42,708 nt of DNA from a virus: positions 1 to 42,708 of IMG/VR virus record IMGVR_UViG_3300033153_004651; one strand, written 5' to 3'. This document shows positions 1 to 42,708 of the stretch, piece by piece (positions within the stretch are counted from its first letter, which is position 1; each line of letters begins with the position of its first letter). The position numbers and the translations under genes were made by a program. The notes beneath the pieces were generated by a model. It worked only from the letters and a program-made list of their open reading frames with translations. It searched no databases and had not been told where the DNA came from.

Positions 1-114
1 AAGCTTGCAACGGCTTTTGATGTAACACGGTATTCATTAAAGGATTATAAGAAAATGAATAAAAGAAGATTGACAAGAATGTTGAATGATGGTTTTGTGA
101 ATAAAACAACTTAC
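1..114. repeat. Left copy of terminal direct repeat (circular overlap)
   Basis: These 114 bases are identical to the last 114 bases of the window (42595-42708). Joining the two copies restores one continuous reading frame (the exonuclease), so the repeat is best read as the overlap of a circular or circularly permuted genome, not as a true end. It does not locate the packaging site. Confidence 0.95.
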
Positions 115-132
115 TGGAATTTAAAATTTTAA
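1..132 (+). CDS. YqaJ/lambda-type exonuclease, C-terminal end (continues from right end)
   Basis: This is the last part of the exonuclease that starts at 41683. Codon phase is preserved across the join, and the frame ends at the TAA at 130-132, giving a full protein of 347 residues. This piece holds only the lysine-rich C-terminal tail, and the catalytic residues are in the right-hand part. RecT begins 16 bases downstream, so the two recombination genes are co-transcribed. See the entry at 41683 for domain evidence. Confidence 0.85.
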   Translation, partial: KLATAFDVTRYSLKDYKKMNKRRLTRMLNDGFVNKTTYWNLKF

Positions 133-148
133 TATAGGAGCTTATTAA

Positions 149-1009
149 ATGGGAGAAAAAAAACAAGAAAATCAATTATTTGCAATGGTCAAAACTAAAC
201 AGTCCGATCTATGGCAGATCAAAGCGGGCTTTTTAAAGGAAAAAGAAGAGGTTTATTTCAAACGTGCGCTACTTACAATCGCACAGGATAAAAACCTTTT
301 AGCGCTAACTAAAACAAAGCCAGGAGCGCAAAGCCTGTTTATGTGTCTATCGACTGCGCTTCAAATGGGATTACAGATCGGCGGTCAGATTCCACAAGCT
401 TATATCGTACCCATGAAAGACACGGCAACGCTGATTCCGACCGCTGACGGATTTAAATTTATAGTACTCTCAGATCCTCCGGTTTTAAAATCCTTTGTCA
501 TCAGGGCAGTTTATGAAGGGGAAAAATTTTCCCTGAATTATGCAACCGGCGAAGTCAGACACGAAATAGATATGAAAACAAAGCGCGGTGAACTAATGGG
601 AGTTTATGGAATGATCACAGAGCTGGACGGAACTAAAACGGCTGAATACATGCCACGCGGTGAGATCGAATTGATCAGGGATCGTCATTCTGTATATTTT
701 TCTAAATTCAAAAAGGGACCCTGGAAGGATGACTTTGTAATGATGTGTATTAAGACCGCTGCTAAAAGATTTCTAAAACCTTATGCAGCACTGAAAGAGG
801 GCTTAAACATTGAAGCATTTTTAAAAGAAGAAAGCGATAATGGAAATAACAATAATGGAGATATTCAGGATCGGGCATGTTCTATTGTGGATGATGTGAT
901 CGAGGCTGACGCGACTGTCGAAATGAGCGCGGAGGCCGAAAAGCCGGAAAATGGAAATGATAAGCAACCTGATTTTAAATTCGGAGATCAGCCAGAAGAT
1001 AAATTCTAA
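149..1009 (+). CDS. recT: RecT-family single-strand annealing protein
   Basis: The 286-residue protein matches RecT/Bet-type annealing proteins in its layout: a helical start, the stretch SLFMCLSTALQMGLQ near residue 60, then IPQAYIVP and ATLIPTADGFKFIV, and a basic region ending in FLKPYAALKEGL near residue 215. Family members coat single-stranded DNA and anneal it to complementary strands during phage recombination and repair. The last 60 residues are acidic and low-complexity, typical of the variable RecT tail. The ATG follows AGGAGC with good spacing, in the leader GGAGCTTATTAAATG, which is identical to the leader of the exonuclease upstream. Exonuclease plus RecT forms the classic two-component phage recombinase. 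A strong terminator follows. Confidence 0.93.
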   Translation: MGEKKQENQLFAMVKTKQSDLWQIKAGFLKEKEEVYFKRALLTIAQDKNLLALTKTKPGAQSLFMCLSTALQMGLQIGGQIPQAYIVPMKDTATLIPTADGFKFIVLSDPPVLKSFVIRAVYEGEKFSLNYATGEVRHEIDMKTKRGELMGVYGMITELDGTKTAEYMPRGEIELIRDRHSVYFSKFKKGPWKDDFVMMCIKTAAKRFLKPYAALKEGLNIEAFLKEESDNGNNNNGDIQDRACSIVDDVIEADATVEMSAEAEKPENGNDKQPDFKFGDQPEDKF

Positions 1010-1034
1010 AAGGTATTAACCTTCTAAAAGCCTC

Positions 1035-1241
1035 TTAATCCCGTGATTCGTCACGGGATTTTTTTTCGTCATGATCTGAGTCTCGTCTGATCAATTCCTT
1101 TTCGATCTCTTCTATTCGTTTTTTATTTTCTTTTATAGTTTTGAAGTAATCTATAATGATAAACTTAAATAAACTAAACAAGATACTAAAACCGAGAAGG
1201 CCGCCGACAATTGCAATGATAAGTTTCGTAGTTTCCGACAT
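1035..1241 (-). CDS. Small single-span membrane protein with coiled coil
   Basis: This is a 68-residue protein with one hydrophobic segment at about residues 7-30 and then a highly charged helix rich in K, E and R, likely a coiled coil. It is the last gene of the leftward virion block, a place where siphophages often keep lysis genes. The topology, short N-terminus then membrane span then coiled coil, could fit an inner-membrane spanin or an atypical holin. No family is recognised. The stop codon lies inside the recT terminator, so the two transcripts converge and overlap here. Confidence 0.7.
   Translation of the reverse strand: MSETTKLIIAIVGGLLGFSILFSLFKFIIIDYFKTIKENKKRIEEIEKELIRRDSDHDEKKSRDESRD
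1037..1066 (+). terminator. Intrinsic terminator after recT (UUCG tetraloop)
   Basis: A perfect 10-bp stem (AATCCCGTGA / TCACGGGATT) closes on a TTCG loop and is followed by a run of eight T on the plus strand. It ends the rightward transcript. The minus strand has no T tract here, so it is one-directional. It overlaps the stop codon and last codons of the converging minus-strand gene. Confidence 0.9.
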
Positions 1242-1257
1242 TCTTTATCCATTCCTT

Positions 1258-1470
1258 TTACCCCTCTATCGAGTTTTTTAAATCTTTAATCTGGGTATTA
1301 TATTCTATTTTCTTTAACCGTCTTTTTTCCCACCGTTCCTTATCGTTTGTTTTGGCCAGTATTTTTTCGACCTCGATCCATTTTTCGGCCTCTAAATCTT
1401 CAATCTGTTTTTCAATTACAGATTTTGCGTATTGGTTTTTAATAAATGTTTCTTCTTTTGTTGTTAGCAT
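1258..1470 (-). CDS. Small charged coiled-coil protein
   Basis: This 70-residue protein is almost entirely charged and helical (many E, K and I/L heptads) and has no membrane segment. It overlaps the stop of the fibre gene upstream by one base, so it is translated with the tail genes. Small helical proteins such as XkdX-type ones are common after tail fibre genes, but I see no diagnostic motif. Function unknown. Confidence 0.7.
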   Translation of the reverse strand: MLTTKEETFIKNQYAKSVIEKQIEDLEAEKWIEVEKILAKTNDKERWEKRRLKKIEYNTQIKDLKNSIEG

Positions 1471-2705
1471 TATATTAACCTCTGTATTATAATTTCATAG
1501 TACCAATCCTGTACCGCAAGCGCAGCCATTACACCGCCTGCATTTATAACTATTCCACCATTTGTCATAGTTTGATATTGAATATTATCTGTGTCTATCT
1601 GGAATATTTGGATTGCATATTCCCCTGCTGCACTCCCGTAAATCAACTCTAAACTATTATCGTAATCTCCATCCGTTGAAATTAACAAGAGGGCAGATAA
1701 ATCTCCTCGATTTTTTCCCATATTATGAAAACAATCTGTATCTTGATTTTTCGTATTTCCATCAACGTCAGCGGTTTCTGCTGACGTGCTGCCCGTGATT
1801 TCTCTATCATTCGTAAATATTCCCGTTCCCGTGACCTGTTTTAATTTTAATATCGTCCCGCTGTCGGCTGTAATTATTCCAGTATTATTACTTATCTCCT
1901 CAGTAATTTTTTCGCCAACCGTAAAGCCTGCACCCCCTAAATTATCATAAGTTATTTCAACGCTTCCAAGGTGAACATTTGTCCAGTCGCCCCCAGCGTT
2001 ATTTGTCATTCCTGTCCGCCAGGTTGTTTTAATATTTAATATTCTCCATTCCGTTGCAGTCGGATATATTAACAAATAGTCACCGGGATGCATCATGTAA
2101 ACTTCATTGTCGCCATTCATGGTTTCGGCGCCCTCGCCTTTTACTGTAACCTTTCCACCATTCTCACCATAATTAAACCACATGAGGCCTTTGTCCTGAC
2201 TGTCCGCCAAGGTTGACAATGTGACAATCAGATCCCCTGCGGAAGCATCACAATCGAATAGATTAAATCCGTCATCATCAAGAACTGTATGGTTTCCAGT
2301 TATAGATTTTTTTGACAATACCAAAGAATTAGCTTGCAATGTTGCAATATCGGAAGCAAGATCATCAAGCGTCGTTTTGTCTGTATAACTTCCCAGTGCC
2401 TTATATGTAATATATAAATCACATGCCTGGTATGCGACATTTAAAATTTTCACGCCTGTATATACAGTATATCCAGCGTCATCACTATATTTAGTGTCTA
2501 TTTCTCCCAGTTCATAATCAACGTCCTCAGTCAACTGCACAGCGTTCGAGTCCGTGTCATCCCATATCTCGAAATTCACGCCGCCTTGAAAAGCGCGCTT
2601 GACCGTTCCAAGCTGAAAAAAATCAGCTCCGACCGCCTCATATAATTCGTTTGTTATTTGAGCCGGATCCAGAGGATCATAATTGTATAATGTCGCTACT
2701 GCCAT
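1470..2705 (-). CDS. Probable tail fibre / receptor-binding protein
   Basis: This 411-residue protein is rich in G, T, N, D and aromatic residues in a beta-strand pattern, with no signal peptide. A short helical section near residues 110-130 (LDDLASDIATLQANSLVLSK) resembles the trimeric coiled-coil neck of fibre proteins. The following part has repeated beta blocks typical of a distal binding domain. It lies at the end of the tail module, directly after the tail-tip gene, where receptor-binding proteins are usually found. No enzymatic motif is visible. The assignment rests on position and composition. Confidence 0.6.
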   Translation of the reverse strand: MAVATLYNYDPLDPAQITNELYEAVGADFFQLGTVKRAFQGGVNFEIWDDTDSNAVQLTEDVDYELGEIDTKYSDDAGYTVYTGVKILNVAYQACDLYITYKALGSYTDKTTLDDLASDIATLQANSLVLSKKSITGNHTVLDDDGFNLFDCDASAGDLIVTLSTLADSQDKGLMWFNYGENGGKVTVKGEGAETMNGDNEVYMMHPGDYLLIYPTATEWRILNIKTTWRTGMTNNAGGDWTNVHLGSVEITYDNLGGAGFTVGEKITEEISNNTGIITADSGTILKLKQVTGTGIFTNDREITGSTSAETADVDGNTKNQDTDCFHNMGKNRGDLSALLLISTDGDYDNSLELIYGSAAGEYAIQIFQIDTDNIQYQTMTNGGIVINAGGVMAALAVQDWYYEIIIQRLI

Positions 2706-2717
2706 AATATACCGTCC

Positions 2718-4571
2718 TTAAAAAGATGTTATCGCATGGAGCCGATCTCCCCAGATGTAATCATAATATAGATCGCCCTGGATATAATCAACGTCCTGTT
2801 CTTCGTAATCCTGAACATATATTAAATCAAAAGATAATTTATTTGTATTTAAATCTTTAGTAATTCCTATTATTTCATAAACCTGCTTTTCTATATCGTC
2901 AAAATCAACGCTGTTTCTGGATACATCAGCAACGATAAAATCCATTATCTCTAAATCTATATGTTGCAATTTTGTTTTTCTTTTATCCACATGATAAGCA
3001 ATCTGGGAACTTATAGACATTATTTCACTTGATAATGCGATCGCATCGCTTTCGTCTGTTAGCAATGTCTCGATCGTTTTCTGTTTATACTGCTTGAATA
3101 TTTTTCTTGTCGCGGTTTCCAGCGTTTTATTTAAGTATGTTAAATATTCATCCTCTTCTTGATCTTTATTATAATTTATTCTGACGCTGGTTAAAAATTC
3201 ATCAGACGGAAATGGCCTTGACGGATCGCTTAACCATTCAAACCGTTCTATTGTTCTGCGTGGGCTCCTGTCTTCGTCATAAGTTCTGACAGTGATCTTT
3301 CCGTCATCCTGAAAAAAGAATATTCCATTTATGGAAACCATCGCCTCGCCAATAACATCATTAAAAGGCTTATCGTCAAATATATAAATTCCAACATCAG
3401 CCGCGATCGATGTTTCATAATTGTATTCAGCTAAATTATAATTGCTTGCGATAAATGCTTTATTGTCATAGATCAACATCATATCTTTTACAGCATCCAG
3501 AGCGTTTGCTTTTCCATCAGCGCCCGTAAAATCGCACGTAATAGTTTTTAATTGATCGTCGGCATCGAACGTGTCAGCATCAGATAAATTAAAAGTCCCG
3601 GCCGATAGATCGCTTGCAAGCACCGATCCAGTAATATCGACGCCCTCGGAATATACAGCGGTCAGCGCCCCGGCGTCGTTGTCTGTTGTGTCCATAAACA
3701 TAAAAACAAAAGGTTCGGCGCCGTTCTCATTTGTTAAAATTGCCGGAGCATTTCTGACAACTCCGTAAGCGATCGGTTTATTCTTGTCGATATTATCTTC
3801 GTTTATGTCCGGATAGTCTGCAAGGCTAAATTGACGCGTCGGTAATGTTCTGGACAACCGCTTTCTTGAATCCTGGGAAGAAATAGTAAATTTTTTAAAA
3901 TCAATTCTGTAGTTTTCGATATATCCAGAATAAACTTGTCTGAAATCTTCATATTCAAAACCCTCGAATCCGAGAAAAACCCTGACCGGCTGACCGTAAA
4001 AATTATTTGTTTCAAGTAAATCCTCGAAAAATCCATCTGAATTTATAAATGATATTGATCCGGTTTGATATTGTAAGAATCCAAAAAATAGCTTGTCTTT
4101 TCTCTTCGTCAGATTTGGAATTTTTAAAACTCTCGGACTATAATAAATATCGTTGTAGTATGCCCCGCGCTGCTTATCGTCTTTTATAGAAAAGCCGTTG
4201 ACAATTCCCAGCATTATAATTTTTCCCAATGGGTGATGCCAATCCTCGAAATGAATATATAATGTAGTATTTCCATTATCATAATAAAAGCTTGAATCCT
4301 GGGCACGCAGTTCGTCAAGATCGTCAACTTTTAAATAAATAGTATTATCAACGGTTAAAGATCCGATCTCATTATATTTTTTTGTATTCTGATCGCCATA
4401 AAATCCGATCTGGCCGTCCGACCCTTCGACCGTCACGGTTCCAGGGGTGAGATTCATAAACCAGATCCCAGCTTCATAGTTAATAAAATCAGCGTACTCG
4501 ATCGGAAAATCAATTTCAACCAGTACGATTTTATTACTATCAGTTTTATTTTTTTCTGTTGTAAAGCTCAT
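2718..4571 (-). CDS. Tail tip / tail hub-associated structural protein
   Basis: This is a 617-residue beta-rich protein without membrane segments. The middle part (about residues 160-330), with patterns such as QTGSISFINSDGFFEDLL and VYSGYIENYRID, resembles baseplate or hub proteins that describe a surface patch and then a conversion table. The C-terminal part (DLIYVQDYEEQDVDYIQG) looks like a hub-type domain. It sits between the two tail proteins downstream of the tape measure and the fibre gene, where the tail-associated (Tal-like) protein of siphophages is expected. Exact family not recognised. Confidence 0.6.
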   Translation of the reverse strand: MSFTTEKNKTDSNKIVLVEIDFPIEYADFINYEAGIWFMNLTPGTVTVEGSDGQIGFYGDQNTKKYNEIGSLTVDNTIYLKVDDLDELRAQDSSFYYDNGNTTLYIHFEDWHHPLGKIIMLGIVNGFSIKDDKQRGAYYNDIYYSPRVLKIPNLTKRKDKLFFGFLQYQTGSISFINSDGFFEDLLETNNFYGQPVRVFLGFEGFEYEDFRQVYSGYIENYRIDFKKFTISSQDSRKRLSRTLPTRQFSLADYPDINEDNIDKNKPIAYGVVRNAPAILTNENGAEPFVFMFMDTTDNDAGALTAVYSEGVDITGSVLASDLSAGTFNLSDADTFDADDQLKTITCDFTGADGKANALDAVKDMMLIYDNKAFIASNYNLAEYNYETSIAADVGIYIFDDKPFNDVIGEAMVSINGIFFFQDDGKITVRTYDEDRSPRRTIERFEWLSDPSRPFPSDEFLTSVRINYNKDQEEDEYLTYLNKTLETATRKIFKQYKQKTIETLLTDESDAIALSSEIMSISSQIAYHVDKRKTKLQHIDLEIMDFIVADVSRNSVDFDDIEKQVYEIIGITKDLNTNKLSFDLIYVQDYEEQDVDYIQGDLYYDYIWGDRLHAITSF

Positions 4572-4574
4572 TTT

Positions 4575-5270
4575 CTACCAGGGTTCGAAAAAGAATGTCA
4601 GCCAGCCTCGATTATAAGATGTTGAGTCAAAATTAGCGTTATCAAAATTCAATGGTCTCCCCAATACAATATTCGTATCATCAATTGCACCAGCAATATT
4701 ATATTGCCACACAAAAGAAACTGTATCGTTTCTAATCAATGCAGATATCTCTCTAATTTTTTCTTTATCTGGCAAGCGATGGGCAAAATTTATTGATGCA
4801 TCTGAAACCATATCCCAATCACCAATTTCAGATACTACCTTTAATAATATATTATTTTCATCATTATTCGGTAATGGATTTTTATATATATAAGCGGCGT
4901 CAATTTTTACCATCGCAAAATTTAAATACCGATTATTAGTCTCCGCCTCATACCATCCCTGCTTTTCATCATCCCATGTCGGCGCGTCATTTGTAAATTC
5001 TGCTGTTATACTATCGTCAACTGGTAATAATTTCACAAAACACATTCCATTCGCAACGCCTGAATCGTCGATCGTCTCGTCGTCGTCGAATTTAAATAAT
5101 GCTCCATTGACTTCTATTTTCGATCCTTCCGCGATCTCCGGTTCTGTATCTGTTGAAAATTCTGTCAAAGAAACAGCATGTTTATCGATCCTTTGCGCGT
5201 CCGTGGTCGTCATTAACGACGTTAAATCAACATTCCCTGCGCCATAATCATTGACTTTTTCACCTGCCAT
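4575..5270 (-). CDS. Tail protein, unknown role
   Basis: This 231-residue, acidic, beta-rich protein has no membrane segment or enzymatic motif. It lies one base from the preceding gene and four bases from the tail-tip gene, inside the tail block. The N-terminus (about 1-70) is hydrophilic and the C-terminus ends in an aromatic run (WLTFFFEPW). It is likely a baseplate or tail-tip component. Not recognised at family level. Confidence 0.6.
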   Translation of the reverse strand: MAGEKVNDYGAGNVDLTSLMTTTDAQRIDKHAVSLTEFSTDTEPEIAEGSKIEVNGALFKFDDDETIDDSGVANGMCFVKLLPVDDSITAEFTNDAPTWDDEKQGWYEAETNNRYLNFAMVKIDAAYIYKNPLPNNDENNILLKVVSEIGDWDMVSDASINFAHRLPDKEKIREISALIRNDTVSFVWQYNIAGAIDDTNIVLGRPLNFDNANFDSTSYNRGWLTFFFEPW

Positions 5271-5271
5271 A

Positions 5272-6021
5272 TTAAAAAACCTCCCTAAAATTTAAAGAAA
5301 ATGTCCATAAACGCCCGTCTTTATCCGATCCGGCTTTTTTCCACGGAATCTTTTTATCATCTATAACCATATACAAAGGCGGTTGAAAATCAAGATCATT
5401 GCTCCATATCAAAACAATCACCGGTATTATATTTTTTATGCTTCCAAACATAGTGTCAATACTATTCCTTTGCGCATTCGTGACCGGTGGAAATTTCACT
5501 TTAAAATTATAAAACTCATAGCTATCATCGCCATAAACCTGGCCACCCGTGGAAATTGTTTTTTTAGCGGTTGTGTTATGTGGTAATTGCTGCTTCGGGT
5601 CCATCCCTGGCATCTGCAAATATATTCCCAGGAATACAAAACCGATCTGTATATATTCATCGGCTCCGGTCTCATCATGATTGATCCAGAGTGACCAATA
5701 ATTAAAAGTCTGCTCGTCGATTGCATCTATTATAATATCACTATTCCATGTCAACTGTTGAGAAAACGTCGGAGCATCCCAGGAGTCTGTATTATTTCCC
5801 TGTAACCAGATGTCCGCCCCTTCCGGGATATTATGATTTAATATTGCAACATAAGAAGCCTTGATCTGGGTAGAAAATTTAATCCTGACACCGTCGGCCT
5901 GAGTAGACCTGAAAACTTTTGCAAGAATAGTATCTTGTAAATTCTCAATCGGATAGTTCGGATTCTCAGAATTGACCGATATAGTCGCTGTCTTTGCTTT
6001 ATTATCCCATAATAATTTCAT
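5272..6021 (-). CDS. Distal tail-type protein (directly after tape measure)
   Basis: The 249-residue protein begins with a discoidin-like beta domain (about residues 1-130, with QIKASYVAILNHNIPEGA and YWSLWINHDETG) and ends with a second beta domain in which an IPWKKAGSDKDGRLWTFSLNF segment (split here by context) resembles distal tail proteins. It overlaps the tape-measure stop by four bases, the position of Dit in siphophages. It would form the ring linking the tail tube to the tip. Family assignment is by position and fold pattern only. Confidence 0.6.
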   Translation of the reverse strand: MKLLWDNKAKTATISVNSENPNYPIENLQDTILAKVFRSTQADGVRIKFSTQIKASYVAILNHNIPEGADIWLQGNNTDSWDAPTFSQQLTWNSDIIIDAIDEQTFNYWSLWINHDETGADEYIQIGFVFLGIYLQMPGMDPKQQLPHNTTAKKTISTGGQVYGDDSYEFYNFKVKFPPVTNAQRNSIDTMFGSIKNIIPVIVLIWSNDLDFQPPLYMVIDDKKIPWKKAGSDKDGRLWTFSLNFREVF

Positions 6022-8099
6022 GTCGTGAGTGTCCTTTTGCTAATTCTGATCGTTCCATCCTCGGATCCTCTTGATATCCATTCACCTACAAGCGCACCGT
6101 CAAGATATACATCGCCGCCGGATGTCCCGCCTTCGGCCTCGTCTATTTCTTCGATCTCTGCTTCGTCTGTCCCCTCTATTGTTTGACGTGCCTCAATTGC
6201 ATTTATAATTCCCTGTCCCTGCATGTCAAATATCTTCTGGTTTAACGGAGTGACAAGTTCAGCGTCCCTGCCCTCTCCGATCTCTGCTGTAATACCCGGA
6301 GGCCGTACGAGTCCACCTGCTTGCATGGGTAAAGGTGTCTGTTGAATTACTCGAAGTCGTGCAAATCCCAACGCAACAAATGCAGCGGCCAATATTCCAC
6401 CGACGATCTGAGCCGCCGGGGCTGGTAATTTTTCCGCCGTTCTATACGCCGCCAGAGCGCCCCCTGGAATAGATACAAGTGTTGAAAATATTTCAAGTTG
6501 TTTCTGTCTGATCGCCGCTTCACGCTGTATTTTTTTACTCTTCTCTTCTGCAGCCTCTTCTATCGATGCTTGCTTTTTTGCGAAGTCCTCATTTATTTTA
6601 TTTCTGACTATCGCATCCTTTTTTATTTTAATCTGTTCCTTGACACGTTTTTTGTCCCTTGACCTGACAGTTCTGTTTAATTGATCTTCGAGTTTTAAAA
6701 GATCCTCCTCTTCTTTTTCGGCTGCGCTTTCCTCTTCAACACCGGCGACATCGAGGGCACGCTGTCTCTCCTCTTCCAGTATTTCGATCTTTCTTTCTGT
6801 CTCTGCTTCAAGTATTGAGATTCTATTTTGTGCTTGCTGACCGACAAGTGCGGAAAGTTGACTCCCGAAGCTTGCAAGGGTTCCGAGTGTGCCTAATATT
6901 CCGGCTTTTAAATCTTCTACAAATTTTGCTTGCTTATTTTTTACATCTTCAGAAAATTTATCAAATATACCTTTTATCTGGTCAAGTTGATCTTTCCAGA
7001 CTTTGGTTAAATCTTCTGCGCCTTTTTTGTCTGATTCGGATGATTCCTTGAAAGTATTTGATAAACGCTTTCTCGAAGCTCCCATCTTGCTGGTGACATA
7101 CTCCGTATTATTTCCGAAATTTGATATAGTAGTAGCTATTCCCTGTGTCTCTTTTTTGAGTTGTTCGATCAATTTTCTGGTTTCTTCAATCGGGTTTTTG
7201 CCCTGGATTAAATCGCTTGCCGCTTCTCGTAACATCGTGATCGGATTGGCGCGGCTTGTTATTTGCGCCGTGGTGAAAAGCACCTTTGTAAATCTAATCA
7301 TTAAATTTATAACTTTTCCGATATTACGCGCGAAAATCTCCGCGTCCTTTCCGGTGCCGAAAAACCCATCTCCAAGATCCTGGAGTGCCGGGATGACTTC
7401 TTTTCCTACTCTTTCCTGTAAGTCTCCAAAAGTATTTTCAAGTTGTTTCATCCGTCCGGCAAAAGTCTTTGTTTCTGCGACTGCTATTTTAAAGCCGTCA
7501 GCCATTGCTTTCGTTGCGATCGCCTGTTTTTCCGCGACGGTCGTTGCTGTTTTAAGCGCGGGAATATATCGTTGGAGCATATTAAAATCACCCTCACGCG
7601 CAAGGGCAACCGCTTTTATTGACGCCTTTAAATCTATTTTAAAAGCTTTTGACAGTCCGATCGTTTCCTTTGTAGCCTCTCCGATCTGGTCTGATGAAAT
7701 ACCCATCGAAAGACCCATCTGCATTATTTCAAGGCTGGCCTCATCTCCGACGGTTGTGATGTCCTGTATTCCAGAAGCCAATTCTTTTAATTGTTCAATT
7801 GTGACTCCGGCTTCGTTGCTGGTATTTTCGAGGGCTGTTGCAAGATTATTTTCAGCTTCTATTTGCTTATTGGCAAGGGTGATCGATTCCTTTACTATGG
7901 AGACAAGTTTTGAGACCGCAAAGGCCGCCCCGAGCGCTCCGACCGCTGCACCTGCAAAGCTTTTGCCAATTTCCGACGCGCTCGTACTTATGTTTTTTGC
8001 CGCTTGCTTTGTCTGGACCTTTGTCTCTTTTATTCCCTTTTTAAACTTATCGGTCTTGACTCCAATGTCGACAAATATTTCTCCAATTTTTTGAGCCAT
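6018..8099 (-). CDS. Tail tape measure protein
   Basis: This is the longest gene of the tail block, 693 residues. The start (IGEIFVDIGVKTDKFKKGI) is the typical TMP opening, followed by long amphipathic helices, an Ala/Gly-rich hydrophobic patch at about 45-70, a coiled coil rich in E, K and R at about 420-540, and a second hydrophobic patch near 550-595 (AAQIVGGILAAAFVALGFARL). Tape measures set tail length and are expelled into the host membrane on infection. Its ATG overlaps the stop of the GT frame (TAATG), so translation is coupled to the chaperone. The size suggests a rather short siphophage tail. Confidence 0.88.
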   Translation of the reverse strand: MAQKIGEIFVDIGVKTDKFKKGIKETKVQTKQAAKNISTSASEIGKSFAGAAVGALGAAFAVSKLVSIVKESITLANKQIEAENNLATALENTSNEAGVTIEQLKELASGIQDITTVGDEASLEIMQMGLSMGISSDQIGEATKETIGLSKAFKIDLKASIKAVALAREGDFNMLQRYIPALKTATTVAEKQAIATKAMADGFKIAVAETKTFAGRMKQLENTFGDLQERVGKEVIPALQDLGDGFFGTGKDAEIFARNIGKVINLMIRFTKVLFTTAQITSRANPITMLREAASDLIQGKNPIEETRKLIEQLKKETQGIATTISNFGNNTEYVTSKMGASRKRLSNTFKESSESDKKGAEDLTKVWKDQLDQIKGIFDKFSEDVKNKQAKFVEDLKAGILGTLGTLASFGSQLSALVGQQAQNRISILEAETERKIEILEEERQRALDVAGVEEESAAEKEEEDLLKLEDQLNRTVRSRDKKRVKEQIKIKKDAIVRNKINEDFAKKQASIEEAAEEKSKKIQREAAIRQKQLEIFSTLVSIPGGALAAYRTAEKLPAPAAQIVGGILAAAFVALGFARLRVIQQTPLPMQAGGLVRPPGITAEIGEGRDAELVTPLNQKIFDMQGQGIINAIEARQTIEGTDEAEIEEIDEAEGGTSGGDVYLDGALVGEWISRGSEDGTIRISKRTLTT

Positions 8100-8314
8100 T
8101 ACACAAACCGCCCTTTCACTTTTTTAAATTGCTTGTTTACATTTTCGATCGTCGCGTCTATCTGCTTCATAGTAGGATCTTTTTTCTCCGTACTTTTGCT
8201 GTACTTTTTCGCGGCCATATCGTACCAGAAAAAGATCTGAGGGATCGATAATTTTTTAAGAATGTAATGAGGCGTCCAGCGGTATTCTTTGACTAAAAAT
8301 TCTACTATTGGGGA
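8099..8314 (-). CDS. Tail assembly chaperone, T extension made by -1 frameshift
   Basis: In the -1 frame relative to the upstream chaperone there is an open frame from about 8392 to the TAA at 8101-8099, with no credible start codon of its own except an internal ATG 42 codons from the end. Its product (71 residues from the proposed slip) contains RWTPHYILKKLSIPQIFFWY, close to the pattern of T-domain chaperones of siphophages. Position just before the tape measure, and stop/start overlap with it (TAATG), fit the lambda gpG/gpGT arrangement. The slip site is inferred, not proven. Confidence 0.65.
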   Translation of the reverse strand, partial: SPIVEFLVKEYRWTPHYILKKLSIPQIFFWYDMAAKKYSKSTEKKDPTMKQIDATIENVNKQFKKVKGRFV

Positions 8315-8727
8315 AAACTCAACGTCCCTGGTTTCATTGTTGTCGACTTCTTTTCCGGCGTCGTCATCGTTCCGATCATCTTTGATAAATAATCATATAT
8401 TGGTTTTCCCATTTCAACCAGTATCAATGTTATTACCATAAAATCAATGTTGTCTCTGCACCACTTTTTATTCATAAATTCATGTTGCGGCTTAAACATC
8501 ATTTCAAATAATGAATAAATAACATCATAAGTTTTCTTGTCAAAGCGCCCTTTAAATTCCGGATCTGTATTGAATAATTTCAGAATAGTTTCTTCGTGCT
8601 CAATATACAGAAGTCCGACTTCGCCGGGCATAAATAGATCAACCTCAAATTCTTCTTTAGTGTTAGTGCGATCCCTCAATTTAATAATTTTCTGTTCCGG
8701 TACCAATGAGCTTAAATCTTTAATCAT
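8305..8727 (-). CDS. Tail assembly chaperone (gpG-like)
   Basis: This is a 140-residue acidic helical protein just before the tape measure and after the tail tube, the standard place of the G chaperone that binds the tape measure before tube assembly. It contains VDLFMPGEVGLLYIEHEETILKLF-like helices (residues about 28-50) and ends with a Thr/Lys-rich linker before its stop, in the window where the -1 frame opens. The ATG follows GGAGGTTATAATTAA, a strong ribosome site. Confidence 0.7.
   Translation of the reverse strand: MIKDLSSLVPEQKIIKLRDRTNTKEEFEVDLFMPGEVGLLYIEHEETILKLFNTDPEFKGRFDKKTYDVIYSLFEMMFKPQHEFMNKKWCRDNIDFMVITLILVEMGKPIYDYLSKMIGTMTTPEKKSTTMKPGTLSFPQ
8310..8317 (-). promoter_or_regulatory. 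Candidate ribosomal slippery site (T4C4)
   Basis: On the minus strand the bases TTTTCCCC lie three bases before the G-frame stop, within the region where both frames are open. TTT in the P site can re-pair after a -1 slip. It is not a classic X-XXY-YYZ heptamer, so another site between 8318 and 8392 is possible. Confidence 0.35.
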
Positions 8728-8755
8728 TTAATTATAACCTCCATTATTTTAATTA

Positions 8756-9337
8756 CTAAATTCCGCCTTTGAAATCCATCTCGAAAACAAGACCGCTATT
8801 ATATAAGCTGTCAGTTTTGCAGATAATTTCAACAGGATTAAAAACCCTTCTATCCTCGCCGTCATCTTTTTGAAAGGCAAATGTAAATCCCTTTCGAAGA
8901 TTTGAACGATAACCAATATAATAAAATGGTTTATCATCATTTTTTGTGGTTATCCTTGAAACGAACTTCGGCATTGTGGATTTATTTCCGGATTTTATAT
9001 TCCAGCTTTCGGACGTGTCTGTAATAGTGTCGAGACTTTCTCGCATCGCTTTCCAGACGTCCTCTGAAGCAACCTCGTATTGATTAAACGTGATAACAAC
9101 ATTTTGCTTTGTGACCGCGTCCTCAGATTCTACGTTGTCGTATTCTTCCTCAGAAAGCGTCCATTGCTCTTCGAGGTTTAATTCTGCAATTGCTCCTACA
9201 TCGAACCATTCAGGGCCACCGCTGCCGGAGTCTGCAAAGAATCCGCCGGGGTAATCCTGATATGCTGCAACTTCGAGCTTTCCAGATCCACGAAATAGAG
9301 CCGTTGAATCCTGAATTACTGTTTGAAATTCTGGCAT
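8756..9337 (-). CDS. Major tail (tube) protein
   Basis: This 193-residue beta-rich acidic protein lies between the tail terminator-like gene and the chaperone, which is the tube gene position in SPP1/HK97-like phages. The segment RKGFTFAFQKDDGEDRRVF and the ending LVFEMDFKGGI fit a tube-fold domain. It has its own leader of 55 bases with AGGAG before the ATG, consistent with high expression. Stacked hexameric rings of this protein would form the tail tube. Confidence 0.7.
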   Translation of the reverse strand: MPEFQTVIQDSTALFRGSGKLEVAAYQDYPGGFFADSGSGGPEWFDVGAIAELNLEEQWTLSEEEYDNVESEDAVTKQNVVITFNQYEVASEDVWKAMRESLDTITDTSESWNIKSGNKSTMPKFVSRITTKNDDKPFYYIGYRSNLRKGFTFAFQKDDGEDRRVFNPVEIICKTDSLYNSGLVFEMDFKGGI

Positions 9338-9392
9338 ATTATTTTACTCCTATTTAGTTTCATTTAACAGCCCCCGAGTAGATCCCCCGGAG

Positions 9393-9782
9393 TCATGGTT
9401 TTATATACGAAAATCTAAAGTCTTGAGTTAGCATGTATTTTTGTCTGTCTTCGTCAAATTCAGGATCGGGGAAATCAAGTTTTGTGATATATGACATTGT
9501 CAATCCTGCCATATTCCCGATCAGGCTTTGAAAATTATCGTCTAATATCCGGCCAACGGCTTTGCATGTATACGGATCCTCTGCGTATGTAAAAAAACGC
9601 CAACGCTGCCAGCGGTCCGGAAATTCGAATTGTTTCGGATTCGATATATTTCTAAAAACCAGCCGTGGATATTCTTTATCCTGTCTCTTGTCAATCCATC
9701 CGATAGACTGGACATTTATAACATCCGTTAAATCCGTAATGCTTTTTAGATATGTATCGATCGCCTCTTCAATATCTGGCAT
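9393..9782 (-). CDS. Tail terminator / completion protein
   Basis: This 129-residue protein starts with MPDIEEAIDTYLKSI and has a central PRLVFRNISNPKQF and a final MLTQDFRFSYIKP, the compact alpha-beta pattern of gp17/DUF3168-like tail completion proteins that cap the tail tube and join it to the head. It follows the HK97 gp10-like gene, as in related phages. Its stop overlaps a possible ten-codon ORF in the leader of the tube gene. Confidence 0.65.
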   Translation of the reverse strand: MPDIEEAIDTYLKSITDLTDVINVQSIGWIDKRQDKEYPRLVFRNISNPKQFEFPDRWQRWRFFTYAEDPYTCKAVGRILDDNFQSLIGNMAGLTMSYITKLDFPDPEFDEDRQKYMLTQDFRFSYIKP

Positions 9783-9788
9783 AATTAC

Positions 9789-10172
9789 CTATTTTTTAAA
9801 TATCTTTTTCGCCAATCTTACAAGTGATTTATTACTGATAACCAGATCCACGGACTGCGCGAAGGTCCCGACGTTCTTTTCATAAGCGCCCGCGTAAATA
9901 ACATTAGATCCAACCCTGACAAAATCAGGATCGTCCGGCGGGCTGACCTCGTCTTCAACTGTTGGCTTTCCGGTTCCCTCGCTTCTGAAATCGCTTTTTT
10001 GTCCGGTCTTTAATCTGAATATAATTGAATTTTTTAATAAACTGCTTATTGCATGAGTCAAAACAACCATCTGATTAACCATAATATGTCCAGCGTCTAC
10101 AAGATAGTTTTGTTGCTTTTTCTCATATTCAGTTAAAACTTTTCCGCTATTCCATTTAACTTTAACTGCCAA
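9789..10172 (-). CDS. HK97 gp10-like head-tail protein
   Basis: The 127-residue protein ends with VRVGSNVIYAGAYEKN and FAQSVDLVISNKSLV, the hallmark of the HK97 gp10 / minor tail-component family (VGSN.xYA..xExG). It overlaps the head-closure gene by 11 bases. The order closure protein, gp10-like, tail terminator, tail tube is conserved in this phage type. Confidence 0.75.
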   Translation of the reverse strand: MAVKVKWNSGKVLTEYEKKQQNYLVDAGHIMVNQMVVLTHAISSLLKNSIIFRLKTGQKSDFRSEGTGKPTVEDEVSPPDDPDFVRVGSNVIYAGAYEKNVGTFAQSVDLVISNKSLVRLAKKIFKK

Positions 10173-10512
10173 TGTTCATTTCCTTTTCTGATCCTGGCGG
10201 CAATAATTTTAATAATAATTCTAAATGATGACCGCGAAAATTTGGATCATGCTCTTTTTTAATTTCATAAACATTATCATTTATTACTACCCTGTCAAGT
10301 AGTTTTATGTCTGTATCGTTTATATAAAGCCTGTAATCAGCGATAACGGTTTTGCCGTCGTCTCCGTATTTCTCATCGCCTTTTAAAAGGTCAATCATTC
10401 CTTTCACGGATGACAACAGATCCCATGTCCGGGACGGCTGAAAGCCAGCTACATTCGTCATTGTTTCCCGGTATATATCGACATCTTGATTGTAATGATC
10501 TTCAATTGACAT
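10162..10512 (-). CDS. Head closure / head-tail adaptor (SPP1 gp16-like)
   Basis: The 116-residue protein opens with a short N-terminal strand (VDIYRETMTNVAG) and has DRVVINDNVYEIKKEHDPNF and HLELLLKLLPP, typical of the small beta-barrel head-tail joining family. Family members close the capsid exit after packaging and receive the tail. Its partner connector normally lies directly upstream; here that partner is 9 kb away (19620-19961), because the glycan cassette lies between them. It overlaps the first cassette gene by 11 bases. Confidence 0.75.
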   Translation of the reverse strand: MSIEDHYNQDVDIYRETMTNVAGFQPSRTWDLLSSVKGMIDLLKGDEKYGDDGKTVIADYRLYINDTDIKLLDRVVINDNVYEIKKEHDPNFRGHHLELLLKLLPPGSEKEMNIGS

Positions 10513-10801
10513 TTAAAAACTCCTTCGGCGTCATTGCTTTGTCATCAACGTAAAAATCGGCAACCGGCTTTCCCAAAATTAAAGTATGATATTTTAAGCT
10601 AATCTCTTTTAATTGTTTTATCGTCAATAATAAATGTTTCCAATGCCTGCCGGTATAGATGATTATTTCATTTTCATTATCATATAATCGATTTATTTTA
10701 TCAACCAATTTTCTGTTTGCGGTTCGTAAATAATAACTCTCACCGTCAAAATCAGAAAATAATATAGTGTCGTCAATGTCAAAACAGTATGTCATTTTCA
10801 T
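10502..10801 (-). CDS. HAD-superfamily phosphatase (capsule-locus type)
   Basis: The 99-residue protein begins with CFDIDDTI, the DxD nucleophile loop of HAD phosphatases, then has the conserved Thr in IIIYTGRHWKH and a final Asp pair in ADFYVDDKA. This compact, cap-less form is common in polysaccharide loci (EcbF/BcbF type). In sialic acid pathways a HAD enzyme removes the 9-phosphate of the sugar, which would fit this neighbourhood, but the substrate here is inferred. It overlaps neighbours on both sides by 11 and 4 bases and is the cassette gene closest to the phage closure gene. Confidence 0.8.
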   Translation of the reverse strand: MKMTYCFDIDDTILFSDFDGESYYLRTANRKLVDKINRLYDNENEIIIYTGRHWKHLLLTIKQLKEISLKYHTLILGKPVADFYVDDKAMTPKEFLNVN

Positions 10802-11001
10802 TCCTTTTTGCTAAAATATAAATCCGGACAGCAAGAAACGCCCTCGGCTGCTTTTAATAAAATACTTTTAAAATTTATATTCGCTTCATCATTTCCCCTC
10901 AATATCTCTTCCATTGCTTCTTTTGTGCTGTTTGCTAAAACATAACTTTCATGATCAATGTCATAACTGCTAATATAATACTGAATAAAATACAATTTCA
11001 T
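10798..11001 (-). CDS. Small protein of unknown function
   Basis: This 67-residue protein has an aromatic start (KLYFIQYYISSYDID) and a Cys pair near the end (SCCPDLYF). ATGA-type four-base overlaps with both neighbours make it almost certainly translated. No family is recognised. It may act with the adjacent phosphatase or NeuB-like synthase, but this is only suggested by position. Confidence 0.65.
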   Translation of the reverse strand: MKLYFIQYYISSYDIDHESYVLANSTKEAMEEILRGNDEANINFKSILLKAAEGVSCCPDLYFSKKE

Positions 11002-11828
11002 TTTCTCAGTGACTCCCTTTTGGATTTCTCACTATTGAATATAACTCTTTTTTTGTTACCAGTCAAGGATTTTTCAATGTCTCGGATAGTTCTGCATAAT
11101 TTTATCATGCCAACCGGATCAATACTTGACTTTTGATCGGATCCCCACATCTCATGATCAAGCGTGACGTGCCGTTCTATCCAATCAAGACCCATTCCGG
11201 CGGCTGTATAAGTTGTTGATAATCCGAACTCATGCCCTGAATATCCGATCTGCTTGTCTGGATATTTTAATTTTAACCAGTTAATATATTTTAAATTCAA
11301 TTCTTTTACGGGGGAAGGGTATGCGCTATTTGTATGGAATATTACATCAGGATCCCCAACTTCAACCGCTTTTTCGATTTCTGCTTCTGTTGACATCCCG
11401 GTTGACATTAAAACAGTATCATAATTCTCGCGACAATATTTCAATAATTCAAGATGTGTTATTAACGCTGACGGTATTTTCACAATATTACAAAACTGTT
11501 TCATAAATGCAGCGCTGTCCAGATCCCAGACGGAGGCGAACCAATCAAGGCGGTTTTGTTTACATACTATATCTATTAAAATATAATCATCAATGCCAAA
11601 TTCTATCTTTTTTTTATAATCCAGATATGACATCTCCCCCCAGGGTGTGTCTTTCGGGATATTCTTTTGACGTTCCGGAACGCAGATATCAGGATTCCGC
11701 TTTTGAAATTTCACATAATCGAAACCAGCAAGACCCGCCATTTTTATCAGCTTTTTTGTAACGTCAATAGATCCGTTATGGTTTATCCCGATCTCAGCAA
11801 TCAGTTTAATTCTGCTCTTTTTGTCCAT
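10998..11828 (-). CDS. neuB: NeuB-type nonulosonic (sialic) acid synthase, short form
   Basis: The 276-residue TIM-barrel protein has all landmark motifs of the NeuB family: AEIGINHNG (11-19), VKFQKR (39-44), MSTGMS (141-146), IGYSGHE (194-200) and ERHVTLD (218-224). The two metal-binding histidines known from NeuB fall at 199 and 220. Family members condense phosphoenolpyruvate with an N-acetyl six-carbon sugar to give a nine-carbon acid such as sialic, legionaminic or pseudaminic acid. Usual NeuB is about 340 residues; this one stops after the barrel and lacks the C-terminal SAF (antifreeze-like) domain. It overlaps the preceding gene by 23 bases with AGGA upstream of the ATG. Precise sugar unknown. 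Confidence 0.9.
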   Translation of the reverse strand: MDKKSRIKLIAEIGINHNGSIDVTKKLIKMAGLAGFDYVKFQKRNPDICVPERQKNIPKDTPWGEMSYLDYKKKIEFGIDDYILIDIVCKQNRLDWFASVWDLDSAAFMKQFCNIVKIPSALITHLELLKYCRENYDTVLMSTGMSTEAEIEKAVEVGDPDVIFHTNSAYPSPVKELNLKYINWLKLKYPDKQIGYSGHEFGLSTTYTAAGMGLDWIERHVTLDHEMWGSDQKSSIDPVGMIKLCRTIRDIEKSLTGNKKRVIFNSEKSKRESLRK

Positions 11829-12495
11829 CGATTATGTCCTTCATTAGCAAGAATGTTTCTTGACTCATTTTAAAATTATCATGTCTCTGATAAAGTCCGT
11901 GTATATATTTTGTATTTGCAATCATGTTATGTCCGTCCTCAGTTTTTCCAACATTTATTCTATTTCCCTGATTCAGTATTTTATCCGGCAAATATCCCGG
12001 TAAATATTCTTTATAATTGTCATGCTCAAATTTTGACTTTTTACTGATAAAAAAATCAAGTCCGGTGATATATAATTCTTTCGGCTGCGCTTTTAGGATG
12101 TCAGTAAATATAAAACAACCCATTAATGCACCGTGACAAATTGCATGTACTTCTTTTATAATGTTTCCAATATGCCTGACGTTTATATGTCGTTGATAAC
12201 TTTCTTGATCTTTTCTGCTTATTCCCTTAAAGCAAAGCCATTCGATCCCCCTGTCTTTAAAATCCTTTACTGGCAGAGGATTCATTTCCCGGGAGAACTG
12301 GACATTGCAATATAATACATTTATTCGCTTTCCGTAATCTTGATAATATAATTCATCATTTAAAAATACGCTTCCATTTGTTTTTATTACAATATCATAA
12401 CTATCAATAAAATCTCCGAACTCACGGCCTTTAATGTTCGGACATCCACCGACAAAAATTACTTTCTTATCTCTTAAATAATCATAATATTTCAT
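11806..12495 (-). CDS. GT29-like sialyltransferase candidate
   Basis: The 229-residue protein starts with VIFVGGCPNIKGREFGDFID and SYDIVIKTN, the same spacing as the nucleotide-sugar-binding L motif of GT29 sialyltransferases (VGxx..LxGxxxGxxID..D.V.R.N). A second motif, CHGALMGCFIFTDIL followed by ELYITGLDFF, matches the later conserved block also seen in the two other DUF115-like proteins of this cassette. Such enzymes transfer sialic acid from CMP-sugar. No membrane anchor is present, so it would work in the cytoplasm. Donor and acceptor are inferred from the NeuB and NeuA neighbours. Confidence 0.7.
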   Translation of the reverse strand: MKYYDYLRDKKVIFVGGCPNIKGREFGDFIDSYDIVIKTNGSVFLNDELYYQDYGKRINVLYCNVQFSREMNPLPVKDFKDRGIEWLCFKGISRKDQESYQRHINVRHIGNIIKEVHAICHGALMGCFIFTDILKAQPKELYITGLDFFISKKSKFEHDNYKEYLPGYLPDKILNQGNRINVGKTEDGHNMIANTKYIHGLYQRHDNFKMSQETFLLMKDIIDGQKEQN

Positions 12496-13514
12496 AATTC
12501 AAGTTCACACCGTTTTATATAAACGTCATCTTCGGAGTCATGTCCCATATAATTACAATGAATATAAATATATAGTTTCCCATCTTTTCTAACTATTCCC
12601 TGTGATGAATGGATAAAGTTTTTCTTTTTATCCTCAATAATGATCGGGATGTCGATAAAAAATTCATGTTTGACGTTCCATGAGACCCCGTCAAAACTCT
12701 CTACAAACCTCAGACATGCTTTTGTATCGGTGTAATAGGGCAATATACCTAAAAACCTACCATCAATATTCAGAAAGCATGGAAAATAATAATTCTCTGC
12801 ATTCTGGTCAAATTCAGGATTCATTTTTATGTTATTAAATTCTGACCAGAAACGTAAATCTTTAGATGTTGAATACTGAATAAATCTATTCCCTTTTTGT
12901 ATATTATTTCTTACATATAAAATATACTTTTCGCCGTCATGCATACAGGAGATATGCCCGTCAAATTCTGTTGACTTCCATTGCAAGGCTGAATTAAAAC
13001 CAGACTGATCAACATTTACTATCGGATCATCATAAACAGGCTTAAAATCCACGCCGTCGGAACTCCTGAATAAATAAAGTCCGTCTGAATAATCAAGCAG
13101 CCATTTTTCATTGATCAATCTGTCATGTGCTTTTTTGTATCTGTCCTCATTTCTTTCGTATTCACGTCTATATTTTTTTTGAAATAATATTTTAAATTTA
13201 TCGAATGTATCTGCATCATGCCAGGTTTTATTGTTTTTCCAGGAGTCCATGCCTCCAATCCCGTATATATTACCGTCAATTCCTTTAAATACTGAGAAAT
13301 TATGCGAGAGGCAATTTTCGCTATGAATAAGGATCGCGTCGTCAAAATTCACACCGTCTTTGCTTTTATACGCATTTGTATATAAAAATTTTCCCTTATG
13401 TAGTACATAATGATTTTCGTATAATACTATATCGTCGCCGTTCTGTATTACTGAATAATAACAGACTTGTCTTTTCTCGGATTTTAAAACTATTTCTTTT
13501 TCAATTATTTTCAT
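12492..13514 (-). CDS. Beta-propeller glycosidase-like protein
   Basis: This 340-residue protein has no signal peptide. It repeats a blade-like pattern of aspartate-box-like turns: YKSKDGVNFD, FRSSDGVDFK, YSTSKDLRFW and VESFDGVSWN, with FVES/YSTS strands between. This is the layout of five-bladed propellers of the GH43/GH32 clan and related carbohydrate-binding proteins. Candidate catalytic acids cannot be assigned with confidence by eye. It overlaps the sialyltransferase-like gene by four bases. It may trim or bind a sugar chain made by the cassette, but hydrolase activity is unproven. Confidence 0.6.
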   Translation of the reverse strand: MKIIEKEIVLKSEKRQVCYYSVIQNGDDIVLYENHYVLHKGKFLYTNAYKSKDGVNFDDAILIHSENCLSHNFSVFKGIDGNIYGIGGMDSWKNNKTWHDADTFDKFKILFQKKYRREYERNEDRYKKAHDRLINEKWLLDYSDGLYLFRSSDGVDFKPVYDDPIVNVDQSGFNSALQWKSTEFDGHISCMHDGEKYILYVRNNIQKGNRFIQYSTSKDLRFWSEFNNIKMNPEFDQNAENYYFPCFLNIDGRFLGILPYYTDTKACLRFVESFDGVSWNVKHEFFIDIPIIIEDKKKNFIHSSQGIVRKDGKLYIYIHCNYMGHDSEDDVYIKRCELEL

Positions 13515-14113
13515 TACACACCCTTTACTCGAAACACCATCAGATCATCCCCGATCGTTTTCCAATACTGCATTTTCGTTAATCTGACAATCTTTTTTAT
13601 CCATCCCATTTTATCCATAATAGTTAAATGTAAATTACTAATCTTTTTATATTTTCTGGATACGGATTTTAGCTCGTCTAAAAATTCAGTATTCCCTTCG
13701 ATAGTATAACATATTTTTAGAAATAGAAATTTTTTTGCAACCCTGGAAATTTCCTTTAGGGCGTGATCTATGTCATCAGGCGCAAGATGTTCCAGGACAT
13801 CACAGGAAAAAACAGCGTCAAAGAAATTATCCTTAAAAGGTAGATCCATTATATTGGCCTCAATGCAATTCCTGATCCCGTATTTCTCGGCTGCATATCT
13901 GATCGCGATAGAAGAGACATCGATTCCGTAACCTGTTTTATGGTTTTTCTGAAATTCTCTGACCGAAAAACCGTTAGCGCAGCCAACGTCAAGCACTTTA
14001 TTAAAACTGAATTCAGCCTTTATAATATCCTTTACAAAACGACGCCCGTGATTTTTCCCTTTTGCGTGATATCCTATTTCATAAAGTGATTCATATAATC
14101 GTTGATAATTCAT
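13514..14113 (-). CDS. Class I SAM-dependent methyltransferase
   Basis: The 199-residue protein has motif I VLDVGCANG (about 37-45), an acidic ribose-binding residue in GYGIDVSS, then IMDLPFKDNFFDAVFSCDVLEHL, the usual motif III/IV of small-molecule and sugar methyltransferases. It is a clear relative of the shortened gene at 15987-16346: both have an FKDxxFDAVxxxDVLE.L block. The substrate is unknown; context suggests O- or N-methylation of a sugar. It overlaps the propeller gene by one base. Confidence 0.85.
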   Translation of the reverse strand: MNYQRLYESLYEIGYHAKGKNHGRRFVKDIIKAEFSFNKVLDVGCANGFSVREFQKNHKTGYGIDVSSIAIRYAAEKYGIRNCIEANIMDLPFKDNFFDAVFSCDVLEHLAPDDIDHALKEISRVAKKFLFLKICYTIEGNTEFLDELKSVSRKYKKISNLHLTIMDKMGWIKKIVRLTKMQYWKTIGDDLMVFRVKGV

Positions 14114-14711
14114 CTATTTCCCACACTCCCATATAATAACCCGGTTTTCCTTTGTCATTTATTGTGTGAACAGGTTCCGGAAAGTTAAACGGATCGATCC
14201 TCAGATTGCGCGGGTTTAATATCAGGCAGCGCGTTTCCGGATTTTCTTCCACACTGGATGAGGACGCCATTAAATATGTCGATCCGCTTTTTATTGCATT
14301 TTCTATAATCTGTAAACAGTCTTTTAATTGTAAGTGTGTAAAAACATCCCTGATAAAAATTAAATCAACTTTTTGCAAATCGTATTCAACTATATTTGCA
14401 TTTATAAATGTTTTCTCAGGAAAATTCTTTTTATTCTTTTTTATCAATTCCGGGACAATATCGATCCCCGTATATTCGATCCCCGTCCAGTCAAGCTTTG
14501 ACAACCAGTGATGATCGGCACAGCCGCAATCAAGCACACTTTTTATTTCAAATATTTCAAATATATCCCTCACTCTCTGATATGACATCCCGAAACCGCC
14601 CTTCCAGATTGCGCGGCCTGGGAGACGCTTCGGCTTTGTCCTTTTGTATAATTTATACCATTGCTTTTCGAGAGATTTTCCTTTTGCTTCCTCTTCCCAA
14701 GTTTTTTCCAT
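14091..14711 (-). CDS. Class I SAM-dependent methyltransferase
   Basis: The 206-residue protein has a lysine-rich N-terminal helix region, motif I SVLDCGCADHHWLSKLDW, then YTGIDIVPELI, and VDLIFIRDVFTHLQLKDC as motif IV. The F/H-rich RDVFTHL form is common in methyltransferases of polysaccharide and phage glycan loci. It is distinct in sequence from the other four in the cassette. The 23-base overlap with the next gene suggests translational coupling. Substrate unknown. Confidence 0.8.
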   Translation of the reverse strand: MEKTWEEEAKGKSLEKQWYKLYKRTKPKRLPGRAIWKGGFGMSYQRVRDIFEIFEIKSVLDCGCADHHWLSKLDWTGIEYTGIDIVPELIKKNKKNFPEKTFINANIVEYDLQKVDLIFIRDVFTHLQLKDCLQIIENAIKSGSTYLMASSSSVEENPETRCLILNPRNLRIDPFNFPEPVHTINDKGKPGYYMGVWEIDELSTII

Positions 14712-15286
14712 TATTCAACCTCTATCCTTTTTATCCAACTTGAATCTCTAAACGTCTTATCAGGTTTAAAAAATTCGTCAACTGCTTTCTTGACGCCTGG
14801 AAAATGGCGTCCCGTGTAATCATGTCCAGCTATAAAAGAATTTTTTTTAACCTTCGGCAGCCATAATTGAATGTCTTCTCTGACGCCACTATAATTATGA
14901 ATAGCGTCAATATAAATAAAATCAATACTGTATTCCGCAAAATGATAAATAGCTTTTTCACTTTTCACCTTCAGTTTTTGAATGTTCGGATATTTTTTGC
15001 ATAATTTATTAAATTGAGCCTCGACCTGATCCATCGGGATCCGGAACGAAGCGCCGTCATTGTCATCATATCCATTGACCCAGGGATCGATCGCAAATAC
15101 TGTTTTAAAATTCTTCGCGAATATTTCTGTTGAATCGCCGACATACGATCCGACCTCGACCATTATCATATCAGAACAGTCGCCGATATAATCAATTAGA
15201 TCTTGCAATCCTATTTTTGCAAAGCGGGCGTTTCGTATGCTTATATCCAAAAATTCCACCATTTTCTTTTCATATATAAAAAACAT
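14711..15286 (-). CDS. Methyltransf_24-type SAM methyltransferase
   Basis: This protein of 183-191 residues has MVEVGSYVGDSTEIFAK (motif I), FAIDPW, and IDFIYIDAIHNYSGVREDI then FIAGHDYTGRHFPGV, the pattern of the Methyltransf_24 / cephalosporin-hydroxylase-like sugar methyltransferases. Asp and His residues in IDAIH and GHDY are typical of metal-dependent members. The first ATG has no good ribosome site; the ATG at 15262 (MVEFLDI) is an equally likely start and reduces the overlap with the small Cys-rich gene. Substrate unknown, presumably a sugar of the cassette product. Confidence 0.8.
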   Translation of the reverse strand: MFFIYEKKMVEFLDISIRNARFAKIGLQDLIDYIGDCSDMIMVEVGSYVGDSTEIFAKNFKTVFAIDPWVNGYDDNDGASFRIPMDQVEAQFNKLCKKYPNIQKLKVKSEKAIYHFAEYSIDFIYIDAIHNYSGVREDIQLWLPKVKKNSFIAGHDYTGRHFPGVKKAVDEFFKPDKTFRDSSWIKRIEVE

Positions 15287-15441
15287 TTTTCATTTATTAT
15301 TGTATCGTTTGGCTTTATAACGTTCACGCTTTTAGTGCAATCATATCTACAAACAGGAGATGATTTATCATTCCAATGTCTAGCTATTCCGTGACTGCAA
15401 TCTTTGCAATGTTCTTGTTTAATACTTATATTTAAATGCAT
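15241..15441 (-). CDS. Small Cys-rich (zinc-ribbon-like) protein
   Basis: The 66-residue product has two close Cys pairs, CKDC (12-15) and CRYDC near 31-35, plus His residues between them, as in a small zinc-binding knuckle. The ATG has a good site (AAAAAGGATTTAG) inside the end of the sulfotransferase gene, giving the same 23-base overlap seen at other junctions here. It overlaps the following methyltransferase by 22-46 bases depending on the start used. Function unknown; the ribosome site and Cys pattern argue that it is real. Confidence 0.5.
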   Translation of the reverse strand: MHLNISIKQEHCKDCSHGIARHWNDKSSPVCRYDCTKSVNVIKPNDTIINEKCFLYMKRKWWNFWI

Positions 15442-16009
15442 CTAAATCCTTTTTAAATCGTTTATTCATAATCTTTATTAATTCGTCATTATAATAATCT
15501 TTATAATTTCCGTAATCCTGTTTTTTATATACATCTAATTTTATATATTTAAACTTTAATATTTCACAGATTCTTTTCCATTCATTTTCGAGGTTCTCAA
15601 AGCGTCCGATATAATTCGGCTTTATTCCCTTGCTGGTAGTAATAAAGTCAACTTGATTTTCCCTGAATGAGTATGCCTGTAATTCAAGCGGCTGATCGGA
15701 ATAAACCTGGATATGGTTTTTAATAAAATTATCAAATGTTCCAGGATTGTTTATTTCCTTTTTTATTTTAGCCTCTTGTAATATCCAGAAATACCAGGAA
15801 ACCATACGAGAAAAAGGATTTCTAATAAATGTAAATTTAAAATATTCCTTGTAAATATTCGATCCAAGTCTCCTACAGGCCGTTGACGCTTTTAAATGAA
15901 CTTGTTTATGCGCTCCGTTAAAATGAGTAACCAGGTGTTTATAAATTGGCGTCCCGCCCGTCTTCGGTATGTGTAGAAATATATATTTATGTTTTTCCGA
16001 TAGTGTCAT
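15419..16009 (-). CDS. PAPS-dependent carbohydrate sulfotransferase (Sulfotransfer_2 type)
   Basis: The 196-residue protein begins with KYIFLHIPKTGGTPIYKHL (residues about 8-26), the 5'-phosphosulfate-binding loop, and has FIRNPFSRMVSWY (about 60-72), the 3'-phosphate-binding Arg/Ser motif. Both are diagnostic for Golgi-type carbohydrate sulfotransferases and bacterial relatives. The reaction moves sulfate from PAPS to a sugar hydroxyl. No transmembrane anchor is present. Bacterial sulfotransferases of this group modify capsular or secreted glycans; here the acceptor is probably the glycan made by the cassette. PAPS would come from the host. Confidence 0.88.
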   Translation of the reverse strand: MTLSEKHKYIFLHIPKTGGTPIYKHLVTHFNGAHKQVHLKASTACRRLGSNIYKEYFKFTFIRNPFSRMVSWYFWILQEAKIKKEINNPGTFDNFIKNHIQVYSDQPLELQAYSFRENQVDFITTSKGIKPNYIGRFENLENEWKRICEILKFKYIKLDVYKKQDYGNYKDYYNDELIKIMNKRFKKDLDAFKYKY

Positions 16010-16346
16010 CTCTTCCGTCCCGAGTAAATATCAATAATTCCCCCTCTCGCTTATGCCTGAGAAATTTCCCAAATGCTGAAATCTGAATCATCCACCAATC
16101 AAGCGGCTTTGCAGTCTTTCCGCTTTCCGATATTGTTAAAAATAAATACTTCCTTGCGATTCTGGTAATTTCGCTTAACGCTTGCGCTACATCTTCAATC
16201 TTTAAATTCTCCAATACATCCATGCATTGCACAGCATCAAAGGAATCATCCTTATATTTTAAATCCAGTATAGATCCGATACAGCCCCCGATATCCAGTA
16301 TAGAGAAGAAGTCATAATTTTTAACTAAATAATCGCTATATTTCAT
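15987..16346 (-). pseudogene. Degenerate SAM methyltransferase (internal deletion)
   Basis: The 119-residue frame has a motif I remnant FSILDIGGCIGS (14-25) joined directly to the post-II block ILDLKYKDDSFDAV and the motif IV region CMDVLENL. Compared with the relative at 13514-14113 about 45 residues are missing between these blocks, including the acidic ribose-binding residue, so SAM binding is doubtful. A 12-base repeat (TCTATACTGGAT) occurs at both sides of the fusion point. The reading frame and its overlaps with both neighbours (23 and 4 bases) are kept, so a remnant role cannot be excluded. Its first residues resemble the start of the GT29-like gene. Confidence 0.6.
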
Positions 16347-16993
16347 AATAAAAACTCTTCTAACATTCCGTGTTTAATTTCTGGATAGTGAACTTTCAGC
16401 ATTGCCAGGACTGAAAGCCAGCCTCCCAGATAATTTAATTGTGCTAAATAAATTTTTCCGAGGAGCCGCTCACAGTCAACTTTTTTACCGTATTTTGTAC
16501 CACCATCAAAACCAATAAATTTTATATTCTTATATCCCATCAGTCCAGCCAAAAAATAAACCGCCCCGCTGACAGACGACGAATGATGATATAATCTATA
16601 CTCTGGAATTTTTGGGAGTTCATCACTAATCATATATTGAAAAGACCGATTACGACTAACAAAATAATATGAATTATCACTATTTAAAATATTGTTATAT
16701 AATTCAGGCTCGTTTCTGGCCTTCGTACTCCATAGATTTTTTGTTCCAAGCAATATATATTTTGCTCTATTATAAGTTTCTCTCGATCTGAGTATTGGCC
16801 GGATGTGAAAAAATAGCGAATATGTCGGCCTGTCTACTATTCTGCAAGCATCGTTTATTGTTAATATATCATATTTTTTCTGAGAGTTTAAAGCTTTTAA
16901 ATTTAATTTGTCTACACTCGGACCCTTTCCGATTACAACAATGTTATTGTTTTTTGATGGCGGTATGTCCTGTATAGTTTTTAATAATTTCAT
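16343..16993 (-). CDS. DUF115/GT29-like glycosyltransferase candidate
   Basis: The 216-residue protein starts with a Rossmann-like site, NIVVIGKGPSVDKLNL, then DILTINDACRI, and later HHSSSVSGAVYFLAG followed by NIKFIGFDGG. These blocks match, in order and spacing, those of the proteins at 11806 and 18970, so all three belong to one fold group (DUF115 / sialyltransferase-like). It lacks signal peptide and membrane spans. Members of this group are known or suspected nucleotide-sugar-dependent transferases. Donor unknown. Confidence 0.65.
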   Translation of the reverse strand: MKLLKTIQDIPPSKNNNIVVIGKGPSVDKLNLKALNSQKKYDILTINDACRIVDRPTYSLFFHIRPILRSRETYNRAKYILLGTKNLWSTKARNEPELYNNILNSDNSYYFVSRNRSFQYMISDELPKIPEYRLYHHSSSVSGAVYFLAGLMGYKNIKFIGFDGGTKYGKKVDCERLLGKIYLAQLNYLGGWLSVLAMLKVHYPEIKHGMLEEFLL

Positions 16994-17604
16994 TTTACAT
17001 TATCACAGATTAAAACCCTTTTATTATTGTTTGCCGTTGTATCTGTTAATTTAAAATTTGTTAAACGTCTCATTATATAATCCTTATTTGTCAGGCAAGC
17101 TCCCCCATAACCTTCGTCATTTTCGTAAGCATCATTAAACCTGGTGATCTCTGCATACTTAAAAATTAGACATACTTTTTTAACCTTACTATTATTTATA
17201 TCACTCAGAAAATCAATAAAATATTTTTCATCTGGAAAATGCTGTATACAGGCAATCGAGACAAAAACATCGATGTCAAATTGAGAGTAATCCTTTGGCG
17301 CTAAATACAATCTAATTTTATAACCGAGTAAAGTTAATCTCGCAAAATCAAGAGATCTTTGCGCGATGTCAATTCCGACATATTTTTTTAAACCGTAATT
17401 CTCAAATAAATATAATCCCAGATAACCACCGCCGATCCCATAGTCAATAATAATCTTGTCTTTCCAGTCGATATGATCTATAAATATTTTTCGTAAACTG
17501 GCCGCGTATGCTTTATTTTTAGGATCTGACAAATTGCGATTCGTTGTTAAATGAGCATAAGCAACGTGACACCCCTCCCAGTATTCCCTTACTTTATTTT
17601 TCAT
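16990..17604 (-). CDS. Class I SAM-dependent methyltransferase
   Basis: The 204-residue protein has motif I KIIIDYGIGGGYLGLYLF, then YVGIDIAQRSLDFAR (acidic Asp at the ribose site), and FVSIACIQHFPDEKYF as motif IV. The N-terminal WEGCHVAYAHLTT is a helix before the fold. No metal or radical motif is seen. It overlaps the GT8 gene by 11 bases and the DUF115-like gene by 4. Substrate unknown; it is the fifth methyltransferase frame in the cassette. Confidence 0.8.
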   Translation of the reverse strand: MKNKVREYWEGCHVAYAHLTTNRNLSDPKNKAYAASLRKIFIDHIDWKDKIIIDYGIGGGYLGLYLFENYGLKKYVGIDIAQRSLDFARLTLLGYKIRLYLAPKDYSQFDIDVFVSIACIQHFPDEKYFIDFLSDINNSKVKKVCLIFKYAEITRFNDAYENDEGYGGACLTNKDYIMRRLTNFKLTDTTANNNKRVLICDNVK

Positions 17605-18346
17605 ACCACTTAAACCAGATCCTTTCTATAGTATCAAATCCCTTTTCGTTTTCTGGAATATGCAGATTCTTTCTGCTGGCCTCTTCTATCTCATACGGTT
17701 TTAATGCGATATAATGCCAAACTTTAACATCTTTTACGAGGTCCTGATATCTGGCAGATTTAAAAATACGCTTCTCCATATTGTAGCGCTTGTCAAGATA
17801 TTTTATCCCACTTCCAAAATACTGATTTATCGTTTTCTGATCGGGCATGGAGTGACCACGGCGGGCAATCCTCATCAGTCCAGCATAAGTTTCTTTTTCA
17901 ATGTGCTTTTTATTTATTACAAACAGTCCTGAGTTTATCGATCTGACTAATTGATCTTTATTTCTGTTATACGCCTTACACGCTGCGAACGCATGCTCGC
18001 AATCAAAAACAGGCTTCAGATCGGCAAGCACAATCATATCCATATCTATTGATATTACTCGATCATATTCGTACTGACAGAAAGCATCAAGTTTATAATA
18101 AGTAACTCTCAATTTTTCATGAGTCCTTTTCATAGGAACGGCTTTATAATTTTTTTTATTAGGCCATTTAAAAATTATATTCGGATATAATTCTATCATT
18201 GCCTTTTTTGATATGTCGGAAAGTCCACAGTCAATAATAACAAAGTCATGATCGAACCACGGATTGAAGTGCAGAAAAGATTTAATAAAAGCTCTGAATA
18301 ATTTTATGTGATTATCATTCAGAATTGTAAACATGCATATTTTCAT
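17594..18346 (-). CDS. Glycosyltransferase family 8-type enzyme
   Basis: The 250-residue protein opens with the strand MKICMFTILNDNHIKLF, and has RVISIDMDMIVLADL (DxD metal and nucleotide-sugar site near 100), INSGLFVINKKHI (about 136-148), MPDQKTINQYF and VWHYIALKPY, the conserved blocks of GT8 glycogenin/galactosyl-type transferases. These use UDP-sugars with retention of configuration. No membrane segment is seen, so the enzyme is likely cytoplasmic. It could build the acceptor chain to which the sialic-acid-like sugar is added. Confidence 0.85.
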   Translation of the reverse strand: MKICMFTILNDNHIKLFRAFIKSFLHFNPWFDHDFVIIDCGLSDISKKAMIELYPNIIFKWPNKKNYKAVPMKRTHEKLRVTYYKLDAFCQYEYDRVISIDMDMIVLADLKPVFDCEHAFAACKAYNRNKDQLVRSINSGLFVINKKHIEKETYAGLMRIARRGHSMPDQKTINQYFGSGIKYLDKRYNMEKRIFKSARYQDLVKDVKVWHYIALKPYEIEEASRKNLHIPENEKGFDTIERIWFKWYEK

Positions 18347-18355
18347 TTAATAACC

Positions 18356-18973
18356 CTATTTAATAATTGTTATAAATTTATCATAATCTTCCTTTGTGTC
18401 AATGTCTATTTTATCTTCTATATGAAAAAAACCAGTATCATCATTGTAAAGATTATTATTAAGATTTTTATACTCACCGGCGAACGCTCCTGATATAAAA
18501 TGGCTGATTTGAAATACTTTCGGGTAGTCCTGACGTCGATATAAATTATGACTTACAATCTGCCTTCCGTCTGAATATACACACATATAAGGATGTGTCT
18601 TTGGAACCTTTGCGCATACCATAGATTTGTTATCAACTATTCTAAAAAGCTCCTCGAAGTCAGAAACGTCAGTCCATGTCCGTTCCGGATATGTCAACGA
18701 TAGATTTAAAATAAACTCGTCTTTGCTGATCTCGTATTCATCGATCGCATCAAGAATTACATCCCGGAGATTTGCCTCATCTGTGCAGAGTGACGGCTTC
18801 CGGAATATACAATTAAATTTATATTCCCTCGCCTGTTCTAAAATATTATCATCGTTAGTTGTTACAATCACATAAGCATCAGGCGGAATCATCCGCGCCG
18901 TATATTTAAAAAGTACTCTATTTTTAAGGGGGAATCCCTTTGATCCCTTGCGTGCTGGTATTATTATTTTCAT
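18356..18973 (-). CDS. neuA: CMP-nonulosonate (sialic acid) cytidylyltransferase
   Basis: The 205-residue protein starts with IIIPARKGSKGFPLKN (3-17), the CTP-binding signature of NeuA/CMP-sialate synthetases, then VTTNDDNILEQAREY, FRKPSLCTDEAN, and ends with HIEDKIDIDTKEDYDKF, where the Asp pair binds metal. Reaction: CTP plus a nine-carbon acid gives CMP-sugar and pyrophosphate. NeuA is normally about 220-230 residues, and the region after the signature is shorter here. With the NeuB-type gene in the same operon this completes synthesis and activation of the sugar; the related KdsB enzymes are less similar. Confidence 0.9.
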   Translation of the reverse strand: MKIIIPARKGSKGFPLKNRVLFKYTARMIPPDAYVIVTTNDDNILEQAREYKFNCIFRKPSLCTDEANLRDVILDAIDEYEISKDEFILNLSLTYPERTWTDVSDFEELFRIVDNKSMVCAKVPKTHPYMCVYSDGRQIVSHNLYRRQDYPKVFQISHFISGAFAGEYKNLNNNLYNDDTGFFHIEDKIDIDTKEDYDKFITIIK

Positions 18974-19623
18974 TTAAATATTTCCCCGTATGGTTTAAAT
19001 TTAAATATTTTTAAATTACTCTTCGGATTACAATTCCAGACGCGCTGCTTCCATGCTTCGAACATCATAAATTTTCTAACCTTTTTAAACATTTTGCTTT
19101 CTTCAACTCTTTTGTGATGCTCATAGTCTCCGTTAAAATGGATCCGCCCGCTGCCCTGTTCATAATAATAATCGTAACCTAAAAGAAAAATCTTTTTAAA
19201 TCCCATCTGGATCGCAAGGTTTAAAGCGATCAGGCCTGTACTTGTCGAGTGAAATAATCCTACCCTGGGATTCTCGACCGGCTCGGAACGATTCATTTTA
19301 AATATATGCAAGTTATCAATATTAAAATTCTCGTACTTTCCGGGGTCCTTATATCCGGACTCTTCGCCCGCGAAAACCATTCCTTTATAATTCTTGAAAT
19401 CAAATTTGCTTTTACTTAAAAATATTTTATCTGCAAAAACTGTTGCCGTGCTTTCAGGGTATGCCTCGACACTATGGTTGACCGTTAGCGTAAATTCATT
19501 ATCAAGGCTGGAAAGATCGAATCCATCCAGCGACGTGCCGCCTCCGATAATAAAACAACCTTTCCGATTGTTTTCCGCTGCCCAATTTTTAATCCCGAGA
19601 AATCGTTTAATCTCATTATTCAT
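18970..19623 (-). CDS. DUF115/GT29-like glycosyltransferase candidate
   Basis: The 217-residue protein has CFIIGGGTSLDGFDLSSL (23-40) and EFTLTVNHS, then HSTSTGLIALNLAIQMG with KIFLLGYDYY, the same block order as the proteins at 11806 and 16343. This is the DUF115/sialyltransferase-like group found in phages and in polysaccharide loci. The later GRIHFNGDYEHHK may take part in acceptor binding. It is the cassette gene next to the phage connector gene and overlaps it by four bases. Confidence 0.65.
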   Translation of the reverse strand: MNNEIKRFLGIKNWAAENNRKGCFIIGGGTSLDGFDLSSLDNEFTLTVNHSVEAYPESTATVFADKIFLSKSKFDFKNYKGMVFAGEESGYKDPGKYENFNIDNLHIFKMNRSEPVENPRVGLFHSTSTGLIALNLAIQMGFKKIFLLGYDYYYEQGSGRIHFNGDYEHHKRVEESKMFKKVRKFMMFEAWKQRVWNCNPKSNLKIFKFKPYGEIFK

Positions 19624-19961
19624 CGTATCCCTTGAAATCTCTCTATCCTGCTTACTATGCTTTTTGGATATCCGTCAATTATCTGTTCATCTCTATTATA
19701 AGAATATGTCCCGATCTTCTCTGACTTCATACCAGGTGATAAGTTCGCTAATTGATAACCGATCATCTGTGCCGCTACAACCTGGGAGTTCTCCGGATAG
19801 TCAACTACTGGATCGTCGTTGCTGTCCGTATTCCACGCAAGGCCGCGAATCAATAGATAATCATTTTCAACCGCTGGAATTAGCATATTTATTTGCGCAT
19901 CCTTTGCGGTTCCGGTAATTCCCAGGAATGTTTTTGCATTATCAAGTGTTATTATTGACAT
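19620..19961 (-). CDS. Head-tail connector (gp6/gp15-like)
   Basis: The 113-residue protein begins with SIITLDNAKTFLGITGTAKDAQINMLI, a helix pattern characteristic of the gp6/SPP1 gp15 connector (LExxKxxLgItgtxxDxxI); the piece quoted continues past one helix. It forms the ring under the portal. In relatives the closure protein follows at once; here the glycan cassette is inserted between this gene and 10162-10512. The start of this gene overlaps the stop of the previous one by a single base. Confidence 0.75.
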   Translation of the reverse strand: MSIITLDNAKTFLGITGTAKDAQINMLIPAVENDYLLIRGLAWNTDSNDDPVVDYPENSQVVAAQMIGYQLANLSPGMKSEKIGTYSYNRDEQIIDGYPKSIVSRIERFQGIR

Positions 19962-20167
19962 TATATTATATCCTCAATCGAGTTATTCATCTCTTCAAGT
20001 GCTTTATTTCTTTCTACATACCTAACTGTTGAAGATATATAGTTTTTTACAAAAGTCTCTAAATCCTCAACATCAACACTATCTTTATTAAGTAGTATTT
20101 TAAATGCTTCCTTCAATCGACCAACTTTCTCCTCTGGTATTGTAATACTTAAAATTATATCAGCCAT
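19961..20167 (-). CDS. Small helical protein of head region
   Basis: This 68-residue protein has a short strand MADIILSITIPEEKVGRLKE and helical remainder (VEDLETFVKNYISSTVR). One-base overlaps with both neighbours. Small proteins of this type with the start ADIxLSITIPxE occur next to head fibre or connector genes in many phages. Precise function unknown. Confidence 0.65.
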   Translation of the reverse strand: MADIILSITIPEEKVGRLKEAFKILLNKDSVDVEDLETFVKNYISSTVRYVERNKALEEMNNSIEDII

Positions 20168-21822
20168 TATGTCGCGCCTCCCAATTTATCGGCAGTATAT
20201 TCGATCGCCATTCCCTCAACTACAAATTCACCTGCTATTTCATTGACTGTCGCTGGTATTCGTCTCACCCTTATTGCAAGTGCATCACCCACCGAAGCAG
20301 CTATTGCAGACGTGTCTAGTGTAAATGCAATTTTAAATGATTTATATTGTGCGGCGGTTCCGGTATCGGTTTCTACAGGATAATCATGTGTCGATGTAGG
20401 TACAACTTCATTATTTGACATATCGCATTTTTCAACGCTGACCTGTAAATTGAATTTTTTCCCAGTATTTGCAGTATCCAACCAGCCTCCGATATAAATT
20501 GTCAGGTCAGATGATCCATCCCAATCAGGAGGCAGACACTTACAAGCAAAAAGCTCTTCGTCATCATTGTTATAAACTGGTAAACTAAAGCCAAAAAAGA
20601 CACCCCTGCTTACAAGCGTTGGAGCGCCCTGGCCGGTAATTCTTGCAAAATTAAAAGTAAATGAATCAACGATCTTGACTTTTGCAGTTCCAGCAAGTGT
20701 CAACTCGCCATCGGGGGCAAAGTTCGCATAATTTGTTGGTACACCTCCGGCACTATCGCCAATCCTGATCGCACCGTCAGCAAACAAATCCAAAAAAGTA
20801 TTTGCCTGCGAATAGACACCGATTGCGCTATCCCTTAAATAAAGTTTTTCGCCATTCTGTATTAAAATATCATCATTAAATTGGAAATAATCAGAACCGG
20901 CTATCCATGAGAATAATCCGTTATTACTGGACAACGTAAGAAAGTTCATACTTGTATTTGCGTTAATTCCAGTATTACCAAACCTGAATACATTCTGACC
21001 TACAACTGCATACTCAAACACGGGAACGCCAACGGCCGCCAGTGTCTGTAAAAACCCGGTCGATGCATTAAAATACATTCCCAGGCCGTCCACGCCCAGG
21101 CCGTCGTCATATCTAAACGCATAAAAAGATTGTAATGCTTTTTGAACTAAACCGTCAGTGCTTGTAAATGGAAACTTCGTTGCATTTCTTGAAGCATCCA
21201 ATAAAAAAACATCAGAGTGATCTGAACCGTCGCTGGTTCGGTGTGTATTATTTAACCCTACATCCGAATGATCCTTTCCGTCACTCCCTCTGTGAGTTGT
21301 ATTTAATCCAATCGCTGTAACATTGGCTGCGATGTTTGATGTATTTGTTACTACATCTGCATGATTTTTTCCGTCGCTTCCTCTGTGGGTGGTATTCAAG
21401 ACAACATCACTATGATTTTTGCCGTCACTCGTTCGATGGACAGTGTTTGCAGCGACATTCGTTTCCTTACTAATTGCATTCGTTAAAGTTGATTTCTTTT
21501 TATTATTACTATTTGCGGAATCTTCAATTAAAAATAAATCATTCCCGACAGGAATTGCTTTATTTGTTAAAGCGTTTATTTCTCCGGCGACGTCTTTGTG
21601 AAATGCATTTATAACATCGGGTGCGGCTAACCATGTACGCCCATCGGAATAATAAGGGCCTGCTGATTTGCGATTTATTAACCATACGCCGCTTGAATTT
21701 TCGACCATCCATATCTGATCTGTGACAGTACCGGCAGCCGGTAGGTTTGCGAAAACATCGACCTGACCTTTTATAATAATGTCGTCTTCTGTTATTTCCT
21801 GACCGCCGCCAATTCCATGCAT
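20167..21822 (-). CDS. Probable head fibre / structural fibre protein with THRxSDG repeats
   Basis: The 551-residue protein has a beta N-terminus (1-105), a repeated 15-residue segment NTTHRGSDGKxHSDV four times at residues 126-140, 143-157, 174-188 and 191-205, then a shaft and a C-terminal beta domain (about 390-551, ending AIEYTADKLGGAT). The repeats and trimer-like layout are typical of phage fibre proteins. The gene lies in the head module between capsid and connector, not near the tail tip, so a head fibre or collar whisker is more likely than a tail fibre. A glycan target role for such an exposed fibre is attractive but unproven. Confidence 0.6.
   Translation of the reverse strand: MHGIGGGQEITEDDIIIKGQVDVFANLPAAGTVTDQIWMVENSSGVWLINRKSAGPYYSDGRTWLAAPDVINAFHKDVAGEINALTNKAIPVGNDLFLIEDSANSNNKKKSTLTNAISKETNVAANTVHRTSDGKNHSDVVLNTTHRGSDGKNHADVVTNTSNIAANVTAIGLNTTHRGSDGKDHSDVGLNNTHRTSDGSDHSDVFLLDASRNATKFPFTSTDGLVQKALQSFYAFRYDDGLGVDGLGMYFNASTGFLQTLAAVGVPVFEYAVVGQNVFRFGNTGINANTSMNFLTLSSNNGLFSWIAGSDYFQFNDDILIQNGEKLYLRDSAIGVYSQANTFLDLFADGAIRIGDSAGGVPTNYANFAPDGELTLAGTAKVKIVDSFTFNFARITGQGAPTLVSRGVFFGFSLPVYNNDDEELFACKCLPPDWDGSSDLTIYIGGWLDTANTGKKFNLQVSVEKCDMSNNEVVPTSTHDYPVETDTGTAAQYKSFKIAFTLDTSAIAASVGDALAIRVRRIPATVNEIAGEFVVEGMAIEYTADKLGGAT
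21208..21447 (-). repeat. Four protein-level repeats (NTTHRxSDGKxHSDV) in head fibre gene
   Basis: The four copies are 15 residues each; copies 1-2 and 3-4 are spaced 17 residues, with a 14-residue insert between the pairs (TNTSNIAANVTAIG-like). The codons differ in detail, so the repeat is conserved at protein level more than at DNA level. Confidence 0.85.
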
Positions 21823-21831
21823 TTAATTATC

Positions 21832-22089
21832 CTATGAATAAGCTACTATGATCCCAGACGCTAATTCTATATTTGTAAAATTACCACCGATAACAGCTCC
21901 TACCGGAAAAGTAATTCCTGCATAACTTCCAGCACCGTCGGCGGACAGCAAGCCATCCTCCAGAACAGTGAATACCGTTGCCTCGATTATATGGATCAAT
22001 TTCCAACCGCCTTTAACCTCATCCGTATCGCTAATAATTGTTTTTATTCCTTGACCAATTGATATTGCTAATAGTTCGGTTTCCGTCAT
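21832..22089 (-). CDS. Small structural protein next to capsid
   Basis: This 85-residue protein has an N-terminal helix (TETELLAISIGQGI) and a glycine-rich beta-strand part (SYAGITFPVGAVIGGNFTNIELASGIIVAYS) that looks like a capsid decoration or fibre-associated fold. It lies between the head fibre and the coiled-coil gene downstream of the capsid. Frequent in phages of this type, possibly a head accessory. Not assigned with certainty. Confidence 0.6.
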   Translation of the reverse strand: MTETELLAISIGQGIKTIISDTDEVKGGWKLIHIIEATVFTVLEDGLLSADGAGSYAGITFPVGAVIGGNFTNIELASGIIVAYS

Positions 22090-22403
22090 GATATCACCTC
22101 TTCGGTTTCTTCTGGTATTGGTTCGATCTCATCAGGCTCAGGATCCGGTTCCGTCACTTCTGGATCCTGTACCGCTTCCGGCTTCTCGACTCTCTTGACA
22201 GAATCCTTTTCAGGTTCCGATCTCGCCTTCTTGACAAGTTCGTCGAAATGCTCCTCGGCCTTATCCTTTTTCGGTCGGCCCCTTTTATCCTTTGGCTTTC
22301 CGTCAATAAGATAATCGATTTTCTCTTCTATTATCGCAAGACGTTCTTTTATGAGATTCATTCCCTCAGACAAGATTGCTTCTTTTGTTTTATTCTGCAA
22401 CAT
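22086..22403 (-). CDS. Coiled-coil protein with basic patch and acidic Pro-rich tail
   Basis: The 105-residue protein has a helical N-terminus (1-35), a KDKRGRPKKDKAEE patch at about 39-51 that resembles an AT-hook, and an acidic tail of Pro, Glu and Asp (PDPEPDEIEPIPEE). It is just after the capsid terminator, with the strong leader AGGAGATAATTAAATG. Function unknown; a DNA or capsid contact is possible from the basic patch. Confidence 0.65.
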   Translation of the reverse strand: MLQNKTKEAILSEGMNLIKERLAIIEEKIDYLIDGKPKDKRGRPKKDKAEEHFDELVKKARSEPEKDSVKRVEKPEAVQDPEVTEPDPEPDEIEPIPEETEEVIS

Positions 22404-22420
22404 TTAATTATCTCCTATTT

Positions 22421-22449
22421 AAAATTAAAGGCGGGCTTTTACACCCGCC
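22421..22449 (-). terminator. Intrinsic terminator directly after the major capsid gene
   Basis: On the minus strand GGCGGG and CCCGCC form a 6-bp GC stem with an eight-base loop, followed by TTTAATTTT. It lies 8 bases after the capsid stop, so many capsid transcripts should end here and part read through into the genes beyond. The opposite strand also shows a T run (ATTTTTAC), so it may be bidirectional. Confidence 0.75.
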
Positions 22450-22456
22450 ATTTTTA

Positions 22457-23437
22457 CTATCCATTAGTTTTTAGAACTGCAACGCCTGTATTTTTCTTGT
22501 TAAATACTCGATCCCAGTTTCCAGCGTATTGAAGCTCGTTCATCGTTGGCATATCGTCGTCAACTGAGTTCTCGATCCATTTCCAGCCTACTGGATGGAT
22601 AAGGAATTGACGCCTTGTGAAAAGTAGATCCTCACTCTTCGGAGCGTTTCTATCAGTCTCGACAACCGTGATCCCCTGTGCTGATTCTGCCCACAAGCAC
22701 GCGCCTGGCTTAAATAGGAATGTCCAGTACTGGGTATTGGTTCCCTGCGTCTCAGTGTAAAGCTGATCGTTTACAATTACGCTCAATCCGAGATACACGC
22801 CCCATCCGATGTTTTGCGTATTCGTTGGTTCTGTATCGATCAGATTTTGCTTTAACAGCCTGGTATATACAACACTATGCATTGCAATAGTTGTATAATT
22901 ACTCAGATCCCCCAGGAGCATCGCCGCGTCAATAATTGCATCGCTTGACACCCTGTTCGCTGAGCTGACTGTTCCATCTGTGGAAATGTCATTGACCAGA
23001 TCCCCGTCGTCATTATCTTCGTTATCGTCGATAATCCCACGGATCGTCGCAAGTAGAGCAATCTGTAATTGCTCATCCCACCATTGATCAACCATCGCTG
23101 TAATTTTCTGCATTACGTTTTCACCTGAAAGTGCGCTCGCCAGTTCTTCAGCTGACCAGCCATTACCAAACAATAAACGTCTTGCAACCTGTTTCGATGT
23201 TGAAACGCCGTCAGTCGTTATCGTGTAATCTGACTGAATGGCCTGGGCTGCACCTGTCAACCTCTGAAAAAATGGAACATTAAGCGTGGTTCCGCCGCCA
23301 TTTAAAAAGGCTGCCATTTCCGAGCTTGCTTGTAAAATACCCGACCGATAAAAGCTCGTTAATTTCACGCTGTCTTCTGTGATATATCTGCTAAATACTT
23401 CTGGTACTATTACGTCTGACAATCTTGCTACTGCCAT
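22457..23437 (-). CDS. Major capsid protein
   Basis: The 326-residue protein begins with MAVARLSDVIVPEVFSRYI, the coat start used by many phages of this class, and has LLFGNGWSAEEL, VDQWWDEQLQIALLATIRG and PKSEDLLFTRRQFLIHPVGWKW, which recur in major capsid proteins of SPP1-related siphophages. It follows the scaffold gene and precedes a terminator, the normal place and setting for the most abundant virion protein. Confidence 0.85.
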   Translation of the reverse strand: MAVARLSDVIVPEVFSRYITEDSVKLTSFYRSGILQASSEMAAFLNGGGTTLNVPFFQRLTGAAQAIQSDYTITTDGVSTSKQVARRLLFGNGWSAEELASALSGENVMQKITAMVDQWWDEQLQIALLATIRGIIDDNEDNDDGDLVNDISTDGTVSSANRVSSDAIIDAAMLLGDLSNYTTIAMHSVVYTRLLKQNLIDTEPTNTQNIGWGVYLGLSVIVNDQLYTETQGTNTQYWTFLFKPGACLWAESAQGITVVETDRNAPKSEDLLFTRRQFLIHPVGWKWIENSVDDDMPTMNELQYAGNWDRVFNKKNTGVAVLKTNG

Positions 23438-23450
23438 AATTTTTCACCTC

Positions 23451-24170
23451 TTAATTTTTGGCCCGTCTATGCTCCGCTAAATGCTGATTATAGAGGGCTG
23501 GATTTTCTCTGAATAATTTATTCTGCATATCCATGTCAAATCCAGGTTTTTCATCAGCTCCAAACATAAAAGGATTTTTGATCCCGGTAAAATCGGTAGT
23601 TCCGCCGCCGGGCGGTCCCGTCTGTGCGTCTTTAATATTAAGCTTATTATTCAACTCTTCGATTTTCGTCTTGTAGGGCTTTGCGAAAGTTTCCAGGCTG
23701 TCAATATTTAGCCTGGTTATCTCGTCAGAATTACCAACTAAAAAAGTAGCCGCTGAAATATCAAGGTCTCTGTTTGCCAGTTCGAGAATAGTTAAATTTC
23801 TTCTATCGTTAAAAATTCCCTTTAATGCGCTTTCATTGACCTTTTTTTCAAGTTCAATGATCCGCAACTGTTCCGGCGTCTTTTGATCCTTCTCTGATAT
23901 TTCGAGCAATCCTGCTTTTACACCCTCGTCAACCGCTTTTTTCAGGTCAACATCATAATTATTAAGCTTAAATGCATCTACCGATTTGCTCACCTTGCTA
24001 TCATAAGCCTTTGTAAAAAATTCGTTTTTGCTGATAAATTCAGCCGCCTTTTCTTTCGAGTCTATCGCCTTTAATATTCCCGCGTCAGTTTCCAGCCCCG
24101 TCAGAAATGTCTTTGCCGCTTCCTGGTTTTCTTTTGGAAGTGCTTCAATAATTTGATTAATTGTTTCCAT
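23451..24170 (-). CDS. Scaffold protein
   Basis: This is a 239-residue, mostly helical, highly charged protein with no enzymatic motif, placed between MuF and the major capsid gene. The start METINQIIEALPKENQEAAK and the Gly-rich linker GPPGGGTTDF followed by a C-terminal ENPALYNQHLAEHRRAKN helix fit phage scaffolds, where the basic C-terminal helix binds the capsid shell. It has its own promoter immediately upstream (24226-24254) and a leader GGGGAAAAATTAAATG. Confidence 0.8.
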   Translation of the reverse strand: METINQIIEALPKENQEAAKTFLTGLETDAGILKAIDSKEKAAEFISKNEFFTKAYDSKVSKSVDAFKLNNYDVDLKKAVDEGVKAGLLEISEKDQKTPEQLRIIELEKKVNESALKGIFNDRRNLTILELANRDLDISAATFLVGNSDEITRLNIDSLETFAKPYKTKIEELNNKLNIKDAQTGPPGGGTTDFTGIKNPFMFGADEKPGFDMDMQNKLFRENPALYNQHLAEHRRAKN

Positions 24171-24225
24171 TTAATTTTTCCCCTTAGTATTTAATTTCCT
24201 AAAAGTAAATAAAATTACTGATTTC

Positions 24226-24254
24226 AATTTAATAATAATGTTACATAATGTCAA
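24226..24254 (-). promoter_or_regulatory. Sigma70-like promoter for scaffold-capsid genes
   Basis: Minus strand TTGACA (24249-24254), a 17-base gap, then TAAATT (24226-24231), preceded by the shared AAATACTTGAC element. It lies in the only gap before the scaffold gene and gives the capsid genes an extra transcription start inside the late operon. Confidence 0.65.
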
Positions 24255-24258
24255 GTAT

Positions 24259-24489
24259 TTAATTAACTGTCTCTTCCTTATCCTTGCCTTTGCCTTTATC
24301 CTTGACCTTGTCTCTTAAAAGCTCTAACTGGTATTTCATCCCGATTCTAAATTCATCCTTGCATTTTGTGCAAATAATGTAATATACACCATTGATATTT
24401 TTAAAATTAAATTCTTTATTTCCACATACACACTGCAATTGAGATTCTGTCTTTTTCTTCGGCTGGTTTAATAAGTGTACTTTACTCAT
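24259..24489 (-). CDS. Small zinc-ribbon protein
   Basis: The 76-residue protein has CVCG (about 20-23) and CTKC (36-39), a treble-clef/ribbon spacing, followed by a Lys-rich tail (DKVKDKGKGKDKEE). It begins with a clear ribosome site AGGAGATAATTAAATCATG. It lies between MuF and scaffold genes and is probably a nucleic acid- or protein-binding accessory; no specific family recognised. Confidence 0.7.
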   Translation of the reverse strand: MSKVHLLNQPKKKTESQLQCVCGNKEFNFKNINGVYYIICTKCKDEFRIGMKYQLELLRDKVKDKGKGKDKEETVN

Positions 24490-24512
24490 GATTTAATTAT
24501 CTCCTATTTTAT

Positions 24513-24674
24513 TTATTCCACGGGTTCGAACAATATATCGTTTTTCTGTCCGGGAAATTTTTTATCATGGATAAATCTCCCATCTAAAATTTTCTGTGGT
24601 ATTCTTTCCGGGAAAGCTTTACACTGTAATAGCAATTCATAATTTTTACAAGTTATACATTGATCACTTTGCAA
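24513..24674 (-). CDS. Small Cys-containing phage protein (TTG start)
   Basis: This 53-residue product has CITCKNYE and QCKAFPERIPQKILDGRF, then HDKKFPGQKNDILFEP. The pattern CxxCxxx...CxAFPxxIPxxILxGxxxHxxxxPGDxGixFEP is one I recognise from small proteins placed after MuF genes in many siphophages. The start is a TTG at 24674-24672 with a good GGGAGG seven bases before, overlapping the end of the MuF gene by 11 bases. Function unknown. Confidence 0.7.
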   Translation of the reverse strand: MQSDQCITCKNYELLLQCKAFPERIPQKILDGRFIHDKKFPGQKNDILFEPVE

Positions 24675-26502
24675 GATTGACCTCCCTTAGTGTTTCATTA
24701 AATATTTTCTTCAATGGCGCCGGAACAGACAATCCAGAATCGATCGCGCTTCCGACCTCTGCCCACAATTCGTCAACATCAGAGGCGGCATATTCCGAAA
24801 GCTTAAACCAGTCAGATTTATTTTTTCCGCCCTCATACCTGGATCCCTTTTTAAATAGATTTGTCCTCCATACGCTTTCAAGCTCGTTTTGTCTCATTAC
24901 AGCATGCCAGCCCTCATGGCTCGCGATGTTATAAAGAGGATCGTCCACTGATTCAAAAACATTATGCCTCTTAATCAATTTAATGTTTTCCAGGTCTTTT
25001 TTCAACTTATTTTTTAATACTTGCGGCCTTCTCTCATCTGCAATGCTCTTTTTCAATCTGTCAATTCTTTTCTGCTTTAAGTTTAAAACATTTCTATTTA
25101 ATTTTTTAACCTTATTGGATATATTTCCGCTTAAAAATGTTTTTTGAAATTGTATGGAATCCGTCCAGTTCGGGCTAGACGGCTTCGCAAAACTGTACAA
25201 ATATGATCCGAGAGATTTTGTCCTTTTTCTCTGATATCCCGTGTCTGATATTTTTATGTTATATTTCCCTAAAACGTCCGTATTCGCTTTTAAAATAGAG
25301 TTTAGTTTATTAAGCTCCAATCCTTCGAATCCTACCGGTCCGGATTGAAATTTATTTCGCCTGATTCTATACAGCGCATTACCGGCACTCGGGACAGGGT
25401 CTTTTGTAAATGATTCAAGTCTTGTAAATGCTTCTTTCTGGGTCGTCGCTGGATTAAATGTTGTCGATTCGCCTTTTGTTTTTAATCTGGTTTTTTGTTT
25501 TACAATATCTTTTTTATAGTCGGCTGGTTTTGGTTTTTTTAATGAATTTCTCCATTTCCGGGCGGTTGTATTCGCGTCTATTGTTTCCCATTTCCCGTTG
25601 GGTAGTTTTGCCGTTCTTTTCGTTGGCTTTATTCCCAGGGGTTCATATAGTTCGCGACATCTGCAATTTATCGATTCAGCCGCCGACAAGCTGCTGTCTC
25701 TGGGAAATTCCCCTGTTGACCCGTCCGGGAGCGTGAATATTCCTTTATCATCAGCCTCGACGCCGTCCATATCGATATGGTCTTCGCGGGTCCGTCCGTC
25801 AAGCGTTGCCCTCCATACCTTTACACCTGCCAGGCCGCCGTCCTCAGCAAGATCGATCGCTTCTTGCTGTCCGATACTATATGCCCTTAACATCTCAGTT
25901 CTTGCCGTTGCCTGGACCCTGGCTGTCGCTTTTCCCATCTGATCTTTTATAGTAGCGACACGGCCTTCGAATTCCTTGATCGGGATTCCCTCAATAACTG
26001 CCTGCGCTGTTTGCTCTCGGATCTGGAATTGCAAAAGACGTTGATCTCGAAGCATCCTGTCCTTGAATGTATGTCCGGCGACTCTTTCATCTGTCAGGGC
26101 TGCCCGTATAACTTCCCGTGGTACTATCGGGTAGTTGAATTTAACATCGAATTTAAGGCCCTGGAAAGCTGTTCCAAGATTGACCTCACGTTCTAAAATA
26201 TAAGCACTGTTTAGATATGTATTTTCGAAATTACCAACCATGCCAACGCGGATCGCACTTTGTGTCTGCAGCCTGAGACGTCTGATCTCCTGGTCGATTT
26301 GAAATAAAAGGCGCTGTAACCGCTGCTCTTGAAATTCAGAAACCGGGACGCCCTCGAGTTTTGCAATCTGAATTTTTGCTAATTGACCCTCGATCTTCTC
26401 GAATGACGCTGTATATAATTTCGCTAATTTACGCTTGACTGTATTTGTGCGCTTTACGGACTGGTTATATATCGCTGTCTGATCGGTGTTATAGGTTGTC
26501 AT
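24664..26502 (-). CDS. MuF-like minor head protein with C-terminal HExxH domain
   Basis: The 612-residue protein has a helical N-terminus and the MuF core: RVQATARTEMLRAYSIGQQ (about 198-216), VWRATLDGRTREDHIDMDG and INCRCRELYEP near 285-295. MuF sits in the portal-proximal head interior and is often ejected. The usual MuF protein ends near 300 residues; here a second half of about 300 residues follows, containing ASHEGWHAVM (HExxH at 529-533) and a possible third ligand in DELWAEVG (578-582). This is the zincin signature of a metallopeptidase, so it may be a MuF-linked effector. Four-base overlap with the portal gene. The peptidase role is inferred from the motif. Confidence 0.8.
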   Translation of the reverse strand: MTTYNTDQTAIYNQSVKRTNTVKRKLAKLYTASFEKIEGQLAKIQIAKLEGVPVSEFQEQRLQRLLFQIDQEIRRLRLQTQSAIRVGMVGNFENTYLNSAYILEREVNLGTAFQGLKFDVKFNYPIVPREVIRAALTDERVAGHTFKDRMLRDQRLLQFQIREQTAQAVIEGIPIKEFEGRVATIKDQMGKATARVQATARTEMLRAYSIGQQEAIDLAEDGGLAGVKVWRATLDGRTREDHIDMDGVEADDKGIFTLPDGSTGEFPRDSSLSAAESINCRCRELYEPLGIKPTKRTAKLPNGKWETIDANTTARKWRNSLKKPKPADYKKDIVKQKTRLKTKGESTTFNPATTQKEAFTRLESFTKDPVPSAGNALYRIRRNKFQSGPVGFEGLELNKLNSILKANTDVLGKYNIKISDTGYQRKRTKSLGSYLYSFAKPSSPNWTDSIQFQKTFLSGNISNKVKKLNRNVLNLKQKRIDRLKKSIADERRPQVLKNKLKKDLENIKLIKRHNVFESVDDPLYNIASHEGWHAVMRQNELESVWRTNLFKKGSRYEGGKNKSDWFKLSEYAASDVDELWAEVGSAIDSGLSVPAPLKKIFNETLREVNLAK

Positions 26503-27866
26503 TTATCATCGTCGTCATCAGGATCGTTGTCGTCATCATCGTCATCGGGATCATCCGTCCCGTCTCCCAGATTATCATTAAATCGTTTCTGCGCTTCGTC
26601 AGCCTCTTCTTGTTTGCGCGCTATTTCCTTTTCCACATCGTCGATAATTCCAGCAGGGAATAATTTTAATAGTGTCTCCCTTGAAAGTATAGGCATGAGC
26701 TTAACTACTATATCCGCAAGCTCTGTCATATTAAAAGGCAGATTCCGGGTCCATTTAATGTCCATTTTTACGGGCTTTGTCCCTGAAAACATCGCCTCAT
26801 TAACATTATTTAAAAGCCGGATCCGTTTCTGCAATCCTATTGTAAAGTATGATTCAATAGCAGATACAAGATTTTCAAAGTCAACCAAAGCGAACGCAAT
26901 TGCAATTCCGGATTTCTGATTAAATTTATCATCGTTAAAGTTCGGCGTCTGTGACATCTCATATATTAACCTCTCGAATCGATCCGCTGAATTGCTAATA
27001 AATGAATCGTTGATCGTCTTTACCAGCCATTGAATAAAATCGCCTTCCGTTCCCAGGCCGTCAAATATCTTCATGTCTTTTATTTTATCGATGTCCTCGG
27101 GATCAAGGGTTTTACTCATTGTCAGATATGCATCCGCAAAGCGTCCGAGTTCATTGGCTATATCTTCGCTTATTATTACATCATGATTGTCAATCAATAA
27201 TAATACAGCCTCGAAAACGCCTTGACGTTCGTTGTTAACCTGGTAATCAACCACGGGAACCTCTCCGTATTTATGCTGTTTCGGATCACCTATCAGTACA
27301 TAATCACCGGATGTTTTGCTGTAATTTCTGATCTCATCAGGATAGTAAACATCTGCAAATTTTATGACATTGCTGTCAATGCCCGTTACTTCCCAGAAAC
27401 GGATTGCCCACTCAATTACCGGTTTTATATCTGCTGAATATTTTACGAATATCTGTCGATTGTCAACCCTTGCGAATTCAGGAAGATCACCGTCTACATA
27501 ATGGACTTCAAAGCCAACGCCCCCGGTATTCGTATCAACAAATATTTTATTCGTTTCAAGCGTTTCCTGGGAAAGTTCGAACTCCTCTTTTATTTTCGTG
27601 TCATCGGCTTTATCCTTTGGGGTGTGTGTAATAAGTCCGGGCTTGGCTGCATATCCCGTAATGGTGTTTATTATCTTACGACCAAAAGGGACAGCTATTT
27701 TATTATCAGGCTCCGTGGTTTTTTCGTCTTGATTTATTATCGTCTGGTTAGCTCCGAGATAATATGTATAGTCACGGCTTATCTGTAAGAATTGATCGGA
27801 CGCTAAAAACGCGTCGATCTCCTGTTGTATCTGTGCTGGTGTTAGTTTTAGTATTTCATCTGGCAT
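26499..27866 (-). CDS. Portal protein (SPP1 gp6 type)
   Basis: The 455-residue protein has an N-terminal helix with LTPAQIQQEIDAFLASDQFL, a beta core with FGRKIINTITGYAAKPG, FEVHYVDGDLPEFARVDNR and YFTIGLQKRIRLLNN in the clip/stem region, and a very acidic C-terminus of repeated Asp. These are typical of Phage_prot_Gp6/SPP1 portals. It forms the dodecameric ring for packaging and sits directly after terminase and a small Cys gene, as expected. Confidence 0.85.
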   Translation of the reverse strand: MPDEILKLTPAQIQQEIDAFLASDQFLQISRDYTYYLGANQTIINQDEKTTEPDNKIAVPFGRKIINTITGYAAKPGLITHTPKDKADDTKIKEEFELSQETLETNKIFVDTNTGGVGFEVHYVDGDLPEFARVDNRQIFVKYSADIKPVIEWAIRFWEVTGIDSNVIKFADVYYPDEIRNYSKTSGDYVLIGDPKQHKYGEVPVVDYQVNNERQGVFEAVLLLIDNHDVIISEDIANELGRFADAYLTMSKTLDPEDIDKIKDMKIFDGLGTEGDFIQWLVKTINDSFISNSADRFERLIYEMSQTPNFNDDKFNQKSGIAIAFALVDFENLVSAIESYFTIGLQKRIRLLNNVNEAMFSGTKPVKMDIKWTRNLPFNMTELADIVVKLMPILSRETLLKLFPAGIIDDVEKEIARKQEEADEAQKRFNDNLGDGTDDPDDDDDDNDPDDDDDK

Positions 27867-27867
27867 G

Positions 27868-28185
27868 TTAATTGCCTCGTGTTATGTTATTTAGTGTTAT
27901 TAAAATACTCTCAGCTAAATTTTGATTTACTTCAATAATTTTATTTGCCATTTCCAAAGGATCGGATTCGTAAAAAACATGCGGAACATGAATTTTATTT
28001 AATTTACGTTTAATTTCAATTATATCGTTTTCGGGTACTCCATATTTTACAGTGCTCGTTATTTCCTCTTCTTCTCGATATATGCGTTCATCGCAATCTT
28101 CTGGTTCTATATCACTACCACAAAACCTGCTATATGTTTCGCAATAATCAGGGCATGCTTTATTTATACATTTATACTTATCCAC
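27868..28185 (-). CDS. Cys-rich small protein between terminase and portal
   Basis: The 105-residue protein starts with YKCINKACPDYCETYSRFCG (five Cys in about 20 residues) and then a longer helical part (EIKRKLNKIHVPHVFYES). The cluster looks like a zinc-binding knuckle. It lies at distance 0-2 bases from both neighbours. No known name; possibly a packaging accessory. Confidence 0.65.
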   Translation of the reverse strand: MDKYKCINKACPDYCETYSRFCGSDIEPEDCDERIYREEEEITSTVKYGVPENDIIEIKRKLNKIHVPHVFYESDPLEMANKIIEVNQNLAESILITLNNITRGN

Positions 28186-29511
28186 TTATATGGCCTCATG
28201 ATTCTTTATAAATTTATTACTTGCAACGCCGTGTTTTATTTTTATTGATTTACCAAACAGGGCATCTTTTCCTATGTCCGGCGCTTTCTGAATGGCATTC
28301 CTATTTTTCCATAAGTCCTCAATTCCGTATCTGACGCCCGCGATCGTGTCGTCTGCTATTTCGACAAAATCTTCTGTGATAGTTCCGTCTCTGAGTTCGC
28401 GCCTTTTAAACTTCGGGAACTCCCTGGCTGCGTTCGGACAATTACTCTTATGAATATGAATAATGAAGTTCTTTAAATAGTCAATACCGGTCTTCAGGCT
28501 GTCCTTGCCTTTTTTCGCGCCTCTTATATTACTATATCCGTCCTCTCGAAATTCTTTAATGTATGCTGGTTCCGCGCTGTCTGCTGTTATTGGATTACGT
28601 TTATTAAATCCGGCCTCATTACATTTTACAATAAACTGAGTATTCGTCAGCTCCCTGTGATAGACCTCATCAAAAATATATAATTCATTCTCGCGAAATC
28701 CTGTTGACATCAGGGTTGAAGCGTGTACAAAACCGTAATCCATTCCATGTCTGACGTTTTGTAAGTCCTGCGCTGTATAGCTGAAATCATGTATCTGCAA
28801 TCTATTAAAAACACGCGCTCCGGAGATCGTTCCCCAATTTCCGAGAGCGTACACTTCATAATAATAATTGTCAATATCTTTATATTTTAATATGCGTTTT
28901 TTATCTGCTTCGTCAAGAAATTTATTATTCAGATATGTTGTTTTAAGTTTTAAGACTTCTTTCGGATCCTGGACCACATCAAAAAATCTGGCCTTTATCC
29001 AATGCTCAATATCTATCGGATTAAATGACACTATAATTGATTTTCTGACTTTACTTTTTCCCCTCAGCCTGAGGTCTAATTGATTATAGTCTTTTTCCGA
29101 TATCTCGTTAGCCTCTTCAATCCAGATGGTCGATAAGGGACCTGTTCGAAATGTTGTTGATTTAATTTTCTCGACATTATCAAGGCCCTTAAATATTATC
29201 TTATTTCCGGTCACGCACTCAATGACCTCTTTTCCATTACTCCGATTTATCTTAAATAATTTTTCAAGATCCCATTCATAAATAATCTGACATAATTGGG
29301 CAAAGGTTGAATCGTGATTTGTCGCGCTCACCGCCCGGAGTACCATAACATTAAATCCCAGGGTATGCATTAAATTAACTATTATTTTTTGTGCTATGAA
29401 ATACGACTTTCCGGAAGCAGCGCCCCCGTAATAAATTTGTAAGGGTGTATGATCATAAAGATATTTAATATAAATATCATTAAAATTCTGTTTCGGGATT
29501 TCAACTTCCAT
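28186..29511 (-). CDS. terL: Terminase large subunit
   Basis: The 441-residue protein has the Walker A GGAASGKS (29-36), Walker B LSTIWIEEA (127-135, catalytic Glu), the coupling motif VSFNP, and a nuclease part with HGMDYGFVHASTLM and ITADSAEPAYIKEF (acidic residues) in the C-terminal half. This is the Terminase_3/SPP1-like subgroup. It cuts concatemers and pumps DNA into the prohead. Overlaps TerS by 11 bases. Confidence 0.95.
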   Translation of the reverse strand: MEVEIPKQNFNDIYIKYLYDHTPLQIYYGGAASGKSYFIAQKIIVNLMHTLGFNVMVLRAVSATNHDSTFAQLCQIIYEWDLEKLFKINRSNGKEVIECVTGNKIIFKGLDNVEKIKSTTFRTGPLSTIWIEEANEISEKDYNQLDLRLRGKSKVRKSIIVSFNPIDIEHWIKARFFDVVQDPKEVLKLKTTYLNNKFLDEADKKRILKYKDIDNYYYEVYALGNWGTISGARVFNRLQIHDFSYTAQDLQNVRHGMDYGFVHASTLMSTGFRENELYIFDEVYHRELTNTQFIVKCNEAGFNKRNPITADSAEPAYIKEFREDGYSNIRGAKKGKDSLKTGIDYLKNFIIHIHKSNCPNAAREFPKFKRRELRDGTITEDFVEIADDTIAGVRYGIEDLWKNRNAIQKAPDIGKDALFGKSIKIKHGVASNKFIKNHEAI

Positions 29512-29989
29512 CGGTTAGTTTTACTTTTATCGGTCCGTCAAGTTTTATGTTTATATCTTCGTTAAAAATTCCCAGATATTTTGACAACCCTTCAAGAGAT
29601 CTTACTTTATCATGTAGTTTAATTTTCATTCCGTTTTTCCCTTCGGACACTTCGCAAATTGATCTCCCGTCAACTTTTTTAGAATCATGTAATTTCACTC
29701 CGTCTTTGTCAAACTTGACAAAATCCTTAATGTCAGAAAATCCGATTGTCTTGAACTCCTCAATCACTTTTAATGTCAGCTCTTTTTTTTCGTCCAGGAT
29801 TCTGTCAATCTCTTTATCGACATACTCTTTGATATTTGGTTTTGTTAGGTTTTCATTTCCAATATTGACAGCTGTATTTTCACTATACCCAGCAGAGATC
29901 GCGGCTTGCGTTGCATTGAATCCGTTTGATAAATAACTATGTATAAATATTTTTTGTTTCGGAGTTAGTTTTTTTTTCTTCTTTTTCAC
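29501..29989 (-). CDS. terS: Terminase small subunit
   Basis: The 162-residue protein has a Lys-rich start, then LTPKQKIFIHSYLSNGFNAT and QAAISAGYSENTA (helix-turn-helix, about 8-40), an oligomerisation helix (VDKEIDRILDEKK) and a DIKDFVKF middle part, the Terminase_2 pattern. It recognises the packaging site. First gene of the leftward late transcript, served by the promoter at 29996-30024. Confidence 0.9.
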   Translation of the reverse strand: MKKKKKKLTPKQKIFIHSYLSNGFNATQAAISAGYSENTAVNIGNENLTKPNIKEYVDKEIDRILDEKKELTLKVIEEFKTIGFSDIKDFVKFDKDGVKLHDSKKVDGRSICEVSEGKNGMKIKLHDKVRSLEGLSKYLGIFNEDINIKLDGPIKVKLTDGS

Positions 29990-29995
29990 ATTCTA

Positions 29996-30024
29996 AAAAT
30001 AATAACACACTGGTCAATTGTCAA
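29996..30024 (-). promoter_or_regulatory. Leftward sigma70-like promoter for the terminase operon
   Basis: Minus strand TTGACA (30019-30024), 17 bases, TATTTT (29996-30001), with a transcription start close to the TerS ATG at 29989. It points into the whole late block and is the natural source of that transcript. Confidence 0.6.
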
Positions 30025-30472
30025 GAAAAAAACAATATCTATTTAAGTATTTTAGAAAGTTCTAACTGTAATTCAAAAAACTCTTGCATAAAAATAGATA
30101 CACACGCATGTGAAATACACACATTCGTTTTCTCTTACGATCTTACACCCCCCTTACTAAATAATAATAATAAATAGTTTTTATATATATATTTATATAT
30201 ATAGTAAGGAAAGGGCAGTTTTGTAAATAATTGCTCACCATTATGGATATAGACCGTCAGCTTTTTTTGTAATCGATCGGCCTAAAAACGTCATTTAAGC
30301 GTAATTGCCTGTCGGACAAAATTACATATTTGTATAGGTCATTTGTTGTTTGCTGTTATTTTAAGCAGTTTTTGCACATAGTTAGTTTATATGTCAGTTA
30401 TTATGCTATTTTTCCGTAAAATTATTTGTTAATAGATATTTTACACTTTTTTTATATTTTCTTAATTTTTAG
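30025..30472. other. Divergent control region without a gene
   Basis: No credible gene lies here. The stretch is AT-rich and holds an 8-bp inverted repeat CCTTACTA/TAGTAAGG at about 30151-30210 flanking an alternating TA block, plus recurrent TTTTGTAAT-like half-sites at 30219-30228, 30265-30274 and (inverted) 30318-30325, and GTAATT at 30301. These look like binding sites for a small regulator; an origin role is also possible but unproved. Confidence 0.45.
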
Positions 30473-30501
30473 TTGACAAATAATTTATTATTTTGTAATT
30501 T
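30473..30501 (+). promoter_or_regulatory. Rightward early promoter
   Basis: TTGACA (30473-30478), 17 bases, TAATTT (30496-30501), located 40 bases before the first rightward gene. The -10 element lies inside an inverted repeat (30491-30522), so it is probably repressed by a regulator. Confidence 0.65.
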
Positions 30502-30522
30502 GCTTACACGATAATTACAAAA
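30491..30522. promoter_or_regulatory. Operator-like inverted repeat over early -10 site
   Basis: The arms TTTTGTAATT (30491-30500) and AATTACAAAA (30513-30522) are perfect 10-bp inverted copies, 12 bases apart, and cover the -10 box and start point. Half-sites of the same sequence occur in the preceding 270 bases. Binding partner is likely one of the two ribbon-helix-helix-like proteins encoded next. Confidence 0.55.
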
Positions 30523-30541
30523 AAGTAAGGGAGAAAAGGCA

Positions 30542-30724
30542 ATGGAAACACCAGTTAATAATACACTTGTAGCAATTACCGACCAGAATAATTTAAAAAT
30601 TACAGAAGCGATTGAGAATAAAGAAAAAGAAACAGGCTTAAAGTATAGTAAGAAAAACTTTGTTAACTCTGTTTTAAGCAAGCATTTCGAAAAAGAAAAT
30701 AATACTTTTGCGTTTGGAGACTAA
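30542..30724 (+). CDS. Small RHH-like DNA-binding protein
   Basis: The 60-residue protein has a short strand (LKITEAIENKEKETGL) followed by two helices (YSKKNFVNSVLSKHFEKE), the strand-helix-helix layout of Arc/CopG ribbon-helix-helix repressors. It is the first gene after the operator-bearing promoter and has GTAAGGGAG before its start. It may regulate its own promoter. Family not proved. Confidence 0.6.
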   Translation: METPVNNTLVAITDQNNLKITEAIENKEKETGLKYSKKNFVNSVLSKHFEKENNTFAFGD

Positions 30725-30726
30725 TA

Positions 30727-31185
30727 ATGGAAGAAAAAACAATAATTAAAATATCGTCTAAAATTACGGATCGCCTGAGTGTAATAATGGATGAATTAAA
30801 CGACGTGTCCGGGATGGGCTGGACAATTGATTTTTTCATCCAGGATATACTACATAAATATACAGAAGATCATGAGAAGAAAACACGGAAAAAATTAAAT
30901 TTACATACTGAGACATATATTAAGATCGATATAGTAGAAAAAGCTTTATCGCTGGTCAGTAAAAAGTTAATAATAAAAATGTGTGGTAGTATGATTTATC
31001 AATTACCAGGTTTTAGGATCAGCGATGTCGGAAACTGGGAGGATGACAAAAAGAAGCAAGCTGGAAATTTTGTACAGTTAATAGAAGAAAAGGAACCTAC
31101 CCTGAAAAGTAGAGAACAGGCGGCAAAATATATAATAAGCGTTGCCGAGGGAATGAATAATTATGATAAAGAAGTAAACATATGA
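30727..31185 (+). CDS. RHH-like regulator with C-terminal extension
   Basis: The 152-residue protein starts with a strand IIKISSKITDRLSVIMDELND, then WTIDFFIQDILHKYTEDHEKK, similar to ribbon-helix-helix proteins, followed by about 90 residues of unknown role. Two bases separate it from the previous gene. It could form a heterodimer or a second repressor for the divergent region. Confidence 0.6.
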   Translation: MEEKTIIKISSKITDRLSVIMDELNDVSGMGWTIDFFIQDILHKYTEDHEKKTRKKLNLHTETYIKIDIVEKALSLVSKKLIIKMCGSMIYQLPGFRISDVGNWEDDKKKQAGNFVQLIEEKEPTLKSREQAAKYIISVAEGMNNYDKEVNI

Positions 31186-31325
31186 AGAGACCATTAAATA
31201 AAAAAGACGGGTCCGGAAAGGGCAAGATGGGAGGCCGTAATGCCAATAAAGGCGGTTGTAGAAAAGGCAGTATTGGGAAAGGCCAGGGTGCAGGAAAGGG
31301 AAAAGGAACAGGGCGTAAAAAATAA
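31182..31325 (+). CDS. Gly/Lys-rich micro-protein (47 residues)
   Basis: The frame starts with ATG overlapping the previous stop (ATGA) and is made almost entirely of Gly, Lys, Arg and Asn with GSGKGKMGGR and GTGRKK. The DGSGKGKMGG..GGC..GS.G pattern resembles the glycine-rich DUF5320 proteins of anaerobes, where DGTGPxGxGPMTGRGxGxC is typical, but here Pro and Met are replaced by Lys. Very basic, so a nucleic-acid contact is possible. The role is unknown. Confidence 0.6.
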   Translation: MKRPLNKKDGSGKGKMGGRNANKGGCRKGSIGKGQGAGKGKGTGRKK

Positions 31326-31326
31326 A

Positions 31327-31392
31327 ATGACTGATTTATTATTTACATTGATAATGATAGTTTTAATTATGTTTTGTGCAAGTGATTTTTAA
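31327..31392 (+). CDS. 21-residue membrane micro-peptide
   Basis: A short frame with a hydrophobic core (LLFTLIMIVLIMFC) between MTD and ASDF starts one base after the previous stop. It would span a membrane once. No clear ribosome site upstream beyond coupling, so it is only a candidate. Confidence 0.35.
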   Translation: MTDLLFTLIMIVLIMFCASDF

Positions 31393-31401
31393 CGGTGGAA
31401 T

Positions 31402-31605
31402 ATGTTTAACAACAGAACGAGAGGATCTTTTTTAGCGCATATGATGGCACTTGTTGCAGGGATGGGAATGGACACAAATGGGTTAATGTCTAAAAGTAAA
31501 CTTGAAGATATTGACATCGACAAAGAATATGAATTGATAAAACAAAAGAAAAGTGGGTTATCTGCCAGTATGAGAAAGTTGGTTTTATCATGTTTTGATA
31601 AATAG
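31402..31605 (+). CDS. Small protein of unknown function
   Basis: The 67-residue protein opens with FNNRTRGSFLAHMMALVAGMGMDTNG and continues with charged helices ending SASMRKLVLSCFDK. GGTGGA is upstream of the ATG. The Gly/Met-rich hydrophobic segment (about 10-24) could be buried or membrane-associated. No family recognised. Confidence 0.6.
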   Translation: MFNNRTRGSFLAHMMALVAGMGMDTNGLMSKSKLEDIDIDKEYELIKQKKSGLSASMRKLVLSCFDK

Positions 31606-31611
31606 TACAGG

Positions 31612-31644
31612 AATAAGTCCGGCCTGAAAGTGAGGCGGGTTATT
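31612..31644 (+). ncRNA. Strong hairpin (structured gap, part 1)
   Basis: AATAA.TCC.GCCT pairs with AGGCGGGTTATT with two bulged G, 12 pairs, closing on a seven-base loop GAAAGTG. There is no T tract after it, so it is unlikely to be a terminator. It lies in a gene-free 312-base stretch. Confidence 0.45.
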
Positions 31645-31695
31645 CATAAAAAATAAGTATGTTTCACGAATAAATATTTTAGTAGTTATCGGAAA

Positions 31696-31721
31696 TGCGG
31701 GGGAGGGGCGTCTCCCCTGCG
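31696..31721 (+). ncRNA. GC-rich hairpin just before tRNA-like element
   Basis: A 10-pair stem with a six-base loop (core GGGGAG / CTCCCC) ends four bases before the tRNA-like element. It could be a processing or protection signal for the RNA that follows. No T run. Confidence 0.45.
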
Positions 31722-31724
31722 AAT

Positions 31725-31817
31725 GGCCGGAGTGGATAGATAGAATAAAGAGCTATCGTCATGGGGAAAAGCGGGGGAACGTGACCGCAAATCCGGGTTC
31801 AAGTCCCGGCCCGGCCA
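31725..31817 (+). tRNA. tRNA-like element, non-canonical
   Basis: The 93-base stretch starts with GGCCGGA and ends in CCCGGCC plus A, giving a 6-of-7 pair acceptor stem. A perfect T arm (CCGGG, TTCAAGT, CCCGG) carries the universal GTTCAAGTC. A 5-bp arm GATAG/CTATC takes the D position with an oversized loop lacking GG, and the anticodon-position stem GTCATG/CGTGAC has a 16-base loop. No anticodon can be named and there is no CCA. This is a tRNA relic or mimic rather than a normal tRNA. The opposite-strand frame has the look (GRDLNPDLRSRSPA) of reading frames often predicted antisense to tRNAs. Confidence 0.4.
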
Positions 31818-31917
31818 ATAGAGCTTTTTCTTGCGGTTTGTTAGGCTCTTTAAAACTGATGTAAACCGATGACAGCCGGGAAAGACCGGCGCAATTATAA
31901 TTAAATAGGAGCAAAAC

Positions 31918-32106
31918 ATGGTTTTCGAACTCGGATTTAAGCTTCATCTATCAAACTGGATCCATCTCGGACGTTCATTATTCGATCTACTTTATTATTG
32001 GGCTGGATTTTATGTAATGCTGGCGGGTTATTTTGTAATAATGTTCGTTGTCTATAAATTAGTACAATGGATAAATAATACATTTAATAAAAATCAGGGA
32101 AGGTGA
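31918..32106 (+). CDS. Small membrane protein
   Basis: The 62-residue protein has an amphipathic start and a long hydrophobic run from about residue 22 to 50 (DLLYYWAGFYVMLAGYFVIMF), followed by a basic tail. The ATG follows AGGAGCAAAAC, a strong ribosome site. It may be a lysis accessory or a superinfection-exclusion membrane protein, but nothing more can be said. Confidence 0.65.
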   Translation: MVFELGFKLHLSNWIHLGRSLFDLLYYWAGFYVMLAGYFVIMFVVYKLVQWINNTFNKNQGR

Positions 32107-32109
32107 GAA

Positions 32110-32277
32110 ATGAAATATCTAACAGCAACACAATTAAAAAAATTATCAGCAAAAAATAAAATGGCAGACTTCGAAAGATATGGAAGGGGAAGATCGGAAC
32201 AGGCGATCATGGATTATCTGGAACGTCAGAAAAGAATAGCCCTTTATGATCTGCATGATTTTTTCGGGAAGTGGTGA
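32110..32277 (+). CDS. Small helical protein (55 residues)
   Basis: The protein is basic and helical (LTATQLKKLSAKNKMADFER, later AIMDYLERQKRIALYDLHDFF) with an ATG preceded by AGGTGAGA just after the membrane protein stop. It resembles small DNA-binding phage proteins in composition, but no known domain is seen. Confidence 0.6.
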   Translation: MKYLTATQLKKLSAKNKMADFERYGRGRSEQAIMDYLERQKRIALYDLHDFFGKW

Positions 32278-32279
32278 GA

Positions 32280-32543
32280 ATGAGAGAAGACGCGTTTAAT
32301 GAGATAATAAACAGTCTAGAAAATGAGTCTGAAAAATGGTGGACGGTGGAAGGGACTTGTTTTGTTATCGAACAATTTAGGAGAAAAGACGGATTGTCTA
32401 TTCGGTTAAGTGTGGGGTTGCTTGGGTACATGATATTAGATCCGGATGAATTAAGATTTACATTTATGCAGAAAATGGTATTGCATACAGCAATAAAAGA
32501 ATGTAAAGCTAATAAAATATTATTAATGGCGGTTAGTGAATGA
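32280..32543 (+). CDS. Hypothetical protein
   Basis: The 87-residue frame begins at ATG 32280 (alternatives: GTG at 32271 or 32274). It has WWTVEGTCFVIEQFRRKDGL and a helical end (FMQKMVLHTAIKECKANK), mixed alpha-beta and soluble. Its stop overlaps the next gene by four bases. Not recognised. Confidence 0.6.
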   Translation: MREDAFNEIINSLENESEKWWTVEGTCFVIEQFRRKDGLSIRLSVGLLGYMILDPDELRFTFMQKMVLHTAIKECKANKILLMAVSE

Positions 32544-32767
32544 CTATCGAAAAACTACTTGAAAAATTAAAAATAATAAATGACTTTACAGGGTGTGAAT
32601 TTTATGCTCATATAGGAGCTGATAATTTCTTGCTTGTAAGGTTTAATAAATACGGTCACGACGATAAAATAATGGACTTTGATAAATTAGATATGCTATT
32701 TATTGAGATTAACGGACTGACGGAGGCGGCGGAAAATAAAATTTATGATCTATGGTGGTTTGAATGA
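32540..32767 (+). CDS. Hypothetical acidic protein
   Basis: This 75-residue protein has a helix (TIEKLLEKLKIINDF) and beta parts (EFYAHIGADNFLLVRFNKYG), ending with KIYDLWWFE. It is coupled by ATGA overlap to the previous gene. Soluble, function unknown. Confidence 0.6.
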   Translation: MTIEKLLEKLKIINDFTGCEFYAHIGADNFLLVRFNKYGHDDKIMDFDKLDMLFIEINGLTEAAENKIYDLWWFE

Positions 32768-32780
32768 AAAAGGAGGCGTA

Positions 32781-32948
32781 ATGAATAATAAAAAAATACC
32801 GGTAGAACAGTGGTCAAGGACTGTGGGTTACTTTCGACCAGTTAGCCAATGGAATCTCGGAAAAAAAGCAGAATTCGAAGATCGCAAAATGTTTAAAGTT
32901 AAAAAAATAATTGAGAGGTTGCCAGATGTCCAGACTAAACCAGACTAA
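32781..32948 (+). CDS. Stand-alone NrdD-like glycyl-radical domain
   Basis: The 55-residue protein has VEQWSRTVGYFRPVSQWNLG and KKAEFEDRKMF, which reproduce the C-terminal tail of class III anaerobic ribonucleotide reductase (NrdD: SRVxGYxRPVxxWNxGKxxEFxxRxxY), where the Gly of the VGY motif carries the radical. There is no catalytic domain. A perfect AAAGGAGG site eight bases upstream proves the start and argues against an accidental fragment. By analogy with GrcA (YfiD), which replaces the damaged radical domain of pyruvate formate-lyase, it could restore host NrdD; that role is inference. Confidence 0.8.
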   Translation: MNNKKIPVEQWSRTVGYFRPVSQWNLGKKAEFEDRKMFKVKKIIERLPDVQTKPD

Positions 32949-33456
32949 AGCATATTGGAATCAATATTTTGACATCACAGATCTACCGGAAACGAGAAAA
33001 AACGAGAAATTCAGAACTTGTAATGTTTGCTGTGTTGCAATGATCACCGGTGGACATCCAGACGACGTCCTGGGATATATGCTTTTAAAATACGGTATAA
33101 ATAATAAATTTCAATGGGAAGAAAATCTCATTAAATATTTAAGAGAAAAAGGGTATAAGTGTAAAAAAGTCACTTTTTTAGCATGGCCTCGCGCTCGTAA
33201 AATATGGGATAGTGAATTAAAAAAGATGCGTGCTGAAATAGATAAGGGAAATATTATATTCTACCATAAAAAAGGGCATTATCAATTAATGATCGGTTAT
33301 GATAACGACGATATATTTATTTTTAACGATCCAGCTGGAGATAGAAACAAATCAAGAAAATTAAGGAAAAGACTATCGGGATATAATGTAAGATATTTTT
33401 ATAATAAAATAAAAGCTGAAAAAATATACGGTCGTTGCTGGTCGGTCGAAATATGA
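32926..33456 (+). CDS. C39-like cysteine peptidase, probable endolysin
   Basis: The 176-residue protein (ATG at 32926) has TCNVCCVAMITGG (Cys at the position of the catalytic Cys in CxxxxxAM), HYQLMIGYDNDD (catalytic His) and FIFNDPAGD (Asp), the order and spacing of C39-type papain-like peptidases. A holin-like membrane protein overlaps its stop by four bases, so I read it as a lysin cutting peptidoglycan peptides. A role in cleaving leader peptides or host proteins is the alternative. No signal peptide is visible, as expected of a holin-released lysin. Confidence 0.7.
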   Translation: MSRLNQTKAYWNQYFDITDLPETRKNEKFRTCNVCCVAMITGGHPDDVLGYMLLKYGINNKFQWEENLIKYLREKGYKCKKVTFLAWPRARKIWDSELKKMRAEIDKGNIIFYHKKGHYQLMIGYDNDDIFIFNDPAGDRNKSRKLRKRLSGYNVRYFYNKIKAEKIYGRCWSVEI

Positions 33457-33665
33457 AAAATAAAATACTCAGAAACATATCATCCCGCGCATTTATCCCT
33501 TTAGTAATTGCGACACTTGCTTTTTTTATAACTGACAAGTTCCCCGCGTGGGCCTTAATATCTGTATTCAGCTTGTACTGTGGATATAACCTGGGAGGTA
33601 AATATATTGAATTTAAACGATCACCCTCACGAACCGGAGAAAATGACGATCCCGAAAAACTGTAG
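33453..33665 (+). CDS. Holin-like small membrane protein
   Basis: This 70-residue protein (ATG 33453 overlapping the peptidase stop, ATGA) has two short hydrophobic segments (FIPLVIATLAFFITDKF, then WALISVFSLYCGYNLGG) separated by a turn, and a charged tail (SPSRTGENDDPEKL). Two-span proteins of about 70 residues next to a lysin are typical class II holins. Not recognised at family level, so the role is inferred from position and topology. Confidence 0.65.
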   Translation: MKNKILRNISSRAFIPLVIATLAFFITDKFPAWALISVFSLYCGYNLGGKYIEFKRSPSRTGENDDPEKL

Positions 33666-33789
33666 AAATTGCCATCACCTGGAAAAGCGCGAAACATTTG
33701 GTATGGAGATCGGAGTCTGTGGACTTGATAATAATTATTGCATTGCCGGGAAAATCTGCTGGCTGGACTTGGAATTATGTCCTGGGTAA
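33607..33789 (+). CDS. Cys-rich small protein
   Basis: The 60-residue product begins at TTG 33607 with GGGAGG eight bases upstream; a GTG at 33580 and an ATG at 33643 are alternatives. It carries CRNCHHLEK, GVCGLDNNYC and ICWLDLELC, six Cys with a His pair, as in small zinc-knuckle proteins of phages. It overlaps the holin-like gene. Function unknown. Confidence 0.6.
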   Translation: MNLNDHPHEPEKMTIPKNCRNCHHLEKRETFGMEIGVCGLDNNYCIAGKICWLDLELCPG

Positions 33790-33902
33790 AAAAAATAATT
33801 AAATATATAATATCAATTTTTAAATACGATCCCGATAAAGAAATAAAAGAAAATAGATATAATCAGGTATTAGATCGTTATGGAAATAATAGAAAAAATT
33901 AA
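33777..33902 (+). CDS. Micro-protein (41 residues) with basic amphipathic helix
   Basis: The frame starts with SWVKKIIKYIISIFKYDPDK, an amphipathic, strongly basic helix that could sit in or on a membrane, then a polar tail. It overlaps the preceding stop by 13 bases and the next gene by 23. No good ribosome site is visible. Candidate gene only. Confidence 0.4.
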   Translation: MSWVKKIIKYIISIFKYDPDKEIKENRYNQVLDRYGNNRKN

Positions 33903-34041
33903 TCTTGTAAAAGATATGGTTGCAATAGAAGTTGACCTCACCGAAACAGATAAGAAAATATATTTTATATTTTTAGATCTGCTCAAGGAAATGCAAAAAG
34001 ATACTATTTGCCCTTATTGTCAGAGAGTTATAAAAAACTAA
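33880..34041 (+). CDS. Small helical protein with CPYC tail
   Basis: The 53-residue protein is helical (EIIEKINLVKDMVAIEVDL and YFIFLDLLKEMQKD) and ends CPYCQRVIKN. The ending is nearly the same as that of the unrelated micro-protein at 40958 (CPYCKKVIKG), so a shared C-terminal knuckle is probable. It lies directly before the primase-helicase. Confidence 0.55.
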   Translation: MEIIEKINLVKDMVAIEVDLTETDKKIYFIFLDLLKEMQKDTICPYCQRVIKN

Positions 34042-34057
34042 ATATATAACTAAACAC

Positions 34058-36682
34058 ATGAAAAACGACATATTCAAACAGGCCAGAGATTGCATTAATC
34101 CCGGACTCATAGAAAAACTGTTTTCGAGTCCGGGCGCTAAATGGATCAAAGACGAATTTCAAACGCTGCATCCTGGCAGGGCTGATAATAATATCGGGTC
34201 TTTTCATATTAAGGAATCTGGTCAATGGTACGATCACGCGATAAAGCAGGGCGGCGATCTCATTGACCTTTTATGTCAGCGTGACAATATAGATAAGCTT
34301 GACGCTGCGAAATATATAATAAGTCAATCAGGGGGGATCGTGCCGGATAAAAAACAGAGAAAGGAAAAGAAGAAACACGATCCGGTTTTACCAGTTCCGG
34401 AAGGAGCATTAAAGAAATTAAATGAGATGCTTTCTTCTGAATGGTACATTAAAAATATCGGTGCAGTTTCCGGGGGTTGGGAATATCGAGACGCAGCCGG
34501 AAAATTATTATTTGTAGTTGCCAGGCATGAGGGAAAGAAAAAGAAAATAAGGCCATATTATTACAGCGTTCGTAATCGTTGGGAGTCTGGAAATCCTATA
34601 TCTGAGAATATTCCATTATACGGGCTTTCCCGTCTGTCAGATTTACCGGTTTTAATAGTAGAAGGTGAGAAATGCGCTGACATCAACGTACAGGGCTTTT
34701 CTGTCCTTTCATGGTGCGGTGGAACCTCCCAGGTAAATAAAACTGACTGGGGCCCTTTAGAAGGCCGGAAAATCACTATCTGGCCAGACAACGACGATCC
34801 GGGCTTTAAAGCAGCCTTGCAAATAAAAAAGATACTTCCTGAATCTCGAATACTATCAATAGAAGATAAGCCGAATAAATGGGATATTGCAGACGCTGTA
34901 AAAGATGGGATCGACTGCGTAAAATTTATACAGGAGTGTAAGGATTATGAAAAAAACATTAATGTATCGCTTAATCAGGGTCAAGCAGGAGCTTTGCCTT
35001 ATGATGATAGCATATCACAAAATGAAATTGAAGCGATGGGAGCAGGGGGCGGAAAAATGCCTTTCCGCTTTATGGGCTTCGACGACGGAAATCATTACTT
35101 CCTACCCCAGGGATCCCGGACAATTAAAAGAATCGGACTCGGAGCCTTCGGAAAAGGGAAATTATTAGAAATTGCGGAGCTCGGTTTCTGGATCGGAGCA
35201 TTTCCCAGGCGTGGACTTGGATTCGATTTCGACGGCGCGGTTGACTGGATCATAAGAAGTTCCGAGGGCGTCGGTTTCTTTCGGCCTGACAGTGTCCGGG
35301 GTACCGGCGTCTGGATGGATGATAAAAAAATAATAATAAATAACGGAGACTATATTATAAATGGTACTGGAAAACCAGTCAAGGATATAGCAAGCAAATT
35401 TTTCTATGTCAGATCAGATCGCAAGATGGGAAAATTCGACGGCGTTGTCGCAACGGATGATCAGGGGAAATCCTTGATAAATCTTTTTATGTCTCAGGGA
35501 TTCGAGACGAAAACAGAAAGCTGGATTGCCTGTGGGTGGTCATTAATCGCCCCTTTTGCCGGGATCCTCAATTGGCGGCCTCATGTCTGGATTACCGGAC
35601 CAACTCAATGCGGGAAATCGTTTCTGCTCCGTGAATTGATACACCCTATTTGCGGACCAATAGCAGAGATCGGAACTGGCAAGACCAGCGCCCCGGGTGT
35701 TTATAGAAGTCTGAAGAGTTCCGCTGCCCCTGTAATTCTTGACGAGATGGAACCGGGTAAAAATAAAGAAAGCCGTCTCAGGATAGAAGAAAAACTGGAA
35801 ATCGCAAGAAATGCCAGCTCCGATTTTTCAGCGAATATGTCACTTGCAAATAAATCCGGAGGCGTGGACAGGTTTTGCATCCGTTCGCCGTTTTGCTTTT
35901 CGTCTGTTATTCCATATTTTACAAATGAAGCAATTGAGAACAGAATTTTAATTTGCAGATTAAAGAGCTTTTCAAAAATAAAAAACAAGCGCAAGAATAC
36001 AAATGAGATATTAAAAACCGGACTGCTTGCGGATCCCGGAATATTCAGACGCCGGATTTATAATAACCTCGGTCTGATAATGAAAAATACAGAAGTGATT
36101 AAAAAGATAATTGAAGCTGAAACGCAGGACAATAGAAAAGCCGATAACATGGGAGCAATTTTCGCAAGTCTATTTATGATAGTAGACTGTAAAGAAGTAC
36201 AGGAAGCAGATATAAAAGAAACAGTAATAGAATTATTAAATAATTATGAATCTGAGGTTTTTGAGTCTGACGAGGATAAGCTTATCAGGCATATTTTCGA
36301 TCATCAGATCCGTTTGATGTCCGGCGAGTTTATGAGTATTGCGGAAATGATCCTGGAGGCAAAAGACGACTATGCATCCGAAGAGCATAAAAATATATTG
36401 CTTCGTCATGGTATGAAGATATATAAATTAGCGTCAGATGATAAAAGATATTTAGCAATTGCAAAACATCACCAGTCAATAAATAATATTTTAGACAATA
36501 CCCAGTACAGAGATCGATATATTGATATCCTCCGGAGGCATCCGGCCAGCATTGGAAAAATGCCGAGTATCAGGTTCGCCGGTCAGACGAAGGGCGCAAT
36601 CCTGCTGGAATGGGATCTGATAGAAAATATTTATTTCAGCGAACAGGTTGAGGATGATCAGACTATGGAGATTCCTTTTTGA
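34058..36682 (+). CDS. Toprim primase-helicase (D5-like)
   Basis: The 874-residue protein starts with a CHC2-like substrate region lacking a clear zinc motif (PGRADNNIGSFHIKESGQWYD), then a Toprim domain with VEGEKC (201-206) and WPDNDDPG (242-249), then a superfamily 3-like ATPase with Walker A GPTQCGKS (514-521), Walker B VILDEMEP (559-566) and a downstream Asn/Arg-rich region (NEAIENRILIC). It would prime and unwind phage DNA. Largest gene of the window and the core of replication. Its stop overlaps the next start (TGATG). Confidence 0.85.
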   Translation: MKNDIFKQARDCINPGLIEKLFSSPGAKWIKDEFQTLHPGRADNNIGSFHIKESGQWYDHAIKQGGDLIDLLCQRDNIDKLDAAKYIISQSGGIVPDKKQRKEKKKHDPVLPVPEGALKKLNEMLSSEWYIKNIGAVSGGWEYRDAAGKLLFVVARHEGKKKKIRPYYYSVRNRWESGNPISENIPLYGLSRLSDLPVLIVEGEKCADINVQGFSVLSWCGGTSQVNKTDWGPLEGRKITIWPDNDDPGFKAALQIKKILPESRILSIEDKPNKWDIADAVKDGIDCVKFIQECKDYEKNINVSLNQGQAGALPYDDSISQNEIEAMGAGGGKMPFRFMGFDDGNHYFLPQGSRTIKRIGLGAFGKGKLLEIAELGFWIGAFPRRGLGFDFDGAVDWIIRSSEGVGFFRPDSVRGTGVWMDDKKIIINNGDYIINGTGKPVKDIASKFFYVRSDRKMGKFDGVVATDDQGKSLINLFMSQGFETKTESWIACGWSLIAPFAGILNWRPHVWITGPTQCGKSFLLRELIHPICGPIAEIGTGKTSAPGVYRSLKSSAAPVILDEMEPGKNKESRLRIEEKLEIARNASSDFSANMSLANKSGGVDRFCIRSPFCFSSVIPYFTNEAIENRILICRLKSFSKIKNKRKNTNEILKTGLLADPGIFRRRIYNNLGLIMKNTEVIKKIIEAETQDNRKADNMGAIFASLFMIVDCKEVQEADIKETVIELLNNYESEVFESDEDKLIRHIFDHQIRLMSGEFMSIAEMILEAKDDYASEEHKNILLRHGMKIYKLASDDKRYLAIAKHHQSINNILDNTQYRDRYIDILRRHPASIGKMPSIRFAGQTKGAILLEWDLIENIYFSEQVEDDQTMEIPF

Positions 36683-37365
36683 TGGAGAGTAGGTTTTTAA
36701 ACATCGACTGCATGGAATACATGAAAGACGTCCCGGACAATTATTTTGAATTGGCAATAGTTGATCCTCCTTATGGGATAGGATTTGACAGAGAAAATTT
36801 ATCGATGAGCTGTGGAATGCGAAAAGATGGGAGCAAAAGGAAATATAATGATTGGTCCAATCCAGTGCAAAAGGGATATAAAGATAAATCATGGGACGAA
36901 GCTCCAAGTGATGACTATTTTGATGAATTATTTAGAATAAGCAAAAACCAGATTATATGGGGCGGAAATTATTTTAATTTGCCAATAACAGGTGGATGGA
37001 TTATATGGGATAAGAAAGTTAAAATGCCATCTTTGTCAAAGGGGGAAATGGCGTGGACAAAAATAATAAATCATCTTGAAATATTTACTTGTTTGTGGGC
37101 TGGATATAGAAAAGATACAAACAGCGATATTTACGAGAAGCGTATTCATCCGACACAAAAACCCGTTAAATTGTATCAATGGCTACTACAAAACTATGCT
37201 AAACCAAACGACAAAATATTTGACAGTCATGTTGGATCGGGAAGCAGTTTAATTGCCTGTATCGAAGAGGGCTTTAATTATATCGGCTGCGAACTTGACA
37301 AAGATTATTACAAAGACGCAAATAACAGAATAGAAGTTCATAAAAGTCAATTGAAACTTTTTTAA
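36682..37365 (+). CDS. DNA N6-adenine/N4-cytosine methyltransferase
   Basis: The 227-residue protein has motif IV DPPYGIG (about 30-36) and at the C-terminal end HPTQKPVKLYQWLL, motif X, then motif I written as DSHVGSGSSLIAC, and IGCELDKDYY. Order IV first, then X and I, places it in the beta class of DNA methyltransferases. DSHVGSGS in place of DPFxGSGT is a variant seen in phages. No restriction partner is near, so anti-restriction modification or regulation is the likely purpose. Starts at ATG 36682, overlapping the primase stop. Confidence 0.88.
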   Translation: MESRFLNIDCMEYMKDVPDNYFELAIVDPPYGIGFDRENLSMSCGMRKDGSKRKYNDWSNPVQKGYKDKSWDEAPSDDYFDELFRISKNQIIWGGNYFNLPITGGWIIWDKKVKMPSLSKGEMAWTKIINHLEIFTCLWAGYRKDTNSDIYEKRIHPTQKPVKLYQWLLQNYAKPNDKIFDSHVGSGSSLIACIEEGFNYIGCELDKDYYKDANNRIEVHKSQLKLF

Positions 37366-37384
37366 TAAAAACCCAATAAAATAC

Positions 37385-37413
37385 TTGACATTTATTAAAA
37401 TAATTTATATATT
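37385..37413 (+). promoter_or_regulatory. Sigma70-like promoter for downstream small genes
   Basis: TTGACA (37385-37390), 17 bases, TATATT (37408-37413), preceded by the shared AAAATACTTGAC element and followed by GTAAAT. It has the same composition as the promoter at 40208. It starts the transcript of the small genes at 37435 onward. Confidence 0.75.
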
Positions 37414-37434
37414 GTAAATAGAGGAAATTATTAA

Positions 37435-37611
37435 ATGAAAAGATTATGCCCGTTAACATTCAGCAAGCCAAGAGGAGAAAGCAATTATTGTGAAGAAAAT
37501 TCCACCTGTGCATGGTGGGTAAAAGGTTATACCACCGAAAAACTACCGATAGAATGCTGTGCGATGGAATTTATTGCCCTTAAAGGTGATGACGGATTAT
37601 ACAGAGTATAA
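37435..37611 (+). CDS. Cys-rich phage micro-protein
   Basis: The 58-residue protein has CPLTFSKPRGES, YCEENSTCAWWVKGYT and IECCAM. The pattern CPL...C..xxCAWW...C.A is widespread in small phage proteins and could bind zinc. Preceded by GAGG at a suitable distance and by the promoter at 37385. Function unknown. Confidence 0.7.
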   Translation: MKRLCPLTFSKPRGESNYCEENSTCAWWVKGYTTEKLPIECCAMEFIALKGDDGLYRV

Positions 37612-37781
37612 TGAAATTCTCCTACTCCGAAATGCAAAAACGTCATTACAAAAAATCAGATTGTTTTAACTGTGAAAATTATGTCTGTATCAGTAAAACA
37701 TTTTTCTGCATGTTCGGGCATGATGAAACTTGCAATCTTGATTTTCTTTATGATCCTATTTATAAGGGGGTTCTATTATGA
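37611..37781 (+). CDS. Cys-rich small protein
   Basis: The 56-residue product has CFNCENYVC near 18-26, FFC and TC further on, five or six Cys in a ribbon-like layout (KSDCFNCENYVCISKTFFC). The ATG is joined to the previous stop (TAATG). Zinc binding is likely; role unknown. Confidence 0.65.
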   Translation: MKFSYSEMQKRHYKKSDCFNCENYVCISKTFFCMFGHDETCNLDFLYDPIYKGVLL

Positions 37782-37912
37782 AAGATCCAAACACGGTAAA
37801 ACGACTAATTGAGGCAGGGCAAAGAGCAAAGAAAAAAGGCATGCCAGAGGATGACTGGCACTCGTTAACAGAAGAGGAAAAACTTTATGATGAGGATCCC
37901 GGGAAATATTAA
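37778..37912 (+). CDS. Small charged protein
   Basis: A 44-residue protein of charged helix (KDPNTVKRLIEAGQRAKKKG) with an acidic tail, coupled to the previous gene by ATGA. No ribosome site other than GGGGG in the preceding gene. Function unknown. Confidence 0.5.
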   Translation: MKDPNTVKRLIEAGQRAKKKGMPEDDWHSLTEEEKLYDEDPGKY

Positions 37913-37923
37913 GGAGGCTGCAG

Positions 37924-38130
37924 ATGCAGTATAGTAAGGCAATTTTAGAAAAATTTAACGGTAAAACCAAGATTATAAAATGGGACGGTCAAGGAAATTC
38001 TATAAATGTACGTAAGGAAATTAGATATATTTCACCGGATAAAAGCATATTGGAAAACACGCTTCAAAACGAAATTTATAAACTATACAAAGTTTTTGGC
38101 GACATTGGAGTTTTTAAACAAATAAAATGA
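37924..38130 (+). CDS. Hypothetical protein
   Basis: The 68-residue protein is basic with strand-like parts (KTKIIKWDGQGNSINV) and a helical end (LQNEIYKLYKVFGD). The ATG follows a strong AAGGAGG. Overlaps the next gene by 4 bases. Not recognised. Confidence 0.65.
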   Translation: MQYSKAILEKFNGKTKIIKWDGQGNSINVRKEIRYISPDKSILENTLQNEIYKLYKVFGDIGVFKQIK

Positions 38131-38324
38131 AATCACAATACAGCAAAATCCTAAAACAGAATATAACGGTCAACGACAATTCCGTCACTTGCGAAGATGG
38201 AACTATTTACAGCAGAGCCGAAATGCAATTGATAAAAGATTTAACAGATGAAGAAAAATTTAAACTGCATAAAGTCAAGAAAATATTCCGGGGGGAGATA
38301 TGTCCACCGCTCACGAAAAAATAG
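38127..38324 (+). CDS. Hypothetical protein
   Basis: This 65-residue basic protein has a strand segment (ITVNDNSVTCEDGTIYS) that looks like a small beta-hairpin followed by a helix (RAEMQLIKDLTDEEKFKL). It overlaps both neighbours, and its 3' end runs 25 bases into the nuclease gene. Function unknown. Confidence 0.6.
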   Translation: MKSQYSKILKQNITVNDNSVTCEDGTIYSRAEMQLIKDLTDEEKFKLHKVKKIFRGEICPPLTKK

Positions 38325-38698
38325 TCAGTCAAATAATCCTTGACTGGTCAAAAGATAATCGAGGTCGGTTATTTAAAAATCATCAGGGTCAGGCGTGGAC
38401 TGGAAAAACTCATTCTGTTATCGGTGATTCTTTTGCCTTGATGCTTGAATACCCTAAAAAAATTACTTTCGGATTACAGGTGGGATCCTCTGATTTAATT
38501 GGATGGGAAATGGAATATAAATTTCACAGACAAATACCTTATTTCTGTTCAATAGAAGTAAAAACAAAAGCAAGTCCGAAATTAACGACGGAACAGATCG
38601 ACTGGTTAAATAATATTGTCAGGATCGGGGGGCGTGCATATATCGCAAGGGAAAGCGACGACGGATATGAATTAAAGGAATGGGAGGTTGAAAAATGA
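38300..38698 (+). CDS. VRR-NUC-type nuclease
   Basis: The 132-residue protein has SSDLIGWEMEYKF, SIEVKTKASPKLTTEQIDWL and GGRAYIARESDDG. The Asp of SSD, the Glu-x-Lys of EVKT and the Gln of TTEQ are the catalytic set of PD-(D/E)xK VRR-NUC enzymes. Stand-alone VRR-NUC genes beside SF2 helicases are common in phages and may resolve branched DNA. The helicase begins in its stop codon (four-base overlap), so they likely act together. Confidence 0.85.
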   Translation: MSTAHEKIVSQIILDWSKDNRGRLFKNHQGQAWTGKTHSVIGDSFALMLEYPKKITFGLQVGSSDLIGWEMEYKFHRQIPYFCSIEVKTKASPKLTTEQIDWLNNIVRIGGRAYIARESDDGYELKEWEVEK

Positions 38699-40143
38699 TC
38701 ACCCCCTACCCATTCCAGGAGAAAATATTAAATCTCACCCGTCAGGCATTGCGGGAAAAATACCTGGCGCCGCTGGTAGTGTCTCCTACCGGATCAGGCA
38801 AGACGATCATGTTTGCTATTATAGCACTCGGAGCAAAGCAAAAAGGAAATCGGGTTTTAATACTTGTACATAGACAGGAAATCCTTGAACAGACATTAGA
38901 AAAGTTATTTATGCTCGGAGTACAGGCCGGTCAGGTTGCATCCGGAAAACCTCTCACGCGTGGCGCCGTCCAGGTTGCGATGGTCGGAACCCTGGTTCGA
39001 CGCCTGAATAAAATACAGAAGCCGGATATAATAATTATAGATGAATGTCATCACAGCGTCGCCGGTCAATGGCAGAAGATTTTAAACTATTTTCCGGACA
39101 TTCCAAAGCTCGGATATACTGCAACGCCTGAGAGAATGGACGGGGTCGGACTTGGAGACATTTACGATTGCATGGTTAAAGGCCCGTCAATAAACAATCT
39201 TGTAAAATCTGGATATCTCAGCTATCCGGTAATGTATCGACCTCCCGAAGAGATTACAAAAAAATATCATATCAAGCGCGGCGATTTCGATAAAGACGAA
39301 CAGGTCGAGACAATGACAAAAAGGCAGATCGTCGGCGACGTGATAGAACATTATAGAAAATATCTTGACCGCCTCCCGGTCGTCTGTTTTTGCGTATCTC
39401 TTTTGCATTGTGAAATAATGACAAAAGAATTTAAAGCCGCCGGATATACAGCCGTGATGGTTTATGGCAATATGCCACGCAAAGAACGGGAGGCAGCCAT
39501 AAAAGGACTTGCCGACGGGTCAATAAATATTGTCACATCTTGCGACGTGATAAGCGAGGGCGTCGACGTTCCGGTAATGGCTGGATGCATACTACTGCGC
39601 AAAACGCTTTCCCTCGGATTGTATTTGCAACAGGTCGGACGGGCGTTGCGTAAATTCCCAGGAAAGGAAAACGCTATTATATTGGATCATGCGGGTAATT
39701 ATTATTTGCATGGTCACGTACTGGCCGATCGGGAATGGAGCCTGACTGCTAAAAAGCGGAACCGGAAAAAAGATAAACCGCCAACGACCAGGGATTGTCC
39801 AAAATGCTTTGCTGTCTGGCCTGGCGAGCCTCGGAAATGTCCGTCCTGTGGTTTTGTGTTTGCGGATATCGATAATAAAACAGGCATGGTCAGAAAAACT
39901 CCGGAGGTGATCGCGGGGGATCTGATCTCTGCACTTCCGGGAGCTGACCAGAAAACGATAAGAGAGCTGACCGATAATATAGAATTGATCCAGAAAATGG
40001 ATCCCGCGACACGTCAGAAATATATATTGAAGCTGGCATTTGAATTGCAAGATCGGAATCAGATAAAAGCGCTGGCAGATGCGATCGGATATAAGCCAGG
40101 GTGTACGAAAAAAAAAAAAAAAAAAGTATTGGGGAATAGGTGA
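38695..40143 (+). CDS. SF2 DEAH-type DNA helicase
   Basis: The 482-residue protein has Walker A SPTGSGKT (30-37), II DECH (116-119), III TATPERMDG (142-150), VI QQVGRALR (about 329-336) and a C-terminal zinc finger CPKCFAVWPGEPRKCPSCGF. This is the COG1061/RadD-like group that unwinds or remodels DNA. Beside the VRR nuclease it forms a helicase-nuclease pair. The coding sequence ends with an 18-A run (40108-40125), coding for a lysine run just before VLGNR. Confidence 0.92.
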   Translation: MITPYPFQEKILNLTRQALREKYLAPLVVSPTGSGKTIMFAIIALGAKQKGNRVLILVHRQEILEQTLEKLFMLGVQAGQVASGKPLTRGAVQVAMVGTLVRRLNKIQKPDIIIIDECHHSVAGQWQKILNYFPDIPKLGYTATPERMDGVGLGDIYDCMVKGPSINNLVKSGYLSYPVMYRPPEEITKKYHIKRGDFDKDEQVETMTKRQIVGDVIEHYRKYLDRLPVVCFCVSLLHCEIMTKEFKAAGYTAVMVYGNMPRKEREAAIKGLADGSINIVTSCDVISEGVDVPVMAGCILLRKTLSLGLYLQQVGRALRKFPGKENAIILDHAGNYYLHGHVLADREWSLTAKKRNRKKDKPPTTRDCPKCFAVWPGEPRKCPSCGFVFADIDNKTGMVRKTPEVIAGDLISALPGADQKTIRELTDNIELIQKMDPATRQKYILKLAFELQDRNQIKALADAIGYKPGCTKKKKKKVLGNR

Positions 40144-40151
40144 TCTGTAAC

Positions 40152-40168
40152 CCCTGAACCATTCAGGG
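40152..40168 (+). terminator. Weak terminator-like hairpin after helicase gene
   Basis: CCCTGAA and TTCAGGG pair over a three-base loop CCA. There is only an A-rich tract behind it and the T run starts 11 bases later, so termination would be weak on the plus strand. Confidence 0.3.
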
Positions 40169-40207
40169 ATAAAAACTCGTTTTTTCTCTATGCAGTAAAT
40201 AAAATAC

Positions 40208-40236
40208 TTGACGTTTTGTAAAATATTTAGTATATT
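40208..40236 (+). promoter_or_regulatory. Sigma70-like promoter for the last small genes and recombinases
   Basis: TTGACG (40208-40213), 17 bases, TATATT (40231-40236), with the same AAAATACTTGAC element as at 37385. Transcription would run through the exonuclease and recT to the terminator at 1037. Confidence 0.75.
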
Positions 40237-40275
40237 ATAAATATGATAAAGAAAAAAAACAACGGAGGAATCGAG

Positions 40276-40407
40276 ATGAAGGCAGAAATTAAAAAAGCAA
40301 TAAAGAAAGTTGAAATCCTTGAAAGAGTAAAAGACAAATCAGAATTTCTAAACATCGCATACATGGAAGCTTGCAGCGATGCGGAAAGCTTAATATACAA
40401 TAGATAA
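40276..40407 (+). CDS. Small helical protein
   Basis: The 43-residue product is helical (KAEIKKAIKKVEILERVKDK) with an ATG after CGGAGGAATCG, an ideal ribosome site. First gene after the promoter at 40208. Function unknown. Confidence 0.6.
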   Translation: MKAEIKKAIKKVEILERVKDKSEFLNIAYMEACSDAESLIYNR

Positions 40408-40438
40408 ACAAAGGGAGCAATCCCGCCAAAAGGAAACC

Positions 40439-40597
40439 ATGAAAAAAATTAAATCCCATCTATTCCCAGTCATTAACTTTTATCAGTGTCCAAAATGTTC
40501 TTACGGTCGGCCAGTGATAAGAAAATATAAACCGGTTTTACTATGTCCTCACTGTGGACATAAATTAAATAGAAAGGAAAGAGATAATGAACACTAA
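40439..40597 (+). CDS. Zinc-ribbon micro-protein
   Basis: The 52-residue protein has CPKC (17-20) and CPHCGHK (36-42), a classic rubredoxin/zinc-ribbon spacing, with Lys-rich ends. It overlaps the Cro-like gene by 11 bases. Likely a nucleic-acid-binding accessory. Confidence 0.65.
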   Translation: MKKIKSHLFPVINFYQCPKCSYGRPVIRKYKPVLLCPHCGHKLNRKERDNEH

Positions 40598-40793
40598 AAA
40601 AGTAATTGAAATTAACAACGCATTACGGGAATACACCCGGCAAACGGTAAATCATACCGGGGTCAAGAAATCGTCTGAATTATCAGGCGTGAACATCGCT
40701 ACTATTTCGAAGTTTGCAAGCGGTCTTGAAAATCTCAGTATTGAAAAAGTAATAATAATTCATGATGCGATCAAGGGGGCGGGTGATGAGTGA
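40587..40793 (+). CDS. Cro-like XRE helix-turn-helix regulator
   Basis: The 68-residue protein has KKSSELSGVNIATISKFASG (about 27-46), a helix-turn-helix with the TISKFASG recognition helix, then a C-terminal helix NLSIEKVIIIHDAIKG. Size and fold are those of Cro/C1 repressors. GAAAGGAAAGAG precedes the start. It might control the promoter at 40208 or the divergent region at 30.0-30.5 kb. Confidence 0.8.
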   Translation: MNTKKVIEINNALREYTRQTVNHTGVKKSSELSGVNIATISKFASGLENLSIEKVIIIHDAIKGAGDE

Positions 40794-40953
40794 CATCCAG
40801 AAAAGACTTGACGAACTGCAAAGAGAAATAAAGGACTCATTATGGTTTATTGAAAAAAGTCTTATTACCATTGACGATAAAACTACATGGGCAGATGTCG
40901 CGGATGCTAAAAATTTACTTGACACGTTAACGGATGTCATAAACAGGAGATAA
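40786..40953 (+). CDS. Small coiled-coil protein
   Basis: The 55-residue protein (ATG 40786) is helical (IQKRLDELQREIKDSLWFIE) and acidic, with a second helix (TWADVADAKNLLDTLTDVIN). It starts eight bases inside the regulator gene. Role unknown; it may bind the regulator. Confidence 0.55.
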   Translation: MSDIQKRLDELQREIKDSLWFIEKSLITIDDKTTWADVADAKNLLDTLTDVINRR

Positions 40954-40957
40954 TTAA

Positions 40958-41077
40958 ATGATTATAATTTATAAATGCTGTGGATATGAGAAAATGATTT
41001 ATCGGGATTTTAAAACTAAAAAGCCGGTGGTTAAATGCCCTTATTGTAAGAAGGTTATTAAAGGGGTTGAAAAATGA
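40958..41077 (+). CDS. Zinc-knuckle micro-protein
   Basis: The 39-residue product has YKCCGYEKMIY and VVKCPYCKKVIKG, two Cys pairs. The ATG is within AGGAGATAATTAAATG, the common leader. Its tail CPYCKKVIK matches that of the protein at 33880. Function unknown. Confidence 0.6.
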   Translation: MIIIYKCCGYEKMIYRDFKTKKPVVKCPYCKKVIKGVEK

Positions 41078-41229
41078 AATTCTCATTAACAATAGAAGGA
41101 AAATCAACAAATGATTTAATCGATATTATGAACAGGGCAATGGAGGAAGTTTTAAAGGAAGCAGAACGCTGTGTATACGTTCTTCCAAACATGAAAGGAA
41201 AACTTATCATTAACAAGATTAAGGAATAA
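41074..41229 (+). CDS. Small protein of unknown function
   Basis: This 51-residue protein is mixed alpha-beta (KFSLTIEGKSTNDLIDIMNR, then ERCVYVLPNM) and coupled to the previous stop by ATGA. No family recognised. Confidence 0.55.
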   Translation: MKFSLTIEGKSTNDLIDIMNRAMEEVLKEAERCVYVLPNMKGKLIINKIKE

Positions 41230-41233
41230 TTAA

Positions 41234-41686
41234 ATGGCTAAAATATATTTAAAGAAAGTACATGTTAAATATCATAATGAATATTGCAATAATTGTTTTT
41301 TCTTTAGAACTGGCGGAGATTGTGATGCTTATAAATACAGTATGGAATTAAGATCTAAATGCATTCTTGAAAGCATAATCTATAAACAAGTAAAGCCTCG
41401 TAAAAAAATATATTTAAAGAAAGTTAAAGGCGATTGTTCGGATTGCTTTTTTCGGGAAAGATTTACAGAGTGTTATGAGCATGACTGCATTGGTATTATT
41501 TACAAGCGAGTAAATATATTACCGTCAACAATAAAAGAACAATTAAAAGAATTAAATAACGGACTGGCATTGTTAAAAATGAGTATAGCTTGTGGCGCCG
41601 ATGAAATTACATTGCAGGGACATCGAACTTTTTACAGTGCTATTACAAATTTATTAAATCTTATATCAAAGGAGCTTATTAAATGA
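41234..41686 (+). CDS. Duplicated Cys-module protein
   Basis: The 150-residue protein carries two similar halves: KIYLKKVHVKYHNEYCNNCFFF...C..IIYKQV (1-55) and KIYLKKVKGDCSDCFF...C..IIYKRV (about 59-91), each with CxxCFF and later Cys. The C-terminal 58 residues are a helical tail with no match. Likely zinc-binding and arisen by tandem duplication. It overlaps the exonuclease start (ATGA). Function unknown. Confidence 0.65.
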   Translation: MAKIYLKKVHVKYHNEYCNNCFFFRTGGDCDAYKYSMELRSKCILESIIYKQVKPRKKIYLKKVKGDCSDCFFRERFTECYEHDCIGIIYKRVNILPSTIKEQLKELNNGLALLKMSIACGADEITLQGHRTFYSAITNLLNLISKELIK

Positions 41687-42708
41687 ACGAATTCACATAC
41701 CTAAAAGATCCGGACTTCAAAGAGGGGCGGCGATACGTTGGAGCCTCAGACATTCCAACGCTTGCGCTGCTTAATCTTAAATACGATCAATCGCCCCTGA
41801 CGCTATGGGAGCAGAAAACAGGACGTGCCGATCCGTTTATGGGTAATGAGCGAACTCGCGCCGGCAAGGAATTAGAACCGCTTGTATTGAAGTGGGGACT
41901 TGAAGAGCTTGATCAGACACAGCCAGTTTTTCATCCAGCAAAATATTTTAGTCATTTTTTGTTATCACGGTATAAAATGGAAAATGAATGTTTTAAATTC
42001 AGATCCCTCACCGAGGCAGTACACCCAGATCGTCCTTATTTAAAAGCACATGCTGACTTAATAGAAACTGTGGAACCATTTATAATGGAAGCAAAAACAA
42101 CCGGATATTTCGGAGCTAAAAGAACAGATAATATTAACCTGGGATATGATAAAGACGACCTGTCAGCCAACGGGATCCCGTCAAGTGTATATTTACAGAT
42201 TCAAGCTCAAATGTTATGTTATGGAATCGACACGGTTTATGTATCTGTAATGATTGACACTGGGCAGCATCGATTATACGGGCCGATATCAGCGCATAAG
42301 AAAACGCAAGAGAAAATATTGGCACTTGCGGAACGCTTCTGGTTTCACATTGAAAAAGACAAACCCCCGAAGCCTGAGATCTGGAAGGATGTAATGAAAT
42401 TAAATCCTATTCTTAAAAAGGATTCCCAGACAACGATCGGCGGACCTGACCTTGACAAGATTGTCGAGATGATAGAAAAAACGAAGAAACTCAGAGGCAA
42501 GCAAAAAAGCATTAAAAAGGAAATGGACGATATTAAAAATGCAATCGGTTTAATGATTGGAAAAAATAATTACTTAATGTCAGCAAGAGGCGACAAGCTT
42601 GCAACGGCTTTTGATGTAACACGGTATTCATTAAAGGATTATAAGAAAATGAATAAAAGAAGATTGACAAGAATGTTGAATGATGGTTTTGTGAATAAAA
42701 CAACTTAC
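41683..42708 (+). CDS. YqaJ/lambda-type exonuclease, N-terminal part (continues at left end)
   Basis: The frame starts at ATG 41683 after AGGAGCTTATTAA and is open to the window edge, then closes at 130-132, 347 residues in total. It has VGASDIPTL (N-terminal helix and Asp), KAHADLIETV (catalytic Asp), IMEAKTTGYFG (ExK) and YLQIQAQMLCYG (Gln helix), the PD-(D/E)xK set of YqaJ/lambda exo. It degrades one strand of duplex DNA to produce tails for RecT. Its C-terminus (residues 295-347) is Lys-rich and coiled. The two genes share the same leader. Confidence 0.92.
   Translation, partial: MNEFTYLKDPDFKEGRRYVGASDIPTLALLNLKYDQSPLTLWEQKTGRADPFMGNERTRAGKELEPLVLKWGLEELDQTQPVFHPAKYFSHFLLSRYKMENECFKFRSLTEAVHPDRPYLKAHADLIETVEPFIMEAKTTGYFGAKRTDNINLGYDKDDLSANGIPSSVYLQIQAQMLCYGIDTVYVSVMIDTGQHRLYGPISAHKKTQEKILALAERFWFHIEKDKPPKPEIWKDVMKLNPILKKDSQTTIGGPDLDKIVEMIEKTKKLRGKQKSIKKEMDDIKNAIGLMIGKNNYLMSARGDKLATAFDVTRYSLKDYKKMNKRRLTRMLNDGFVNKTTY
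42595..42708. repeat. Right copy of terminal direct repeat (circular overlap)
   Basis: Identical to bases 1-114; both copies lie inside the exonuclease gene. It closes the circle of 42,594 bp. See the left-copy entry. Confidence 0.95.

Follow-up and report, generated by a model that had tools for sequence, protein, structure and literature searches.

Maf (DUF115) enzymes O-glycosylate the Ser/Thr residues of flagellin with nonulosonic acids, for example in Magnetospirillum and Clostridium botulinum (PMC11339370), and this kind of flagellin modification takes place in the cytoplasm (PMC7591256). These systems share several features with the phage cassette described here: NeuB- and NeuA-type donor enzymes, the Maf central-domain fold, solubility and a location near genes for self-assembling structures. 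However, the cassette is phage-coded, its small Maf-like enzyme (DUF115c, 217 aa) lacks the N- and C-terminal domains of Maf, and additional GT29-like, GT8, sulfotransferase and methyltransferase genes are present. A related route is the Kdn pathway of Bacteroides thetaiotaomicron, which starts from mannose 6-phosphate and employs a trio of synthase, phosphatase and CMP-transferase (PMC6200933). At the level of gene families, the cassette follows these three steps (9-phosphate synthase, phosphatase, CMP-transferase), whereas its HAD phosphatase most resembles EcbF/BcbF-type capsule phosphatases.

Viruses also glycosylate their own particles. Mycobacteriophage glycosyltransferases modify the capsid and tail tube (Freeman et al. 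2023, as cited in PMC12363180 and PMC12619734). There, phage-coded transferases act on virion proteins; these citing accounts name single transferases and do not mention the cassette families, whereas the present cassette encodes predicted enzymes for sugar synthesis and charging and predicted sialyltransferase-fold enzymes. In chloroviruses and giant viruses, nucleotide-sugar enzymes and transferases let glycosylation proceed, at least in part, without the host (PMC9614988). Here too the virus brings its own sugar enzymes, but the system is eukaryotic, with N-linked glycans on Vp54. We know of no nonulosonate set in these viruses. The literature searched, which covers subscription papers incompletely, yielded no description of a nonulosonate cassette in a phage. 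Virion glycosylation is thus already known, while phage-made nonulosonic acid combined with Maf/GT29-type transferases in a neck operon appears to be new.

The window analyzed here comprises the 42,708 nt of the viral record IMGVR_UViG_3300033153_004651, from a small uncultivated tailed phage. The cassette occupies positions 10502-19623 on the minus strand and consists of 14 open reading frames (ORFs) of at least 99 aa, plus two small ORFs (67 and 66 aa) that overlap their neighbors (Table 1). Neighboring genes are separated at only one junction (by 9 bp) and overlap everywhere else, also where the cassette meets the gp15-like and gp16-like flanking genes (distances of -4 and -11). The cassette is real: identical gene order recurs in other phages, which excludes chance as its origin. 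Judging by gene content, the operon is probably late, and promoter-like sites did not exceed shuffled-sequence level. A hydropathy scan (19-aa window, KD > 1.6) found no transmembrane-like segment in any cassette protein, and the cassette contains no detectable membrane flippase, polymerase, or anchored or lipid-linked transferase. An earlier note on this DNA had proposed the same boundaries, 16 genes, a position inside the virion operon and a lack of membrane anchors, polymerase and flippase, all of which agrees with these results.

Table 1. Features of the cassette and its flanks, in order of transcription (positions in the window)
Feature	Position	Strand	Role	Evidence
gp15-like (SPP1) head-tail adaptor	19620..19961	-	upstream flank	Pfam Phage_connect_1 4.7e-8; phrog_1161 1.3e-6
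DUF115c, Maf/GT42-like small transferase	18970..19623	-	core	phrog_4603 'alpha-2,3-sialyltransferase' 4.7e-17; AF2 model
CMPT, NeuA-like CMP-nonulosonate transferase	18356..18973	-	core	CTP_transf_3 1e-5, above cut-off; PDB NeuA 6ifd 1.7e-17
GT8-family glycosyltransferase	17594..18346	-	core	PF01501 3.4e-9
MT3, SAM methyltransferase	16990..17604	-	accessory	Methyltransf_25 1.4e-5, slightly below cut-off
DUF115b, second DUF115-like transferase	16343..16993	-	accessory	MptE-like/DUF115 3.2e-8, 34.0 vs cut-off 34.6 bits
Truncated methyltransferase frame	15987..16346	-		119 aa; Methyltransf_11 positions 49-89 of 95 only
PAPS-type sulfotransferase	15419..16009	-	accessory	PF03567 (Sulfotransfer_2) 5.3e-15; phrog_3347 8e-20
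66-aa ORF, no assignment	15241..15441	-		overlaps both neighbors
MT24, SAM methyltransferase	14711..15286	-	core	PF13578 2.8e-14
MT2, SAM methyltransferase	14091..14711	-	accessory	Methyltransf_31 5e-11
MT1, SAM methyltransferase	13514..14113	-		Methyltransf_11 2.4e-20
GH43-like protein	12492..13514	-	accessory, hydrolase role unsupported	GH43 9.2e-4, below cut-off
GT29a, sialyltransferase-fold transferase (predicted)	11806..12495	-	core	AF2 pLDDT 86; Foldseek ST8SiaIII 5e-7; VIA ST6Gal1 Z 12.8
NeuB-family synthase without SAF domain	10998..11828	-	core	PF03102 7.6e-57; PDB SiaC 2wqp 1e-31, 6ncs 7e-40
67-aa ORF, no assignment	10798..11001	-		4-bp overlap with each neighbor
Small HAD phosphatase	10502..10801	-	core	PDB 9iqw capsule biosynthesis protein 3.9e-18; DxDxT and conserved K/D motifs
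gp16-like head closure protein	10162..10512	-	downstream flank	phrog_1059 1.7e-12; phrog_25 Hc1 4e-7

The synthesis and activation genes belong to established families. The NeuB TIM-barrel domain scores 193 bits against a PF03102 cut-off of 22.1, and solved NeuB/PseI/SpsE structures match it by profile (1e-31 to 7e-40). The motifs KFQ and K-I-x-S and two metal-type histidines, which we take to be the catalytic and metal-binding residues, are invariant in 12 phage sequences and align with SiaC. The C-terminal SAF (antifreeze-like) domain of classical NeuB is absent here, with the profile match stopping at 277 of 329, and likewise in all aligned relatives; a solved structure, 6ncs (290 aa), ends where the phage protein ends. 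The score of 183 bits against the 399.65 of TIGR03569 (NnaB) does not place it among N-acetylneuraminate synthases in the strict sense, in part because the SAF domain is missing, and since this domain of classical sialic acid synthases is absent, the family fixes no exact sugar. The CTP transferase domain of CMPT scores 25.9 bits (Pfam cut-off 22.6); by profile, CMPT is closer to NeuA than to KDO transferases (1e-4), and its YRRQDY motif is invariant across four homologs. The HAD protein falls under the Pfam cut-off (1.3e-3), its identity being rescued by the PDB profile match.

The transferases were placed mainly by predicted structure. In the DUF115c model (AF2, pLDDT 84), the best solved match is Maf (5mu5; Z 14.3, 184 aa, rmsd 3.4), ahead of the next unrelated fold (11.7) and then GT29/GT42; Foldseek also matches it to CstII (1.5e-4). 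The comparison with 5mu5 places it in the Maf_flag10 central-domain fold, covering only residues 264-511 of the 632-aa full-length Maf and neither flanking domain. By sequence, both DUF115-like proteins stay below the PF01973 cut-off of 34.6 bits (DUF115b 34.0, DUF115c 23.7), with DUF115/MptE E-values of 3e-8 and 4e-5; DUF115b weakly matches the flagellin modification protein PseD and has homologs in three other loci (L052, L053, L055). For GT29a, all 31 Foldseek matches under 1e-3 are sialyltransferases and the best 24 VIA rows are all GT29/GT42 sialyltransferases, which places its model in this fold, with a sequence score under the PF00777 cut-off (18.9 vs 23 bits, 1.1e-3). Both proteins are therefore predicted to have a sialyltransferase fold, DUF115c closest to Maf and GT29a to GT29/GT42, and GT29a may transfer from CMP-sugars, a putative activity. 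The GT8 gene is found in all ten cassettes compared for it.

The tailoring genes are more variable. Four of the five methyltransferase frames contain domains that score above cut-off, and MT3 lies slightly below; the truncated frame matches the domain in its C-terminal half only. MT24 carries ISIRN and GHDY motifs that are invariant in 10 phages, and the best NCBIfam match of MT1 is a pseudaminic-acid-associated methylase model, below cut-off. MT2 has decayed to remnants in three relatives (L002, L028, L045), and the sulfotransferase gene recurs in the L005 cassette; tailoring genes are present in some relatives and missing or decaying in others. The GH43-like protein has homologs in L028, L045, L046, L051 and L069. 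It scores 19.1 bits against a cut-off of 32.2, has no PDB profile match, and, as to the catalytic acid, no Glu is invariant across six homologs.

Most of the families named in the earlier note are thus upheld: the NeuB-type synthase and NeuA-type CMP transferase by Pfam and PDB profiles, the HAD phosphatase by the PDB match alone, and the GT8 transferase and PAPS sulfotransferase by Pfam scores above cut-off. Structure-based search, which it had proposed as a check, here Foldseek with AF2 models, places DUF115c and GT29a among sugar enzymes. Its three GT29/DUF115-like candidates hold for GT29a and DUF115c by structure, with DUF115b just short of the Pfam cut-off; its five methyltransferase frames reduce to four intact ones, and its propeller glycosidase finds no backing.

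The core order DUF115-CMPT-GT8-MT24-GT29-NeuB-HAD recurs in six other phage lineages, two of them seen only in part, so that the neck site between adaptor and head closure genes holds a cassette in seven lineages. Capsid identity among these lineages drops to 36%, and no core ORF is interrupted in any phage compared (28-73% identity). A second phage backbone carries the core at a different virion-gene site, just before a tube-sized gene near the TMP gene, and all five loci found with a tail-tube profile carry cassette genes. The earlier note had called such a set rare. This is true of isolates, among whose 50,697 phage records NeuB occurs in 3 and GT29a in none, but in IMG/VR close NeuB relatives lie on 32 or more distinct loci, and 11 of these also carry both CMP-transferase and HAD. 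Two isolated phages, virus S20 (NC_020840) and CcrColossus of Caulobacter, resemble the cassette in having DUF115/sialyltransferase-like genes with glycosyl- and methyltransferases beside neck or tail genes (upstream of Hc1 and after the tail genes, respectively). They differ in their transferase sets, which are of other glycosyltransferase families, and NeuB and the CMP-transferase have no match in either record. Such related transferases in phages of cultured hosts (Caulobacter) make virion decoration testable. The sole genome match for GT29a was a Thermoplasmatales MAG (CP070724.1). There, the phage is flanked by two 100-N gaps, its ends share an exact 141-bp overlap, and the capsid gene occurs in 1 of 80 searched genomes of that class; it is thus a circular phage contig placed in a scaffold, and an archaeal host was rejected as a scaffolding artefact.

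We consider it somewhat more probable than its negation that a soluble, phage-coded Maf-like glycosylation pathway acts in the cytoplasm and adds its sugar to a virion protein, either ahead of particle assembly or in the course of it. Gene content supports a set that could build, charge, transfer and methylate an acidic sugar and would probably also sulfate it. NeuB would condense PEP with a sugar supplied by the host, possibly a hexose 6-phosphate, after which the HAD phosphatase would remove a phosphate and the NeuA-like enzyme would charge the nonulosonic acid with CMP; such Kdn-like trio logic would account for the absence of genes that make ManNAc or Leg/Pse. One or more of DUF115c, GT29a and perhaps DUF115b would then place the sugar directly on Ser/Thr residues of a virion protein or, alternatively, on a short glycan begun by GT8. 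MT24 and the other methyltransferases, with the sulfotransferase in the present phage, would chemically trim the product, which could mask the particle, alter its charge or help it adhere. The earlier note had suggested cytoplasmic virion decoration; the Maf-like fold, the same site in seven lineages and the lack of an anchor strengthen this reading and leave it unproven. A search of Ser/Thr content found no shared or Ser/Thr-rich acceptor stretch. A fibre-like 551-aa protein (gene 20167-21822) was rejected as common acceptor, being missing from L002 and L058.

Some observations count against virion decoration: the NeuB without SAF, the partial Maf in DUF115c, the HAD gene not found in the L069 and L049 cassettes, and a neck or late-operon placement that other reasons could explain. 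The cassette could instead alter the host surface, putting CMP-nonulosonate with methyl and sulfate groups on lipopolysaccharide, capsule or flagellin and thereby blocking superinfection or aiding progeny release. Families such as NeuB, EcbF/BcbF-like HAD and the sulfotransferases are characteristic of loci for surface polysaccharides, and GT29/GT42 enzymes mostly act on oligosaccharides. We nevertheless consider this unlikely, as the cassette lacks a membrane anchor, flippase, polymerase and lipid-linked transferase and sits among neck genes, which suggests late expression, and a partial scan of early proteins matched no integrase or repressor.

Quite improbable, in our estimate, is that the phage only re-tailors an existing host glycan (on flagellin, S-layer, pili or phage particles) with core transferases acting as host-glycan branch enzymes. 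The GT8 donor, PAPS, SAM and the starting sugar must indeed be supplied by the host, some relatives can do without HAD and the accessory genes vary, but donor synthesis and activation are both phage-carried and conserved across lineages. Finally, the cassette could be a mobile cargo island with no specific virion role that persists because insertions are tolerated at the neck site. It is AT-richer than its flanks in all nine cassettes compared, parts of it are decaying (the MT2 remnants and the truncated methyltransferase), and L060/L061 have no cassette at this site. Against this, seven to eight core genes remain intact and ordered while the capsid proteins diverge, making such an island very improbable.

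If virion decoration holds, phages produce sialic-acid-like sugars and carry them on their particles, a usually cellular trait. It would offer a testable explanation for why phage neck operons hold glycan genes, provide small Maf/GT29-like enzymes for protein glyco-engineering, and help in understanding particle behavior in mucus, in sludge and against host defences. Tentatively, and just short of even confidence, we picture an uncultivated phage group with self-contained Maf-like cytoplasmic O-glycosylation, its own nonulosonic acid and a methylated, sometimes sulfated virion coat, in which a fixed core with changing tailoring would let the surface chemistry change rapidly. In the second backbone (L028, L045, L046, L049), DUF115c has an N-terminal 70-aa extension, for which Pfam and isolate phages yielded nothing useful and which might be an acceptor-binding part. 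In a dN/dS comparison, the near-identical L002 and L059 differ in only three cassette codons, too few to be informative although all of them are amino acid-changing.

The record of this IMG/VR virus comprises 42,708 bases, of which the first and last 114 are an exact terminal repeat. Because these ends are identical and the RecE-like ORF on the right-hand side can be correctly completed over the end-to-end join, the window, though its record is classed as linear, represents a whole genome (42,594 bp) assembled as a circle and no fragment. Gene content marks the phage as a predicted SPP1-type siphophage (see table), and its capsid protein shares at most 37% identity with isolate phages among the matches listed.

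Between the gp15-like adaptor and gp16-like head-closure genes lie 14 ORFs of at least 99 aa and two small ORFs. All neighbours overlap save for one 9-bp gap, and at the joints the adaptor gene overlaps that of the putative transferase DUF115c by 4 bp and the HAD phosphatase gene overlaps that for head closure by 11 bp. Judged by this layout, the cassette would be a translationally coupled chain and part of the virion operon. It is AT-richer (34.5% GC) than the structural genes (39.6%), as it also is in eight of eight relatives compared.

The synthase NeuB is certain as a domain. In the window and all aligned phage relatives, it ends where the C-terminal antifreeze-like (SAF) domain of classical NeuB would start; function is still possible, since a solved structure named sialic acid synthetase (6ncs) is equally short. 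The putative CMP-transferase (CMPT) resembles NeuA (1.7e-17) more closely than it does KDO enzymes (1e-4), and the closest match of HAD is a solved capsule-biosynthesis protein (3.9e-18). Together, the trio matches the step types of the Kdn route, which proceeds from mannose 6-phosphate by synthase, phosphatase and CMP-transferase (PMC6200933). As the cassette holds no precursor-making genes, we infer that the starting substrate would be a sugar phosphate supplied by the host.

AlphaFold models were built for two proteins, DUF115c (pLDDT 84) and the transferase GT29a (pLDDT 86). For DUF115c the best match is 5mu5, a flagellin glycosyltransferase of the Maf type (Z 14.3 over 184 residues, rmsd 3.4 Å), followed by HPPK (Z 11.7), mammalian ST3Gal (11.0) and CstI/II (9–10), while the top matches of GT29a are all sialyltransferases (Foldseek 5e-7; ST6Gal1 Z 12.8). 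Both modelled folds belong to enzymes using CMP-nonulosonates, although fold alone is no proof of activity; a gene for a CMP-nonulosonate-type enzyme lies close by. Maf enzymes put nonulosonic-type sugars directly onto flagellin Ser/Thr (PMC11339370), and soluble flagellin glycosylation takes place in the cytoplasm (PMC7591256).

Decoration of the virion fits the position, solubility and fold of the cassette proteins. The main rival is that the cassette alters the host surface. We lean slightly towards virion decoration, and no further, because going from enzyme family to function is inferential. Phage virion glycosylation is already described for mycobacteriophages (PMC12363180, PMC12619734), so it is not itself new, and the window cassette would be a variant of it.

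A NeuB scan of IMG/VR returned at least 40 loci, at least 32 of them distinct at 95% nucleotide identity; among the distinct loci, CMPT co-occurs in 15, HAD in 21 and both in 11. The group of relatives was delimited by GT29a, capsid and tube profile scans plus one genome scan. The cassette occupies the adaptor/head-closure site in the window, L002 (L003 is the same phage and L059 nearly so), L004 (downstream junction only), L005, L047, L058 (upstream junction only) and L069, with pairwise identities from 36% up for capsid and of 36–73% for cassette proteins. In L060/L061 (capsid 48% identical), adaptor, a 106-aa ORF, Neck1 and tail terminator stand in a row, an empty site. The same ordered core occurs in another phage backbone (L028, L046, L049 with gaps, probably L045), directly before a conserved tube-sized gene that itself precedes the tape measure gene; the tube-sized gene has no PHROGs match, and its role is assigned by position. 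Since GT29a of L028 is as near to the window's (56% identity) as any same-backbone copy, either the module has moved between backbones or recombination has occurred between these. DUF115c in these four loci carries an extra N-terminal segment of ~70 residues, absent from SPP1-type copies, possibly an acceptor-binding or virion-binding part. In the larger phages L051–L055, the sets are reshuffled.

The core comprises DUF115c, CMPT, GT8, the methyltransferase MT24, GT29a, NeuB and mostly HAD; the sulfotransferase (at the adaptor/head-closure site, in the window and L005), a GH43-like protein, the methyltransferases MT1, MT2 and MT3, and DUF115b are variable. Only end pieces of MT2 persist in L002, L028 and L045, and one methyltransferase in the window is truncated. 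From this distribution and these remnants, the sugar-making and transfer part is retained while tailoring changes, a pattern expected if surface chemistry were under changing selection.

Among 50,697 isolate phage records, matches were found to NeuB in 3, CMPT in 1, the sulfotransferase in 3, DUF115c in 12 and GT29a in none. In Tetraselmis viridis virus S20, the stretch from the head genes to the head-closure gene Hc1 holds a pair of sialyltransferase-like genes together with other glycosyltransferases and two methyltransferases, and CcrColossus has a sialyltransferase-like gene directly after its tail genes, followed by sugar-transferase and methyltransferase genes. These arrangements suggest that glycosylation genes are repeatedly housed in neck/tail operons of unrelated phages.

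A Thermoplasmatales host link, offered by a relative within CP070724.1, was rejected as an artefact: a circular phage contig with a 141-bp end overlap is scaffolded between N gaps. Its proteins resembling, by eye, DnaB helicase and bacterial SSB argue for a bacterial host.

Features of the window phage and of the phages compared
Feature	Location	Remark
Terminal repeat	window 1-114 and 42595-42708	
Small and large terminase	window	SPP1-type gene content
Portal, SPP1-type	window	Pfam 1.2e-66
Minor head protein, scaffold	window	SPP1-type gene content
Major capsid protein	window	phrog_247, 5.7e-78
Adaptor, head closure, tape measure	window	SPP1-type gene content
Fibre-like protein	window 20167-21822	551 aa; capsid and adaptor genes on either side; carries THRxSDGKxHSDV repeats; variable or absent in relatives
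Terminator-like hairpin	window 22430-22449	strong; directly past capsid gene
Second, longer NeuB-type protein	L028:6584-8062	within cassette; fused to cupin domain
Second, longer NeuB-type protein	L045:7922-9385	within cassette
Polysaccharide pyruvyl transferase	L052:11456-12493	in related phage's sugar cluster
Glycosyl/sialyl/methyltransferase cluster of S20	L079 (NC_020840.1) 5314-10897	upstream of head-closure gene; phage listed as virus of green alga
Complete phage contig	CP070724.1 ~510749-552615 (L069/L071/L072)	inside public 'Thermoplasmatales archaeon' chromosome
Large terminase	G001:C1:547319-549469 (L071/L072)	unusually long frame, 732 aa; middle resembles intein end (by eye)
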